64,000 bases of DNA from Phycisphaerae bacterium (GTDB taxonomy: Bacteria; Planctomycetota; Phycisphaerae; Sedimentisphaerales; Anaerobacaceae), in contig JAAYBV010000067.1 in the NCBI GenBank assembly GCA_012744475.1, positions 124,001-188,000 on the forward strand, given 5' to 3'. How positions within the stretch are numbered: the first letter of the stretch is position 1; every line of letters starts with the position of its first letter. Below are positions 1 through 64,000 of the stretch, one piece after another. The translations under genes and the position numbers were made by a program. The notes beneath the pieces are model-generated. The model did not search any database. It saw only the letters and a program-made list of their open reading frames with translations, and was not told the origin of the DNA.

Positions 1-877
1 GCGGCAGATCACCCGGGTCGAGACATTCGACGACCAGAGGCCCGCCTTCGAATCCGCCGGCGTTCAGCAGGGCAAAGACGACACGGAAATCGACCTGCCC
101 CGTGCCCGGCGTCACCAAGACGTCCTTCGGGTGACGATAGTCTTTCACGCACATGCCGCTGACAAGGCCGTTCACCGACGGCGCGTCCACTACCGGGCTC
201 AGCTCGCCGTTGGAGTAATAGTAGATATTGCCCGGATCGTACCAGATGCGGAAGTTCTTGTGGCCGATCGACTCGATGGTCCCGCGACACTGCGGGCCCG
301 TGGCATTGAGCCCACCGTGCGGCTTGATGCTGATACCGATGCCCCGCTCGGCCGCATAGTCGCAACATTCGGCGATAGCCTTGTAGTAGGCGTCGTAGAG
401 CTTTCGATCGCCGGTGCCGCCCATGAGCAGGTTCGTCGAACCGCAGGCGGCGCAGTTGTCGATCAGCTTCCGGAGTCCCTCGATGCCCGCCTCCAGCGAC
501 CGGGCCACCGGGATATCCCCTCCGTAAACCGAGACCACCTTCAGACCGCGACGCCGGACCTCGTCCCCGACGTGCAACGCCTCTTCGATCGGCGTGGCCA
601 CCGAGATCACCAGGTGCGTCTCGGACTTCGTCGTCATCAGCCCGACGTACTCGTACCCCGCCTCGGCAATCGCGTCCAATGCCACGCGGTAGTCGTACTG
701 GTCCCACGGGCGTGTGTAGCAGCCGATCTGCCAGCGGGGCTTGTTCGTCTGTGCGTGCAGGACCTCGACGTTGGCCAGCGTCCAGCCTGCGGCGCCGATC
801 TGGACCGCCTGAGTCAGGAACCCACGACGCGAAAGTGTGTCCATCGACGGATTCTCATTCTGTCTGCGTGTCTTCAT
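1..877 (-). CDS. Sugar phosphate isomerase/epimerase (AP-endonuclease-2-like TIM barrel), Tat-exported, 3' end truncated by window start
   Basis: Own translation of the minus strand (absent from ORF track because it runs off the edge): MKTRRQNENPSMDTLSRRGFLTQAVQIGAAGWTLANVEVLHAQTNKPRWQIGCYTRPWDQYDYRVALDAIAEAGYEYVGL...; RRGFL Tat motif; family-like pattern. Confidence 0.85.
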   Translation of the reverse strand, partial: MKTRRQNENPSMDTLSRRGFLTQAVQIGAAGWTLANVEVLHAQTNKPRWQIGCYTRPWDQYDYRVALDAIAEAGYEYVGLMTTKSETHLVISVATPIEEALHVGDEVRRRGLKVVSVYGGDIPVARSLEAGIEGLRKLIDNCAACGSTNLLMGGTGDRKLYDAYYKAIAECCDYAAERGIGISIKPHGGLNATGPQCRGTIESIGHKNFRIWYDPGNIYYYSNGELSPVVDAPSVNGLVSGMCVKDYRHPKDVLVTPGTGQVDFRVVFALLNAGGFEGGPLVVECLDPGDLP

Positions 878-900
878 AGTCTCATACTCTCCAGAGAAGA

Positions 901-2151
901 TCACCCTTCGCGGATTTCACGCTTCTGCGCGTCGTAAATCATGCGTTTGCCGGTGTCGAAGGCGCGAACAGCCATCAGGCAGGCGACCGCATGTTGATAT
1001 CCGGCATCGATCGATGCGTTCGGCGTCTGCCGCGACCGCAGGCACTGGAGCCAGTTGAGGAAGTGCTCCGGCTGTGGCACGTCCTCGACGGGATTGCGGC
1101 CCCGGATCTCGCCCATGCGTTTGCCGCCGCCTTCGGCGCTCAGGACGGGCGCAGTCCAGGTCACCATGTCCAGCACGCCCTGGTCCCCGAAGATCTTGAA
1201 GCTGTTGCCGCTGCCGTTGCCGAAGTTGGTCGAGTAGCTGACCATGAAGCCCTCGGGATAGATCCAGAGCGCCTGAACGTGGTCGGGACAGGTGAACTTG
1301 TGCTCGTCCTTCCAGACGAAGGTTCCGCCCAGGCTGACGCAGCTCGTGGGGAAGGTGGCGCCGGTGATGTAGTGGACCAGGTCGATGAAATGGCTACCGA
1401 GCCCACAGACAGGACCGTCGGAGAAATCGCGATAGCCATACCAGCCGGAGTAGAGCACCGGATCGAAAGGCCGCGAAGGCCGGTCCAGCAGGAACTCCTT
1501 CCAGTCCACGTCCTGCTCCTTCACGTCCTTGACGTAAGAATACCAGTAGGGTCGTTCGGCGTTGCGGCATTGCTCGATCCGCCCCACGGCGCCGAGAACG
1601 CCCGAGCGGTACACTTTCCGGCAGCCGGCAAAGCTCGGCAGGCTGCGCAACTGAGTGCCGACCTGGGCGATGATCTTGGCCTTCTTGACGGCGTCGTACG
1701 CATCGCACAGCCGGTCCATGCGCATCGCCAGCGGCTTTTCGCAGTAGACATCCTTGCCGGCTTCGGCAACCGCCTTGAGGTGGGTAGTATGCTGATGGTC
1801 GCAGGAGGCGATCATCACGGCGTCGACGTCGTCGAGTGCGACCAGATCGCGGTACGAAACGAATTGCCGGGCCGGCCGGCCGTACCACTCGGCAGCCTGG
1901 GCCGACGCGACCTCGCGGCGGACGCGCCAGGGATCGCAAACCGCGGTGATCTCGATATTCTGCTCCTTGGCGTAGGCGTGAACCCCCTTCATGTGCGCGT
2001 TGACGCCACGGTCGCCGCAACCGATGATCCCGATGGAGATGCGGTCGTTGGCGCCGACGATGCGGGAGTAGCTCGCGGCGGGGAAGGCCAGGGCGGCGCC
2101 TCCAACCACGCTGCTTTTCAGGAATGTGCGACGAGAGAGGGACTGCTTCAT
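901..2151 (-). CDS. Gfo/Idh/MocA family oxidoreductase, Tat signal
   Basis: MKQSLSRRTFLKSSVVGGAALAFPAASYSRIVGANDRISIGIIGCGDRG...CEKPLA; SD aaggaggc before internal ATG at 2151. Confidence 0.93.
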   Translation of the reverse strand: MKQSLSRRTFLKSSVVGGAALAFPAASYSRIVGANDRISIGIIGCGDRGVNAHMKGVHAYAKEQNIEITAVCDPWRVRREVASAQAAEWYGRPARQFVSYRDLVALDDVDAVMIASCDHQHTTHLKAVAEAGKDVYCEKPLAMRMDRLCDAYDAVKKAKIIAQVGTQLRSLPSFAGCRKVYRSGVLGAVGRIEQCRNAERPYWYSYVKDVKEQDVDWKEFLLDRPSRPFDPVLYSGWYGYRDFSDGPVCGLGSHFIDLVHYITGATFPTSCVSLGGTFVWKDEHKFTCPDHVQALWIYPEGFMVSYSTNFGNGSGNSFKIFGDQGVLDMVTWTAPVLSAEGGGKRMGEIRGRNPVEDVPQPEHFLNWLQCLRSRQTPNASIDAGYQHAVACLMAVRAFDTGKRMIYDAQKREIREG

Positions 2152-2300
2152 GTTCGTGCCTCCTTCAGGGCCGGGCAGGCCGCAACGGCGGTCCCGCCTG
2201 TCACATGGACACTGTTTTGAGCACTGCACATACGAACCGCTGCGATTATACCCGGTCCCGCCGGCGGCGACAATCTCCGATGATTCCGGGCCCGAGCATG

Positions 2301-2329
2301 TTGATCCGGGCGGACCGAGTTGTTAGAAT
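2301..2329 (+). promoter_or_regulatory. Putative sigma70 promoter (TTGATC-17-TAGAAT)
   Basis: -35 at 2301-2306, -10 at 2324-2329, upstream of the CotH ORF. Confidence 0.5.
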
Positions 2330-2403
2330 AGGGTTTGTGAGGTGTTCCGGCCTGCGTGCAGCGTGCGAGAAGGCGGAAAGGCGGATGGTCAGTGACCATT
2401 TCA

Positions 2404-5400
2404 ATGAGGATCAAGACAATGCGCTCTCCTTTGCGAATTGCCCTTGCTGCGATGGCGGCAGTCCTATCTCTTGGTGGCCTGGGCGCGGCGGGCGCCTCCG
2501 TGCGGATCAACGAGATCATGGCGGCCAATAGCAGCACCATCAAGGACCCCCAGAACCAGTTTGACGACTGGATCGAGATCCACAACTATGGGGATGCTCC
2601 CTTCAACTTGGCAGGCATGTATCTGAGCGATGACGCCGATGAACCGGCCAAGTGGCGGATTCCCGCGGACGCTCCGGCCGCGACGACAATCGAGGCCGGC
2701 GGGTTCCTGATCGTATGGGCCGACGCAGACACGGCCGATCCCGGGCTTCACGCCGGCTTCAAGCTGAGCGCCAACAAGGGAGAGGTGCTCCTCATCGAAG
2801 GCGACGGGACGACTCTGATCGATCGTATCGAATATCCCGAGCAGACTCCCGACATCTCATACGGCCGGTCGCCCGACACCGTGGAGGACTGGCGGTTCAT
2901 GGGCACACCGACCCCCGGCACTGCCAACAGCGAGGCCTATCTGGGCGTCGTGGCCGACACGAAGTTCAGCCGTGATCGCGGCTTCTACGAGGAACCGTTC
3001 GAAGTGACGCTGTCGTGCAAGACGCCGGACGCGGTCATTTACTACTCTCTCGACGGCAGCGAGCCGATCATCCAGAGAGGACGCGCCACCTTCGGCCTGA
3101 TCTACAGAGAGCCGATCCGGATCACCGCAACGACGTGCCTGCGCGCCCAAGCGACCAAGGCCGGCTGGCAGTCGAGCAACATCGACACCCAGAGCTACAT
3201 CTTCCTCGACAACGTCGTCACGCAGCCGATGTACATCGCCGGCTTTCCCGCGATGTGGGGTTCAACCGGGGCCGACTATCAGATGGACCCCCGCGTGGTC
3301 AACAACCCGCTCTATCGCGATGAGCTGATCGACGATCTCAAGGCGATCGACTCGCTGTCGATCGTGATGAGCGTGGACGATCTCTTCGGTCAAAACGGAA
3401 TCTACTCGAATCCTAGCGCCCAGGGAGATCGCTCAGAGCGTCCAGCGTCCGTGGAACTCATCCGGCCCGACAGCAGCGACGGATTCCACGTCAACTGCGC
3501 CGCCCGCATCTATGGAGACGTGGGCCGTCGCGAGGACAAGAAATCGTTCCGGCTCCTCTTCAAAGGGATCTATGGCGCCGCCAAGCTGAAGTATCCGCTG
3601 TTCGGCCCTGAGGCCACGGACGAATTCGATTCGCTCATCCTGCGGGCCGAGTTCAATGATGGATGGCAATGGAGCGGCGCCCCGGGCCAGCCTCAGTACG
3701 CCCGCGACGAGTTCATGCGTCGCACGCAACTGGCCCTGGGCGCGATGGGCTCACACGGGACCCACGTCCATCTTTACCTCAACGGCGTGTACTGGGGCCT
3801 GTACAACCTCGTGGAACGGCCGGACGCCGGCTTCGGGGCCGCCTACTTCGACTCCGACAGCGACGAATGGGACGGTCTGAACTCCGGCGCGCCCACGAAT
3901 GCCGGCAGCGATACCGCCCGCAGCACGCGTGCAACAAACGCCTGGTACACAATGACGGCGCTGGCCCAGGATGTGGCGAGTGCGTCTACCGAAGAAGAAC
4001 GAACGGCAGCGTACTACGCCCTTCAGGGCAAGTACGCGGACGGAACCGACGATCCCGAGACGGCCTCGTACGTGGACATCGACCACTATATCGGCTACAT
4101 GATCGCCAACCTCTACGGGGGCAACAGCGACTGGCCGCACAAGAACTACTACGTCGGACGAGAGAACACGCCCGACAGCACGGGTTTCAAGTTCTTCACG
4201 TGGGACGCCGAATGGACGCTCAATCTGGGTTGCAGCATCTACACGAATCAGATCGGCAACGGCAGCGGCGTCGCGGCCCCGTTCCAGTATCTGAGGGCCA
4301 GCGAAGAATTCCGCCTGCGATTTGCCGACCACGTCCACAGGGCCTTCTTCAACCAGGGACCTCTGTACGTCGATCCGGGCAATCCCGCCTGGGATCCGGC
4401 TCACCCCGAGCGGAACGCGCCGGCCGCGACGTACATGGGGATCATCGACGTGATCGAAGGCCCGATCGCCGCCGAATCCGCGCGGTGGGGAGACCAGCAC
4501 CGCTCCAGTCCCTACACACGAGAAGTCGAGTGGCGCAATGAGTTGAACAGCCTTCTGACCGGCTGGTTCCCGCAGCGCTCGCGCATCGCACTGGATCAGT
4601 TCCGCAGCGCCGGCTTGTATCCGAACGTGGCGGCTCCGGTTTTCTATATCAATGGCGCCTATCAGCACGGTGGACGAGCCGCGACCGGTGACATGCTGAC
4701 CATCAGCAGCGCCACAGGTACGGCCTGGTACACCGTGGACGGCAGTGATCCACGAAACCCCAACCAAGGCGTACCCCAGGGCGGCACAGGCGTTCTCGTG
4801 GCGGAAGAGGCACCCAAGCACGTGCTCGTGCCGACCGGACCGATCGACGAGGCCTGGCGCAGCGACGTCGGCTTTGACGATTCGGACTGGACCGGCGGGG
4901 CCGGAGGCGTCGGTTTCGAGCGGAGCACCGGCTACGAGGCGTTCTTCGACATCGACGTGCAGGACGCGATGTACGCCGCCAACGCCAGTTGCTGCATCCG
5001 CATTCCCTTCGTCGTCGACCGCGATTTGTCTTCCTCCTCAGGCCTCCTGCTTCGCGTCCGCTACGACGACGGCTTTGTCGCCTACCTCAATGGCGTCGAG
5101 ATCGCCCGAAGGAACTGCGAGGGCGAGCCAACCTGGAACTCCTCTGCGGCAGCGTTCAACTCAGACATCGTGGCGATCGAGCTTGAGAACATCGCCCTCG
5201 CGGATGCAGCGGACCTGCTCCGCCCGGGCGAGAATCTCCTGGCCATCCACGGACTCAACGAAGGGCCGACAAGCTCCGACTTCCTGATTTCGGCCATGCT
5301 CGTCGTCGGCCAGGGCGTTCCCGGGGGCGGTGGCGACATCTGCGCAACGGCGACCGCCTACGCCGCTCCGGTCCCACTGACGCACAGCGTTCACGTCAAG

Positions 5401-5985
5401 GCCCGCGTCTTTTCCGGAGGCGCGTGGAGCGCCCTGAATGAGGCAACCTACTCCGTGGGCCCGGTGGCCGAGAGCCTGCGGATCAGCGAGATCATGTATC
5501 ACCCGACCGATCCCAACACCGAATACATCGAGCTGACCAATGTCGGCCCCGAGACCATCAATCTCAACCTGGTCCGGTTCGTCGACGGCATCGAGTTTGC
5601 GTTTCCGTCCATCGATCTGTCGCCAGGGAGCTACGTCCTCATAGTCCAGGACCTGGCTGCTTTTGAGAGCCGCTATGGGCGAGGCCTCCCCATCGCCGGG
5701 CAGTACACGGGCAACCTGAGCAACGCAGGCGAGCGCATCGTCTTTCAGGACGCGATAGGCACAACCATCCATGATTTCGAGTTCGACGACAGGTGGTATG
5801 ATGTCACCGACGGGCGGGGCTTCTCGCTCACCGTCAGAGACCCGGCGACGTCCGCCTCGGATTCCCTGGGCCAGGAGGGCGCATGGCGCCCCAGCGCCGA
5901 CACAGGCGGCTCCCCCGGTTTCGACGACACGGGCGAAGGCGCTGCCTCTTCAAAGCACCTGCTGCGCGGGGCGGAATTGCGTTGA
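2404..5985 (+). CDS. CotH kinase family protein with N- and C-terminal lamin-tail domains and chitobiase-type C-terminal repeat
   Basis: ORF 2356..5985; RINEIMAANSSTIKDPQNQFDDWIEIHN (LTD), CotH core with NLVERPDAGFGAAYF, C-terminal RISEIMYHPTDPNTEYIELTN; signal peptide; start chosen at an internal ATG (2404 or 2419). Confidence 0.88.
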   Translation: MRIKTMRSPLRIALAAMAAVLSLGGLGAAGASVRINEIMAANSSTIKDPQNQFDDWIEIHNYGDAPFNLAGMYLSDDADEPAKWRIPADAPAATTIEAGGFLIVWADADTADPGLHAGFKLSANKGEVLLIEGDGTTLIDRIEYPEQTPDISYGRSPDTVEDWRFMGTPTPGTANSEAYLGVVADTKFSRDRGFYEEPFEVTLSCKTPDAVIYYSLDGSEPIIQRGRATFGLIYREPIRITATTCLRAQATKAGWQSSNIDTQSYIFLDNVVTQPMYIAGFPAMWGSTGADYQMDPRVVNNPLYRDELIDDLKAIDSLSIVMSVDDLFGQNGIYSNPSAQGDRSERPASVELIRPDSSDGFHVNCAARIYGDVGRREDKKSFRLLFKGIYGAAKLKYPLFGPEATDEFDSLILRAEFNDGWQWSGAPGQPQYARDEFMRRTQLALGAMGSHGTHVHLYLNGVYWGLYNLVERPDAGFGAAYFDSDSDEWDGLNSGAPTNAGSDTARSTRATNAWYTMTALAQDVASASTEEERTAAYYALQGKYADGTDDPETASYVDIDHYIGYMIANLYGGNSDWPHKNYYVGRENTPDSTGFKFFTWDAEWTLNLGCSIYTNQIGNGSGVAAPFQYLRASEEFRLRFADHVHRAFFNQGPLYVDPGNPAWDPAHPERNAPAATYMGIIDVIEGPIAAESARWGDQHRSSPYTREVEWRNELNSLLTGWFPQRSRIALDQFRSAGLYPNVAAPVFYINGAYQHGGRAATGDMLTISSATGTAWYTVDGSDPRNPNQGVPQGGTGVLVAEEAPKHVLVPTGPIDEAWRSDVGFDDSDWTGGAGGVGFERSTGYEAFFDIDVQDAMYAANASCCIRIPFVVDRDLSSSSGLLLRVRYDDGFVAYLNGVEIARRNCEGEPTWNSSAAAFNSDIVAIELENIALADAADLLRPGENLLAIHGLNEGPTSSDFLISAMLVVGQGVPGGGGDICATATAYAAPVPLTHSVHVKARVFSGGAWSALNEATYSVGPVAESLRISEIMYHPTDPNTEYIELTNVGPETINLNLVRFVDGIEFAFPSIDLSPGSYVLIVQDLAAFESRYGRGLPIAGQYTGNLSNAGERIVFQDAIGTTIHDFEFDDRWYDVTDGRGFSLTVRDPATSASDSLGQEGAWRPSADTGGSPGFDDTGEGAASSKHLLRGAELR

Positions 5986-6010
5986 CAAGGCAGGGAGATC
6001 CGGGTATCTC
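5982..6010 (+). promoter_or_regulatory. Putative promoter of LacI-type gene (TTGACA-17-TATCTC) overlapping upstream stop codon
   Basis: TTGACA at 5982-5987 overlaps the TGA stop of the CotH ORF; 17-nt spacer. Confidence 0.5.
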
Positions 6011-6063
6011 TAACGTTATATCACACGTTCGATCAAGCCTTTTCCACGAGAAGCGACGGGCCT

Positions 6064-7077
6064 ATGGCAGCACGACAGGTAACGGTCAAGGACATTGCCA
6101 GGAAACTCCGTCTGCACTACACGACGGTTTCGAAGGCGCTGCGCGACCATCCGGATATCAGTCCGGCGACGAAACGCCGCGTCCTGTCACTGGCGAGAGA
6201 ACTGGATTATCATCCCAACTCCATCGCCAAGAGTCTGAAGAATCAGGCCTCCAGCACACTGGGCGTCATCGTACCGTCCATCAAGAACGACTTCTTCTCC
6301 GCCGTCATCAGCGGCGTGGAGGAGATCGCATACGGCCGGGAGTTCAACACGGTCGTTTGCCAATCCAACGAGAGCTCCGAGCGGGAAGCCATCCACCTGC
6401 GCACCCTGATCTCCAATCGTGTCGGCGGCGTCCTTGTTTCGGTAGCCCAGACAACCACGTCCGGGGCGGGCTTCCAGGCGCTCCGGCGGCAAGGCATCCC
6501 CCTGGTCTTCTTCGACCGCGTGTGTGAGGACGTCGAAGCCGGCCGGGTGGTCGTGGACGACTACGGCGGCGCGATGAGACTGGTCGAGCACCTGATCCAG
6601 CGCGGCTACCGGAACATCGCCCATGTCGCTGGCCCGGAGAACACCTCTATCGGACGCGATCGTTGCCGAGGATACCTCGACGCATTGAAGAAGCACGGCC
6701 TCAATGGGACCGGCGCATCCATCATCCGTGGCGGCTTCGAGGAAGAAGACGGCGTGGCCGCCCTTCGACGGATTCACGCGCGAGGACGGATGCCCGACGC
6801 GATCTTCGCCGTCAACGACCCGGTGGCTCGCGGCGTCCACGCCGAGATCAGGCAGATCGGCCTGGAGATCCCTCGCGACGTCGCGGTGGCGGGTTTTGGC
6901 GACAACCGGCTGTCGTCATACCTCGATCCGCCTCTGACAACGGTCTCGCAGTCGCCCTACGAGATCGGCAAGATCGCCGCCGCGATGCTGCTGCGGCGGA
7001 TCGACCATCCTTCGCATGAGCCGGTCTGCGAGACCGAAGTCATCCAGACCCATCTGATCGTGCGAAGGTCAACTTAG
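6064..7077 (+). CDS. LacI family transcriptional regulator
   Basis: MAARQVTVKDIARKLRLHYTTVSKALRDHPDISPATKRRVLSLARELDYHPNSIAKSL, followed by periplasmic-binding-like domain. Confidence 0.95.
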   Translation: MAARQVTVKDIARKLRLHYTTVSKALRDHPDISPATKRRVLSLARELDYHPNSIAKSLKNQASSTLGVIVPSIKNDFFSAVISGVEEIAYGREFNTVVCQSNESSEREAIHLRTLISNRVGGVLVSVAQTTTSGAGFQALRRQGIPLVFFDRVCEDVEAGRVVVDDYGGAMRLVEHLIQRGYRNIAHVAGPENTSIGRDRCRGYLDALKKHGLNGTGASIIRGGFEEEDGVAALRRIHARGRMPDAIFAVNDPVARGVHAEIRQIGLEIPRDVAVAGFGDNRLSSYLDPPLTTVSQSPYEIGKIAAAMLLRRIDHPSHEPVCETEVIQTHLIVRRST

Positions 7078-7110
7078 CGTGACCGGCCGCCATTTCCTCA
7101 TGGGTCGTCT

Positions 7111-9273
7111 TCAGCGTGACAGACGAACGGTCAGCCCTGTGTCCAAGTCGATGCGGATCCGGTCTTGGGACGAACCCTGCTCAACGATGACGTCGAGGCG
7201 ACCGTCTTCCTCACCGAGTCGGACTCCCGTGACGGTTGGTCTGCCGCTGGCAGGGACCGGTTCGAGAACGGCGGCGTAGTTTGTATCGCGTCCTTCGCGC
7301 CCGATCATGACCATGGGCACGCGATCCGTCACCGAGCCTCCGACACCGTCCCCGACCGCCACGATGGTTCCCTGCTGCGCGGCCAACGTCAGATACGTGG
7401 GCACGGCCGCATCCTCGAAAACAACGCGGATCATCGCATCCGTCGTGCCCTGCTTGATGTTCTGAATGTATTCGCTGCCGGGGCAGTCATCTCGACGATC
7501 AGCGTTCTCCACAGCAGCGCCACAAACCGCTCGGGCGCCCCTGCTGTGATACAGCCAGTCGAAATGCTGGTCCCGATCGGCGTACAGTCTGTCGAGCACC
7601 AGGAGATAGGTTTCCGTCATCACCAGCAATCGTTCGTGTTTCACGCCGGGATACGCGGCTTCGCAGGCGGCGCCGGCGGCCACGTAGCCGTCCGCCCGTT
7701 CGAACAAAGCCAATTTGCCCGTGGCCGGCGCCTGACTGCGGCCGTTGACGAGGACCGCGTTGTGTCCGATGGTCGCCTTGTACCAGTGGCTATGAATGGG
7801 CAGGCGATAGGCCTGGCTCCTGGCCCGGCCCGGGTCGACGCCGAGTTCCTTGCCATACCCATAGAGGACGAAGCTCAGCTTATCGAAGTGTCCGTGAAAG
7901 CCGCCATAGGGACCGAATGTCATGGCGGCCGTCAGTCCCGCCGGACCGCCGGCCCGCAGGATCGCATGCCCCGCGTCCTCGAAGACCTTGCTTTGCAGAA
8001 CCGGCCCATCGGCGACGTTCCCCGCCTGACGGCCCAGCAGCAGGCCGTCAAAACCCGGCTCACCGGGCAACATCGCCAGTATGCGCGGGTCCCGGTAGGC
8101 ATGATACGCCGGCTCGTACAGGACGCTCACACTTTTGACCGACGAATTCACGTCGTCGCCGAACCGGGGCAGCATCCCGTCCGCCATCGTATACTCGATC
8201 GGCAGCGTGAACATCCTCTTCAACCGCTCATCGCCCCAGAGATCGATCCCCAACCGACGGGCCGTCTCCGCCGTGATCACCAGGGCCCGCAGCGTGTAGA
8301 AGTGATAGCCCCAACTGTTCTCATACCACATCCCTTCCCGCGAAACGGAAACGTCCATCTGATGGTAGAATCCGTTTTCCGGGTCCACGATAGCCTTGCG
8401 AATCCAGGCCGGGTCGCGAACCAGCGCGCCGCCCCACATCATGGCGGCGTTGTGCCACGTCTGCCAGTTGCTCTTGCCCGCCTTGTTCCGATCGATCGTC
8501 TTGAGCATGGGCAACAGCAGTCCCTCCGCGATCTTGTGGTGATCCTCTGCCGAGAGGACACCCGAATCGTAGATGAGATCGTACGCCGGCCCGATGGACG
8601 TCGCCAGCGCCGAGGCCTCGGTGAGCGTCTGCTCGTAGAGGTGCCCCCCCGCCTTCTTCCCCCAGGAGTCGTCGGTCTTCAAAGACGCGCTGTGATAGGG
8701 ATAGGTGCGATACCGGTCCGCGTAGCCCAGCAGAACCCTGGCGGCGTATTTGGCGAATTCCTCCCGGCCACAGATCGCATACGCCCAAGCCGCCGTCTCC
8801 ATCCGCTGGAGGTTGCGCCCGTGCTGCCGGCTGAAGATCACGTCGTCGTAGGGATGCCCTGAATACACCTTCTTGCACTTGGGGCACTGGTGATGGGTCT
8901 CGTCAATGGTCTGGAGGGCCGTCTCGCACTGGTCGCACTGATACCACTGGTTGTGCTGTCCGCCGCGAGGCGGAAAGCGGATCGGCTCGCCGATGAATCC
9001 CTCCGCTTCTTTGATTCCGATCTCGATCCCAACGGATGTCGGGACTGAAACCACGCCGTCGCGTATGACTTCGGGGCCGCGACGGGCCTGGCGCAGCCGG
9101 TCCAGCTCTTCGGCGGTACAGGCCAGATACGGATGCTTCACATCGGGGAGGATAACTTGCAGATCGCTTCCCCGGCCGGCTGCGGCGGCACCGGCCACGA
9201 GAGCCGTCAGAACCAGACTGAAAGCCAAGCACGGACGCCGCAGGAAACGGACACAGGTATGTTGTTCACTCAT
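7111..9273 (-). CDS. Heparinase II/III-like exported polysaccharide lyase with N-terminal CxxC...CxxC zinc-ribbon-like motif
   Basis: Signal peptide; WYQCDQCETALQTIDETHHQCPKCKKVYSG; alpha-toroid region then GGFHGHFDKLSFVLYGYGKELGVDPG; SD aaggagg before ATG at 9273. Confidence 0.85.
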   Translation of the reverse strand: MSEQHTCVRFLRRPCLAFSLVLTALVAGAAAAGRGSDLQVILPDVKHPYLACTAEELDRLRQARRGPEVIRDGVVSVPTSVGIEIGIKEAEGFIGEPIRFPPRGGQHNQWYQCDQCETALQTIDETHHQCPKCKKVYSGHPYDDVIFSRQHGRNLQRMETAAWAYAICGREEFAKYAARVLLGYADRYRTYPYHSASLKTDDSWGKKAGGHLYEQTLTEASALATSIGPAYDLIYDSGVLSAEDHHKIAEGLLLPMLKTIDRNKAGKSNWQTWHNAAMMWGGALVRDPAWIRKAIVDPENGFYHQMDVSVSREGMWYENSWGYHFYTLRALVITAETARRLGIDLWGDERLKRMFTLPIEYTMADGMLPRFGDDVNSSVKSVSVLYEPAYHAYRDPRILAMLPGEPGFDGLLLGRQAGNVADGPVLQSKVFEDAGHAILRAGGPAGLTAAMTFGPYGGFHGHFDKLSFVLYGYGKELGVDPGRARSQAYRLPIHSHWYKATIGHNAVLVNGRSQAPATGKLALFERADGYVAAGAACEAAYPGVKHERLLVMTETYLLVLDRLYADRDQHFDWLYHSRGARAVCGAAVENADRRDDCPGSEYIQNIKQGTTDAMIRVVFEDAAVPTYLTLAAQQGTIVAVGDGVGGSVTDRVPMVMIGREGRDTNYAAVLEPVPASGRPTVTGVRLGEEDGRLDVIVEQGSSQDRIRIDLDTGLTVRLSR

Positions 9274-9357
9274 GCAGTCCTCCTTACCACCAAACCACGC
9301 ATGCTGCGCTCATCGAGGGCCGAGCATATCATGCATACCCTGCTTCTGTCAAAGGCG

Positions 9358-9385
9358 TTGCTCCCGGTCGTTGGACTGATAGAAT
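9358..9385 (+). promoter_or_regulatory. Putative promoter of dinB (TTGCTC-16-TAGAAT)
   Basis: Boxes at 9358-9363 and 9380-9385, 12 nt before the start at 9398. Confidence 0.4.
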
Positions 9386-9397
9386 AGCCTTCAGCAC

Positions 9398-10576
9398 ATG
9401 GATACCCAGAGAGTCCGTCAGATCATTCACGTGGACATGGACGCCTTCTACGCGTCCGTGGAGCAGCGCGATCGACCCGAGCTGCGAGGCAAAGCCGTCA
9501 TCGTCGCAGGCGACCCCAAGGCGCGGGGCGTGGTCAGCGCCGCCTCGTACGAGGCCCGCAAGTTCGGAGTCCACAGCGCCATGCCGACGGCACAGGCGCT
9601 GCGGCGTTGTCCCCATGCCGTTCTTCTGCCCGTCCGCATGGAGCGATACGCGGAGGTCTCACACGCGATTCAGTCGATCTTCGAGCGGTACACGCCGCTG
9701 GTCGAGCCGATCTCGCTCGATGAGGCGTTTCTGGACGTGACCGCCTGCACGAACCTGTTCGGGTCGGCCGAGCGGATCGGACGCGCTGTCAAGGGGCAAA
9801 TTGCTTCTCAGACGCAACTGACCGCCTCCGTCGGCGTGGCGCCGAACAAGTTCCTCGCCAAGCTCGCCTCCGACCTGAAGAAACCCGACGGCTTCGTCGT
9901 CATCACCGAGCAGAACAAACAGGAGATCCTCGATCCGCTCGGCGTGGGGCGCATCTGGGGCGTAGGCAAGGTGACGGAGACGGCGCTGCATTCGCGAGGA
10001 ATTCGCACTATCGCCGACCTTCGCGCGACACCTGAGGTCGAGCTGCGGGACCTCGTGGGCAACGGCGCAACGGAACTGCTGAGGCTGGCCCGGGGAGAAG
10101 ATGACAGTGAAGTCGAAGCGGCCCGACAGGCCAAGAGCCTTTCGAGCGAACAGACCTTCGCCACGGACGTCAGCGATCCGGTCATCCTGCTCGCAGTCCT
10201 CCTCGAACAGGTGGAGGAGGTTGCGCAGCGGCTGCGTCGCCGCCGGCTGAAGGCCCGTACCGTGACGCTCAAGTTGCGATACGGAGATTTCCGTACGGTG
10301 ACGCGAAGCGAGACGCTCGGCGAGGCCACGAATCTGACGCAGGTGCTGTGGGAGACTGCCGAGCGCGTGTTTCGGCAATGGCAACAGAGCGCATCGGGCG
10401 CGCTTCGCCTTCTCGGATTTGGCGCCACGGGCCTCGAATCGCAAGAGGCCGGTCAGGCCACGTTGTTTCCCGACCCGCAGGCGGAGAAACTCGAAAGGCT
10501 CGACCGGGCCATGGACGCGATTCGCGACCGTTACGGCCGACGCGCCGTCCATCGCGGCAACCGACCGGCTGAATGA
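9398..10576 (+). CDS. dinB: DNA polymerase IV (Y-family)
   Basis: IIHVDMDAFYASVEQRDRPELRGKAVIVAGDPKARGVVSAASYEARKFGVHSAMP...EPISLDEAFLDVT. Confidence 0.97.
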   Translation: MDTQRVRQIIHVDMDAFYASVEQRDRPELRGKAVIVAGDPKARGVVSAASYEARKFGVHSAMPTAQALRRCPHAVLLPVRMERYAEVSHAIQSIFERYTPLVEPISLDEAFLDVTACTNLFGSAERIGRAVKGQIASQTQLTASVGVAPNKFLAKLASDLKKPDGFVVITEQNKQEILDPLGVGRIWGVGKVTETALHSRGIRTIADLRATPEVELRDLVGNGATELLRLARGEDDSEVEAARQAKSLSSEQTFATDVSDPVILLAVLLEQVEEVAQRLRRRRLKARTVTLKLRYGDFRTVTRSETLGEATNLTQVLWETAERVFRQWQQSASGALRLLGFGATGLESQEAGQATLFPDPQAEKLERLDRAMDAIRDRYGRRAVHRGNRPAE

Positions 10577-10586
10577 TGTCACCAGA

Positions 10587-11528
10587 TCAAGCGAACGACA
10601 ACCCCAGCTCTCGCGCGACCGACCGAATGTGCGCGGCCGCCTGCTCGTATTCCTCGGCACTCGGAAGGTGTTCGAGCATCAGAGGCACGCCGGGCAGCTT
10701 GTTCAGCTCTCGCAGGAACGTCGCGTAGTCGAGCCCGCCCTGGCCGGGACGCACCTCGTCGAGATGGGTCGTCAGCTTCGGATGCAGAACGATGTCCTTG
10801 GCATGACAGCTCTTGATGTAAGGCCCGAGCTTCTCGAAGCACTCGACGACGAGCTTGCCGTTTCCATAGTATCGCTGCGGACTGCACACGAGATTCACCG
10901 GGTCCAGATGCGCCGCGAAACGTTCGCGATCGATCGCCTTGATCAGACGAACGTAGGAATCTGCCGAATCCGGATAGGCCCAGGGCATCGTCTCCAGGGC
11001 GAACCACGTCCGCGTGGGCTTGACGTCGTCGATGATCCCGCGCGTCGTCTCGACGATCATGTCGAACGTCTCTTCCGTGAGATTCTCGGCCGCCGGGCCG
11101 TCCCACTGCGTCCCGCGTGAGCCGGTGATGTTCACGCAGCACCGGGCTCCGATTCGGTCTGCCAGAGCCAGTTGCTGACGGCATTTCTCCAACGCGGCCT
11201 TGCGCTTCTCCTCATCGGGACTGATCGGGTTGCTCCAGGCCCCCACTTCCGCAATGATGATGTCTGCCTTCTGAGCCGCCCGTTCATAGGCCTTCACCAC
11301 CTCGTCGGCGGCCTCGACGCCCACAGGGCAGTATGCGGCGCTGTACCCCAGCTTTCTGACCGCCCGGACCCACCCCTCGGGGTCCTGATACTTCTCGAAC
11401 ACCGGCCCACCGAGCCTCAGACCCCCGCGAGCCGCACCCGACGCCCGCGAGCCCAGATACAGCGAGGCCATCCCCGCCAGAGACATCCCCAGCAAATCCC
11501 GCCGTGATACTGCGTCGCCGCCGTCCAT
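10587..11528 (-). CDS. Sugar phosphate isomerase/epimerase, Tat-exported
   Basis: SRRDLLGMSLAGMASLYLGSRASGA; TIM-barrel isomerase pattern; SD gaaggagg upstream of ATG at 11528. Confidence 0.88.
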   Translation of the reverse strand: MDGGDAVSRRDLLGMSLAGMASLYLGSRASGAARGGLRLGGPVFEKYQDPEGWVRAVRKLGYSAAYCPVGVEAADEVVKAYERAAQKADIIIAEVGAWSNPISPDEEKRKAALEKCRQQLALADRIGARCCVNITGSRGTQWDGPAAENLTEETFDMIVETTRGIIDDVKPTRTWFALETMPWAYPDSADSYVRLIKAIDRERFAAHLDPVNLVCSPQRYYGNGKLVVECFEKLGPYIKSCHAKDIVLHPKLTTHLDEVRPGQGGLDYATFLRELNKLPGVPLMLEHLPSAEEYEQAAAHIRSVARELGLSFA

Positions 11529-11661
11529 CGCTTCTGCCTCCTTCACACGGGTGCATTTCTACTGCCCGAACCGAGGTGGTCCCGGCGAAAGTCGCTTCAG
11601 TGTAACCTAATCGCGATCCTGCGACAAGCCTGACTCGCAGGTGCGACGGCCGCGATAGGGG

Positions 11662-11691
11662 TTGACCTGCCGCCCACGGACGTGGTATCAT
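11662..11691 (+). promoter_or_regulatory. Putative sigma70 promoter (TTGACC-18-TATCAT) for the 11978 gene, implying a long (~280 nt) 5' leader
   Basis: Boxes at 11662-11667 and 11686-11691; hairpin cgtcccga-gatccg-tcgggacg at 11911-11932 within leader. Confidence 0.5.
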
Positions 11692-11977
11692 GTCTGCTGT
11701 GAAGGGTTGGGACTTGTGTGGGCGCCAAGTGCCTGGAGTAGGGCTCGTCATACTGCATCCCAGCCGTGGGAAGGTAGCATGTCTGGATTTTTCGGAGAAG
11801 GAAGCTCTCAGTGACGAGTAGTCTGCTCGATTTCCATCGCTGCACAATCCGGGCTTGGCGCAACGGCCGGCAGAGCCGAGTCCGCGCGCTAGTTGAAACT
11901 TGCGATATTCCGTCCCGAGATCCGTCGGGACGTGGAGTCCGAATCGACCGTGGTCTTGTGAAAAGGAGGGCTACAGC

Positions 11978-14233
11978 ATGCTCAGGCAACTGACTTTTTC
12001 AACGGCAGTCGTGGCGCTGCTGGTCGCATCGCAGGCCGTCCAGGCCGTCCATTTTGAGTTGCTGCCGACCTACGACACGTACGTCAGCAACGACGGCACG
12101 GAGGGCCCTACCACCAGCCACCAGACCGGCTCAGGGATGCACGTTCGTGATATCGCGGGCCGACGCCGCGTCGGGTATCTGACGTACGACCTCTCCGACG
12201 CCAAGGCGCAGGGCGCCTTCTTCTCCAACGTCAGCTTCAGCAACTACGGCCACGACACCGGAGAAATCAACGTCTACGGGATCATCGAAAGCCAGGAGGC
12301 GCTCGTCACCGGAGCGTTGACGTGGAGCGCTGCGCCAGGGGTCATGAACGACCCGATGCCGGCAGTCGATGCTGCAGTGGAGCTCGATCCGGCGGACCTG
12401 ACCGGCGTGCTGCTGACCTTTCCGGCCCCCGCCCGGGCGACCAGGGTGGCCACCGAAACCAGCGAGGCCCTTGCGGAGTTCCTCAACGGCGACACCAACG
12501 GATTCGTCGCCTTTCTGTTCGCCCCGGCCGCGGGCGGCAATGCGATCGTCCGCACCGTCGAGATGGGGGCCGAGGGCGGCACGCTGCTGGTATTCGACAT
12601 CGGCGGCCGCGCCTCGGCGGCCCGAAGCCCGTTTCCCGAAGATGGAGCCGCCGACGTCTATCGCGAGGCCGACCTGAGCTGGACGCCGGGAGGGTTCGCG
12701 GGCGCACACGACGTCTACCTCGGGACGGTCTTCGATGACGTCAACGACGCCAGCCGCACCGACCCGAGAGGCGTGCTCGTCAGTCAGGGGCAAGACGCCA
12801 ACACGTACGAGCCGGGCCGGCTCGAACTCGGCGGGACGTACTACTGGCGCATCGACGAAGTCAACGCAACACCCGACGCCACGGTCTTCAAAGGCCAGGT
12901 CTGGAGCTTCTCCGTCGAACCTCTGGCCTATGCGATTGAGAACATCATCGTCACCACCAACGGCACATCGGACGCGGGGTTCGGACCGGAGAACACGATC
13001 AACGGCTCGGGGCTCAACGACAGCGATCAGCATTCGATTCAGGAAACCGACATGTGGCTGGTCCCGCCCGGCGGCGATGACCTCATATGGATTCAGTACG
13101 AGTTCGACCGGGTCTATCAGTTGCACGAATTGTGGGTCTGGAACTACAACGTTCTGTTCGAGACGGTGCTCGGGTACGGCCTCAAGCTCGTCACGATAGA
13201 CTACTCCGCCGACGGAACGAATTGGACGACCTTCGGCGATGTCGAATTCGCCAAGGCCACCGCCAAGCCGGACTACGCCCACAACACCACCCTCGACATG
13301 GACGGGGCGGCCGCCCAATTCGTCCGCCTGACCATCAACAGCGGCTGGGGCGTCCTCGGATACTACGGCCTCAGCGAAGTGCGATTCCTTCACATCCCAG
13401 CCTTCGCGCGGCAGCCACAGCCGGCCAACGGCCAGATCGAGGTGGCGCCGGACGTCACCCTGCGATGGCGCGCGGGCCGTACCGCCGGCGTCCACGATGT
13501 CTATCTCGGCACCGATCCGCAGACCTTGTCCCTGATCGACACGGTGGCTCAGGACAGCATCGCGCCACAGGGCCTCGAATTTGGGACCACGTATTACTGG
13601 AGTGTCGACGAGGTGAACGAGGCCCAGACCGTGACTTCATGGCAAGGCGATCTCTGGAGCTTCTTGACGAAGGAGTTCGAGACGGTCGACGGCTTTGAGA
13701 GCTACACGGACGACATTGACGCCGGCACGACGATTTTCGACACCTGGCTCGATGGCTGGGTCAACAACACCGGCTCGACCGTGGGCTATCTCAATGCACC
13801 GTTTGCCGAGAGGACCATCGTCCATAGCGGTTCCCAGTCGATGCCTCTGGCCTACGACAACAGCGAATCGCCCTGGTACTCTGAGGCCCAGCGATCCTTC
13901 GACGCGTCCCAGGACTGGACGGCCTATGGCGCCGAGACCCTGCGACTGTACTTCCAGGGGGACGCGACGAATACGCCGCAGAACCTCTACGTCACGCTCG
14001 AGGACAGCGCCGGCCATACCGCGACCGTTAGCCATGTCGACCCTGACGCGATCCTGGCGACCGACTGGGTCGCGTGGGAGATCCCGCTGACCGAGTTCGC
14101 CGGTGTCAATCCGAGCCGAGTCGAGACAATCACTCTCGGCGTTGGCAGTCGCACCAGCCCGACGGCGGGTGGCACTGGAATCGTCTATATCGACGACATC
14201 GGCTTCGGAAGACCGGCGACCGCCGAGCCATAG
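11978..14233 (+). CDS. Secreted modular protein: N-terminal DNRLRE/CBM96-like domain, discoidin (F5/8 type C)-like domain, C-terminal beta-sandwich
   Basis: MLRQLTFSTAVVALLVASQAVQAVHFELLPTYDTYVSNDG; repeated HDVYLGT modules; INGSGLND...WIQYEFDRVYQLHELWVWNYN; SD aaaggaggg. Confidence 0.85.
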   Translation: MLRQLTFSTAVVALLVASQAVQAVHFELLPTYDTYVSNDGTEGPTTSHQTGSGMHVRDIAGRRRVGYLTYDLSDAKAQGAFFSNVSFSNYGHDTGEINVYGIIESQEALVTGALTWSAAPGVMNDPMPAVDAAVELDPADLTGVLLTFPAPARATRVATETSEALAEFLNGDTNGFVAFLFAPAAGGNAIVRTVEMGAEGGTLLVFDIGGRASAARSPFPEDGAADVYREADLSWTPGGFAGAHDVYLGTVFDDVNDASRTDPRGVLVSQGQDANTYEPGRLELGGTYYWRIDEVNATPDATVFKGQVWSFSVEPLAYAIENIIVTTNGTSDAGFGPENTINGSGLNDSDQHSIQETDMWLVPPGGDDLIWIQYEFDRVYQLHELWVWNYNVLFETVLGYGLKLVTIDYSADGTNWTTFGDVEFAKATAKPDYAHNTTLDMDGAAAQFVRLTINSGWGVLGYYGLSEVRFLHIPAFARQPQPANGQIEVAPDVTLRWRAGRTAGVHDVYLGTDPQTLSLIDTVAQDSIAPQGLEFGTTYYWSVDEVNEAQTVTSWQGDLWSFLTKEFETVDGFESYTDDIDAGTTIFDTWLDGWVNNTGSTVGYLNAPFAERTIVHSGSQSMPLAYDNSESPWYSEAQRSFDASQDWTAYGAETLRLYFQGDATNTPQNLYVTLEDSAGHTATVSHVDPDAILATDWVAWEIPLTEFAGVNPSRVETITLGVGSRTSPTAGGTGIVYIDDIGFGRPATAEP

Positions 14234-14295
14234 GCTGCGCGCGACGTCCATGTCATCGCGTAAGGACCTTTGATCCTTGGTGAAGGAGGACATTG

Positions 14296-17115
14296 ATGAG
14301 TAGGGCACTGGTTCACGTGGGCCTGGTGGCCTTGGCACTGGGATTTGTCTGCCGTCAAGCGGCTGCGGTGCCGCTTCAGCAGGACGGCGGAATCAACGGA
14401 ATCGTGTCGGTGGAAGCCGAGCATTTCGACGACAACGTCATGCAGAGCAGCGCCCAATGGAAGCAAGTCGGACCGACCGGCGGCTTCACCGGCGTCGCCG
14501 GCATGCAGGTCACCGGACTGGCCCAGATCAACGAGGGCTATTCCGCCACAAGCCCCCGACTGGACTATCAGATCAGCTTCGTCAAGACGGGCACGCACTA
14601 CGTCTGGCTCCGCGGCTGGGGCAACGGCGGAGGCGACGACTCCTGCCACACCGGCCTGGACGGCGAGGAGATCGACACGTGCGACCGCATGCAGGGCTGG
14701 AACCTCAACTACACGTGGTCCAACAGCTCGATGGACGGTCCGCGATCCACCTTCGAAGTCACGAGCGTCGGCATCCATACGTTCAACCTCTGGATGCGAG
14801 AGGATGGGCTGATCATCGACAAGATCGTCCTGACAACCAACCCGGACTATGTCCCGACCGATGACGGCCCTGCTGAGAACCCGCGCGGCATTCCGGCGTT
14901 TGCCACTGCCCCCAGCCCGGCGGACGGCGCCGTCGATGTCCCACGAGATGTTGGCTTGGCGTGGAATCCCGGACCGTCCATCGCGGCGCATGATGTGTAC
15001 TTTGGAGCGGTGTTCGACGACGTGAACTCCGCTACCCGAGCCAACCCCCTCGGGGTGCTGGTCAGCCAGGGCCAGACGGCTACGACCTATGCGTTGGCTG
15101 CCGCCGCGCCGGGACTCGATCTGGAGACAACCTACTACTGGCGAATCGATGAAGTCAGCGCGGCCCCGGAGAGCACCATCGTCAAAGGCGGCGTCTGGAG
15201 ATTCACCACTGAGCCGTTCGTGTACCCGATCCAGAATATCATGGTGTCAGCTTCCGGCTTTCAAGCCGATTACAGGCCCGAAAACACCATCAACGGCTCT
15301 GGACTGGACGCCGACGACCTGCACTCGGCGGACCAGGAGGACATGTGGCTCGTCGATTCGCAACAGGCCGGACCCGTCTGGATCCAGTATGAGTTCGACC
15401 GAGTCTACAAACTCCAGGAGCTATGGGTCTGGAACTACAACGTGATCTTCGAGGCCGTCATCGGCTATGGGTTCAAGGATGTCACGATCGAGTACTCCAC
15501 CGACGGCGCGGAATGGACGGCGCTGGCCGACGTTCCGTTTGCCAGGGCGCCGGCCAGCGCCGGCTATGCCCACAACACGACCGTGGACCTGGCGGGCATC
15601 GCTGCGAAGTACGTCCGTCTGACGCCCGGTAGCAACTGGGGCGGCCTGGTTGCGCAGTACGGCCTCAGCGAGGTCCGCTTCTACTACATTCCCGCCCACC
15701 CGCGCCAGCCGCAACCGGCTGACGGCCTGACCGAGGTGGACCCCGACGTCGTCCTCACCTGGCGGGCGGGCCGGGAGGCAGCCTTTCACGAAGTCCACTT
15801 CGGTAGCGATATGGACGGGGTCGCCGACGGGACGGCCCTGATCGATACGATCGAGGTCGCCAGATGCGACCCCGGCGCGCTCGACTTCGGGACCACGTAC
15901 TACTGGAAGGTCGTGGAGGTCAACGAAGCGGGCAGTCCATCCGCATGGGAAGGCGATCTCTGGAGTTTCTCCACGAGGCGGTACGCCGCCGTGGACGACT
16001 TCGAAAGCTACACCGACGACGTCGACGCCGGCACGACAATCTTCGACACCTGGATCGACGGCTGGGTCAACGACACCGGCTCGACGGTCGGCTACTTCGA
16101 TGCTCCGTTCGCAGAGAAGACCATCGTCCATGGCGGCAAGCAGTCGATGCCCCTGGCCTATGATAATGCCGGTTCGCCCTGGTACTCTGAGACAGAGCGC
16201 GTCTTTGACGCACCCCAGGACTGGACCGTCCACGGCGCCAACACTCTGGTCGTCCACTTCCAGGGACGTCCGAGCGCCTTCGTGGAGTTGGCCTCGGGTC
16301 ACATCATTATGGGTGCGGCCGGCGTGGACATCTGGGAGGCGGCCGATGAGTTCCGCTTCGCTTACAAACGGCTCAACGGAAACGGCTCGATCGTCGCGCG
16401 TGTCGAGAGCGTGGTCGACACCGACCCCTGGGTCAAGACCGGCGTGATGATTCGCGCAAGCCTGGCTCCGGGCGCTCCGTTCGCCGCTGTCTATATGACA
16501 GGCAGCAACGGCGTCCGCTACCAGGGGAGGCTGGCTATCAATGAGGCCGCCACAAGTGACACATCGGTGGCCACCCCGGAACAGATCGCCCTGCGCGAGC
16601 CTGTTTGGATCAAACTCGAGCGCAGCGGCAGTGTCTTCAACGGCTACTACTCGACCGACGGCCAGAGCTGGACGGCGATGTCATGGAACCCGCAGACGAT
16701 CACCATGGCTGCCGACGTCTATGTCGGCCTGGCGGCATGCAGCCACAGCGCGGGCGTTCTGACAACGGTCGAATTCTCCGGCGTACAGACAACCGGCAAC
16801 GTCGCCGGCGGGTGGACAGTCGAGACGATCGGTCCCGAGCAGCCGGAAGGCAATTCCCCCGATAGACTCTACGTAACCGTCAAGGACGCCGCCGGCAAGA
16901 CGAAGACGGTATATCATCCATCCGGCGAGATGACGACCCTTCTGGCCGGCTGGAACCAGTGGCAGATTTCGTTCGACGACCTGACGGGCATCGACCTCGG
17001 CAGGGTCTCCGCGATGGACATCGGCATCGGCAACCGTGACAATCCGGCCGCAGGCGGCGCGGGCCTGATCTACATCGACGACATCGCCTTCGGCAAAGCC
17101 GCCTCGGCGGAATAG
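14296..17115 (+). CDS. Secreted modular protein paralogous to the upstream gene: carbohydrate-binding-like N-terminus, discoidin-like domain, DUF1349/LamG-like insertion
   Basis: SD aaggagga; INGSGLDADDLHSADQEDMWLVDSQQAGPVWIQYEFDRVYKLQELWVWNYN closely matches the upstream protein. Confidence 0.85.
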   Translation: MSRALVHVGLVALALGFVCRQAAAVPLQQDGGINGIVSVEAEHFDDNVMQSSAQWKQVGPTGGFTGVAGMQVTGLAQINEGYSATSPRLDYQISFVKTGTHYVWLRGWGNGGGDDSCHTGLDGEEIDTCDRMQGWNLNYTWSNSSMDGPRSTFEVTSVGIHTFNLWMREDGLIIDKIVLTTNPDYVPTDDGPAENPRGIPAFATAPSPADGAVDVPRDVGLAWNPGPSIAAHDVYFGAVFDDVNSATRANPLGVLVSQGQTATTYALAAAAPGLDLETTYYWRIDEVSAAPESTIVKGGVWRFTTEPFVYPIQNIMVSASGFQADYRPENTINGSGLDADDLHSADQEDMWLVDSQQAGPVWIQYEFDRVYKLQELWVWNYNVIFEAVIGYGFKDVTIEYSTDGAEWTALADVPFARAPASAGYAHNTTVDLAGIAAKYVRLTPGSNWGGLVAQYGLSEVRFYYIPAHPRQPQPADGLTEVDPDVVLTWRAGREAAFHEVHFGSDMDGVADGTALIDTIEVARCDPGALDFGTTYYWKVVEVNEAGSPSAWEGDLWSFSTRRYAAVDDFESYTDDVDAGTTIFDTWIDGWVNDTGSTVGYFDAPFAEKTIVHGGKQSMPLAYDNAGSPWYSETERVFDAPQDWTVHGANTLVVHFQGRPSAFVELASGHIIMGAAGVDIWEAADEFRFAYKRLNGNGSIVARVESVVDTDPWVKTGVMIRASLAPGAPFAAVYMTGSNGVRYQGRLAINEAATSDTSVATPEQIALREPVWIKLERSGSVFNGYYSTDGQSWTAMSWNPQTITMAADVYVGLAACSHSAGVLTTVEFSGVQTTGNVAGGWTVETIGPEQPEGNSPDRLYVTVKDAAGKTKTVYHPSGEMTTLLAGWNQWQISFDDLTGIDLGRVSAMDIGIGNRDNPAAGGAGLIYIDDIAFGKAASAE

Positions 17116-17150
17116 TCGGACGACCGGAGCAGGCAACCGACATATGTTCA

Positions 17151-17190
17151 AGGGGCTGCAATCCACGGATTGCAGCCCCTTTCCCTTTTT
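17151..17190 (+). terminator. Rho-independent terminator
   Basis: aggggctgcaatcc-ac-ggattgcagcccct (14-bp perfect stem) followed by ttcccttttt. Confidence 0.93.
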
Positions 17191-17233
17191 CTGCACGCCG
17201 GTCAATGCCGACTTCGGCTAGGATCGCAAGACC

Positions 17234-18469
17234 TCACTCATGGACGTAGAAGGCGATTCCCTCATAGATGTAGACGCCGCGATGGTCTTTGAGAAACTTG
17301 TCTCTCTCCGACTCACTGATCGTGTAGAAATGGGCCGTCTTGACATCGCTCCAGAACCGATAGACGGGCCTGGCCCCGTAGGGCTGGCGTCCCTCCTGGT
17401 ACGCGTAGAAACCGATGCCCTCATAGGTCCATATCTTCTTGTACTCGCGGAGCAGCTTGTTCTTCTCGGTCTCGCTGATGGTGTAGAAGTGGCTCTGTGT
17501 CACATCGGACCAGAAGCGATACACCGGCGACAGCGACGAGGTAAACGGCGTCTTCGCCGCTTTGAAGGCGGTCCCTTCAAACCGCCAGACATCGGAATAG
17601 CTCTTGATCAGCTTGTCCCTCTCCGCCTTGCTGATGGTGTAGAAGTGCGACTGCGTGACAGGCGACCAGAATCGGTAGACCTCGCTGAGCCGTGGCGTCG
17701 CCAGACTGCCCGTGACCACCATGAAGTTGTCGAAATAGGCCTGGCCGGAGCCGATGGGCGTGAGGTTCGAGCCCCCTTCCAGGGCGACGGTCACGCGGCC
17801 GGCGGCCCACACGCCCCGGACGAAGCGACGGACCGTCGTCCAGGCGTTGGCGGCTCCGTATCCCTTGTCGCTGAAGTACAGCTCATCGAGACCGGCATTG
17901 TACGAAAGGTACAGTATCCCGTTGCTCTGGCTCCTGCTGGTGAACTGGCTTCGCGTCACCGCCTCGTCCATCGCCTCGTACCAGAAGTAGGAGAATCCCT
18001 TGTCGCTTCCGACGCCAAACGTGATGCGCTGTACGTCGCGATCGGCGACATCGGGAACCAACACGAGCGCAAGCCAGGTGGCGTCGTCGGAGGCGACCGC
18101 GTGGCGGAAATCCACCTGCAGGGAGAAATCGCGTCCGGTGTCAAGCCCCCAGTCATCGGCTACGTAGCGGGCCGACGCCCATTGGCTTTTCGATGTGCTT
18201 CGCAGTTCGAGCCGTTGGCGCGTCTCGGCCAGCCAGCAGTTGGCCAGATCGTCCGCACCGAGCCACCACAAGGACCCGATCTGATTGTCGCTGAAGAAGT
18301 CCGAAGGCAGGCACAGATCGCCCTCGCCCGTGCCGCCACACAGATAGTCCCCCACCGGCAGAAGTTCTTCGCTTGCGAATACGAGACCGTCGGCCTGCAC
18401 CGGTGCGCCAAGGCAGACTATCGCCCACGCCACCGTCGCCCACACCCCACAGATTCTCCGCCATTCCAT
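17234..18469 (-). CDS. Secreted protein with three C-terminal DUF5648-type repeats
   Basis: Three repeats: VYRFWSPVTQSHFYTISKAERDKL / VYRFWSDVTQSHFYTISETEKNKL / VYRFWSDVKTAHFYTISESERDKF; signal peptide; SD aaggagg. Confidence 0.85.
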   Translation of the reverse strand: MEWRRICGVWATVAWAIVCLGAPVQADGLVFASEELLPVGDYLCGGTGEGDLCLPSDFFSDNQIGSLWWLGADDLANCWLAETRQRLELRSTSKSQWASARYVADDWGLDTGRDFSLQVDFRHAVASDDATWLALVLVPDVADRDVQRITFGVGSDKGFSYFWYEAMDEAVTRSQFTSRSQSNGILYLSYNAGLDELYFSDKGYGAANAWTTVRRFVRGVWAAGRVTVALEGGSNLTPIGSGQAYFDNFMVVTGSLATPRLSEVYRFWSPVTQSHFYTISKAERDKLIKSYSDVWRFEGTAFKAAKTPFTSSLSPVYRFWSDVTQSHFYTISETEKNKLLREYKKIWTYEGIGFYAYQEGRQPYGARPVYRFWSDVKTAHFYTISESERDKFLKDHRGVYIYEGIAFYVHE

Positions 18470-18831
18470 TGTTCGTCCTCCTTGCTCCGTACTCCAACCC
18501 TTCCGTGGTTTCTCAACCTGGCGCGTTTCCTGGGACGCCGAGCCCGTTGCCGGTCACAGACCGTGCAACCGGACAGCGGGAACAGGTTGAACAATGCATC
18601 GCAATATGCAGCCGGATGTGTCCCCCGAACTTGGCCACCGTGTCCATCTCACTCGACACTCTGCATTGCCCATACTCTACCGCAGCAAGGGCCCGGAACG
18701 CAAGCTTTTTCTGCCTGCGAATCCGCGCCCGTGTTTGACGCTCGGAAGGTTCCGTGCTAACATGCCGGTCGAGCAGTTCGGCATTCAACGGATTGAACTC
18801 GCGGCTCCAGGTCGCAGGAGGTAAGACACCG

Positions 18832-20865
18832 ATGAAACTGCAACGCCTTCAGGTGAAGAACTTCCGTTGCATCGAGGACTCGACGGAATTCACGATCTGC
18901 CCGGTAACCTGCCTGGTCGGCAAGAACGGCGCAGGCAAGACTTCGCTCCTCGAAGCCCTTTACAAGCTCAACCCTGACGTCCGCGAACTGGCCGCGTTCG
19001 ACGTCCTCATGGAGTATCCGCGGGCGCGCCGCCGGCAGTATCAGAGACAGTCCGGGGCGGAACCCGACGATGCGTTGATCGCCACGTGGGAACTGGAGGA
19101 TGCGGACGTCGCCCGGCTGGAGGAGGTCCTCGGCGCCGGAGCGGTCCAGTCCAAAGCCGTCGGGATACGCAAGGGCTACTATCCCGAGCGCCATTGGACC
19201 GGTGCGATCACGCCGACGATCGACACGCAGGACGGTCAAATGGGAGAAACAGGGCCTGCGGAACCCCTATCCTCTGCACCCTCCGACGCACAACCGCAGG
19301 AGGCCAACGACGCCTTCTACGAACAGCACGTGGCGAAGCTGCTGCCCAAGCTGCTGTACTTCTCCGAATGGCACATGATGCAGGGCCGCATCGCAATCGA
19401 CGCCCTTCTGCACCGCAAACAGAAAGGAGAGCTGAGCGGGCCGGACCGGGTCTTCCTGGCCCTGCTGGAGCTGGGCGGAACCAGCGTCGAGGCCATCAGC
19501 CGCATTGAGCGGTCGGAGGAGCTGATTGCCGACCTCGAAGACGCCGCCCGGCCGGTGACCGATGAGATCGGACGCTTCTGGACCCAGGAACGCGACCTGA
19601 GGGTCAGCTTTCACCTGTATCCGGGCCGGCCGCAGGACCCCTCTCCTTTCGATCGCGGCCTGATCTTCGAAACCCGTATCGTCAACACCCGCACGAACCT
19701 GTCGCTGAACTTCGAGGAGCGCAGCACCGGCTTCGTCTGGTTCTTCTCCTTCCTGGTCTGGTACGCCGACGTGCGAAAGCGGTACGGCGACAACCTGCTG
19801 ATCCTGCTGGACGACCCGGGCCTCGGCCTGCACGCCAAGGCCCAGTGGGACCTGATGCGGTATGTCAACGAGCGGCTGGCCCCCCATTACCAGATCCTCT
19901 ACACCACGCACTCGCCGTTCATGATCGACCCGGACCGGATGGCCTGGGTGCGGACCGTGGAGGACATCACGGACCAGACGCCACACGGCGAGCCGAAGCC
20001 CCTTGGCACGAAGGTCGGAGACAAGGTCCTCAGCACGAATCACGACACCCTCCTGCCCCTCCAGGCTTCGCTGGGCTACCGGATCATGCAGGACATGGCC
20101 GGCGGCAAGCGATTGCTGCTGGTGGAAAAGCCCGCCGACGTGATTTATCTGAACTGGTTCTCCGCAAGGCTAAAGCAGAGCGGACGGCGGGGGCTCGACC
20201 CGGCCTGGACTCTCGTCCCCTGTGGCGACCTGGTCCGTCTGGCCACGCTGGTCGGTCTGCTGGCCAACGATGCGCGGGACTTCGCGGTGCTGTTGAGCCT
20301 CTCCGAGCAGGACCCTGACGTGGTCAACCAGCGGGAACTGTCGCGGATGCTGGAGGCCTGCCGAACGTTTCCGCTGCGGCGATACGCCCGGCCGGTCGCC
20401 AGCACGATCGAGGACCTGATCGGAGCGCCCGCGTACCCGGCCCTGATCGATCTGTGCTACCGGCTGCCTCGCAAACAGAGGCTGGCGGGCACGCAGCTGA
20501 ACGCCGATGAAACGCCTATTCTCAAGACGATAGCCCTTCGCATGGACCAGCTCCGGTCGACGACGAGGTCTTTCGATCCGATGTTTCCGGCCGAGTACCT
20601 GCTCGGCATCGGCAACAGAAAGGCACGCAAGCTGCCCGGAATCCAGGAGGCTCTGTCCCGATTCGAAAACCTCTTTGCCGACCTCGATGCCCCCGTCCGC
20701 CCGCGAAGGCAGGATCAGTCCGCCACACCCGGAGAAGGCACACCCGCCCGCCAGTTGGCCGGATCGTTGCCGTGGGCCATCGAATCGATTCGGCGCAGCG
20801 ATGCGCCGCGCCCATCGGCCTCGGCGGGCCAGGGATCGATTCCACCGGCGAAGTCGTCGGGGTGA
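18832..20865 (+). CDS. AAA/ABC-type ATPase, OLD-like, with degenerate TOPRIM-like C-terminal region
   Basis: MKLQRLQVKNFRCIEDSTEFTICPVTCLVGKNGAGKTSLLEALYKLNP (Walker A); NLLILLDDPGLGLHAKAQ (Walker B/D-loop); ILYTTHSPFMID; then LLLVEKPADVIYL. Confidence 0.85.
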   Translation: MKLQRLQVKNFRCIEDSTEFTICPVTCLVGKNGAGKTSLLEALYKLNPDVRELAAFDVLMEYPRARRRQYQRQSGAEPDDALIATWELEDADVARLEEVLGAGAVQSKAVGIRKGYYPERHWTGAITPTIDTQDGQMGETGPAEPLSSAPSDAQPQEANDAFYEQHVAKLLPKLLYFSEWHMMQGRIAIDALLHRKQKGELSGPDRVFLALLELGGTSVEAISRIERSEELIADLEDAARPVTDEIGRFWTQERDLRVSFHLYPGRPQDPSPFDRGLIFETRIVNTRTNLSLNFEERSTGFVWFFSFLVWYADVRKRYGDNLLILLDDPGLGLHAKAQWDLMRYVNERLAPHYQILYTTHSPFMIDPDRMAWVRTVEDITDQTPHGEPKPLGTKVGDKVLSTNHDTLLPLQASLGYRIMQDMAGGKRLLLVEKPADVIYLNWFSARLKQSGRRGLDPAWTLVPCGDLVRLATLVGLLANDARDFAVLLSLSEQDPDVVNQRELSRMLEACRTFPLRRYARPVASTIEDLIGAPAYPALIDLCYRLPRKQRLAGTQLNADETPILKTIALRMDQLRSTTRSFDPMFPAEYLLGIGNRKARKLPGIQEALSRFENLFADLDAPVRPRRQDQSATPGEGTPARQLAGSLPWAIESIRRSDAPRPSASAGQGSIPPAKSSG

Positions 20866-23800
20866 TCGCCGTCGCTGTATGCCACGCGGTCCACGCGAAT
20901 CCAGACCGATCCCGTCTGGCCCTGACCTGCGGTTGAGGCGGCGGGTTTGGCGATCTGAATAGTCTCACTGCCGTTGGCCAGCCTGCCGCCGCCCCACTGG
21001 AGGATGCGCACACCCGCGGGAGGCGCGTACGTCGCGTTGAATGCCGCGACGTCCTTGACGAGAAGCAGACACTGGCCCGCCTGCAACGTCACCGGCGGAT
21101 CGACCGGCAGCAGCAGCTCGATTCCAGGGTCTTCGGGATCGTCGGTGAACCGCCAGGGAGCATCCTGCGTCGCATCGTACAGCGTCACAGCGATGTCGCT
21201 GACGTTGAGCAGCTCGACATACTCCGCATCCGCCGAGCCGGAGGGATTGTACATAATCTCGTTGATCACAACCGGGCCGACCTTCGGTTCGGCGTTCGCC
21301 TGTCCCGGCGTCGCCGCGACCAACGCCACGAAATCGCCGGCTCCCATGCTGTCGAGGCATCGGCCCAGCGACACGCCCTGCTCCGATGGGTCGAACGCTT
21401 GCTGTTCGCTGTAGCCGGCCTTTGCGCCGTCTGACGTGGAGTGCAGATACAGCGTCTCGCCCGTGCGGCTCAAGCCGAACGGCGTCTGGCAGCCCGGATC
21501 AGCTTCGTTGCCGAAGTGCAGGTCCTCATAGAACACGACAAAGCCGCCGGACCCGATGGTCGTTCCGCTGGCGATCCGGTATCGAGTCAGATCGTTCTCG
21601 CTGTCGCTGAGGAACCAGCCGCCGATGTCGATGGTCTGATTCGTCGTGTTGTGCAATTCGATCCAGTCGGGCTGCCCTGGCTCGGGGTTGGCCATCACCT
21701 CGTTGATCACCACCGAGCCGGACGCGATCGTCTCGGCGCCGTCGTCGAAGCCCGGTGAGCCGCCGGGATGCACGCTCGGCCGCCAGGCCCTCTTTTCGCC
21801 CAGTCTGTTCGGATCGACGGTCGCCGGATCGGTCACCGTCAGGGAGAACCCCTGGCCATCGGTCTGATCGTACCAGCGGTCCCCGTACCGGAAGCCATGG
21901 ACGATCTGCCCGGCTGCATCCTGTAGCTCGACGTATTCGCCTCCGTTGGCGAGGTTGCCGCTATACTCGCCGGCGATGGGGAAGCCCTGCCCATATCTGG
22001 CCTCGAAGAGACCGGCATTCTCCACTACCAGCACGTACTCTCCGGGCGCCAGCTCGATGCTGGGGAACGTGAAGTCCACGCCCGCCGTGAGCCGGACGAG
22101 ATTCAGATCGATCGTCTCGGTGCCGACGTTGGTCAGCTCGATGAACTCGGTGTTCGGATCGGCCGGGTGGTACATCAGCTCGCTGATCCGCAGATTCTCG
22201 GCCACCGGCCCAACGGCAAGAACCGCCTCGGCCAGCCCGCTCCAGGGACTGTATTGATTGCTCGCCACCAGCACGCGGGCCTTGATCTGCGTGCTGGCGG
22301 TGACCGTGATCGGTCCGTTGTACGTGTAGACCTCGCCACTGACCTCGGCGCCCTCCGGCGTGGCGACATGGCCGGCCAGAAGCTCGACCGAGATCAGGAA
22401 ATCGGAACTGCTCGCGGAAGAATTCATGCCGTGAATCGCCAGCACGTTGGCTCCCGCCCGCAGCAGCCCCGCCGGCAGCGAGACCTCGAAATCCTCAAAG
22501 AGCAGGGCCGCCAGATCGTCGTGGTTTCCTTCGGCGCTGGAGTTCCACGCCGGCGTGCCCGAGAACATGGTCCGCTGGACCTCGACGCCGTTGAGATAGG
22601 CGATGAAGCCGTCGTCGTACCGCGCCCTCAGAACCATGTAGTTCAGTTCACCGGGATCGCCCGAGATGACGAACGGGATGCGGATGTAGCAGCTTGGATT
22701 GCGCCCGTACATCGGCTCGCGCACGTCAATGCTGAAGAATTTCTCGTAGCCGGTGCTGGTCTCGAACCCGACGCCGCCGCTGCCGCTGATCCAGGCGGAG
22801 TCGTCGAACGCGCTGCCGCCCCGCCAGGCGTCGTTGACCGGCCCGGTCGGCACGAGCACGCGTTTCGATGCGCCCACCGGAACGAGCGTGACCGTCTCGA
22901 TTGCCGCCGGCGCCGCCTGGGGCGGACGCGGGTCCGAGCCGTCGAGCGTGTAGTAGATCACGCCGCTGCCGGCCGTGTTGATCAGGCTCACCTGGCTGCC
23001 GGGCTCGACATGGCCTGCCTCCGGCACGATCTGCGGCGGCGTCACGAACCGGCTGTCGACCCACGTGCAGCGCCGCAACAGCCACTGCTTGAGCTGATCG
23101 ATCTCGCCCTGGAAACCACCGTAACGGGGACCCTGGCCGGACCACTTCTGATAGTTGCGCCCCTGGGCCTCCCAAATCTCATCGGCCATCGCGTCGATCG
23201 TCGCGTTCAGACTCTCGGTGCTGAACGCGCCCCGGCGAAGCGCGAACCAGCGGTCGATGTACTTCTGCCAGAAATTGGCGTCCTCGAAGAGGCGGTCCCA
23301 CCAGACGTAGCCGAGATAGTCCGTGCCGTCGCCGGTGCCGCGCCATCGCTCGGGGTTGTCGTCCCGGCCGTCGGTCGAATTCAGCGCCCGGTCGAAATCC
23401 CACAGCGGCCCCATCTCCAGCCTTCCGTTGCGATTCTTGTGCAGGTGCGTGCTCAGCCGAAGCGCGTCCACGTTCATCGCCAGCATGTTCAGCAGATTGT
23501 GATCGATGAACGAATCCACGTCGATGTACCTGGCGTACCCGCTGGCCGGATCGGCAAAGTTGGGCCCGTAGAGCGCATCTTCGAACGCATTGAGGTACCC
23601 GCGAATCCACGCCGACTGGGCCGTGGTGATTTCCGCCTCCTTGGGGTCCACGTAGCACAGCGTTCCATCTCCGTAGGTGGGATTGCCTCTGGCGGTGCGG
23701 AAGCCGCGGTCGCCATCGTCGGGCCGGTCGATCTTCAGCATGTATCCGCCGCTGATGGCGGGTTCGGCGTCGTGCCAGGGTTCGAGCTTTTCGATGTCAA

Positions 23801-26315
23801 CCCGGTCCGGGCCCCTCTTGATCTTCTCCATGAAGATGTAGAGCCCGACGTAGTCGCTTGCCGAAATCGTCTCATCGTTTGAGTTGAGGTACATCTCGAC
23901 GAATCGGGTCCGCACCGAGTACCGGCCGATCTGGTTGCTCAGTTCGTGCATCAGCGCGTTGTTGATCAGCGCGCGATCGAAACTGAACGGTGCGTACAGA
24001 ATCCAGTCCGATTCGGCGGGCATGCCGAAGATCGAGACGTCCCTGTCCAGGTTGTTCTCATCCCAGGTCTCAAACCCGTAGGAGCCCTTGGCCGCCCCGA
24101 GGGTGCTGCGGCCGCGCCGCTTCAAGCCGCCGCGACCGACGTAATCGGCCCGGTCGAGCATCCGCGCCCGGCCATCGTCGCCCCTGTCGATGAACGCCGA
24201 ACGGACCGCCCGGAACGTGGTGCTGATGTTCTGGCGGCTGGTGTCGACGATCACGATCGGCAGGTCGGAGCTGAAATCGGCCACATCGTTCGCCAGCGCG
24301 ATGTACGTCTGACTGACCGCCGCACTGGGCGCCTTGTCCGGCTCGTACGCCCGCGCCACCACCTCCCGCGTGCCCATGATCGCAACCGCATCCGTGTACC
24401 GTCTCGACGAGAGATTGGGCGCCTGGCCGTCGGTCGTGAGTCGAATCTCCGCATTCGGATTGGGCGAGCTCAATTCGAGCAGGATATAGCCCGTGAACGT
24501 CCCGCCCGGATGCGAGAAGATCGGCGGCTCGGAAACTCCCACGTACCCCGGGCCGTTGGCGCTGCCCGGCGTCGGCTGCGTGAAGTACTGCTTCTCGCTG
24601 CCATAGACCCCGTACGACAGGTCGGCCTGCTGAGGGGGATAGCCCCGCGCCCCGCCGGCGCCGTCGGGCGAGCCGTACGCGTGCGCCACCTGCAAGTCGG
24701 GCCGGACCAGAGCCAGGTACTCGCCCTCGCCGGAAAGCGAGAAGTTGGCGTGATAGTAACCCGCATCGTCCCGATAGGGCCAGTTGCCCGGGTGGTCCTC
24801 CTCCTGCACGCCTGAAGCGAAGACCACCAGAGACTGCCCCGCCGCCAGCCAGATCGCAGGCAGCGGCCACATCGTCAGGTTATCCGGATCGTCCGTCAGG
24901 TACCAGCCGGCCAGATCGATCGACCCCGTGCCGCCGTTGCGGATCTCGATCCAGTCCGGATACACGGTCCGCCCGGCCACCTTCGTCGAAAGCGTGGTTT
25001 CGTTGATCGCCATCAGCTCGGTAATCAACAGGTCCGAATCCGGAAGCTGGCTGTATGTGCCGGTCAGCTCGGTGGTCTGGCCCCGAGCGATCTGAATGGT
25101 CCTGGCCGACGGGCGTCCCCAGATGCCGGCGGAGCCGAAGTCCACCGTGTACGTCCCCGGAACCAGGTCGGTCACCACCGCGCCGCTGGCCAGCCAGTCG
25201 CCGCCGTCGAGCCGCCATCGCGCCCCGGCCGCCACCGCCTCGGGCGGCGCCAGCGTCACGCGAAGAGCGCCCGTCCAGTCCTCAAACCACTCCTCCGCCA
25301 GCCGGGCGAAATCGGCCAGCGTCACACCGTCGCTGCCGATCAGGTCCGCGCAGCCGAGCGGATCGCCTGCGCAACCGGGCCCATCCAGCCACTGCTCGGC
25401 CAGGAGCGTCACATCGGCAAAGTCAACCCGACAGTCGCCCGACAAATCCCCCAGCGGACACGGAGGCTCCACAACCGAGATGACCACCGTGTCACGACCT
25501 TCCTGGTCGCGCTCGTCCCAGACCTGAAGCTGCAAGGTGTAGACGCCCGGCACGGCAAATGAGACCGTCGCATCGGCCTCGGTCTCGGTGCCCAGGAAAT
25601 CGGGGACCGGCTGGCCCACCGACGACCAGAGAATCCTCAGGTAGTCCGGATCGACCAGACCCACGCCGCATGGATCGTCGTCCACGATGGTCGGATGCAT
25701 CTGAATAACCGTATGGCCCGCCCCTCGCCAGGTGACCGTCCGGTCGGCCCCGGCGTCGACCTCGGGCGGCAGGCCCCCCGCCGGAGCGCCGAGGAACTCG
25801 ACCTCGGCAATCTGCATGCTGTTGGCCCACGCCGCGTTGCGAACCGATGTGAACAGAAGCTGATAATGCGCGTACGCCGTCTTGTTGGCGAACGTGATCG
25901 GCGTCTCGTTCTTCGTGAATCGGGGCCAGGGCGACGGCTGGCTGAAGTCCACGATGTCCCCACGGGCGATCAGCGTGTACGGCCCATCGATGCTCGCGTT
26001 GGAGCCGCTCAGCTCGAAGGCGGTCGGATCGCGCTCCACCGCATCGTTGGCGGTCGTCAGAGTCAGGCCCGTGACGATGGTCGCCCCCGCCGAAGGCGTC
26101 ACCTGGAACCCCGTCGGCTGCGTTTCCCCCTTGAAGTGCAGGTATTTCGTATTGACGTCGTCGTCGATCGCCAGCGGAGGCGTCTCAACGCCGGGCCAGT
26201 CCCCATCGTTGGGCACGCCCCGGACGAAATCGCCCGGGCCCGTCACGTCGGCCCAAGTGCCCGCTGAGGCCAGCAACAGTACGACAGTGAATACGAAGAA
26301 ATGCATCCGAGCCAT
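20715..26315 (-). CDS. Giant secreted CotH kinase family protein with PKD-like, dockerin-like, PEGA-like, chitobiase-type and several lamin-tail domains
   Basis: MARMHFFVFTVVLLLASAGTWA signal; GDLSGDCRVDFADVTLLAEQWL dockerin-like; LLITELMAINETTLSTKVAGRTVYPDWIEIRN; CotH core YIFMEKIKRGPDRVDIEKL; several INE(V/I)M LTD starts. Confidence 0.88.
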   Translation of the reverse strand: MARMHFFVFTVVLLLASAGTWADVTGPGDFVRGVPNDGDWPGVETPPLAIDDDVNTKYLHFKGETQPTGFQVTPSAGATIVTGLTLTTANDAVERDPTAFELSGSNASIDGPYTLIARGDIVDFSQPSPWPRFTKNETPITFANKTAYAHYQLLFTSVRNAAWANSMQIAEVEFLGAPAGGLPPEVDAGADRTVTWRGAGHTVIQMHPTIVDDDPCGVGLVDPDYLRILWSSVGQPVPDFLGTETEADATVSFAVPGVYTLQLQVWDERDQEGRDTVVISVVEPPCPLGDLSGDCRVDFADVTLLAEQWLDGPGCAGDPLGCADLIGSDGVTLADFARLAEEWFEDWTGALRVTLAPPEAVAAGARWRLDGGDWLASGAVVTDLVPGTYTVDFGSAGIWGRPSARTIQIARGQTTELTGTYSQLPDSDLLITELMAINETTLSTKVAGRTVYPDWIEIRNGGTGSIDLAGWYLTDDPDNLTMWPLPAIWLAAGQSLVVFASGVQEEDHPGNWPYRDDAGYYHANFSLSGEGEYLALVRPDLQVAHAYGSPDGAGGARGYPPQQADLSYGVYGSEKQYFTQPTPGSANGPGYVGVSEPPIFSHPGGTFTGYILLELSSPNPNAEIRLTTDGQAPNLSSRRYTDAVAIMGTREVVARAYEPDKAPSAAVSQTYIALANDVADFSSDLPIVIVDTSRQNISTTFRAVRSAFIDRGDDGRARMLDRADYVGRGGLKRRGRSTLGAAKGSYGFETWDENNLDRDVSIFGMPAESDWILYAPFSFDRALINNALMHELSNQIGRYSVRTRFVEMYLNSNDETISASDYVGLYIFMEKIKRGPDRVDIEKLEPWHDAEPAISGGYMLKIDRPDDGDRGFRTARGNPTYGDGTLCYVDPKEAEITTAQSAWIRGYLNAFEDALYGPNFADPASGYARYIDVDSFIDHNLLNMLAMNVDALRLSTHLHKNRNGRLEMGPLWDFDRALNSTDGRDDNPERWRGTGDGTDYLGYVWWDRLFEDANFWQKYIDRWFALRRGAFSTESLNATIDAMADEIWEAQGRNYQKWSGQGPRYGGFQGEIDQLKQWLLRRCTWVDSRFVTPPQIVPEAGHVEPGSQVSLINTAGSGVIYYTLDGSDPRPPQAAPAAIETVTLVPVGASKRVLVPTGPVNDAWRGGSAFDDSAWISGSGGVGFETSTGYEKFFSIDVREPMYGRNPSCYIRIPFVISGDPGELNYMVLRARYDDGFIAYLNGVEVQRTMFSGTPAWNSSAEGNHDDLAALLFEDFEVSLPAGLLRAGANVLAIHGMNSSASSSDFLISVELLAGHVATPEGAEVSGEVYTYNGPITVTASTQIKARVLVASNQYSPWSGLAEAVLAVGPVAENLRISELMYHPADPNTEFIELTNVGTETIDLNLVRLTAGVDFTFPSIELAPGEYVLVVENAGLFEARYGQGFPIAGEYSGNLANGGEYVELQDAAGQIVHGFRYGDRWYDQTDGQGFSLTVTDPATVDPNRLGEKRAWRPSVHPGGSPGFDDGAETIASGSVVINEVMANPEPGQPDWIELHNTTNQTIDIGGWFLSDSENDLTRYRIASGTTIGSGGFVVFYEDLHFGNEADPGCQTPFGLSRTGETLYLHSTSDGAKAGYSEQQAFDPSEQGVSLGRCLDSMGAGDFVALVAATPGQANAEPKVGPVVINEIMYNPSGSADAEYVELLNVSDIAVTLYDATQDAPWRFTDDPEDPGIELLLPVDPPVTLQAGQCLLLVKDVAAFNATYAPPAGVRILQWGGGRLANGSETIQIAKPAASTAGQGQTGSVWIRVDRVAYSDGDHPDDFAGGIDPWPAEADGRGASLRRIDSMAHGNDPANWRAGVPSPGVAD

Positions 26316-26579
26316 AATCACCCTCAGAAGGGAACCGCTATTGCCGCCAAATCGCCCGGCCGCCGGGCGCACACCAACTCCCCCATGCCCGTCGGAATTC
26401 AGCCATGGTGCTTTCGCCGCTCCGCCGATTGTGGCTTGTCACCATAAACACACCACCATTGTAGTGATTCGCCCCCCCAAAGTCAACGCCGCCCGCCGGT
26501 TCGTCGTGGCGTCGTCAGACGCTATTCCTCGCCATGGACACATGGCCCGTTCTGCGCTGCTCGCTTGGGCACGCCGCAG

Positions 26580-26760
26580 AAGCACGAATATCGAAGTCCG
26601 AATTCCGAAACAAGCCCGAATGACCCAGAATCCAAGCTCGAAACACGGAGGCCATCGCGTGCAACTGGGCCCTGCCCATGCAAAGCGAGGCGAATTTGGA
26701 GCATTTGGACTTCGTGCTTTGAATTTGTTTCGAGTTTCTTGCTTCGGATTTCGAGTTTGT
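26580..26760. repeat. Heptad-structured inverted-repeat element, copy 1
   Basis: Left arm gaatatc gaagtcc gaattcc gaaacaa...; right arm catttgg...atttgtttcgagtttcttgcttcggatttcgagttt. Confidence 0.7.
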
Positions 26761-26806
26761 CCTCGCGGGGCAAAAAATGGGCGAAAGATGCGGTTGCGGC
26801 CGATAT

Positions 26807-26838
26807 AAAAAAAGGGAGGGCTGCTGTGCAGCCCTCCC
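26807..26838 (-). terminator. Rho-independent terminator at the 3' side of the exopolysaccharide locus (minus strand)
   Basis: Minus strand gggagggctgc-aca-gcagccctccc followed by TTTTTTT (plus: aaaaaaa at 26807-26813 then 11-bp perfect stem). Confidence 0.9.
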
Positions 26839-26914
26839 AAACCGGCTTCGCTGAGGATCAGGCAACCTTCGGCAGAACCTCGCAGGAACAACCGAGCCGC
26901 CCGGCGAAGCCGGT
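26807..26914 (-). ncRNA. Candidate structured RNA ending in the terminator
   Basis: 11-bp stem accggcttcgc (26841-26851) / gcgaagccggt (26904-26914) closing a 52-nt region, immediately followed on the minus strand by the terminator hairpin. Confidence 0.3.
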
Positions 26915-26953
26915 CCTTTTTCTATCGGGACGCCCCCGGCAGGTCACGGAGGC

Positions 26954-27107
26954 GAAAGTTCGAAGTACGAAAATCGAAACCCGAAACAAACCCCAATCAC
27001 CGAAACTCGAATGCCCCAAAGCCCCCCGCCCAAGCCCGTTTCCGAATTTGGGGTTTCAGGCTTTCGAGCTTGTTTCGGATTTCGACATTCGAATTTCGGA
27101 TTTGAGG
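26954..27107. repeat. Heptad-structured inverted-repeat element, copy 2, overlapping the 3' end of the glycosyltransferase fragment
   Basis: gaagtac gaaaatc gaaaccc gaaacaa ... tttcgga tttcgac attcgaa tttcgga ttt. Confidence 0.7.
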
Positions 27108-27673
27108 CCCCGGCCGTTGCCGTTGCCGGCCGCTTCGAGAATCCCGATGATCCGCGAGACACTGCGCTCGCGTCCGAAATGCTGCTCGTAGTAGATGCGG
27201 GCGTTGCGGCCCATGCCGTGCTGTAGCGCGGGATTCGTCGCCAGCCGCCGCAGCACATCGGCCGCCTCCTCGACGTCGCCCGGCTCGATCACAAAGCCCG
27301 AGCCGCTCTCCCGCACGATGCGTCCCACCTCGCACTCGACAGGCCCAATGAACAGCGACGGCCGCCCCGCCGCCAGCGTGCTGTAGATCTTGCTCGGCAC
27401 CAGCAGGCCCTCGGTGCCCGGCTGCTGGCAGATCAGGTGAATGTCACCCCGCGCCAGCAGAGCCGACAGCTCCTCCAGCGGCACGGGCGGCCGAATCTCC
27501 GCATCCGCCAGCCGCAGCTCGGCAACCAGAGCGCGAACCGCCGCCAGACCCTTGCCGTCGCCGGCGATAAGCACCTTGAGGGCGGCCTGGCCGTTCAGCC
27601 GCGCCACAGCCCGCAGGGCCGTGCCGACGTCCTGCCCGAGGCCCACATTACCTGAATAGAGGAGGGTGGCCAC
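27056..27673 (-). pseudogene. C-terminal (nucleotide-sugar-binding) half of a GT4-type glycosyltransferase, separated from its N-terminal part
   Basis: VATLLYSGNVGLGQDVGTALRAV...VPSKIYSTLAAGRPSLFIGPVECEVGRIV...; no SD; last ~16 codons encoded by the repeat element. Confidence 0.7.
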
Positions 27674-27680
27674 CAGGGAG

Positions 27681-27716
27681 TGATGACTGATAATTGATGA
27701 TTGATGATTGATGATG
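27681..27716. repeat. Heptamer array (tgattga-type) in the glycosyltransferase linker
   Basis: tgatgactgataattgatgattgatgattgatgatg. Confidence 0.85.
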
Positions 27717-27721
27717 GGCCG

Positions 27722-27958
27722 CTACGAGCCAAGAGCCACCGGCTCCGGGCGCTTCGCCGGCGGCCGATCATGGACCGTGACACCCTCCCCGGGCGTCCAG
27801 TTGTGCACCGTGTGCAGCCGGCCGGCCTCGACCCCGGCCGCCGCCAGCCGCTGCGTCATCACCTCCCCCAGCGAGATCACCGCCTCGACATCTCGATACA
27901 GCCTCCGATTGAACCGCCGCAGCAGGCGGCACCTGTGCTGTTCAAACTGTGCTGGCAT
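27722..27958 (-). pseudogene. Fragment of the glycosyltransferase N-terminal half (end of first Rossmann domain), same frame as 27056..27673 but closed by TAG
   Basis: RRLYRDVEAVISLGEVMTQRLAAAGVEAGRLHTVHNWTPGEGVTVHDRPPAKRPEPVALGS*, closely matching the end of ORF 29038..29697. Confidence 0.8.
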
Positions 27959-27961
27959 TGA

Positions 27962-28915
27962 CTATAGCCTCTGGAGAGATTCACAGATTGCTTCAATCAG
28001 CTGGTCCGCGATGATTCTCTGTCCGAGAGCATTGGGATGTATGACATCCCTATACGGATTGTCGCCGCGTTTCAATGCGTCCGCAAAAGCTGGGCCCAGT
28101 TGCACGCTGGCGAGGTCAAGCTCATGCCACAATTCCCCAAAGACTGCGTGCCCCTGCTGCGGGCCATTTTTCACTTCTTCCATTGCAAGATGCTGGACAG
28201 GAATGACCCGTGCCTTGGCACTGAGGGCCATTTGCACCAATTCACGCGTTGCATCCATCGCAACTGCGATGGATTTCTCATCAACGGTATCTTCTGGAGC
28301 GTTCTCACGTGGTGCACCTCGCGGCAGATACATTGGGAGATAACGAGTGACGGCTTCATACAGCGCGCATGGCGGTCTTCTGGCTGGATAGATCGCCGAG
28401 GTGCCTGCCAGTGGCAGGTACGCAGGGTTGTCAGCATAGTCATGACTTGACACGACAAGGACCACAACATCGGCTCCAAACAAACCAAACTTCTTGGCAT
28501 ATTCGAGGCAGTTCTTCGGGCCCCAACTTCCGGCGGAGATATTGCCGACCGCAACAGGTCTTTGGAGACGCGTTTCGAGATCGCCTTTGATGATCTCTGT
28601 CGCAAGACATGCTTGATCCGTCATATGACCACCGTTGAGCACACTATCTCCGAAAAAAAGGATGCGTAGCTCGTCAGGGTCGGTCCTTGAGGCGGACATA
28701 GTTTCACTGCGCATCGAGTACTCATTGTAGAGATACTGATTGCCTAACTGCCGGCCCCGTTGATTGGGTTGAAACATGTATTCTATCGTCGGCTCGTCCA
28801 TCCACAGCATCGGATCGCCGAGACCAAGATAAAACCGCGCAAACAGCTCTCCCCCAACGACCAGCAGCACACAGCCAAGCACTACACCCAACACGATCTT
28901 GTGTGTCTTTCGCAT
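27962..28915 (-). CDS. SGNH/GDSL-type hydrolase, membrane-anchored
   Basis: N-terminal TM helix; ILFFGDSVLNGGH, NISAGSWGPKN, VVSSHDYADNP, HPNALGQ motifs. Confidence 0.8.
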   Translation of the reverse strand: MRKTHKIVLGVVLGCVLLVVGGELFARFYLGLGDPMLWMDEPTIEYMFQPNQRGRQLGNQYLYNEYSMRSETMSASRTDPDELRILFFGDSVLNGGHMTDQACLATEIIKGDLETRLQRPVAVGNISAGSWGPKNCLEYAKKFGLFGADVVVLVVSSHDYADNPAYLPLAGTSAIYPARRPPCALYEAVTRYLPMYLPRGAPRENAPEDTVDEKSIAVAMDATRELVQMALSAKARVIPVQHLAMEEVKNGPQQGHAVFGELWHELDLASVQLGPAFADALKRGDNPYRDVIHPNALGQRIIADQLIEAICESLQRL

Positions 28916-28939
28916 GTCTTGCTCCTACGGCGGCTACAC

Positions 28940-29035
28940 AGTTGTGCGGATGTCCTGCCCGATGCCGATGTTGCCTGAATAGAGGAGGGTGGCCACTTGG
29001 GATTGATGATTGATGATTGAGAATTGATGATGGGC
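28940..29035 (-). pseudogene. Short remnant of the glycosyltransferase C-terminal half preceded by heptamer array
   Basis: Minus strand encodes VATLLYSGNIGIGQDIRTTV* directly after the array tgattgatgattgatgattgagaattgatgatg. Confidence 0.7.
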
Positions 29036-29037
29036 CG

Positions 29038-29697
29038 CTACGAGCCGAGCGCCACCGGCTCCGGGCGCTTCGCCGCCGGCCGATCATGGACCGTGACACC
29101 CTCCCAGGGCGTCCAGTTGTGCACCGTGTGCAGCCGCTCGGCCTCGACTCCGGCCGCCGCCAGCCGCTGCGTCATCACCTCCCCCAGCGAGATCACCGCC
29201 TCCGCATCCCGATACAGCCTTCGACTGATCCGGCCCAGCGCGCGGCACAACCGGCCCCGCCCGGCCAGCACGCCGTACGCGGCCGCAATCTCCGGATACA
29301 CGTCCATCACCCACAGCACGTTCCGCGTGCCCCGCATCTTGCTCAGCATCCACCCGATCAGCGCGATGAACGGCGGCGTCGTCAGCGAAAGACACACATC
29401 GGGCCTTGCCAGCCGCAGCGCCCGCCACGCCGCGCTGAAGTAGAACGAGACGTAGTCCGCCGCCCGGCCCGCCAGCCGCCTTCGCCCGAACCCCGTCGTC
29501 AGCACGCGATGGACGTGTACACCGTCGAGCACCTCGTCCGCCGCCGGCGTCAGCGACCCGCCCCCGTACCGGCGGCGACTACAGATCACGTGCACCTCGT
29601 GACCCCGCGCGACAAGCGCCTCGCCCACGTCCGCCAGCAACTGACCCGTCGCCGCCACGTCCGGCCGATAGAACTGATTCAGCAGCAAGATTCGCAT
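29038..29697 (-). pseudogene. N-terminal half of GT4-type glycosyltransferase, terminated at TAG before heptamer array
   Basis: MRILLLNQFYRPDVAATGQLLADVGEALVARGHEVHVICSRRRYGGG...VLWVMDVYPEIAAAYGVL; ends ALGS*. Confidence 0.75.
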
Positions 29698-29706
29698 AGA
29701 AGAACA

Positions 29707-29985
29707 GCTTTCAGCAGACAGTCTTCAGTTCACAGTTCTCGGCCGTCGGCCGCAGACGTATCTCGTATCTGGTATCTCGTATCTCGCATGCTCGTAGAAG
29801 GGTAGATGCGTAGAAGCGTAGATGGGTCATACTTCAAACTGGAAACTGACAACTGGCAACCGTCAACTCTCGTATCTCGTGAAGCGTGAAGCGTCAAACG
29901 TCAAACTGAAAACTGGCAACTGCCAACTCGGCCGCAGGCCGTAGCCATTCATCAATCGTCAATCATCAATAGTAAATCCCTGCGC
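29707..29985. repeat. Composite array of 7-8 bp repeats
   Basis: gtatctc x4, gtagaagN/gtagatgN, aactgnc runs, gaagcgt x2, atcaatc run; core cggccgcaggccg at 29929-29941. Confidence 0.85.
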
Positions 29986-29995
29986 CCTTCCCCCG

Positions 29996-30041
29996 CCGCC
30001 ACGTCCGCCCGATAGAACTGATTCAACAACAAAATACGCAT
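29996..30041 (-). pseudogene. Third glycosyltransferase remnant (start codon plus ~16 codons)
   Basis: Minus strand MRILLLNQFYRADVAA then GEGRRDLLLMIDD*; nearly identical to the start of 29038..29697. Confidence 0.8.
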
Positions 30042-30079
30042 GGTAGAATAGGTCTCAGGTTTCAGTTCACCGTTCACAA

Positions 30080-31060
30080 CTACGCGATGAGGCGCTGCTC
30101 GCGCAGCCAACGGATCGTTTCTCTTACACCACTCTCCAGCGTGTAAGGCAAAGGGCCACAGAGCTTGTTTGTTGCAGCCATGGATACCCCGATAGTTGTA
30201 TCGGCCCTCATGTTTCCCAGCCGAAAGGACGTCATCGGTAGATTTCTGCAGCCGAGCTTCCGTAGACAGTCTCCGCCCCAGGCGGCGACTCTCATGATAC
30301 TATCGGGAATCGTTCGGGCAGGTCTGCCATGAAGCTGTACGGCAATCGAGTTCGCCCAGTCCCTTATCGTGCATGGTTCATAATCGGAGAGATAGAAGGG
30401 CTTCCCATGCACAGCCTCGCGCGGGGCTTCGAGCAGTCTCATGATCTGGAAGACTGTGTTGCCGACGTAGCCGTAGCTCTTCGGAGGATTCGCCCTGCCC
30501 GGATGGAAGTAGCGACCCTTCGCAACTGTCAAAAAGAAGGGCTTATACGGAATGCCGAACCACGGACCCCAAATGGACGTGGCCCGGCCGATGAGCCATT
30601 CGCATTTGAGTTTCCTGCTGCTTCGAATGATCTTCTCGCCATCCGCCTTGCTTTGACCGTACACGGTGTCGGGATTGTAGTCTTCCCAGGAACGAGGCTG
30701 GTAGCCCGTCCGGCAGACAAGCTTGGAGGACATGAACAGACAGCGTTCTACCGACTCGCATCCGGTAAGCCCGTCGATCAGGCACTGGACTCCAAGGAAA
30801 TTCACGTCATAGTCATTGAGAGAGGTTCCGTTGAAATCGGTCTTCGCCGCAAGATGGACAACATGTGTTGGAGCGAACTCCTTGAAGACTCGCGCCAGTG
30901 CCTTGGCCTCGCGCACATCAACAGACTCAAACACCGATGAATGCGCGGTGTTCTGCGGCTCCTTTATATCGATGCTCAGGACCACCATACCTTTGCCGAG
31001 CAAATGGCCGACAAGATTGGTGCCGATGAAGCCGGAGCCGCCGGTGACTAAGATTCGCAC
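30080..31060 (-). CDS. NAD-dependent epimerase/dehydratase (extended SDR)
   Basis: MRILVTGGSGFIGTNLVGHLLGKGMVVLSIDI...VYGQSK. Confidence 0.92.
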   Translation of the reverse strand: MRILVTGGSGFIGTNLVGHLLGKGMVVLSIDIKEPQNTAHSSVFESVDVREAKALARVFKEFAPTHVVHLAAKTDFNGTSLNDYDVNFLGVQCLIDGLTGCESVERCLFMSSKLVCRTGYQPRSWEDYNPDTVYGQSKADGEKIIRSSRKLKCEWLIGRATSIWGPWFGIPYKPFFLTVAKGRYFHPGRANPPKSYGYVGNTVFQIMRLLEAPREAVHGKPFYLSDYEPCTIRDWANSIAVQLHGRPARTIPDSIMRVAAWGGDCLRKLGCRNLPMTSFRLGNMRADTTIGVSMAATNKLCGPLPYTLESGVRETIRWLREQRLIA

Positions 31061-32196
31061 AAGAGATTCTCCTGCATATCACTTGGACGAACTCGGATCA
31101 TACTCTCAAATATCTCCCTGTAAGACTGCGCCATGATTTCGGGCCCCAGCCTCTCTCTCACGATCTCAGTCGCGATACGTGACTCACAGGGGTCGGCTGC
31201 TAGCCCCCGTTCTAATGCCCGCGCCAGACCCACCGCATCCTGTGTAGGGAACAGCACGACACCTGGGACCAATGAAGCAAGTTCCCTGTGTGCGCCTATG
31301 TCGCTCACAACACAAGGCAACCCACATGCCAAAGCCTCAATGACAGACAACGGGAGGCCCTCAAGCCACGATGCAGATACGTAGATATCTGCGGCTCGCA
31401 AGTACTTCTCCGCTTGCTTCGAGAACCCCACGAAGGTTATCCGTGGCGCGTTACCAGCGAGTTCCTCGCAGTAGCGCTTCGCAGGACCATCGCCGACTAT
31501 TACGAGGAACGCCTTGTCATGAAATCGACTCCGAAGAAAGCCCGCAATCACGGTAGCGACGTCCTTGCATTTGTCGACTCGCCCCATGAAGACAATGATG
31601 CTGCAATGCGCTGGGAGGCCCAGCTCCGCACGTAGGATTCGCTTCTCCTCTGGATCAGCCGGGCGGTACACGCCATAGTCTACGCAATTCCTGATTACGG
31701 CGATCTTCTCTTGGAGACGCTTGGGAGCAGACTGCTTCACAGTCTCCGAGCACACCACTATGTAATCCATGCGGCTCAGCGCGCGGCAGTGCAAGTACTC
31801 CATGATCCTGCCAAGCACGGGGCCGTGCCACGCGACATGCAAGCTATGGAACAACTCGTGGCGCGTGCACACTCGCATGATGCGGCAGGCGACCATCGAA
31901 GAGAGAACATCAGCCCTAAAGCCAGACGAGTGAATTACGTCGTATTGCGTGGCGTCCAAGTAGCTACGGAGGCGTGATGCCGCGAAGAAAAGCCCTTTGC
32001 CGCGGTTCATCGCAAGCGAATGGCACGCAACTCCTTGTTCGACGAACTCATTCCACAGGGACTCGGGGGGCTCAGGCGATAAAGTTAAGATCTCTGGTTC
32101 AAACGCTGTCCGATCCAGCCGTCCCAACAGAGTGCGAAGATGAATCGTAGGGCCTTCATTCGCAAGCGTTGAACACACATAGAGAATCCGTCGCAT
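31048..32196 (-). CDS. Glycosyltransferase family 4
   Basis: MRRILYVCSTLANEGPTIHLRTLLGRL...VFMGRVDKCKDVATVI...SWLEGLPLSVIEALACGLPCVVSDIGAHREL. Confidence 0.93.
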   Translation of the reverse strand: MRRILYVCSTLANEGPTIHLRTLLGRLDRTAFEPEILTLSPEPPESLWNEFVEQGVACHSLAMNRGKGLFFAASRLRSYLDATQYDVIHSSGFRADVLSSMVACRIMRVCTRHELFHSLHVAWHGPVLGRIMEYLHCRALSRMDYIVVCSETVKQSAPKRLQEKIAVIRNCVDYGVYRPADPEEKRILRAELGLPAHCSIIVFMGRVDKCKDVATVIAGFLRSRFHDKAFLVIVGDGPAKRYCEELAGNAPRITFVGFSKQAEKYLRAADIYVSASWLEGLPLSVIEALACGLPCVVSDIGAHRELASLVPGVVLFPTQDAVGLARALERGLAADPCESRIATEIVRERLGPEIMAQSYREIFESMIRVRPSDMQENLLCES

Positions 32197-32201
32197 AGGC
32201 G

Positions 32202-33323
32202 TCACTCCTCGTGTGCCAGCGCAACGGCTTCAATAAATGGCAATGCGTTGTTAGTCATTATGTTGTACCAGGAGTGGTCAGATACAGAGGATAGTATCTT
32301 TCCCGAATCGTACAGCCGTAACCTTTGCGCCAGCACACGCAATCCACTGCAGAATGCGTCTGGAGTGTCATCGATCAACACACCATTGTCATCACTGACT
32401 ATCACCGCGTTCTGCTTGGTCGCCGTGGCAATAACAGGCATACCCGCAAAGAAGTATTCATAGGTCTTCGTTGGCGGCTGACAATCATAGTATGGAGTCA
32501 TGGGTACATACGAGACGCCAACATTGCAGCATTCATAGTAGCTTGTGAGTCGTTCTCGCGGTACGTAACCAGGCAGTGCGATCCTATCGGTTAGGCCGAG
32601 TTCATGTACAAGCATTTGCAGTCGATGTCTTTCACCGTCTTCTGAATCTCCGACGAGGGTGAAATGCGCATCGGTCGAGGCCCCCTCTTCGCGGCAATAG
32701 ATAGCGAATCCCTTTATGGCTTCGGACAACCGACGATTCAGAAATGTTCCCACATACAGCAAACGCAGGCATGACATATCCCGAGTGAGGATGGGAATCG
32801 GATTAGCTCCTAGGGGACAGATATGTGTTCTCTCTCGGGGCAGACGGAGATAACGACGCATAGCGTCGCAGAGGACGCTGATTCTCCCAAACGCCCTTGC
32901 CTCAGCAGAAATCAGGAGATTGCGCACACCACGTCTCATCCAACTGCCTGAAACTGCGCCCGATCGAATGTCCAGAATGAAGCGTCTCCGTGCGTTTACA
33001 CACCGCAGGAGAGAACACATGGGGAAATAGTACAGGTAGACTATGTCATAGTCCTCCCGACAGGCACGAGCACACGCGTCAAGCCACTTCCAGATTCGAC
33101 ACAGGACGTGCGAGGAGCGATCGACCACGCTATGCCTCACTGCATGAGGCACGGTGTCACTCGCCCCGTCCATCGGGCCACGACCAAGTGAGATAACCGT
33201 CACGGCGTGCCTGCACCCTACGTGTTTGACCAGTTCAACTGCATCTGTTATGAAGCCAAATGGGCTGCAGCAGACAACTAGAATGTTGAGTGGCTGCTGT
33301 GTGTATGAATCGTGTGGATGCAT
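32202..33323 (-). CDS. Glycosyltransferase (GT4-like)
   Basis: ILVVCCSPFGFITDAVELVKHVGCRHAVTVISLG...RLLYVGTFLNRRLSEAIKGFA...PTKTYEYFFAGMPVIATAT. Confidence 0.85.
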   Translation of the reverse strand: MHPHDSYTQQPLNILVVCCSPFGFITDAVELVKHVGCRHAVTVISLGRGPMDGASDTVPHAVRHSVVDRSSHVLCRIWKWLDACARACREDYDIVYLYYFPMCSLLRCVNARRRFILDIRSGAVSGSWMRRGVRNLLISAEARAFGRISVLCDAMRRYLRLPRERTHICPLGANPIPILTRDMSCLRLLYVGTFLNRRLSEAIKGFAIYCREEGASTDAHFTLVGDSEDGERHRLQMLVHELGLTDRIALPGYVPRERLTSYYECCNVGVSYVPMTPYYDCQPPTKTYEYFFAGMPVIATATKQNAVIVSDDNGVLIDDTPDAFCSGLRVLAQRLRLYDSGKILSSVSDHSWYNIMTNNALPFIEAVALAHEE

Positions 33324-33325
33324 TG

Positions 33326-34825
33326 TTAAGATCCGCCTGCCAACGTAATCATCTGCCTCCGTCTATAGTGCCAATGTTGCCGCACCGGCACAGACATAGG
33401 CTCTCGACGAGATACTGACCCGGTTAACAGCCCGGCATAAGCCAGCAATGTAAGCGTTACCGGGTTGGCAGTCACGACTATGCCACTGTAGAAGAAGTAC
33501 ATATAGAACGTAAGAATGAACCCCAAGAGCACCCCAAAGTGGATTGCCCTCCATCGGCATGGCAGTGTCTCTATGCTCACCGCGCGCATCATATCCCGCA
33601 CCACGGCTCCGTAAGCGGCCAGGAACAGAACCATGCCGGGGACGCCTATGGAGACTACGTCCATAGACCATCCAGTAATCCCATACGCAATATGCAACGT
33701 AGAAAAGCCATATCCACCCCCCTCCTGCTCCCCTCTACTCTCACTAAACGCATTCGGCCCAAAGCCGAAGAGAATGCGCCAGATATCTGCCGATGATAAA
33801 AAACGCAATATCTTAATGCTTGTACTGGTGCGGCCCATTGTCCGCCCGTCGGACAACTCACCCCGTTCATACTCACTCGCAAATCGAAGGGCGTCCGTGA
33901 ATCTCTCAACCACTGAGGCGTGCGGATTCCCGGACGACAACCCATAGCTGCGATCCATTCCGTACAACCACAGTGGCAACGCGATAAGGGCACATATGGC
34001 CGCGTGCCTCAAGATGCGCCTGAGAGTATTGGCGCGCAGGTGCTCACTGCGCAGAAGATATATCAGCACACAGAGCAGGACGTGGCACGGAACAAGGAAG
34101 TAGATGGCACGTTTCCCGCTTGCATAACCCACAATGGTGAATGACAGGGCGATGAGCATGACCCACAGAGACTGCCGGATATAGAAATAGTAGCCCAACG
34201 CACCCCCAATGGCAAATAACGGAAACAATGTCGCCAACTCCCCACCGGAGACAGTCATTGTCCCTACGCGCCATTCGACCCTTCCAAATAAGGCGGCATG
34301 AAGCACAGACGCGCCGATCTGCATTAGAAATAGGGACACGACAAAGCCATTTATCATCTTCAGTTCACGTCCCTGCCACCCGGGTATCCGAAACACATGG
34401 TACAGTGCAAACCCATAGAACGTATAACGCGCATATTTGAATCCATCGATAGGGCTGCTCTCTGGAGAGCACATGCCTGCGAATAGGGACCAGAAAACAT
34501 AAGCCAGGGCCATACAAAATGCAACGGGAGGTCTATGCCGCCGCCACAGTCCAGCTATCACAAGTACTATCACAGCCTCGACAGCGAACCGCACAAGCAT
34601 AGACTCGTGCTCACCACTGCTGGCGGGACTACTGCCAAACACGTGTTCGGATACGCTTCCTCGCAAGAACAGCGTAAGAAAAAGGAGAACCAGAAGCGGC
34701 ACTCGCAGAGAATATTCTATCTTGCGCAAACGACTGGTAGGTCCTGTACCGCCGACGAAGCGTGGAGATCCGAATCTCCGCGCCCGTCCGTAGGAGTTCC
34801 CCTCTGTACGAGAATAGCTGATCAC
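33326..34825 (-). CDS. Polytopic membrane protein, O-antigen polymerase/ligase-like
   Basis: Multiple hydrophobic helices, large loop before C-terminal helices, located among glycosyltransferases. Confidence 0.7.
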   Translation of the reverse strand: MISYSRTEGNSYGRARRFGSPRFVGGTGPTSRLRKIEYSLRVPLLVLLFLTLFLRGSVSEHVFGSSPASSGEHESMLVRFAVEAVIVLVIAGLWRRHRPPVAFCMALAYVFWSLFAGMCSPESSPIDGFKYARYTFYGFALYHVFRIPGWQGRELKMINGFVVSLFLMQIGASVLHAALFGRVEWRVGTMTVSGGELATLFPLFAIGGALGYYFYIRQSLWVMLIALSFTIVGYASGKRAIYFLVPCHVLLCVLIYLLRSEHLRANTLRRILRHAAICALIALPLWLYGMDRSYGLSSGNPHASVVERFTDALRFASEYERGELSDGRTMGRTSTSIKILRFLSSADIWRILFGFGPNAFSESRGEQEGGGYGFSTLHIAYGITGWSMDVVSIGVPGMVLFLAAYGAVVRDMMRAVSIETLPCRWRAIHFGVLLGFILTFYMYFFYSGIVVTANPVTLTLLAYAGLLTGSVSRREPMSVPVRQHWHYRRRQMITLAGGS

Positions 34826-34839
34826 TGCGATGCCCCTTG

Positions 34840-35952
34840 CTACAGTGATAATGCCGCACTCCGGAACAACTCTGTCATCGCAGAAAGGTTAGCTAACGAG
34901 TGGTTCTCAAAAGCATACTTGCGTGCGGCCTCACCCATGGCATCCCGCAGCTGGGGGTCCTGAATTAGACGCCGTGTATCCATGCACAATCTGTCAAATG
35001 TGTGTGAGTGATATCCTAGGCCATACCGCGCGATGACGTCGTCGGGATCTACGTTCAGGCTAACCACGGGTACCCCACGCATCCAGGCTTGAATGAAGGT
35101 ATTTGAGAAACCCTCGTATTGGCTCGTACTGACAAGGATGTGGCTCTTCGCAAGGAGTGCGTTGACATCCGCCATACGCAATTCACCGCGATAATCAATC
35201 TGCGACGCGCGCGCAAGCATCTTTTCAACCGAGCGTTGGTAAATGCGGCCGCCAGCACGCCCGGCCATAATGAACGAGGCTTCCACGTGTTGGCACAATC
35301 TCGCTGCCAGTCGAATGAACACCTTGGGTTGCTTAGACGGCTTAATATTCGCAATCCAGAGCACCTTCACAGGCGAGCGCGCTCTTTGGATGTGCTCAGG
35401 TGGATAGGGATGCCAATTTGGAACAATGGCATCGCAGGATCGCTTGAAGTTCTGGCCCAGAAGCTTGTCCTGATAGTGAGCCTGTCCAACAATCACGGAA
35501 CTGTGGCAAATACCATAATGGAGCCATCGTCGTTCAACCAGGGTCTGAGGACTCCGCCACCATCGTATGATGCAAACCTTTTCGACATCGGGACTGCTAG
35601 CGATATGCCACACCATCTTGCACTTGTGTGACCTGCAGTATTCGGCCGCTATGCCCGTCCAAGCACATCCGTGTGTTTGGTATACGATATCGGGGCAAAT
35701 ACCATCTAAAGCCTTGATAACGCGTTGCCTGTACATGAGGGTATTTGTGCCTAGCCGCTCTGGCCATCTCATCCTCGCAATGGGAACCAAGTGTATTTCA
35801 GAGTCAGATTCAAAGGGGGCATGATTATCTATGAATATGTAATGTACGTCATGGCCAGATTCCTGCAGGTGTTTGGCAAGGAGATACGCACGATACTCCG
35901 CCCCGCCTACACGCTGCTCATAGTAGTTTGGTATCAAGAACGCGACTCTCAT
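34840..35952 (-). CDS. Glycosyltransferase family 4
   Basis: MRVAFLIPNYYEQRVGGAEYRAYLLAKHLQESGHDVHYIF...VLWIANIKPSKQPKVFIRLAARL...SQYEGFSNTFIQAWMRGVPVVSL. Confidence 0.92.
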   Translation of the reverse strand: MRVAFLIPNYYEQRVGGAEYRAYLLAKHLQESGHDVHYIFIDNHAPFESDSEIHLVPIARMRWPERLGTNTLMYRQRVIKALDGICPDIVYQTHGCAWTGIAAEYCRSHKCKMVWHIASSPDVEKVCIIRWWRSPQTLVERRWLHYGICHSSVIVGQAHYQDKLLGQNFKRSCDAIVPNWHPYPPEHIQRARSPVKVLWIANIKPSKQPKVFIRLAARLCQHVEASFIMAGRAGGRIYQRSVEKMLARASQIDYRGELRMADVNALLAKSHILVSTSQYEGFSNTFIQAWMRGVPVVSLNVDPDDVIARYGLGYHSHTFDRLCMDTRRLIQDPQLRDAMGEAARKYAFENHSLANLSAMTELFRSAALSL

Positions 35953-37013
35953 ATGCCCTCCGCTGAACGCACTGCAATCTGTGCAAGCATGTCTTCCAGT
36001 ATCGCGTCCTGCGGCCACATCTTACCATCGTGCCACTTGAGATTTCCGTCCCAATGGCCGGGGCACTTCGCGACTTGTCCGTTGGCGGGAAATGCATAAC
36101 TCATTTCGATCAGGTGGGGCCCTCGCGACTCGTCTCTGATGAAGTCGTATGCGGTGCTCTGGAGGTTCAGACGGCGGCTAACTTCATAAGCGAGCCTGAT
36201 GAACTCAGTGTCAATCTTCTTGCGGTCGAGTATTGTAGAGCCGCTGCCTGAGGCTCGAAAATCATTCCTTCGCACCTCCCGCTGAAAGGCGAAGGCACGA
36301 TTACCGATTACGACAACTCGCGTGTCGTGCTTGTTGCCGGGGATAAAATCCTGAAAATACACATAACCTCTTTCTCGGCCCATGCGCCTCTCGATGTCTC
36401 CTGGAATCACACATCGGAACAAGGCCCCTATCAAACCCCTCGCAGTGTGGTGGGTGCGACAGTGATGGAACGCAGAAATGCTATCTCGGAGCGAAGCGCG
36501 CCGGTTGATAGGACTGAACCCGGCACCGAATGCTTTCCGGATCAGGCGGGCTGCCTCAGATCGTGTCCTTACTAATAACACGTTGCTGGAGCCCGCCCCT
36601 CCCCGCAATTTGAAGACTTTCGGGTAATCGGTTGCTCCTGCCCACTCCATTGCCTCCTCTTCATCATAGAAGACGTAAGATGGCACTAGCGGAGCGCCAA
36701 TTGCCTCTAGGAGATACTTCTGTCCAACCTTGTCGTCAAAGTGCCAACAAGTGCGGCTGTTTGGGAATACGAGCTTACCAGCAGCCTCCAATGAGTAGGT
36801 CAGCTGTCTGGCAAACAGTCTCGCCCGACAGTCGTAATGATTCCAATGCCAGAGGAACGCAGCGCATGACCTGAGATGCTGGATAATATCGCTGTCGTAG
36901 CAATTCACCAGATCATACCGGATGCTATTCTCAGTGCAGTACTCAATCCATCGGTCGGAAAAGCTGCCGGGCCGGTGGTGAATGGCGAGTGTTGTGCATT
37001 TTGACCTCTTCAT
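35949..37013 (-). CDS. ATP-grasp domain protein (RimK-like)
   Basis: DKVGQKYLLEAIGAPLVPSYVFYDEEEAMEWAGATDYPKVFKLRGGAGSSNVLLV...YVYFQDFIPGNKHDTRVVVIGNRAFAFQREVR; 4-nt overlap with the next gene. Confidence 0.8.
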   Translation of the reverse strand: MKRSKCTTLAIHHRPGSFSDRWIEYCTENSIRYDLVNCYDSDIIQHLRSCAAFLWHWNHYDCRARLFARQLTYSLEAAGKLVFPNSRTCWHFDDKVGQKYLLEAIGAPLVPSYVFYDEEEAMEWAGATDYPKVFKLRGGAGSSNVLLVRTRSEAARLIRKAFGAGFSPINRRASLRDSISAFHHCRTHHTARGLIGALFRCVIPGDIERRMGRERGYVYFQDFIPGNKHDTRVVVIGNRAFAFQREVRRNDFRASGSGSTILDRKKIDTEFIRLAYEVSRRLNLQSTAYDFIRDESRGPHLIEMSYAFPANGQVAKCPGHWDGNLKWHDGKMWPQDAILEDMLAQIAVRSAEGI

Positions 37014-37120
37014 GTGTGCCACACGCAGAACTCTTTCGGGATATGTCATATGGGAGTGATTAATGGGGTGATGGAGCCCATCATATCTCTACGATTACAC
37101 TCAATGAAGGCGCCAGCGAG

Positions 37121-38584
37121 TCACCTTTGCCGGATGCCGCTTGCCTCAACAGGTTTCCTTTGCTGCAAGAGCAAACTACCAATCCATAGGATGAGGGCAC
37201 TGTTTAGAAGGAAACCTAGAGCGGAAAACACGGCAACCGTTGACAGCGCCGACCAATAGAGTCCACCAACAAGTAGTATGATCGTACGCGAGAACAGTAC
37301 GATACATTCATAGAGAAACAAATTTCTTTGCTGCCGGAGTATCCTGGCGAACAGGTTAGCTGGCACATTGCAGAATCCGGCATACATCCACAGTGTCAGC
37401 CACCGCGCAAACATCCCAGCCTCCCACCAGTCTTCTCCAAAACCCCACGAGAAGAGCTCCGGGGCCCAGATGAATACAACAATACTGGGCAACAAAGCCA
37501 CCGCCATTAGGCCACCAGTCGTCTTGATGAACAATTGAAGTAGACCGCCTCCCTGGTTATGTGTCTCGCTGGCTTTCTGAAAAAGCACCTGCCGGAGGGC
37601 AGTCAGAATGAAGTCCATTGGCACATGTATGAGCTTCATGCCAAAGGCATAAGCTCCGGCAACGGCAATGCCATGGAAGTGAGCCAGCATCAGCACTGGT
37701 AGTCCCTGCGAGACAGCGTTCATTGTATTCTGCGTTGCGCTATAGACAGGGAAGTCACGGTACACTCTCGCCTGGCTGGCTATCCGTCTCCAGTTCAAGG
37801 ATTCCTTCAGCAGGGCTTTGTCCGCACATAGGACCCTGCGAGCCAGGCTCATACTGGCGATCCCATTGGCAGCAACGGAACTGACGATCAGCCCGGGACT
37901 GCCTTGATTCAGAATGCCAAACACAATTTTCAGCATGTTGGAGGAGCCAGCTCCAAGGATTTGTGAAGATGCAGTCGTCGTGAATGCCTTTCTCCTGACA
38001 CACCAAGCCTGGAACGACCGATTGATCCCCGCCACAAAGATGCCCAGCGGAAGGAACCAAAGCAGCCATGCCGACTGGGGCGCTTTCAACAGCCCGAGTA
38101 GCCAATCCGAGCGCAGATACGCCACCAGCAAAGCTACCAAGGTGACAATACAAACAGATAGAAGGGAGGCCCCAAATACGTTCGCGGCATCTTCCTCGTT
38201 TCGAGGCAGCATGAGGGCTTGCGAGTACTGCAGCGTCGCGAATGCGGCCACAACCAACAGGATGGAATTGAAGGAACCCAACACGCCGAAATCGGAGGGG
38301 GTGAACAGACGGCTGATCACTGGCGCGATGGCAACGCCAACTGCCTGGGCGACAACCGTGCCCCCCAGAACGACAGACATGTTCCGGAAGAACTGGCTGC
38401 GGCCAAAATACCGGATGAGTGCCGAACCCCGCAGTCTTGGCCAAAGCCCGCATTCGGAGGTTTCGGGGAGGTCCACTGCCTCAAGTGAACTCACTTGTTC
38501 CGCGTCAGCGGTCAGGAGGGCAGCCTCGTCTGGAATGCTGTGAGCGAACCGCGCTTTCGTCTTCTCAGGTCGGGTCCCGAACAT
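37121..38584 (-). CDS. Oligosaccharide flippase / polysaccharide biosynthesis protein (Wzx-like)
   Basis: MSVVLGGTVVAQAVGVAIAPVISRLFTPSDFGVLGSFNSILLVVAAFATLQYSQALMLPRNEEDAANV; multiple TM helices. Confidence 0.9.
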   Translation of the reverse strand: MFGTRPEKTKARFAHSIPDEAALLTADAEQVSSLEAVDLPETSECGLWPRLRGSALIRYFGRSQFFRNMSVVLGGTVVAQAVGVAIAPVISRLFTPSDFGVLGSFNSILLVVAAFATLQYSQALMLPRNEEDAANVFGASLLSVCIVTLVALLVAYLRSDWLLGLLKAPQSAWLLWFLPLGIFVAGINRSFQAWCVRRKAFTTTASSQILGAGSSNMLKIVFGILNQGSPGLIVSSVAANGIASMSLARRVLCADKALLKESLNWRRIASQARVYRDFPVYSATQNTMNAVSQGLPVLMLAHFHGIAVAGAYAFGMKLIHVPMDFILTALRQVLFQKASETHNQGGGLLQLFIKTTGGLMAVALLPSIVVFIWAPELFSWGFGEDWWEAGMFARWLTLWMYAGFCNVPANLFARILRQQRNLFLYECIVLFSRTIILLVGGLYWSALSTVAVFSALGFLLNSALILWIGSLLLQQRKPVEASGIRQR

Positions 38585-38672
38585 GAAAGGAATTTCTTCA
38601 ACCTTGCACTGCTTTTTCCTTACCGGGTTTGGGTTATCGGGCAGTCCGAAAGTGGAGCTTTCGAGTGCGAAG

Positions 38673-39050
38673 GGCAGAATGATTGATTATTGACGATTGA
38701 TGAATGGAAGTTCGCGGTTGGCAGTTATCGGTTCTCAGTTCGCGGTTGGCAGTTATCGGCTGTCAGTTGGCGGCAGTAGCTTTTGCGGCCTGCGGCCGGG
38801 CGAATTGACTATTGATGAATGGAAGTTCGCGGTTCTCAGTTCTCAGTTTCAAGTTCGACGCTTCACGCTTCACGGGCGACGGGCGACGGCGTTAAAGAGG
38901 CCCGGCGGGCCGGCTCTGACGGGGCCGGCCCGGGGGCGACTGGTTACTGACAACCGTCAACTGTTCCCTGTGATCTGACCGCTGTCAACTGTTCCCTGAC
39001 AAGTGCTCCCTTCGCACTTTTAGCTTCCCACTTGTCAGTTCTCACTGCGT
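38673..39050. repeat. Composite heptamer array between flippase and FN3 gene
   Basis: tgattgattattgacgattgatga; (ggcagtt/ctcagtt)n; cttcacgcttcacg; core gcggcctgcggccg at 38785-38798. Confidence 0.85.
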
Positions 39051-39052
39051 TC

Positions 39053-39661
39053 TTACAGCACGACGACCACCGTATTGCTCGGCTCTCCTTCGCCAGCCTT
39101 GTTGACGCTGATGACGCGGTACTCGAACTCCTTGCCGCGAGGCTGGTCGATCAGCGTGACGGTGGTCTCGACGGCGGTGGCGACGTCGAGCCAGGGCCCG
39201 GCGGGCCGTTCGCGCCGCATGATGCGATAGGCGCTGGGCTTGCCGCCGTCGACCGGGGCCTTCCAGGCCAGCTCGACCGTCGCTTCCTCCTGCCGCACGG
39301 CTGCCAGCAGTCGGGCCTGGCCCGGCGGGGCCAGCGGCGTGGGCGCTTTGCGCGGCGACCAGCCGATGAGCTGCAACTGCTCGCTGTCGGCGCCGACCGT
39401 CGTCTCGGCGTAGCGGATGTTCTTCTTCATGAGCCCGACGAGCTGGCCGAGGATCATGTCCTTGGTCGACGTCGCCTCCTGGGCCGCCGTCTGCTTGGTC
39501 AGAAGGCTGGCCCGGGCCTGGGCATAGGCGTCGCGCACGTTCGTGACGTACTCGACTGTCACCGGCGGCGCGGGGAAGACGTCCTCGTGCTCGGTCAGTC
39601 CGGTGATCATCTCATCGGCCAGTGTGGCCACATCCGATTCCGTGGTGGGGAATCTTGCCAT
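39053..39661 (-). CDS. Fibronectin type III domain protein
   Basis: C-terminal PGQARLLAAVRQEEATVELAWKAPVDGGKPSAYRIMRRERPAGPW...FEYRVISVNKAGEGEPSNTVVVVL; SD aaggagac. Confidence 0.8.
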   Translation of the reverse strand: MARFPTTESDVATLADEMITGLTEHEDVFPAPPVTVEYVTNVRDAYAQARASLLTKQTAAQEATSTKDMILGQLVGLMKKNIRYAETTVGADSEQLQLIGWSPRKAPTPLAPPGQARLLAAVRQEEATVELAWKAPVDGGKPSAYRIMRRERPAGPWLDVATAVETTVTLIDQPRGKEFEYRVISVNKAGEGEPSNTVVVVL

Positions 39662-39870
39662 ATACAGTCTCCTTGCTCAGGCCGCCGGCGAAGGGCCGAC
39701 GGCGGTTGCCTGCGCAACGCGGCACATCCATGCCTGGCGCTGCGCGCATTGGACCATGGGCAAGCGCTCGCTCAAACTGGGCCCGCACGTCTCATGGCGC
39801 CATCTATCGGCCGGGCAAGGGGGAGACTTCAGCAGAAAGGGAAAAAATGTCACGGGGCGATTCGCTATTG

Positions 39871-40250
39871 ATTGTTGATGAATGGCGGTTGGCAGTTTTC
39901 AGTTGGCAGTTGGCAGTTGTCAGTTACCCGTTGGCAGTTGTCAGTTGACGGCTTCACGCGTCACGGCCTCCAGCCTCCAGCCAAGTTTCAAGCGATGAGT
40001 CTGAAGTTTCACGCTTCTACGCATCCACGCTTCTACGTGTGCGGCCTGCGGCCGGGTGTTAAGTGACAAGTTCTGAGTTTCAAGTCTGAAGTGACAAGTT
40101 TGAAGTTCTACGCTTCACGTTTCACGAGATACGAGATACGAGATACGAGCAAAGCCTGTCCCTTCGGCGAGGCTCAGGGCAAGCTCCGAGCGAAGTCGAG
40201 GGAAGCGACGAGACGCGAGCGACGAGACACGAGTCACGAATCACGGTCTA
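39871..40250. repeat. Composite heptamer array downstream of the ASN-heptad ORF
   Basis: (ggcagtt/gtcagtt)n, cttcacg, cttctacgcatccacgcttctacg, gcggcctgcggccg at 40041-40054, acgagatacgagatacgag. Confidence 0.85.
40155..40203. repeat. REP-like imperfect palindrome
   Basis: ctgtcccttcggcgaggctcagggcaagctccgagcgaagtcgaggga. Confidence 0.6.
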
Positions 40251-40603
40251 AATCGCGTTTTCGGGGCTGAGAACACGGTTCGGGGCTGTTCGGGTATCGC
40301 ATTCGAAGCTTCATCCTTCGTGTTTGAAGCTTCATCCATCAAATTGGACGCTTCATCTGTCATGGTTGCAGCTTCGTCTGTGGCATTCGAAGCCTCAACT
40401 CTCGCATTCGAAGCGTCATCTGTCTTGTTTGAAGCCTCATCCATTCCATTCGAAGCGTCAACCTTCGCATTCGAAGCTTTGTTCCAGACATTCGAAGCTT
40501 GGTTTCGGGCATTCGAGACTTGATCCAAGGCCGATGGAGCTTCGAGTATCGTATGCCGCGCGTGCCCGGCGGCGTTCGGAACCGGCTCCGGGGTATCGGG
40601 CAC
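40241..40603 (-). CDS. Hypothetical heptapeptide-repeat protein (ASNxxDE)n, 35 nt downstream of MNT gene
   Basis: ...ASNVWNK ASNAKVD ASNGMDE ASNKTDD ASNARVE ASNATDE AATMTDE ASNLMDE ASNTKDE ASNAIPE; GTG start, no strong SD. Confidence 0.45.
   Translation of the reverse strand: MPDTPEPVPNAAGHARHTILEAPSALDQVSNARNQASNVWNKASNAKVDASNGMDEASNKTDDASNARVEASNATDEAATMTDEASNLMDEASNTKDEASNAIPEQPRTVFSAPKTRFRP
40301..40531. repeat. 21-bp tandem repeat, 11 units without indels
   Basis: attcgaagcttcatccttcgt / gtttgaagcttcatccatcaa / attggacgcttcatctgtcat / ... exactly 21 bp each. Confidence 0.95.
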
Positions 40604-40638
40604 TCAGATGCCGACGGTCGCTCCAGCACCTGTTGCGG

Positions 40639-40953
40639 CTATACCAGCCGAACGCCGCTGCGCGCGATTTCACTGGCGAGCGGATCGTTCGGACCGAAGC
40701 GACTTGGTGTGAACGGCTGAGGTTCGATGCGGTCATCGATCGCGACGGCCCACTTCATCAATGCGAGGCGCTCGGCAAAAAGGTCCTCGGAGAAATCCGG
40801 GGATACTACGGCCACGTCGATGTCGCTCCAGGGACGGGCCGCCCCCGTCGTCTGCGAGCCGTATACATACGCCGCATCGACGCGCAGTTTCTGACGCACA
40901 ACGGCCAGAAAACGCTCGACGCTGGCTAAGATATCCGGTGCGATTTGAGCCAT
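40639..40953 (-). CDS. MNT-type nucleotidyltransferase (antitoxin-like)
   Basis: AAYVYGSQTTGAARPWSDIDVAVVSPDF: GSxxxG...SDID motif. Confidence 0.9.
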   Translation of the reverse strand: MAQIAPDILASVERFLAVVRQKLRVDAAYVYGSQTTGAARPWSDIDVAVVSPDFSEDLFAERLALMKWAVAIDDRIEPQPFTPSRFGPNDPLASEIARSGVRLV

Positions 40954-41333
40954 TCGAGTATCTCCCGGACAAGCGACATCTGCTCGGCCGCGTATTCCGC
41001 CGTGCACTGTCGCCGAAACTCACGCTTCAGGTCAGGGTACCGCGCCTCAATGTTGAACGCCGTGATCCGAAGGAGCGCTTCGGTCTGTCGCTCGTCGAGT
41101 TCGATTCCCACAGCGTTGGCAAGCCTCACCAGGTTGTGAATGGGTGGAGCGTGCCGGCCCTGACGGATCGCATGCAAACCCTTCAGCTCCTTCTCTATCG
41201 CCAGATGGGCGAAGAACAGGGCATACGAGTAGTCCGCCTTCTCCATCAGGTGACCGGCTACGGTCAGGGCTTCAGTCGCCTCGGCGAACCAGTACCGAGC
41301 AACGGCTTCGGCCTCGAATTGCTCCTTATCCAT
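40926..41333 (-). CDS. HEPN domain protein (toxin-like partner of MNT)
   Basis: YWFAEATEALTVAGHLMEKADYSYALFFAHLAIEKELKGLHAIRQGRHAPPIHNLVRLA; 28-nt overlap with the MNT gene. Confidence 0.9.
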   Translation of the reverse strand: MDKEQFEAEAVARYWFAEATEALTVAGHLMEKADYSYALFFAHLAIEKELKGLHAIRQGRHAPPIHNLVRLANAVGIELDERQTEALLRITAFNIEARYPDLKREFRRQCTAEYAAEQMSLVREILEWLKSHRIS

Positions 41334-41368
41334 CCCGGGGGACGCTCCGACTTCCATCCAACAAACCG

Positions 41369-42925
41369 TCAAATCGGCGGGGTCAGGGCCTTCGCCGACT
41401 TTGTATCTTCCTTCGGACCTGCGGTGTCATGATACCGGCCTGGGGACCGATCCGTCAACCGCTGAACCGGCGTCGAATGGCCGCCGGGCGGCTGGGGGCT
41501 GTGTTCGTCGATGAGGCGGCCGAAGAGGGTGGCGCGGCGGTTGGCGGCTTCGAGTGAGCCGTCGGCCCAGATGGCGATCTCGAACCGTCGCGGCGGATCG
41601 CCGTTGCTGGCCGCCAGCGGGATCGTCACCGTCACCAGGCGGGACATGCCCGGCTTCGGCTCCGAGGCCCGCCAGATCTCCTCCTCGATCCGCCCATCCG
41701 GGTATGTCGTCTTGAGCGAGACCCAGGCGAAGTCCATGCGGCCGGCCGCCTCGCAGACCGCGTCCCACCATTGACTCGCATCACGCACCCGGTCGAAACG
41801 CAACTCCAGGTACTCGAACGTCGCCCGCTCCTGCCGGCAGCACTGGTTCAGCACGTGCTTTTCCTTCAGGCCCGCCAGCGTCTGGCGCAGGCGCACCGCG
41901 CCGACCACGCGAAAGACCAGCACCACCAGCAGCAGGATGCATACAAAGACGATCAGTGCGCTGATGTCCCGGCAGACCATCATGAACAGGCCCAGGCCGG
42001 TGAACAGGACCGTCAGAAGGTAGATCGCCAGCACCGCGTGACGCTGGCGAAGGCCCATGTCGAGCAGCCGATGGTGGAAATGGCTGCGATCCGGGGCAAA
42101 CAGGCTGCGTCGTTCGAGGAACCGCCGCAGCATGCTGAACAGCGTGTCGAAGATCGGGATTCCCAGCGCCAGCGCCGGCAGCGCCAGGCCCACGATCGCC
42201 GAGGACTTGGTCATGCACATCACGCTGGAGGCCGCGATGGTGTAGCCCAGGAACAGGCTGCCGCAGTCGCCCATGAAGACCTTGGCGGGATTGAAGTTGA
42301 AAACGAGGAAGCCCGAGAGGCTGCCAACCAGGGCCAGCGCGAGGATCGCCATGATTGTGTTGCCGCCGTGGATGGCCAGGACCGCGATCACGCCGCAGGC
42401 GATCGCCGAGATGCCCGCCGCCAGGCCGTCCAGACCATCGCTGAGATTGACCGCGTTGGTCAGGCCTACCACCCACAGCACGGTCAGCACACAGCCGGCG
42501 TGACCAAGGTGCAGCGGCAGATCGCTGGTCAGACCGATGGCCTCGATCCGAATGCCAGCGGCGCACAGGCCGACCGCCGCCAGCACCTCGGCGGCGAACT
42601 TGATGCGGGCGGGCAACCCTCGCAGGTCGTCCACCAGCCCCACCAGGAAGATGAAGCTCGCCGTACCCAGCAGCATCGTCATTTGCAGCCACCGGGCGCG
42701 GAAGGCCTCGCCGATGACGTTGTCGATGCACAGGACCGCGACGATCAGGCTCATGGCCGCGACGAAGATCGCGACGCCGCCGATGCGTGGGATCGGACGC
42801 TCGTGGATCGTGCGCACACCCGGCCGGTCCACCGCGCCGATCCGGGGAGCGATCCAGATCACAATCGGCGTGGCGATCAGCGCCACGAGGACCGAACCGA
42901 AATAGACAGCGACATAGGTGGTCAT
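41369..42925 (-). CDS. MraY/WecA-family glycosyl-1-phosphate transferase with ~170-aa C-terminal extension
   Basis: VDRPGVRTIHERPIPRIGGVAIF; TNAVNLSDGLDGLAAG; NFNPAKVFMGDCGSLFLGY; DRSHFHHRLLDMGL. Confidence 0.95.
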   Translation of the reverse strand: MTTYVAVYFGSVLVALIATPIVIWIAPRIGAVDRPGVRTIHERPIPRIGGVAIFVAAMSLIVAVLCIDNVIGEAFRARWLQMTMLLGTASFIFLVGLVDDLRGLPARIKFAAEVLAAVGLCAAGIRIEAIGLTSDLPLHLGHAGCVLTVLWVVGLTNAVNLSDGLDGLAAGISAIACGVIAVLAIHGGNTIMAILALALVGSLSGFLVFNFNPAKVFMGDCGSLFLGYTIAASSVMCMTKSSAIVGLALPALALGIPIFDTLFSMLRRFLERRSLFAPDRSHFHHRLLDMGLRQRHAVLAIYLLTVLFTGLGLFMMVCRDISALIVFVCILLLVVLVFRVVGAVRLRQTLAGLKEKHVLNQCCRQERATFEYLELRFDRVRDASQWWDAVCEAAGRMDFAWVSLKTTYPDGRIEEEIWRASEPKPGMSRLVTVTIPLAASNGDPPRRFEIAIWADGSLEAANRRATLFGRLIDEHSPQPPGGHSTPVQRLTDRSPGRYHDTAGPKEDTKSAKALTPPI

Positions 42926-42982
42926 GGGAAGTTGACAGTTGACAGTTGGCAGTTACCAGTTACCAGTTACCAGTTGACGGTT
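42926..42982. repeat. Heptamer array (cagttNN) directly 5' of the WecA-like start codon
   Basis: gggaagttgacagttgacagttggcagttaccagttaccagttaccagttgacggttgac. Confidence 0.9.
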
Positions 42983-42992
42983 GACGGCGCTG

Positions 42993-43150
42993 CAAATCCG
43001 AAATTCGAATGTCGAAGCACGAAACAAACACGAAAGCTTAGAGCCCCAAACTCGAATCCCGGCGCGCCGGGACGGCCGGCAGTTTGAGACATTTGGATTT
43101 GTGTCATTGGAATTTGTTTCGTATTTCGGATTTCGTGCTTCGTGTTTCAA
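42993..43150. repeat. Heptad-structured inverted-repeat element, copy 3
   Basis: caaatcc gaaattc gaatgtc gaagcac gaaacaa ... aatttgt ttcgtat ttcggat ttcgtgc ttcgtgt ttcaa. Confidence 0.8.
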
Positions 43151-43244
43151 GTCCTATGCGCAGGCGGTTGACTTCGCCCGGATAGACTCCGTCCCTGTCG
43201 GGTGACCGACGAGGGTCCTGCCATGTCGCTCTCGCCGCCGGACG

Positions 43245-45791
43245 CTATTGTCCCGAGGCCACCGGCTCGACCGGCCGCGTCGAGAGTTCCTCGATCAATC
43301 GCTTCGCGGGCGCGTAGTTCGGCCGCAGCCGCAGGCAGATTCTTGCCTCGTGCATCGCTTCTTCGACGCGCCCCATGCGGGCCAGCAGACTGGCCAGCTC
43401 GTAATGCCAGCCGACCTGGTTGTAGCTCTTCCTCAAGGCCAGACGATAACGGTCGATCGCCGAATCGACATCGCCCCGCTCGACATCAGAGCGGGCCAGC
43501 GAAACGTGCGTGGAGGCGGGCGCATCGGCTTGTGTCGATCGCGCGGCGAGCAGGCCGATAGCGCCGGCCCTGGCCTGTTGGGCCAGTTCGGTGTGGCGGT
43601 CCGATGCGGCCAGCAGGTCGGCCACCTGGCTGAGCCGTCCGGCGTTGTCGCCGGCCAGCACAAGCGCCAGGTCCGGCCGGGCCAGACCGTCGATGCACAG
43701 CGAGGCGGCCTGGGCGAAGTACCGGCCGTCGAGCAGCGCTGCGCGAGAGAGTTTCTCGAACGCCTGTTCGACCCTGGCCTCTTCGGCGTCGACCCTCGCG
43801 GCGGCGAAACAGACGGCCGCGTTGCACGGGGCCAGCCGGTAGCCCATGCGAATGTGCGGTGCGCCGTTCGGATCGGCCAGCGCGAACCGCTCGATCTGGC
43901 CGGCCAGGCTGATGAGCACTCCGAAGGTCGGGCACAGGGGCCGCGCGCGGTGCAGGTCTTCGACGATGCGGCGGGCCCATGGGAAAGCCTGCGGATCGAG
44001 CGCATCGGTGTTGGGGTCGGCGAACGGCATCAGCGAAGACCACATGTAGACGCCGAGCCGATGGCGATAGTGGATGTTGTCCGGCTGGGCTTGGACAGCG
44101 GCGACGGCGTGGCGGAACAGGTACTCGGCGGCCGCCTCGCTGGAGCGCCATTGGACCGGCTCCATCTGCCGGACGGCGAGCTGCGTCTTGTTCCAGTGCC
44201 CTTCGGCCACGCGGGCGGCGTTGGCTCCGAGCAGGGCCCAGCCAAAGCCCCCTGCCGCAACCAGCAGCAGGACCGCCGGGGCAAAGGCATGAACCATCCG
44301 TCGACCGGACCAATCTGCGGGCGCGGCGACATTCGAGCGAGAATGCGCCAGTGCGACCAGCAGCGCACAGCAGACCGCCGTGAGCATGGTGTTGGCGGGC
44401 AGGTGCTGGCCGAAGTCACTGAGACTGTGAACCAGAACCGCGATCAGACCAAAGCCCAGACCGTAAGCGGCCGAGCGAATGGGAACCGAGCCGGCCCGAA
44501 CGCTCGCGGCATAGCAGGCCCAGACCACCAGACCGAACATCGCCAGGGCCAGGACCCCGACCGCGCCCGTCTCGGCCAGGGCCTGGACGTATTCGTTCTC
44601 GGCGTGTGTCGCGAGCGACATCGTGTCGCCCCGGTCGAACATGGGATACACCACCTCGTATGTCCCCAGACCGGCGCCGAAGGCGGGGAATTTCTTCCAC
44701 GCCTCGATGCTCTGCTCGATCATCTGCCAGCGGCCCTGGTATGCGGTCAGGTCGTCGAGCGTGGCCATCCGGTCGTAGACCTGATCGAAGCCGATCCAGA
44801 GCACGCAGACGAAGGCGGCCAGGGCGATCAGCACGATGATCCAGCCGCGTCCCCGGAGCGACTGGCGAGAGCTGAGCACGATGGTCGTGACCGTCGCGGC
44901 GATCAGCATGCTCACCATCCCGCCGCGAGTCAGTGAGACGAACACCGCGGCCGCGCCGACGACGATGACGACTGCCAGCAGCTTGACGAGGTTCGCTTCG
45001 GAAGAGCGGACGTATTCGAGCACGTCGGACGGCGTGGCCCGGCGATGCGGGAACGCCTCGTACACCAGGACCAGCAGCAGGGCCAAGGCCGCTCCAATCG
45101 AGAGGTTCATGAACTGGCCGAAGTGACTGTGGTTGATGAACGTGCCCGAGCGAGCGCGGTCGTACGCCGGCACGATCCAGTAGATCTTGCCGTTGCCGAC
45201 GAGGTCCTGGGCTAGGGCCAGCAGGCCGACGGCCCCGGCGATGATCGCGACCGACAGCAGAAGCCGCTTGATGCGCGACGGGTCGCGATAGACGTTGACC
45301 ACGACGAAGAAAACCGATGTGACGGCCAGGAGCAGACGCAAGTCATGCTTGGTCGCATGGGCGTAGAACGTCAAGCGCACGTGCCGCAGCGCTTCATCGG
45401 CGCCGGGCAGATCGCCCAGCAACTGTGTCTTGAGGATAGCCGTCTCGGGCGAGATCGCACGGATCACAGAAGCGGGCAGAGGCATCAACTGGAGAATGGC
45501 GAGGAGGACGAAGGCAGTCATGGGGACGTATGCCCACGTCCAGACGAGAGGCTGCGGCGCGATGAAAGCCCTCTGAACGAGGAAGACCAGAACCAGCGCG
45601 GCCGCCAGGCCGACGACGATCTGCTCGCTCCAGGCGCCGACGACGCCAAACGCCAGCGGACCGAAGGCCAGCAGCGCCGTCAGCAACAGCTCGATCGCCC
45701 GGTCGAATCGCCGGGCCCAGGGACGGCGGACATCGACCTCCGCGTGCATCTGTGCGTCACTATGGGTAATCAGCCGGTCGCAGGGCTCCAT
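43245..45791 (-). CDS. O-antigen ligase family membrane protein with C-terminal TPR-like region
   Basis: Start trimmed to ATG at 45791; polytopic region; LTRGGMVSMLIAATV; ERGDVDSAIDRYRLALRKSYNQVGWHYELASLLARMGRVEEAMHEARICLRLRPNY. Confidence 0.85.
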   Translation of the reverse strand: MEPCDRLITHSDAQMHAEVDVRRPWARRFDRAIELLLTALLAFGPLAFGVVGAWSEQIVVGLAAALVLVFLVQRAFIAPQPLVWTWAYVPMTAFVLLAILQLMPLPASVIRAISPETAILKTQLLGDLPGADEALRHVRLTFYAHATKHDLRLLLAVTSVFFVVVNVYRDPSRIKRLLLSVAIIAGAVGLLALAQDLVGNGKIYWIVPAYDRARSGTFINHSHFGQFMNLSIGAALALLLVLVYEAFPHRRATPSDVLEYVRSSEANLVKLLAVVIVVGAAAVFVSLTRGGMVSMLIAATVTTIVLSSRQSLRGRGWIIVLIALAAFVCVLWIGFDQVYDRMATLDDLTAYQGRWQMIEQSIEAWKKFPAFGAGLGTYEVVYPMFDRGDTMSLATHAENEYVQALAETGAVGVLALAMFGLVVWACYAASVRAGSVPIRSAAYGLGFGLIAVLVHSLSDFGQHLPANTMLTAVCCALLVALAHSRSNVAAPADWSGRRMVHAFAPAVLLLVAAGGFGWALLGANAARVAEGHWNKTQLAVRQMEPVQWRSSEAAAEYLFRHAVAAVQAQPDNIHYRHRLGVYMWSSLMPFADPNTDALDPQAFPWARRIVEDLHRARPLCPTFGVLISLAGQIERFALADPNGAPHIRMGYRLAPCNAAVCFAAARVDAEEARVEQAFEKLSRAALLDGRYFAQAASLCIDGLARPDLALVLAGDNAGRLSQVADLLAASDRHTELAQQARAGAIGLLAARSTQADAPASTHVSLARSDVERGDVDSAIDRYRLALRKSYNQVGWHYELASLLARMGRVEEAMHEARICLRLRPNYAPAKRLIEELSTRPVEPVASGQ

Positions 45792-45823
45792 CCCTGATGG
45801 TCCTATCCATTTCTTTGTGTCGG

Positions 45824-48112
45824 TCAATCGTGGGGCGAGTCGGCCGGCACTGCATCCGGCATCAGGCCGGCGCGGAGCCGCTCCAACTGCCCTTTGGTCT
45901 TTCTCTCGCTTCGACCGCCGATCTCCACGATCGGAGTCTTCTTTCTCGTGTGGCCGTCGCCGCCGCTGCGGTAGTTGTAGTCGTGGTATCCGTACCCACT
46001 GGAATAGCCGTACCGGTCGCTCCTGCGCGGCACATCGTTGACGACGACCCCGAGGATGCGCCCGCCCACGCCCGCCAGGCTGTCGCACGCCTGCATGCTG
46101 ACGCGACGCGTCGACTGCTGCGCCCGCAGCACGAGAATGGTGACATCGCACAGCGCTGCGAGAATCTGGGCATCGGCCACCGCAATCACCGGAGGCGAGT
46201 CGATCAGCACGCGGTCATACTGCTGGGCCAGGGTCTTGACAACTTCCGCAAAGCGATTGCTGTTGAGCAATTCGGCCGGGTTGGGGACATCCGGCCCGCA
46301 CGTGAGCACGTCGAGATTCGCCATGCCGAGGTGCTCGATGGCCTCGTCCAGGCCCATCCGGCCGGCCAGGACACTGCTCAATCCCTTGGCCTGCCGATAC
46401 AGATCGAAGATCCTGTGCAGCGTCGGCCGGCGGAAGTCCGTATCGATGATCAGCGTGCGCTGGCCGGCCTGAGCGATGGCGATGCCCAGATTGGCGACCA
46501 TCATCGTTTTGCCCTCGCCCGGCGCCGGCGACGTCATCAGAATGGTCCGGGCCTCGTCTTTGGGCCGTCCGAAGAACAGGGCCGTGCGCACGGTGCGGAA
46601 GGCCTCGGCCTCGCGGGAGTCGGGACTGATGCGAACCTTCTGGCCGCGAATCGCCAGCGTCTGCTTCGGTGCCGTCATCGAGGGAACAACTCCGAGAACC
46701 GGCAGCCCGAGCAGAGCGGAGATCTCCTGAGTCGAGCGCAGCCGCTGGTCCTTCCATTCCCGCAGCAAACCCAGGCCGACGCCCGCGAAGAGACCCAGGC
46801 ACAGAGCCAGTCCCATGGTTCGGGCCTTCTGCGGCTCGGACGGCTCGGTCGCCGGCTCGGCGGTCTCGACGATCTGAACCGTGAGGGCCCCCACCTCCGG
46901 GTCCACGTTGAGCTTGCGAATCTTGTCGTCGAGGATCTCGCAGAACCGCAGGGTTTGCTCGTAGTCCGATTGGAGGAGCGTGAACTGCGACAGTTGCCGG
47001 TTCAGCGCAATCGCGGCGGCGCGCTGCTCGTCCAGGTCTTTGGCCAGTTCCTCCTGCCTCTGCACCGCGGCCTGGTACTGCTCTTCGGCGACCGCCAACT
47101 GCCGGGCGGCGAAGTCGGCGTCCACCTCGGCGATCTGCGCTTCGATCCGGCCGATCTCCGCATCCAGGGCCAGAATCGCAGGCGCATCGGCCTTGAGCCG
47201 AAGGAGGCAGTCGCCCCGGTCGCGTTCGAGCTGCTGCAACTGGGCCCGCAGCGATGCGGCCTCGTTCGCCCCGGCAATGTAGATCCCCTTGGCACGCTGG
47301 GCCTCGACAAACTGTCGCAGCCCGACCGGATCATCCGCCATCTTTCTGGCGGTCTCGTAAAACGCCTTGCACTCGATCGTCGCCAGTTGGGCCTCATCGA
47401 GCGCCTGCTGGAACCGTTCGAGTCGGCGCATGATGATGTTGCTCTCCTGGCTGGCGCCGTAGGCCAGACCCTCGTTAGCCTGGCTGAACTCGACCATCTT
47501 CTCCAGCTTCTCCTTGAGCTCCGCATCGCGACTGGTCTTCTCTTCCCGGAGGATCTTGACGACCTCGGCCGACGTGTTGCGTCGACGCTCGTTGTGCTTG
47601 GTGATGTAGGCGTCGACGACGGAGTTGACCAGATGGGCGGCTTCATCCGGGTAGGGACACGTGAACGAAACATTGATGATCTCGTCCTTCTTGCCTACCA
47701 TGACCTCCAGCTCGCGGCGCAACTTCGTCACCGGGTTGTCGACGTCCGCGAAGGTCTTGAGGCCGGCCATGCCCGGCAGGGCCAGGGCCGCCGAGAGCGT
47801 ATCGGTCTGCTTGAGCAGCTCCGCCTGAGTGTAGAGATAGTTGGTCCATCGGGTCACGACGCCGGAGGCGTCTTTCTCCCATACCTCCGGCCCCGCCTGT
47901 TCGACGTAGATTCGCGACGTGCTGGTGAAGCGAGGGGTGGCTCGCTCCAGATACACGATTCCCGCAATCATCGCCACAACCGCCGTCAGCAAGACGGTCC
48001 AGCGACGCCGCCAGAGGATCTCGAACAGGCTCTCCGAGAACCCTTCAACCATCTCGGTGACCGGCATCGTCTCCGACGGCTCGGGCAAGCTGGCTTCCAT
48101 TCGGCTGTTCAT
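45824..48112 (-). CDS. Polysaccharide co-polymerase / BY-type tyrosine autokinase (Wzc-like)
   Basis: Wzz domain; MTSPAPGEGKTMMVANLGIAIAQAGQRTLIIDTDFRRPTLHRIF; VLIDSPPVIAVADAQIL; tyrosine-rich tail RYGYSSGYGYHDYNYR. Confidence 0.95.
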   Translation of the reverse strand: MNSRMEASLPEPSETMPVTEMVEGFSESLFEILWRRRWTVLLTAVVAMIAGIVYLERATPRFTSTSRIYVEQAGPEVWEKDASGVVTRWTNYLYTQAELLKQTDTLSAALALPGMAGLKTFADVDNPVTKLRRELEVMVGKKDEIINVSFTCPYPDEAAHLVNSVVDAYITKHNERRRNTSAEVVKILREEKTSRDAELKEKLEKMVEFSQANEGLAYGASQESNIIMRRLERFQQALDEAQLATIECKAFYETARKMADDPVGLRQFVEAQRAKGIYIAGANEAASLRAQLQQLERDRGDCLLRLKADAPAILALDAEIGRIEAQIAEVDADFAARQLAVAEEQYQAAVQRQEELAKDLDEQRAAAIALNRQLSQFTLLQSDYEQTLRFCEILDDKIRKLNVDPEVGALTVQIVETAEPATEPSEPQKARTMGLALCLGLFAGVGLGLLREWKDQRLRSTQEISALLGLPVLGVVPSMTAPKQTLAIRGQKVRISPDSREAEAFRTVRTALFFGRPKDEARTILMTSPAPGEGKTMMVANLGIAIAQAGQRTLIIDTDFRRPTLHRIFDLYRQAKGLSSVLAGRMGLDEAIEHLGMANLDVLTCGPDVPNPAELLNSNRFAEVVKTLAQQYDRVLIDSPPVIAVADAQILAALCDVTILVLRAQQSTRRVSMQACDSLAGVGGRILGVVVNDVPRRSDRYGYSSGYGYHDYNYRSGGDGHTRKKTPIVEIGGRSERKTKGQLERLRAGLMPDAVPADSPHD

Positions 48113-48142
48113 CGTTTCCTCTCTGCCTGGCACATCGACGGT

Positions 48143-49261
48143 CTAATCCCACAGGTCTCGGCCCTGAATGTAGATGCCGGTGTTGATCCGCACCAGGTTG
48201 TGGATCATCGCGTTGGCTCGGGTCCTCGGGGTGTGCTCGATGGCCACAACGTCGCCCGGACGGATCGGCGTGACCAACGCCTCGGTGAATTCCCCCTTCT
48301 GGATCAACTGGAACGGCACGCGCGCGACCGAACCATCCTCCGTCAGGCGGTAGATGGTCGCGTAGCGTGGTTCGGCCACTGGATCGAAGCCGCCGGCGTA
48401 GGCGATGGCCTGGGTCAGGTTGTACTCGGCGTTGGGCGGATACGGGAAGTTGCCCGGCTTGTTGACCAGCCCCAGAACGCTGAACAGAGGCATCTGGGTC
48501 TGCTCCACAAGCACGGTGTCTCCTTCCTCCAGAGCCATATCCTGAAAGGGAATGTTCGTGTTCACGACCGGCAGCAGGATGGGCTCGCTGTCGGCGGTCA
48601 GACTCTCCGGCCCGGTCTGGTCCGAGCGCACAATGCGCACCAGCGCTGCGCCCGCCTCGGCGATCCCGCCCGCCTCGGTCAGCAGACAGCTCAGCGTCAT
48701 CTGGTCGGCCTGGAGCGTATAGACGCCCGGCTCTTCGACAGCGCCGGTAATGTATACCTTCGAGGTCTTGAACTCGCTGACGCGGACGAACACCGATGGC
48801 TCAAGGACGACGTAGCCGGCGTACGCTTTGGTGACCGCCTGCTCAATCTGCGAAAGAGACAGGCCCGCCACGTCCATCGAGCCGATCGCCGGCAGGACAA
48901 TCTCGCCGCTGTCTCGCACACGGCACAAGTACGGATAGTCGGCCTCGCTTCGCGTCTGTGCCGCCTGCACCTCCTTTGCCGTAACCGCCTGGAGCAGGGC
49001 CGGCATGGTGAACTCGAGAACGTCGCCTGCGACAACTCGATAGGGACCGGTCTTGAGCTTGGCCTTCTGGATGCGGTCCATGTCAACCGTCGGCACGGTG
49101 GAACGGGCCTGCTCGAAGGCCTCCAGTTCATCCGCCGTGGGCATCCGAACCTGGTCGGAGCAGCCAGACAATGGGAGTGCGGCGAGGACCATGAGTACAG
49201 TCCCCAAGACTCTGCGCCCGGCGTGCACGTGCCGGCGCTGCGTACTGTCTGCGAGGTTCAC
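48143..49261 (-). CDS. Polysaccharide export lipoprotein (Wza-like, SLBB domains)
   Basis: Lipobox ALPLSGCSD; YRVVAGDVLEFTMPALL; VYITGAVEEPGVYTLQ. Confidence 0.92.
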   Translation of the reverse strand: MNLADSTQRRHVHAGRRVLGTVLMVLAALPLSGCSDQVRMPTADELEAFEQARSTVPTVDMDRIQKAKLKTGPYRVVAGDVLEFTMPALLQAVTAKEVQAAQTRSEADYPYLCRVRDSGEIVLPAIGSMDVAGLSLSQIEQAVTKAYAGYVVLEPSVFVRVSEFKTSKVYITGAVEEPGVYTLQADQMTLSCLLTEAGGIAEAGAALVRIVRSDQTGPESLTADSEPILLPVVNTNIPFQDMALEEGDTVLVEQTQMPLFSVLGLVNKPGNFPYPPNAEYNLTQAIAYAGGFDPVAEPRYATIYRLTEDGSVARVPFQLIQKGEFTEALVTPIRPGDVVAIEHTPRTRANAMIHNLVRINTGIYIQGRDLWD

Positions 49262-49405
49262 TTGTTGACTCCCCTACGAGTGTCCGCCCGTGATCCTCTC
49301 GCGGACGGACTCCAATATGATGACAGTTCAGCCCCCTGCGGGCGGGCTGTCGGGAGACAGAATCCGCCCCTCGGACGTCACCCTACTTCGACCAGAATCT
49401 CGCGG

Positions 49406-49777
49406 CTACTGCCACCACCAGCCCGACCAGATCGGCGGTCGAGGTACCCAGTATGGCGGTCCCGGCACCCAATACGGCGGCCGAGGCAGCCAGTACGGCG
49501 GGCCCGGTGTCCAATATGGCGGCCACGGCGGCTTGCACGGGCTGCGCGGCCACCACCAGTCCGGGCAGTGGACCTTGCCATAGCCACCGCCGCCCAGCGC
49601 AACCATGTTTGTCGCCAAGGCCTGCTGAAGCCCGATCGTCGTCGTGGGGCTTGCGACATACGATCCCGGAGCCGCGTCACCCGGGGTCACCAGCAAGACG
49701 AACAACAACAGCACCGCCCCAAACGTCAGCAACCTGGCAAACGCGGTTCTTCGCCTTGTCGTTCCTTTCGCGTCCAT
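49406..49777 (-). CDS. Small secreted Pro/Trp/Tyr-rich repeat protein (PPYWxPx)n
   Basis: MDAKGTTRRRTAFARLLTFGAVLLLFVLLVTPGDAAPGSYV signal peptide; PPYWTPG PPYWLPR PPYWVPG PPYWVPR PPIWSGWWWQ*. Confidence 0.7.
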   Translation of the reverse strand: MDAKGTTRRRTAFARLLTFGAVLLLFVLLVTPGDAAPGSYVASPTTTIGLQQALATNMVALGGGGYGKVHCPDWWWPRSPCKPPWPPYWTPGPPYWLPRPPYWVPGPPYWVPRPPIWSGWWWQ

Positions 49778-49993
49778 GGGTATCCTTTCCCACAAGGCAT
49801 CTCTGCCGCTACAGGACCGATCTCTCCTCCCCCTTCCTTGAAAACGAATGGACTGAATCTACGGACAGTTGCAGGGCCTGTCTATTAGGGAAAATACGTA
49901 TTTGACAATAGGCAATCAGGACAAGATGCGAAACCTCATTGTCGAACCACGCGTCACCGAACGCTCTGTGTCCACTGTGTCCGCTGCGTCGCG

Positions 49994-51871
49994 CTATCGA
50001 TCGCTCCTGTGCGGCAGCGTTTTGAGCTTTTGCCCTACTGCCAGGGCCTCGTCGTGACGGCCGGTGTGTTGATAGGCCTGCTCCAGGCACAGCAGCACCT
50101 GCTCGTTGTCCTCGTGCCCTTCTCTGGCCTTCTCCAGATATGGGATCGCCTCTGCGAATTTGCCCTGATTGACCAGCAGATGTCCCATCCAGCGCAGCGC
50201 GAAGAAGGTTTCTTGGATTTCCAGCGAGCGCGCCAGTAGCGCAGGGACCTCATCCGTCCGCTTGAGGCGCAGCAGGTTCTTCGCCGCATCGTTAAGGAAG
50301 ATCGTGCTCCAGGGAACCGTGTGGCAGAGGGCGCGATACTCGTGATAGGCCTCCAGGTAGCGGCCTTCCCTCTCGTGCCGTTGCGCCAAATCGTCGTGAG
50401 CAAGGATGATGCTGTAAGCGTCGTCGGTCAGAACACGCAGGGCCAGGGTATCCACCTCGCCCTGCGGCCCAAACGACTGAAGGCTCCGGTTCGGTCCGGC
50501 CTGGGGCTGAAAGGGCCAGCCTCCCTTGAGATACCGAATGCTGAGATCCGCACAGGCAAGGTCGAGATCGGTCATGCCCCAATTCTGTCTGTAGTGTTCG
50601 ATCGGCTTGACGGCAGCGCGGTCCCACGGCAGATCGATCGCCTTCGCGTCCCGGATCGTATCGAAGAAGGCTGCGGCCATAAGAAAGCAGCCGTCAACAT
50701 TCGGATGGAGATGATCCACCATGAGATGGTCCCCGATGATGCCCTCGGGCGAGGCGGCCTCGAAGCGGGATTTCATCGGAACGACCGCCCCACCATACCG
50801 CCGGGCGGTCTCGTGAAGGATCTCGTTGAATTCCTCCGAGGCCCGAAATCGCAACGCATCGAGGTCCTTGGCCTTGGTGTAGAGGCGATGCGCCTGCTCG
50901 TGGTCCCCCTCCCGGTCCAGGGCCTGCGCATCACGAAACACCAGATCGGCCGCCGGCGCCGAACCCGTCGCCACGGAGACAAAGGGTCGCTGGTCTCGCA
51001 CGTTGCTCACCAGCTCGCTGACCACGATGGGAACCCCGGCGACACGAGCCTTCTGATAGATGCGGTCGAGATTCTCAGCGAATTGCCGTGTCCCCTGCCG
51101 GTAGAGCCGACTATCGAGAGGGATGGCCTTTGCGCCCACCATTCGCTCCATGAGGGTGGCGCTCGGATCGTAGTCGGCGCCTTGTTTCCGCATGCCTCTT
51201 ACCAGGCCAACAGCATCTTGCGCCAGCACGAACAGCTTCAGTCGACGCAGCTTCAGGTAGGCTCTGGCCACCGCGCGGCTTTGGCCCAGAGACTCGCGGG
51301 ATGCGACACCCAGCGCGCCGTAGTATTCATTGTGTCCCGAGTAGATCAGAATCGCGTCCGGCTTCTGCGCGAGGATTTCATCCAGGAAATCGAGCTGCGT
51401 GTAGGTGTTCGTAGCGGACATGGCGGTGTTGACGATCTCGATCTTCCGGTCGGGAAACGCCTCCTGTAGCCGGACGTTCAGGATGCGAGAGAACATCAGG
51501 TTATTGCCATACGGGAAACCGGCAGCCGTCGAGCCACCCAGAACGAACATGCGAACCCCGTTCGAGGGCTTGTCTTTGAGGAACGCATCCCACGACGGTT
51601 TCGGCACCTTCACCAGGTAAGGAAAGTACTGCCGTCCAATCTCGCGGTTGCAGGTCAGGAAACGCCCCCCTTCGACCGAGGCGGCGACGAAGAGCCGAGG
51701 ATCGCCGCCGTAACGGAACAGACGCAGACACCCCTCCACCAGTAGGAGCAATGCACCGGAAAGGACCAAGGCGATGAAGGCAAATGCGATCCTCTTCTTC
51801 CGGCTCAGCACAACGCGAGGAGTCGACCGCTTGCCCTTGCTTCTCTTCGCCTTCCTGGACTGCATAGCCAT
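49994..51871 (-). CDS. SGNH/GDSL-type hydrolase with C-terminal TPR-like repeats, membrane-anchored
   Basis: KKRIAFAFIALVLSGALLLLVEG TM; MFVLGGSTAAGFPYG; ILIYSGHNEYYG; DHLHPNVDG; C-terminal TPR. Confidence 0.85.
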   Translation of the reverse strand: MAMQSRKAKRSKGKRSTPRVVLSRKKRIAFAFIALVLSGALLLLVEGCLRLFRYGGDPRLFVAASVEGGRFLTCNREIGRQYFPYLVKVPKPSWDAFLKDKPSNGVRMFVLGGSTAAGFPYGNNLMFSRILNVRLQEAFPDRKIEIVNTAMSATNTYTQLDFLDEILAQKPDAILIYSGHNEYYGALGVASRESLGQSRAVARAYLKLRRLKLFVLAQDAVGLVRGMRKQGADYDPSATLMERMVGAKAIPLDSRLYRQGTRQFAENLDRIYQKARVAGVPIVVSELVSNVRDQRPFVSVATGSAPAADLVFRDAQALDREGDHEQAHRLYTKAKDLDALRFRASEEFNEILHETARRYGGAVVPMKSRFEAASPEGIIGDHLMVDHLHPNVDGCFLMAAAFFDTIRDAKAIDLPWDRAAVKPIEHYRQNWGMTDLDLACADLSIRYLKGGWPFQPQAGPNRSLQSFGPQGEVDTLALRVLTDDAYSIILAHDDLAQRHEREGRYLEAYHEYRALCHTVPWSTIFLNDAAKNLLRLKRTDEVPALLARSLEIQETFFALRWMGHLLVNQGKFAEAIPYLEKAREGHEDNEQVLLCLEQAYQHTGRHDEALAVGQKLKTLPHRSDR

Positions 51872-52129
51872 CGGTTCCCCTTGACAGCCATTCATGTCCT
51901 CCGGATACGGCCGCACATGAACGCGATTCCTCCTTCGCCTTCATGCGGGCCTTCCGTGCATCACGCCTTTTATGATACCACGGCAGGCGCACCGGCCTCA
52001 ACCGTCCGCCCTCTTTCCAGAGCATCGAAGGCCGCTGGCCGGATTGCGTATTGACAGACACTGCCGGTCCACATAGGCTTGTGCCATGCAGACAAACGCG
52101 CGGACAATGACTTTCGGGTGTGCCCATCC

Positions 52130-52219
52130 TGCCCGCCGGCAACAGGCCGGCCGAGAACGCGCGTTCTTTCCATAGGGCGACCGGCGTCGCGTGTTCGCAG
52201 TTCCCCGGCCCGGCGGGCA
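52130..52219 (+). promoter_or_regulatory. Candidate structured 5' leader
   Basis: Perfect 10-bp stem tgcccgccgg (52130-52139)/ccggcgggca (52210-52219) enclosing gaacgcgcgttc palindrome and gcgac-cggc-gtcgc hairpin, ending 21 nt before the ATG. Confidence 0.3.
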
Positions 52220-52240
52220 AATGCGGCAAGGAGGTGCGTC

Positions 52241-53509
52241 ATGGTAGTGCGGCAAAGGCATTTCTACGTTGGGCTTCTGTGTGTGGCATCGTTGATGGCT
52301 TGTCCAGGCGCGTGGGGTGCACAGCCTCCGGCCGTTCCCGACCCCAGCATCATGCTGCCCCTGGTCCCCGCCGCCGCCCAGGCGGGCGCCCCACCCTGTA
52401 TCAAGCCGGGCACACGACTGACCTACTTCGGAATGACCGCCAGCATCCCGGGCGAATACGGCAAGCTCGTGCAGGACGACGAGGGCAACTGGATCGACAA
52501 GAACACCGGCACGCGCTACCGCCAGGAGAAGATCGGTGCCAGTGGCAGTGCAGCCTTCAACGTCGTGTCCGTCGGCCACGTCGGTGGCGGCGTTGCGGAG
52601 TTGTCCACGAAGCTCTACTCGCTCGACACCGCGACCAAGAAGTGCGGGTTTGCCGTCGGGGGAGGAATGGTCGGTCACGCCGGCTGCGCCGCCGACTACT
52701 GGATTCATCCCGAGGTGCTCGCGCAGGTGGCCGAGGTCAATGCGCAAGGCGTCCGCATCCTGCGGATGCCCTACACCCTGGAAGGAAGAACGTATCGGGC
52801 GATCCGCTTTCAGACCGATGACATTTCCGGCTACCAGGCGCATGTGTACGACCTGGACACCGGGCTGATGATCTTCCACGCCTCGCGGAGACAGGGACAG
52901 TCGGTGCTCACGGCGCCGATCGGGGGCGAGGGCATGGCAGGGATGGGAGAAGGAAGCGCCCAATTGGTCACCCTGTGGCTCGTGGAGCGCAAGGACATCG
53001 ACGTGCCGTGGAAGGACGCGCCGCCGCCGCAGTGGATCGAGCGATTCGGGCAGTTGTCGTACCGGGGTGTGCAGACGTCGGTGGTCTCGGTCGCCGGGTC
53101 GAAGCTGGACCGCGCAATGACCGCGACGCTCACGCCGAAGGCCTGCGGGCCCGGCTGGGTGCGCTTCACCAACCGATATCTCTTCGAGTCGCTGCCGGGC
53201 ATGCCGCCCAACGAGGCGACGCAGGACGGCGCCTCGGGGGCCGCGACCATCGGCGGCCTGTGGATCTCGCCGCAGGCCCTGGGCAATGTGCGGCCGGGCC
53301 AACTGATCGAGACCAACGAGAAGGTGGGTACAACCGTCACCGTCAGCGATGTGCGGCCGGGCGCCGTGACGATCAGCGAGGTCGGACCGCTGCATCGCAC
53401 CGACTGCACCTACGACATGAGAACAGGCGTATTGTCGGCGATGACAATCGTCCAGCAGATCGGACTGGCCAGCATCACGCACAGAATCCAATTGGTCAGC
53501 CCGCCGTAG
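52241..53509 (+). CDS. Secreted protein of unknown function with apparent internal duplication
   Basis: Strong SD aaggaggtgcgtcATG; MVVRQRHFYVGLLCVASLMACPGAWGAQ; internal similarity DYWIHPEVLAQV / GLWISPQALGNV. Confidence 0.85.
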   Translation: MVVRQRHFYVGLLCVASLMACPGAWGAQPPAVPDPSIMLPLVPAAAQAGAPPCIKPGTRLTYFGMTASIPGEYGKLVQDDEGNWIDKNTGTRYRQEKIGASGSAAFNVVSVGHVGGGVAELSTKLYSLDTATKKCGFAVGGGMVGHAGCAADYWIHPEVLAQVAEVNAQGVRILRMPYTLEGRTYRAIRFQTDDISGYQAHVYDLDTGLMIFHASRRQGQSVLTAPIGGEGMAGMGEGSAQLVTLWLVERKDIDVPWKDAPPPQWIERFGQLSYRGVQTSVVSVAGSKLDRAMTATLTPKACGPGWVRFTNRYLFESLPGMPPNEATQDGASGAATIGGLWISPQALGNVRPGQLIETNEKVGTTVTVSDVRPGAVTISEVGPLHRTDCTYDMRTGVLSAMTIVQQIGLASITHRIQLVSPP

Positions 53510-53591
53510 CCGGGCCAGGAGTCGTAAGGCCGGCGGCCAGGACACCTGCGTTGCGCATCCGGGCGGCACGAACCACAAACGCCGTCCTCAA

Positions 53592-53665
53592 CGCGCCCGG
53601 CAGGACTTGAACCTGCAACCTTCGGATTCGAAGTCCGCGACTCTATCCAATTGAGCTACGGGCGC
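53592..53665 (-). tRNA. tRNA-Arg, anticodon UCG
   Basis: Minus strand GCGCCCGTAGCTCAATTGGATAGAGTCGCGGACTTCGAATCCGAAGGTTGCAGGTTCAAGTCCTGCCGGGCGC(G); 7-bp acceptor stem; anticodon loop CTTCGAA; CCA not encoded. Confidence 0.95.
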
Positions 53666-53867
53666 AGCAATCGAAGTGGAGGTACTATAGGGCCCGGCCG
53701 GAGCGTCGTCAACCTTTTTCAAATGCCCGGCCCGTCTCACATCCGACCCCAGGGCACGTCACCGCAATGTGATCGTCCGCTGCGATTTCGACGGGCGTTG
53801 ACGACATCCGCTTGGCGGCATACCATCTGGCCAGCAGTCCATGGAATAGTCGCAGGAGAACTGCACA

Positions 53868-54905
53868 ATGAGACCGAATGCGCATCTGTTCGCGTCCGCC
53901 CTTCTATCGCTGGCGATGGCCCACCCGTGCCTCGCAATCCGGAGCCGGCCGGTCCCCGCTCCCGATGGTCCGCTCGGTAACGTTGCGGCGGAGTTCCACG
54001 AATATGAGGTAATCGTCGAGCCAGAGCGGAACGAAGCCGAATGGTGGGCGGGGGCACCGTCGGTCGTGCGGGACCAGAGCGGCACGTTCTGGCTGGCCTG
54101 CCGGATGCGCACCGCCGAGGCGCCGCGCGGCCTGCGGGGCTACGAGATTCGAATCCTGCGCAGCGCCGACGGCATCCACTTCGAGAAGGTGCACAGCATC
54201 CGAAGAGAGGACGTCCCGATCCCCGGTTTCGAGCGCCCCGCCCTGCTGATCGATCCGAAGACCGGTCTCTTCAGGCTCTACGCGTGCGGCCCGTGGCAGG
54301 ATGGCCCCTGGTCGATCATCAAGTTCGCGGACGCCGTCGATCCGACCGCCTTCGATCCGCGATCAGCAAAGGTCGTCATCGCCCCCCTGCCGAAATCCGA
54401 CGACCGCGACGTCATCCCAAACGAATACAAGGACCCCGTCATCATCTGTGCACAAGGGGTCTGCCACTGCTATGTCATCGGGGTCATGCGTCGGACCGAA
54501 CGCATCTATCACTTCCGCAGCAGCGACGGCGAGACCTGGGAGCCGGTGGGCAGTCCCTATCAGTCGATCATGGACCTGACCGGCTGGCACGACTTCTACG
54601 TCCGCCCGGCGAGCGTGGTCCCGGTCGGTCTGGGATACCTGTTCATCTACGAGGGTTCGGCCTGCGACTGGCACGACCCGGTCTACAACATCGCCACCGG
54701 CGTCGGCTTCACGTTCGACCTCCATCACGTCACCGACCTGACGCCGGAGAACCCCCTGCTGGCCAGCACGACACCGAGCGCGCGTTTCGCGACATGGCGC
54801 TATTCGCATTGGATGTGGGTCGATGACGAGCTTTGGGTCTACGCGGAAGTCGCTCGGCCGAATGAGTCCCATGAAATCCGTCTCTTCCGCCTGCCGTGGA
54901 ATTGA
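53868..54905 (+). CDS. Secreted beta-propeller-like (GH43/GH32-fold) hypothetical protein
   Basis: N-terminal signal; WWAGAPSVVRDQSGTFWLACRMRTAEAPRGLRGYEIRILRSADGIHFEKV...; blade-like repeats. Confidence 0.65.
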   Translation: MRPNAHLFASALLSLAMAHPCLAIRSRPVPAPDGPLGNVAAEFHEYEVIVEPERNEAEWWAGAPSVVRDQSGTFWLACRMRTAEAPRGLRGYEIRILRSADGIHFEKVHSIRREDVPIPGFERPALLIDPKTGLFRLYACGPWQDGPWSIIKFADAVDPTAFDPRSAKVVIAPLPKSDDRDVIPNEYKDPVIICAQGVCHCYVIGVMRRTERIYHFRSSDGETWEPVGSPYQSIMDLTGWHDFYVRPASVVPVGLGYLFIYEGSACDWHDPVYNIATGVGFTFDLHHVTDLTPENPLLASTTPSARFATWRYSHWMWVDDELWVYAEVARPNESHEIRLFRLPWN

Positions 54906-54988
54906 CAATTCCCCGTCCGTCCGCGATCTGCTATATTCGGCCACGCGGAAACTCGACACGAGCGTCAACCTCCTGACAGAGAGCCAAC

Positions 54989-56335
54989 ATGACCGAGCAA
55001 GGCGAGAGAAACAGCAGACATCGAATTCGGTCCTGGCACGTCGCCGTGTTCGTCCTTGGCGCATTGGTCATCGCCTTCGCGGTGTTTCGCATCGTGGTTC
55101 GGACGAAGGTGAACCGCCGTCTCGATGCCGTGCGTGCCGCCGGGTATCCGGCCACTTGTGAAGAACTCGATGCCAGCTATACGATACCTGCGTTTGCCGA
55201 GAACGCGGCCGACTACATCACCACGGCCCTGAGCCATCTGATATCCCCTTCGACCGAAGACGCCAATGGAGTCCCCCTGTTCAGCAACGCGCCCCTGCCG
55301 CGCAGAAGGCAGGCGCTCGACAACCCGACGAAGCACGTAACGGCTTCGATGCTCGCCGGGAACCAGAAGACGCTCGAACTGCTGCGTCAAGGACTGGCGA
55401 TCCCGGATTGCCGTTACCCCGTCGACTTCACGCAGGGCAACGATGCAGAGTTGATCGATCTCGCCGCGATTCGACGCACCACGCGTCTGCTGGTCATGGG
55501 GGCCGTTCTGCACGCCGAACAGGACGATCCCAACACAGCGACCCGGATGCTTCTGAGCAGTTATGGCTTGGCCCGCACCCTGGTCAAGTTGCCCACGATC
55601 ATCTCCCAAGTTGTCGCCCAAGCTGATCTGGAATTGACCGCCGAGGGGCTGGAGCAGGTGGTCAACCGGACGACGTTGACTGACGCCCATCTCGTGCAGA
55701 TCGACGCCGCCCTGTACGAAGGCGATGATCCCGATTCGATGGTGCGGGCGCTGGCCGCAGAGCGGTGCTTCGGACTGCATATGGCCGATGAGCCGTCGAA
55801 CTACGGCCCAGGCAACCTCTCCGTAGCGGTGGCCGGGATTCTCCGCGAACTGGGCGTTGTCGACTTGAGTCTGATCCGCCACCTGGATCGGATGGCCGAA
55901 GCGATCGAGATCGCTCAGATGGAGCCGTGGAAACGCAAGCAGGCCATCGAGACAGCCGAGGCCCGGTACAACACATCGGGCATCTCTTCCATTCTGGACT
56001 GGCTGACTCCTCCATGCGCCCGTCTGATCGGCGTGAATGTGCAGGGGATGGCTCGGATGCAGGTGGCGCGAACGGCAGTGGCCGTCGAGCGTTATCGACT
56101 CGCGACGGCGCAACTGCCTCAGGATACCACCGATCTCGTGCCAGGCTATCTCGAGACGACGCCGATCGACCCATTCGACGGCCGACCGCTGCGATACAAG
56201 AAGCGTGACGGGGGATATGTCGTCTACAGCATCGGCCCGGACGGGACCGACGACGGCGGCACCGAGCGTCAGCCCAAGCGCCAAGGCGGGAAAGAAGACC
56301 TCCCATACGACATTACGTTCATCGTCGAGCGATAG
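54989..56335 (+). CDS. Membrane-anchored hypothetical protein with pseudopilin-like C-terminal segment
   Basis: TM helix near N-terminus; C-terminal LVPGYLETTPIDPFDGRPLRYKKRDGGYVVYSIGPDGTDDGG. Confidence 0.7.
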   Translation: MTEQGERNSRHRIRSWHVAVFVLGALVIAFAVFRIVVRTKVNRRLDAVRAAGYPATCEELDASYTIPAFAENAADYITTALSHLISPSTEDANGVPLFSNAPLPRRRQALDNPTKHVTASMLAGNQKTLELLRQGLAIPDCRYPVDFTQGNDAELIDLAAIRRTTRLLVMGAVLHAEQDDPNTATRMLLSSYGLARTLVKLPTIISQVVAQADLELTAEGLEQVVNRTTLTDAHLVQIDAALYEGDDPDSMVRALAAERCFGLHMADEPSNYGPGNLSVAVAGILRELGVVDLSLIRHLDRMAEAIEIAQMEPWKRKQAIETAEARYNTSGISSILDWLTPPCARLIGVNVQGMARMQVARTAVAVERYRLATAQLPQDTTDLVPGYLETTPIDPFDGRPLRYKKRDGGYVVYSIGPDGTDDGGTERQPKRQGGKEDLPYDITFIVER

Positions 56336-56675
56336 ACCAGCCACAGACGACAATTCCGTAGACATGGGCTCGGCCTGATACATTCTTGTCGCTTCCGCCT
56401 GGAGCCGTGCGGGGTGACCACTCCATATTCCATTGCTGTGGCGAGGGCCGCGGGGAGAACGCCCGCGATTCTACCGAGGTGGCACCGGAATTGCCCCACA
56501 AGTCATTTGCCTGCGCCGCACACGGACGCTATAAGTACTCCCTCGTGCGCGGCGGGAACCGTTGCGGGAGATCCGGAACCCGGGACGAACCGGTCGCAAT
56601 CGCCGTCGGTAGACTGATGGCGGCGTACATGGCATCGGAAAGGCCGGACGACAACAGGAGAGCCGAGGTCGCAGC

Positions 56676-58940
56676 ATGGACAGTGAACAACTGCTGTATG
56701 AGGTCAACGACCTGAACCATCTCTTCCGAGAGAGCGCCAGCGTCGAGACGCTGTTGAACAAAGCGGTCGAGATGGTGGCGGACCGGACACATTCGGCCGT
56801 CTGCTCCGTCTATCTGTACGACCCGGCCGAACGCATGCTGACGCTGCGCGCGACTCGCGGCCTGAACCCCGAGTCCGTGGGAAAGGTGCGGCTGAGGCTG
56901 GGCCAGGGACTGACGGGCCTGGCACTCCAGGAGATGAAGACCGTCTGCGAGAAGGACGCCAGCCGCAATCCCAACTACAAGTTCTTCCCGGGCCTCTTCG
57001 AGGAGCGGTTCGACGCGTTCCTGGCGCTGCCCATCGCGCGCGGCATCTCCAAGATGGGCGTGCTGGTTCTCCAGCGCAGCACCGGCGAGTCCTTCACCGA
57101 CGCCGACATCAAGGCCCTGGAGACCGTGGCGTCGCAACTGGCCCACATCATCGAGAACGCCCAGTTCCTCATGGGAATGCACGAGCCGCGATCAGAACAT
57201 CCCGAGGTCCAGACGACCGCTCCGGCCCAACTGAAATTCGTCAGAGGCAGGGTCGCCTCCGAGGGATTCGCCTACGCGCCGGCGATGGTGATCGACAAGC
57301 AGAAGAGCCTGTCGTTCCTGTTGCACCGCGAATTCGAGGGCCGCTACAGTATCGAGCAGTTCCGCGAGGCGGTCACCCGCACAACCGATCAGCTCGAAGA
57401 GCTTCAGGAGCGCGTCGAGAACAAGCTGTCGGACGCGGCGTCTCTGATCTTCGCCGCTCACCTGATGATCCTCAAAGACAAGGCCTTCCTCGACAAGATC
57501 GTCCGGCGCATCGAGACCGGTGTCAACCCGCCCGTCGCCGTAGCCGAGGTCAGCGGCGAATTCATCCAGACGTTCCTCGCCAGCGACAACGCGTACATGC
57601 GGGAGAAGGTCAACGACATCGAAGACCTGGCCATTCGCCTGGTGAACAACCTGATCAGCGCCGGCGAGGACACCCAGGTCTATCGGGGTCACGTCGTCGT
57701 CACGCGCGATCTGTTCCCCTCCGACCTGCTGAAGCTATCGAGCGAGGAGGCCAGCGCCGTGGTTCTCGTCGGCGGCGGAGTCACCTCGCACATCGCGATC
57801 CTGGCCCGCTCGCTGGCCATGCCGATGGTCATCGCGGACAGCTTCGATCTGCTCGGACTGCCGGACGGGACTCCGATCCTCGTCGACGCGCAGATCGGCA
57901 ACGTGTTCGTCGATCCCGACGACAACGTGCTCGAGAAATTCCACTCGCAGCAGAAGGTCCGGCTGAGCCTCGAAGAGCAGAAGAAGCTCATCCAGCCGCA
58001 GACCCGTACTTCCGACGGCGTGCCGGTGCAACTGCTGGCCAATATCAATCTGCTGACCGACGCCGTCCTCGCGGCCGAGCTGCAATGCAACGGAGTCGGC
58101 CTGTACCGCACCGAGTTCCCGTTCATCGTGCGGACGACGTTTCCATCCGAGGCCGAGCAGTTCGTCATCTACAGCAGGCTCGTCCAGTCCATGCCGGGCA
58201 AGCCCGTGACGTTCCGCACGCTCGATGCCGGCGGCGACAAGATTCTCTCCTACTACCACGACGTCCAGGAGCAGAACCCGGCCATGGGCATGCGCTCGAT
58301 CCGGTTCTCCCTCCAGAACCGCCCGATCTTCCGCGAACAGGTGCGGGCCATCCTCCGCGCTGGAGCGGACGCCGACCTGCGGATCATGTTCCCGATGATC
58401 TCCTCGATCGACGAGTTCTGCCAGGCCCGCGAGGTCGTGCTGGAGTCGATCGATGGACTCTCGCGGCAAGGCATCGCCCACAACGGCAAACCCAAGCTCG
58501 GAATGATGGTCGAGCTGCCCTCGGTGGTCGAGCTGATCGAAGACTTCGCCGCAGAGGCGGAGTTCTTCTCCATCGGCACCAACGACTTCATCCAGTTCAT
58601 GCTGGGGGTGGACCGCACCAACGACAGCGTGGCCGACTTCTACCTGCCACACCATCCGTCCGTGCTGCGGGCCCTGAGCCGGATCGTTCGCGCCGCCAAC
58701 GGCAGCAAGCGGGAGGTGTCCGTCTGTGGCGACATGGCCCACGAGCCGCAGTATGTTCCGTTCCTGCTGGGCATCGGCGTCCGCACGCTCAGTGTGGACC
58801 CCGCCTATCTGTTGCGGACCCAGCAGACGATCGCAGGCATGTCCATTCGGCAGGCGGAAGCGATGGCGCAGGCGATGCTGGCGCAGAGCCGAACGCGCGA
58901 GATCGAGACAATTCTCGGCGAACCAGGCACAATGGTCTGA
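56676..58940 (+). CDS. ptsP: Phosphoenolpyruvate-protein phosphotransferase with N-terminal GAF domain (PtsP, EI-Ntr type)
   Basis: GAF-like N-terminus; GGGVTSHIAILARSLAMPMVI active-site region; GVGLYRTEFPFIV; FSIGTNDFIQFMLGVDRTND; VSVCGDMA. Confidence 0.95.
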   Translation: MDSEQLLYEVNDLNHLFRESASVETLLNKAVEMVADRTHSAVCSVYLYDPAERMLTLRATRGLNPESVGKVRLRLGQGLTGLALQEMKTVCEKDASRNPNYKFFPGLFEERFDAFLALPIARGISKMGVLVLQRSTGESFTDADIKALETVASQLAHIIENAQFLMGMHEPRSEHPEVQTTAPAQLKFVRGRVASEGFAYAPAMVIDKQKSLSFLLHREFEGRYSIEQFREAVTRTTDQLEELQERVENKLSDAASLIFAAHLMILKDKAFLDKIVRRIETGVNPPVAVAEVSGEFIQTFLASDNAYMREKVNDIEDLAIRLVNNLISAGEDTQVYRGHVVVTRDLFPSDLLKLSSEEASAVVLVGGGVTSHIAILARSLAMPMVIADSFDLLGLPDGTPILVDAQIGNVFVDPDDNVLEKFHSQQKVRLSLEEQKKLIQPQTRTSDGVPVQLLANINLLTDAVLAAELQCNGVGLYRTEFPFIVRTTFPSEAEQFVIYSRLVQSMPGKPVTFRTLDAGGDKILSYYHDVQEQNPAMGMRSIRFSLQNRPIFREQVRAILRAGADADLRIMFPMISSIDEFCQAREVVLESIDGLSRQGIAHNGKPKLGMMVELPSVVELIEDFAAEAEFFSIGTNDFIQFMLGVDRTNDSVADFYLPHHPSVLRALSRIVRAANGSKREVSVCGDMAHEPQYVPFLLGIGVRTLSVDPAYLLRTQQTIAGMSIRQAEAMAQAMLAQSRTREIETILGEPGTMV

Positions 58941-58985
58941 GGCCGGCGATCTGGGAACCTGACGAGGAAACTCGTGAGGAAACGC

Positions 58986-59117
58986 CTAACCGCGTTTGGC
59001 TTTGACTCGGGCGCGGCGCCGACTGGAGAGTATCTTGCGGCCGTGATGGGTCCGCGACCGTGCCCGGAACCCACTGACGCGTTTCTTCTTGATGTGACTC
59101 TTACGATGGTTTTCCAT
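58986..59117 (-). CDS. rpmH: 50S ribosomal protein bL34 (not in supplied ORF track)
   Basis: Own translation: MENHRKSHIKKKRVSGFRARSRTHHGRKILSSRRRARVKAKRG*; GFRAR...GR..L..RRR pattern of bL34. Confidence 0.92.
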   Translation of the reverse strand: MENHRKSHIKKKRVSGFRARSRTHHGRKILSSRRRARVKAKRG

Positions 59118-59228
59118 TGTCCTGTTCCAACCCAAGACCCACTGAACCTTACAGCCGAAACGCAGGAGTTTCGTGCCCTCGACTGTGATGCCTCGCGGAT
59201 CTACGGCGTCGGAATCACAGTGCCCCAG

Positions 59229-59256
59229 AGTATACCACAGGTTGCCCAGACTGCAA
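59229..59256 (-). promoter_or_regulatory. Putative strong sigma70 promoter of rpmH (TTGCAG-16-TATACT, extended TG)
   Basis: Minus strand CTTGCAGTCTGGGCAACCTGTGGTATACT; -35 59251-59256, -10 59229-59234. Confidence 0.7.
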
Positions 59257-59286
59257 GAGTCTTGCCGGCCGGATCGCCCATTTTGT

Positions 59287-60078
59287 TCACGGTGGTCCGC
59301 CGGGAGCCGGCGCCAGCGGCCAGGAGGCCGGGTCCTGCTGGTAGAAGTCCTTCAACGCCTCATATAGCTCGGGATGGACGTCCCGCAGCTCCCCGGCCTT
59401 CTCGAAGAAGCACTCGGTCGCCACGGCGAAAAACTCGGCCTCGTCGGTGGCCCCGTACTCGTCGAGCACCTGCTCATCGTCCCGTCCGACGCTGTGCCGG
59501 AACTCCTCGAAATCCTCGCCGAGGGTCTGGGCCCACGCGGCGAAGCTGAACCTGTCCCGCAGCACCGGGGTGTTGTCGCCCTTGCCATAGGCGCTGTCGA
59601 GCTGGTGGCCAAACTCGTGGAAGACGACGTTCTGGCCGTCGCGCGGGTTGGCGGCCCCCCGCCGCACGCTGTTCCAGGCCAACACGACCGACCCGCGATG
59701 CCAGGACTCGCCCAGACGCACATCCTCGCCTTCGAGGACCATGTCGCCGACGATGCGGTGGGCCCGCTCGGCCACGTACGTCCGAGGGTACACCAGGATG
59801 GACGTCAGGCCCGGATAGTAGTCGGTCTGGCGGTGGAGCAGCAGGATGCACGCCTGGGCCGCGATGGTGACGCGAATCTCGTCGGTGATCTCCAGCCCGC
59901 CGCAACCCTCGAACCGCTTCTCCGCGAGGAAGACGAGAATGTGCCGGCGCAGCTCCTGCCGGTCCGCCTCCGGCAGACGCCGGCAGATCGGGACGTTCTT
60001 CTCGATAATCGCCAGCCATTCCGCCGGAAAGGGCCGCCCTGCGATCCTCGCTCGTCGACGCTTCTTGAATCCCAGCAT
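59287..60078 (-). CDS. mtfA: Zinc-dependent peptidase, MtfA family (M90)
   Basis: MLGFKKRRRARIAGRPFPAEWLAIIEKNVPICRRLPEADRQEL...NVVFHEFGHQLDSAYG. Confidence 0.93.
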   Translation of the reverse strand: MLGFKKRRRARIAGRPFPAEWLAIIEKNVPICRRLPEADRQELRRHILVFLAEKRFEGCGGLEITDEIRVTIAAQACILLLHRQTDYYPGLTSILVYPRTYVAERAHRIVGDMVLEGEDVRLGESWHRGSVVLAWNSVRRGAANPRDGQNVVFHEFGHQLDSAYGKGDNTPVLRDRFSFAAWAQTLGEDFEEFRHSVGRDDEQVLDEYGATDEAEFFAVATECFFEKAGELRDVHPELYEALKDFYQQDPASWPLAPAPGGPP

Positions 60079-60254
60079 GTCCTTCTCTTGTATTCTGTTG
60101 CGTTTGCGGGTACTTATACCATCCAAGACCGGCGAAAGAAAGCTCCCGGTCAAACCGAACGCGGGTGGCAGTCCCGCGTGGCGGCCTCAAGCGCAGCTTG
60201 GGGATGGTTGCCATGGACAGGACATCTCGACAGAAGGAAGATCGCGGCGAAGCC

Positions 60255-61532
60255 ATGAACGATACACCCATCCTCCTGACGGCAGCCATCTCCGGCACCG
60301 GGGGCGTCATCAAGACGCGGCCGGAAGACTTCTTCGTCGAAGAGCTGTCTCTCTATCCGGCGGCCGGCGAGGGCGACCACACGTACATCCTCATCGAGAA
60401 GCGCGGCCTCGGCACGCGCGACGCCATCGACCGGCTCGCGCGGGCGCTGAACGTGGCGCGTCGTGACATCGGCTCGGCGGGACTGAAGGACACGCACGCC
60501 GTCACCCGGCAGTGGCTCTCCGTCGAGCACGTCGACCCCGAGCGAGTGCGAGGGATCGACGTCGCAGACATCCGCGTCCGGCAGGTCACCCGCCACACCA
60601 ACAAGCTGAGACTCGGCCACCTGGCCGGCAACCGCTTCGTCATCAAGCTTCGCGAGCTGACGATGCCGCTCGACCAGGCGGCGCGCACCGCCGAGCAGGT
60701 GCTGTCGATCCTGACGCAGAAAGGCGTGCCCAACTACTATGGCCCGCAGCGCTTCGGCAACCGCGTCGACAACCACCTCATCGGCAAGGCGATCATCGAC
60801 AACGACGCCAATCGCGCCATCGACCTGTTCATCGGCGTGCCCGATCCGCGGCTCGACAGCGAGGTGATGCTCCAGGCCCGCCAGCTCTACCTCGACGGGC
60901 GGTACCAGGAGGCCCTGGACGCCTGGCCGCGTCAGATCGTCGAACGCCGGCGCATCCTCAAGGCCCTCATCGCCAATCGGGGCAACAAGAAGCGAACCTT
61001 CAAGGTGATGGACAGGCACCTCAAGGGCTTTTTCGTCTCGGCATACCAGTCGGCCGTGTTCAACCGCGTGCTCACCGCCCGCATGCCCGACATCGACAAG
61101 CTCCTGCCGGGCGACATGGCCTACAAGCACGAGAACGGCGCCTGCTTCCGCGTGGAAGACGCGGCGGCCGAGCAACCCCGCTGCGACCGCTTCGAGATCA
61201 GCCCGACCGGTCCGCTGCTGGGCCAGCGCACCACCCGCCTGGAAGGGCCTTCCGGCGAGATCGAGGAACCCATCCTCGAAGCCGAAGGGCTGGGCGAAGA
61301 GCAGTTCCGCCAGATGAAGAAGCTCGGCGCCCGGGGCGGCCGCCGGCCGCTGCGGTTCCAGCCGCGAGGAGTTGCCGTCACGACGGGAACGGACGACCTG
61401 GGCCCCTACCTGGAGCTGCGCTTCGAGCTCGACTCCGGCTGCTACGCCACCACCCTGATCGCCGAGATCACCAAGAACCCCGTCGTAGACGAGCCAACCG
61501 AGCCGGCCCCCGAAGAGGCCGGCACCGACTGA
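60255..61532 (+). CDS. truD: tRNA pseudouridine(13) synthase TruD
   Basis: IKTRPEDFFVEELSLYPAAGEGDHTYILIEKRGLGTRDAIDRLARALNVARRDIGSAGLKDTHAVTRQWLSV; PNYYGPQRFGNRVDN. Confidence 0.96.
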   Translation: MNDTPILLTAAISGTGGVIKTRPEDFFVEELSLYPAAGEGDHTYILIEKRGLGTRDAIDRLARALNVARRDIGSAGLKDTHAVTRQWLSVEHVDPERVRGIDVADIRVRQVTRHTNKLRLGHLAGNRFVIKLRELTMPLDQAARTAEQVLSILTQKGVPNYYGPQRFGNRVDNHLIGKAIIDNDANRAIDLFIGVPDPRLDSEVMLQARQLYLDGRYQEALDAWPRQIVERRRILKALIANRGNKKRTFKVMDRHLKGFFVSAYQSAVFNRVLTARMPDIDKLLPGDMAYKHENGACFRVEDAAAEQPRCDRFEISPTGPLLGQRTTRLEGPSGEIEEPILEAEGLGEEQFRQMKKLGARGGRRPLRFQPRGVAVTTGTDDLGPYLELRFELDSGCYATTLIAEITKNPVVDEPTEPAPEEAGTD

Positions 61533-61546
61533 TCCCCCGGCCCGCC

Positions 61547-61706
61547 AAATTGGCTTTGTTTCGCACGTTCTCCTCGCGCTCCGCCCGCATCTGTGTTCTT
61601 GCGCGTCTACGCTCCAACCGGCGGCCGTTCGCGGCCGCAGAATTGGCTTTGTCTGGCCGCTGGACCCTCATTTCCAGACCAACAACGCGGGAATTGGCTT
61701 TGTTTG
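61547..61706. repeat. Three copies of aattggctttgt(t/c)t motif
   Basis: 61547 aaattggctttgttt; 61642 aattggctttgtct; 61692 aattggctttgttt. Confidence 0.75.
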
Positions 61707-61766
61707 GCGCAGTTGCCTCGCGTCCGTCCGACCCACTCCACCGGACAATTGCCGCGCCACGAATCA

Positions 61767-61892
61767 CCAATCCGAAATCCGCAATCCGCAATTGCCCCCA
61801 CCCTTGCCCACCCGAGGCGGAGAATACTGGAATGGTGGAATGATGGAATGGTGGAACGCCGGCCCCACTGGCAACCGACAACCGTCAACTGG
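61767..61892. repeat. Heptamer/octamer array downstream of truD
   Basis: ccaatcc gaaatcc gcaatcc gcaattg; tggaatgg tggaatga tggaatgg tggaacg; aactggc-type run ctggcaaccgacaaccgtcaactgg. Confidence 0.75.
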
Positions 61893-62382
61893 TCTTCCGC
61901 GATTCGCCATTTGTTATTCACTTTATCGAAAGAGCTTTGTTGTGTTGATACTACACCATCTCATGGTCGCTGTAAAGCAGAATCCAGCAGGAATCCTCAA
62001 ATTCTCCGCACGCCCATCGAGAAGCCTTCGCCGCCCTGTCCGCGCCGACGCCATCCTCACCACGGCACACAACCGCCCCGCCGTCGACGCTCAAACGCCA
62101 CCAGAGCCGGAAGAACGCAGTCCCCGAACAAGACCGGTCGCCTTTTTCTTTCCTTTTCCTTATCTCGATCCCTTCTGAGGCCGATAGCAGGATACAGGAT
62201 GGAAGCCAGAGCGAGGGATGGCACAATCGTAGTACGATCACGCTTTCGGATTGAAATGATAGCCGATCTGCAAGGCCGTGATCGTAGCGTCGAGTGAGAC
62301 GGTGCGATGGCGGCTCAATGAGGTCTTCTGGGAAGGGACCGGAGCGGTGGGTCAGTGAGAATGCCTGGTAAGGGGATGCGAG

Positions 62383-63978
62383 ATGAGAACAATCTACGGA
62401 ATTCAGTTCGAAGTGAGACCACGGTCGAAGCAGACACCAACTGAGTGTGTCGGAGCCCTGAAACAACTCAGTGCGGCCTGGGTCACGCAGAAGTATCGAA
62501 GAGTCTGGAACACAGACGTCGTACCCCTCTTTGATGGCAACAGGCTGACCCCATTGAGGGGCCACTGGGTCCTTTCAAACCATGAATGCTATGATGACTG
62601 TGAATTACTCTCGCTGGAGTGGGGGCATCCCGACGACAGGGATGATTCCGTTGCTTGGGTTACTACGTGCCTGTTCGCTCGGGACGCAGGGAGCATTTAC
62701 GTAGCCGTTTCGGTCGGATTGACGTCAGCGAAGTTCGTCATTCGCCCGACTCGTTACATACTCGGCCGCCCGGGAATCGTGTGGGAGACTCTGACTCACT
62801 GCAAGTGCATCGTTGGCGGGCAGGACATCCCCGTCGCCCACCAAGTCGTCACCAAAACAGGATTGGATGACTTTGTACGGAACGTTCTGTTGGCGAAGGG
62901 CCGGGCACTGCCTGTCATTGTTGTTTCGCCAGACGTCTGGACAGAGAAACCCGTAGTTCAGGCGGACGTCCTGCAAAAGGCTGTTGCTGGTTTCGCCCAG
63001 GTAGCACTCCTATCAGACAAATGGACCGCATTCCGCTTGACTGATACCGTAGGCAGAGAGTTGTCCTGTTTTGACGGTGCAGTCCGCGTCTACTGGCCTG
63101 ATTTCACTCTGCAAGACCAGCCCTTTATGCACCCGCTGTACTTGGGCCGTTCCATCAGATTCCACCGGCTTCATGGACGTGAGCTGAAGACCCATCTATT
63201 CCGCGTTCTCGCCGGAATGTCGGGCTTCCGCGCAGGAGAACTCGGTCCCATCTCAGGGATTCGGCGTAAAGCAAAGGCTCACCAGGATGCGCTGCTAACA
63301 AGGCTGCGTAGTGAAGTCGTGGCCGGGACCGCCGAGAATGGCGAGTTGCTTGCTGAACTGGAAAAGGCTATCTGCAGAATCGAGACCCTGACCAAAGAGA
63401 GAGATGATCTTGCCAAGCGAAACGAGCTGCTCCACGATGAACTGAAAACACAGAAGGCAAACTGGGCTACCTACGAGCAGTTCAGGGATCAAGCGGACGC
63501 CGAGCAGGATATCGCCCCTGACAGTGCGACAGGGATTCGTGAGTTCGCAAATGCTCATGAAGCGTATCAGCGAGCAAAGGCCGACTTCAGCGGGCCGCTC
63601 TTGTTCCTTGAGTCGGCGGAGGAATCAGTCAAGAACTCACCATTCAAGAACACTCGGCGGCTTTATGAGACATTGGAAGCTCTCTGGCTGGTTGCCACGC
63701 AATGGAAAGAGAGCGAGGGGAGATTGGGGAAGAGTTTCAAGGACGCCCTGAAAGAAGAGGGTGTCGACGTTCATCCGGTATCACAGACAAGCAAGGGGAA
63801 GTGGGAGGATGACTACAGATTCGTATATAAGGGCCGGCGGCTGTTCTTCGAAGAGCATACCACCATCGGCGCAGGACAACCAGACAAGTGCCTTTCGATT
63901 CACTGGTATCGCGACGAGTCTGACTTCGTACTGGTTATAGGCCATTGTGGGAGACACCTCGCCAACACCAAAGCCTGA
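62383..63978 (+). CDS. Hypothetical protein with central coiled coil and conserved-looking C-terminal domain; orphan
   Basis: SD aggggatgcgagATG; ELLAELEKAICRIETLTKERDDLAKRNELLHDELKTQKANW coiled coil; C-terminal DYRFVYKGRRLFFEEHTTIGAGQPDKCLSIHWYRDESDFVLVIGHCGRHL. Confidence 0.75.
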   Translation: MRTIYGIQFEVRPRSKQTPTECVGALKQLSAAWVTQKYRRVWNTDVVPLFDGNRLTPLRGHWVLSNHECYDDCELLSLEWGHPDDRDDSVAWVTTCLFARDAGSIYVAVSVGLTSAKFVIRPTRYILGRPGIVWETLTHCKCIVGGQDIPVAHQVVTKTGLDDFVRNVLLAKGRALPVIVVSPDVWTEKPVVQADVLQKAVAGFAQVALLSDKWTAFRLTDTVGRELSCFDGAVRVYWPDFTLQDQPFMHPLYLGRSIRFHRLHGRELKTHLFRVLAGMSGFRAGELGPISGIRRKAKAHQDALLTRLRSEVVAGTAENGELLAELEKAICRIETLTKERDDLAKRNELLHDELKTQKANWATYEQFRDQADAEQDIAPDSATGIREFANAHEAYQRAKADFSGPLLFLESAEESVKNSPFKNTRRLYETLEALWLVATQWKESEGRLGKSFKDALKEEGVDVHPVSQTSKGKWEDDYRFVYKGRRLFFEEHTTIGAGQPDKCLSIHWYRDESDFVLVIGHCGRHLANTKA

Positions 63979-64000
63979 TGGACGGCATACTCAGTTTGCC

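What the first reader, a model, noticed from the sequence alone, without database searches (positions are those of the whole stretch)
38673..40250. Modular composite arrays of several heptamer families around a GCGGCCTGCGGCCG core
Arrays at 29707-29985, 38673-39050 and 39871-40250 mix the same modules: tgattga/atcaatc, (NNcagtt)n or its complement, cttcacg, gtatctc/acgagat, and the palindromic core gcggcctgcggccg (38785, 40041; reverse complement at 29929). Order and orientation vary. A few runs have an 8-bp period (gtagaagN). The same vocabulary recurring in different combinations implies a generating mechanism rather than independent microsatellites.
Basis: seen in the sequence. Interest (0 to 1): 0.7.

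Follow-up and report, generated by a model that had tools for sequence, protein, structure and literature searches.

The report
Composite seven-base repeat arrays between genes
This planctomycete genome carries many patchwork stretches between genes built from related seven-letter DNA words; they grow and shrink a whole word at a time, persist between species, recur in viral contigs, and belong to a widespread but poorly understood repeat class whose strict seven-base step is unexplained.

Summary
Heterogeneous 7-nt-periodic arrays lie at 29707-29985, 38673-39050 and 39865-40252. In 1.53 Mb of this genome 7 is the only such non-coding period (39 arrays; other periods that are neither 3n nor 7n: 0-2 each). 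The "core" is itself a heptamer pair, GCGGCCT-GCGGCCG. Contrary to the finding, internal order is conserved (TTGAT, CAGTT, CTTCACG, ACGAGAT) in nearly every composite array read; mainly whole-array orientation varies.

In a congeneric genome the orthologous spacers hold arrays of the same vocabulary and polarity. Indels inside homologous array arms are 7, 14 or 21 nt; those outside are 5, 10, 11 or 19. No RVT_1 reverse transcriptase was found, so RT templating is unsupported. Best explanation: heptamer repeats inherited at fixed spacers, turned over unit-wise by slippage or recombination, with inverted and dispersed copies, enriched at GC discontinuities (here flanking a swapped polysaccharide cassette). 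Similar arrays abound in viral contigs.

This extends heptameric repeats known in Xanthomonas, Nostoc and Beggiatoaceae. New points: composite order, a 148-bp CGAANNN quasi-palindrome, cross-species unit-wise indels. Why seven, and any function, stay open.

The parts
29707..29985 (-). Array 1: composite heptamer array; read on the minus strand TTGAT, core, CAGTT, CTTCACG, ACGAGAT, then CAGTT, CTTCTACG, ACGAGAT again, ending in inverted CAGTT words
38673..39050 (+). Array 2: composite heptamer array (TTGAT, CAGTT, core, CAGTT, CTTCACG, GC-rich palindrome, inverted AACTG words); folds better than shuffles (z -4.45)
39865..40252 (+). Array 3: composite heptamer array (TTGAT, CAGTT, CTTCACG, CTTCTACG, core, AGTNNNA words, CTTCACG, ACGAGAT, ACGAGAC); no excess folding (z +1.2)
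38785..38798 (+). GCGGCCTGCGGCCG, a pair of heptamers GCGGCCT-GCGGCCG
40041..40054 (+). GCGGCCTGCGGCCG, second exact copy
27667..27738 (+). TGATGAT-family heptamer array
28984..29038 (+). TGATGAT/TGATTGA heptamer array
42920..42993 (-). CAGTTSN heptamer array; reads (AACTGNN)n on the sense strand, ending about 3 nt before the start codon of the WecA-like gene 41369-42925; the G004-C5 copy has a shorter array at the same place
42994..43148 (+). Copy of the dispersed ~148-bp quasi-palindrome with (CGAANNN)n arms; a homologous copy lies at the same place in G004-C5
26956..27103 (-). Second copy of the (CGAANNN)n quasi-palindrome
26579..26758 (.). Third, longer copy of the (CGAANNN)n quasi-palindrome
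30080..38584 (-). Low-GC (0.52-0.56 by gene) polysaccharide gene cassette bounded by arrays 1 and 2; the homologous G004 array borders an unlike cassette

Best explanation
The arrays are heterogeneous heptameric simple-sequence repeats. Several word families have a near-constant 4-5-nt core plus 2-3 free bases (CAGTT+SN, CGAA+NNN, TTGAT+NN), beside more uniform words (ACGAGAT, CTTCACG). They sit in intergenic DNA and are inherited at the same spacers across species. SHOWN here: homologous arrays differ by whole heptamers, in blocks of 7, 14 or 21 nt; the period is 7 almost exclusively; several arrays carry inverted copies of their own words around a non-repetitive, often GC-rich centre; composite arrays at different loci share one word order. 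INFERRED: growth and loss come from misalignment at replication or recombination, held in register by the 4-5-nt core, so that core mutations drop out of propagation while the free bases drift; inverted arms come from occasional strand switching (quasi-palindrome formation); the shared order reflects dispersal of ancestral composite segments within the lineage by ectopic recombination or cassette exchange, which would also explain their excess at GC breakpoints. No host function is required, though arrays directly upstream of start codons may have been co-opted.
For: Period 7 is the only non-coding period in three genomes. In nine homologous permease spacers of two species, gaps in the repeat arms are 7, 14 or 21 nt while gaps in the non-repetitive centre are 5, 10, 11 or 19 nt. 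The array before the WecA-like gene differs by 14 nt between G000 and G004-C5 by my count of the sequences printed. Arrays persist at orthologous spacers with the same words and polarity. Core v free columns in 221 CAGTT units and the arm alignment of the CGAANNN element. Shared word order. GC-step excess. No RVT_1.
Against: Column-specific conservation (99% for G, 98% for both T, against a free last base) is also what selection for a binding site would give; the core-filter step is my inference. Slippage alone does not explain a word order shared by separate loci. Why 7 and not 6 or 8 is not explained. Several loci are paralogous permease spacers, so they are not independent. No population-level data were available.
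Confidence: 0.55

Rival explanations
1. Selected binding arrays: the 4-5-nt cores at 7-nt spacing are recognition sites for an RNA- or ssDNA-binding protein that tunes translation or mRNA stability of the neighbouring genes; slippage supplies raw material and selection keeps the core.
For: Core columns are far more conserved than the free ones. AACTG arrays end about 3-17 nt before start codons in permease and WecA-like genes, as do composites in viral contigs (9-20 nt). TAACTGA repeats of Beggiatoaceae lie just upstream of start codons and were proposed as binding sites (PMC4679880). Arrays persist at orthologous spacers.
Against: Many word families with unrelated cores coexist in one genome; arrays lie in spacers of every gene orientation; most long composites are not next to a start codon; word choice changes between lineages.
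Confidence: 0.22
2. Dispersed mobile elements: the composites and the 148-bp (CGAANNN)n quasi-palindromes are non-autonomous, MITE-like or REP-like elements moved by a transposase.
For: The quasi-palindrome has defined ends and 23 copies in 1.93 Mb; it is present upstream of WecA in G000 and G004-C5 but not in G004-C109 or G002; it occurs in several genera of the family.
Against: No target-site duplication was visible by eye. The only Y1 transposase match lies beside a different palindrome (GGCAAGCANTGCTTGCC). Simple heptamer arrays have no fixed ends. Arms do not co-vary within a copy.
Confidence: 0.12
3. Structured RNA elements: inverted words form hairpins that act as terminators or mRNA stabilisers, and selection for pairing keeps the arrays.
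For: Array spacers fold better than other spacers (mean z -2.1 v -1.1, p=0.0016); array 2 has z -4.45; paired CAGTT arms come in the order CAGTT then AACTG.
Against: Arrays 1 and 3 fold no better than shuffles. Arms of one quasi-palindrome are less complementary than arms of different copies (0.60 v 0.65). No Rfam match at the arrays.
Confidence: 0.07
4. A templating enzyme (reverse transcriptase with an RNA that carries the words, like DRT10 or telomerase) writes the arrays.
For: A fixed 7-nt unit with a shared vocabulary and shared word order. Bacterial enzymes that make tandem-repeat DNA from a noncoding RNA exist (DRT10, PMC12632851).
Against: No RVT_1 match in the 99.6%-complete genome (a very divergent RT could be missed). 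Homologous arrays differ by whole units. One genome uses many words and other lineages use others, which a single template would not supply.
Confidence: 0.03

Closest known systems
GGGAATC / (GGGANTN)n repeats of Xanthomonas and GGGGA(C/T)T repeats of Nostoc (Rehm et al. 2015, PMC4692102)
   Same: Intergenic heptamers with fixed positions and free positions, about 90% intergenic in Xanthomonas, frequent close inverted pairs (70-75 cases), sites conserved between species with differing length.
   Different: One G-rich word per genome there; here several AT-richer words are joined in ordered composites, and no G-quadruplex motif is involved.
TAACTGA direct repeats of marine Beggiatoaceae, Cyanobacteria and some Bacteroidetes (MacGregor 2015, PMC4679880)
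   Same: The same core on the other strand (TAACTGA = TCAGTTA), 7-nt unit, intergenic, several directly upstream of start codons.
   Different: There one exact word with 2-6 copies and few variants; here the core is CAGTT with free bases, mixed with other words, and often inverted.
STRR heptanucleotide repeats of heterocystous cyanobacteria (mentioned in PMC4692102 for Calothrix; otherwise from memory)
   Same: Tandem heptamers, several words per genome, in spacers.
   Different: Words differ; ordered composites are not described in what I read.
REP/RAYT palindromes and MITEs (REP families: PMC3733652; MITEs from memory)
   Same: The 148-bp (CGAANNN)n element is a dispersed, mostly intergenic quasi-palindrome.
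   Different: 7-nt periodic arms, no visible target duplication, no matching transposase; this genome's Y1 transposase has its own, different palindrome.
DRT10 / telomerase tandem-repeat synthesis (PMC12632851)
   Same: An enzymatic way to make short tandem repeats exists in bacteria.
   Different: No RVT_1 reverse transcriptase was found here.

Membership tests
Intergenic heptameric simple-sequence repeats of bacteria | Tandem unit of 7 nt, enriched over other periods | tested here: met
   39 arrays at period 7, 0-2 at periods that are neither 3n nor 7n
Intergenic heptameric simple-sequence repeats of bacteria | Mostly intergenic | tested here: met
   29 of 39 arrays in the ~10% called intergenic
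Intergenic heptameric simple-sequence repeats of bacteria | Length varies by whole units between homologous sites | tested here: met
   Arm gaps 7, 14, 21 nt; 14 nt before the WecA-like gene
Intergenic heptameric simple-sequence repeats of bacteria | Measured instability (slippage) in growing cells | not testable with these tools
   Needs strains or passages
Beggiatoaceae-type TAACTGA repeats | Exact TAACTGA unit, related heptamers rare as repeats | tested here: not met
   Core CAGTT with two free bases; many other words
Mobile element (MITE or REP) | Target-site duplication or cognate transposase | tested here: not met
   No duplication seen by eye in 23 copies; the one Y1 transposase has a different palindrome
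Mobile element (MITE or REP) | Dispersed copies with defined ends | tested here: met
   148-bp (CGAANNN)n element only, 23 copies; not the simple arrays
Structured RNA element | Compensatory changes between arms | tested here: not met
   Within-copy arm identity 0.60 v 0.65 between copies
RT-templated repeat | Reverse transcriptase in the genome | tested here: not met
   No PF00078 match; the family rings in 3 control genomes

The most novel reading that the evidence does not exclude
Heptamer arrays across bacteria and their phages are one class of non-coding sequence propagated by an undescribed 7-nt copying activity (a polymerase or repair step with a 7-nt register that needs a 4-5-nt core). 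Lineage-specific vocabularies then spread as ordered composite segments, some carried by phages, and serve as recombination joints at the edges of gene cassettes.
Probability: 0.12. Interest if true: 0.85.

Novelty: new variant of a known kind. Interest (0 to 1): 0.5.

Why it matters
Heptameric repeats have been noticed in several bacterial groups, but the reason for seven, and for a constant core with free bases, is unknown. This genome and its congeners offer homologous arrays of different length at the same spacers, several vocabularies side by side, a conserved word order and no RVT_1 reverse transcriptase, which makes the origin testable by comparing strains. If arrays act as joints at the edges of exchanged surface-polysaccharide cassettes, they would also help explain cassette turnover.

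Tried and rejected
RT templating: no RVT_1. REP/RAYT: the transposase's own palindrome differs. Structured RNA: no Rfam match at the arrays, uneven folding, no arm covariation. A phylum-wide vocabulary: TTCACGAGATACGAG is in 1 of 392 other Planctomycetota, and that hit is coding; ACGAGAT runs are in 2 of 301 Chloroflexota genomes while the reversed-word control is in 6. So words are largely lineage-specific, and reversed-word controls are not clean negatives, because they form heptamer arrays themselves. Composite scan of GTDB genomes: 5 hits, no more than I would expect by chance (about 15), of which 3 are true composites on reading: L120 (same genus as the window), L119 (Anaerolineales) and L123 (Nitrospirota).

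Full report
WHAT IS THERE. The three arrays are real and as described, apart from one mismatch in the 29929 core. A strict autocorrelation scan of the window finds six arrays of period 7, one of period 8 and none of periods 4-6 or 9-13. The window is G000 C46:124001-188000 of a 5.75-Mb, 99.6%-complete assembly. Over 1.53 Mb of it, period 7 gives 39 arrays, 29 of them in the ~10% that a rough gene caller leaves as intergenic. Periods that are neither multiples of 3 nor of 7 give 0 to 2 each, and order-2 Markov sequence gives 0 at period 7. The congener G004 gives 14 arrays in 0.40 Mb, and a genome of another genus of the family gives 5 in 0.40 Mb, again with no rival period.

VOCABULARY. Perfect 7-nt dimers in intergenic DNA number 82, while runs of at least 7 matches at lags 5, 6, 8, 10 and 11 number 9, 10, 26, 15 and 24. 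In 42 runs of the CAGTT family (221 units) the columns are C 92%, A 80% (G 18%), G 99%, T 98%, T 98%, then G or C 90%, then any base, so the word is CAGTTSN; runs were chosen for the CAGTT core, so only the contrast with the two free columns is informative. The gcggcctgcggccg core is two heptamers. In four of its other genomic sites (C19, C27, C39, C102) it lies at the centre of a ~148-bp quasi-palindrome whose arms are (CGAANNN)n heptamers; 23 copies are in 1.93 Mb of the two genomes. The two arms of a copy are less alike (0.60) than arms of different copies (0.65), so hairpin pairing is not being maintained.

ORDER. The finding says order and orientation vary. On one strand, the composite arrays with two or more of the families TTGAT, CAGTT, CTTCACG and ACGAGAT read in that order: three in the window, one each on C118 and C6, two in G004. 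Array 1 runs through CAGTT-CTTCACG-ACGAGAT twice. In the G001 array (same genus) CAGTT precedes ACGAGAT, but CTTCTACG follows it, so the rule is strong rather than absolute. Whole arrays lie in either orientation and often end with inverted words. TTCACGAGATACGAG occurs 7 times in this genome, 0 for the reversed control, and once, in coding DNA, in 392 other Planctomycetota. So the composites share ancestry within the lineage, or share a generator.

EVOLUTION. In G004 the orthologue of the 202-aa fn3 gene (39053-39661; 71% identity) also has arrays on both sides, with the same words and polarity but different detail. Upstream of the WecA-like gene, G000 and G004-C5 both carry a CGAANNN element plus an AACTG array; from the sequences I count the AACTG stretch as shorter by exactly 14 nt in G004, while the closer gene copy G004-C109 has neither. 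In nine homologous permease spacers of the two species, gaps in the repeat arms are 7, 14 or 21 nt (the 7 being part of a 21-nt alignment gap) and gaps in the non-repetitive centre are 5, 10, 11 or 19 nt. A 14-nt gain is shared by a G000 and a G004 spacer. This is direct evidence of unit-wise gain and loss at otherwise conserved sites.

CONTEXT. Arrays 1 and 2 bound a low-GC cassette (30.1-38.6 kb; genes of GC 0.52-0.56: epimerase, glycosyltransferases, ATP-grasp, Wzx-like flippase), with most flanking DNA at 0.62-0.67. In G004 the orthologous array likewise borders DNA of GC 0.50-0.55 whose genes do not match, though its far edge has no array. Across both genomes, array spacers have larger GC steps than other spacers (median 0.031 v 0.014, p=5e-5; p=0.002 without this locus; p=0.02 also without C6). 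Array spacers fold somewhat better than others (mean z -2.1 v -1.1, p=0.0016), but arrays 1 and 3 do not.

WIDER DISTRIBUTION. GTCAT was picked after similar words were seen in L256, so it is not a neutral control. Within the CAGTT loci, other arrays are again mostly of period 7 (166, against 22 for period 6 and 19 for period 8), with many words, some inverted. Some viral contigs carry a CTTCACG-ACGAGAT composite 9-20 nt before an ATG. A Nitrospirota and an Anaerolineales contig carry composites with similar words. The phenomenon is thus general; the vocabulary is mostly lineage-specific, with some words recurring.

MECHANISM. No reverse transcriptase of the RVT_1 family is found, and homologous arrays differ by whole units, so a templating enzyme is unnecessary. 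The most economical model is unit-wise misalignment at replication or recombination, in a 7-nt register held by a 4-5-nt core, with occasional strand switching that makes inverted arms, and dispersal of composite segments by ectopic recombination. The steps of 7 are shown; the agent, the reason for 7, and the dispersal step are inferred. Selected protein or RNA binding remains a live rival, since cores are conserved and several arrays abut start codons, as with TAACTGA repeats (PMC4679880).

KNOWN KIND. Heterogeneous intergenic heptamers with constant and free positions, inverted pairs and conserved sites are described for Xanthomonas, and G-rich heptamers for Nostoc (PMC4692102); the CAGTT core on its other strand is described for Beggiatoaceae (PMC4679880). 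What is added here is the ordered multi-word composite, the 148-bp CGAANNN element, the inter-species 7n indels, the GC-breakpoint excess and the presence in viral contigs.

LIMITS. The assembly is an unnamed draft. Its genus is that of 'Planctomycetota bacterium AS06rmzACSIP_229', because G001 and that record's genome give identical match coordinates. Gene calls are a script of mine. Several array loci are paralogous permease spacers and are not independent. Viral sequences were chosen because they hold one array.

Noticed in passing
40241-40603 (-), repeat 40297-40516: A 120-aa reading frame with a 21-nt (7-residue) repeat (DEASNxx), next to array 3; G004 C5 has a similar repeat near 16640-16890. 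Not matched by Pfam.
   Followed up: partly
40639-41007 and 40926-41372 (-): Adjacent nucleotidyltransferase (NTP_transf_2) and HEPN-domain genes, the arrangement of MNT/HEPN toxin-antitoxin pairs.
   Followed up: no
L234 (G000 C22:1728-1952): A single Y1 transposase gene flanked by GGCAAGCANTGCTTGCC palindromes, a REP/RAYT-like pair unrelated to the heptamers.
   Followed up: partly
G000 C3, C8, C15 and G004 C158: Tandem runs of MacB/FtsX-like permease genes with about 2.6-kb spacing whose spacers hold CAGTT...AACTG arrays (permease identity from my reading of the sequence, not searched).
   Followed up: partly
L256 and other viral contigs (L244, L246, L247, L257): Viral contigs with heptamer composites 9-20 nt upstream of an ATG; L256 has five period-7 arrays of different words in 13 kb.
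   Followed up: partly
Chloroflexota genomes G138, G147, G182, G206, G214, G385: The reversed control word TAGAGCA x3 occurs 12 to 80 times per genome: another heptamer vocabulary of high copy number.
   Followed up: no
49433-49524: A 42-bp (2 x 21) tandem repeat, 82% matches.
   Followed up: no
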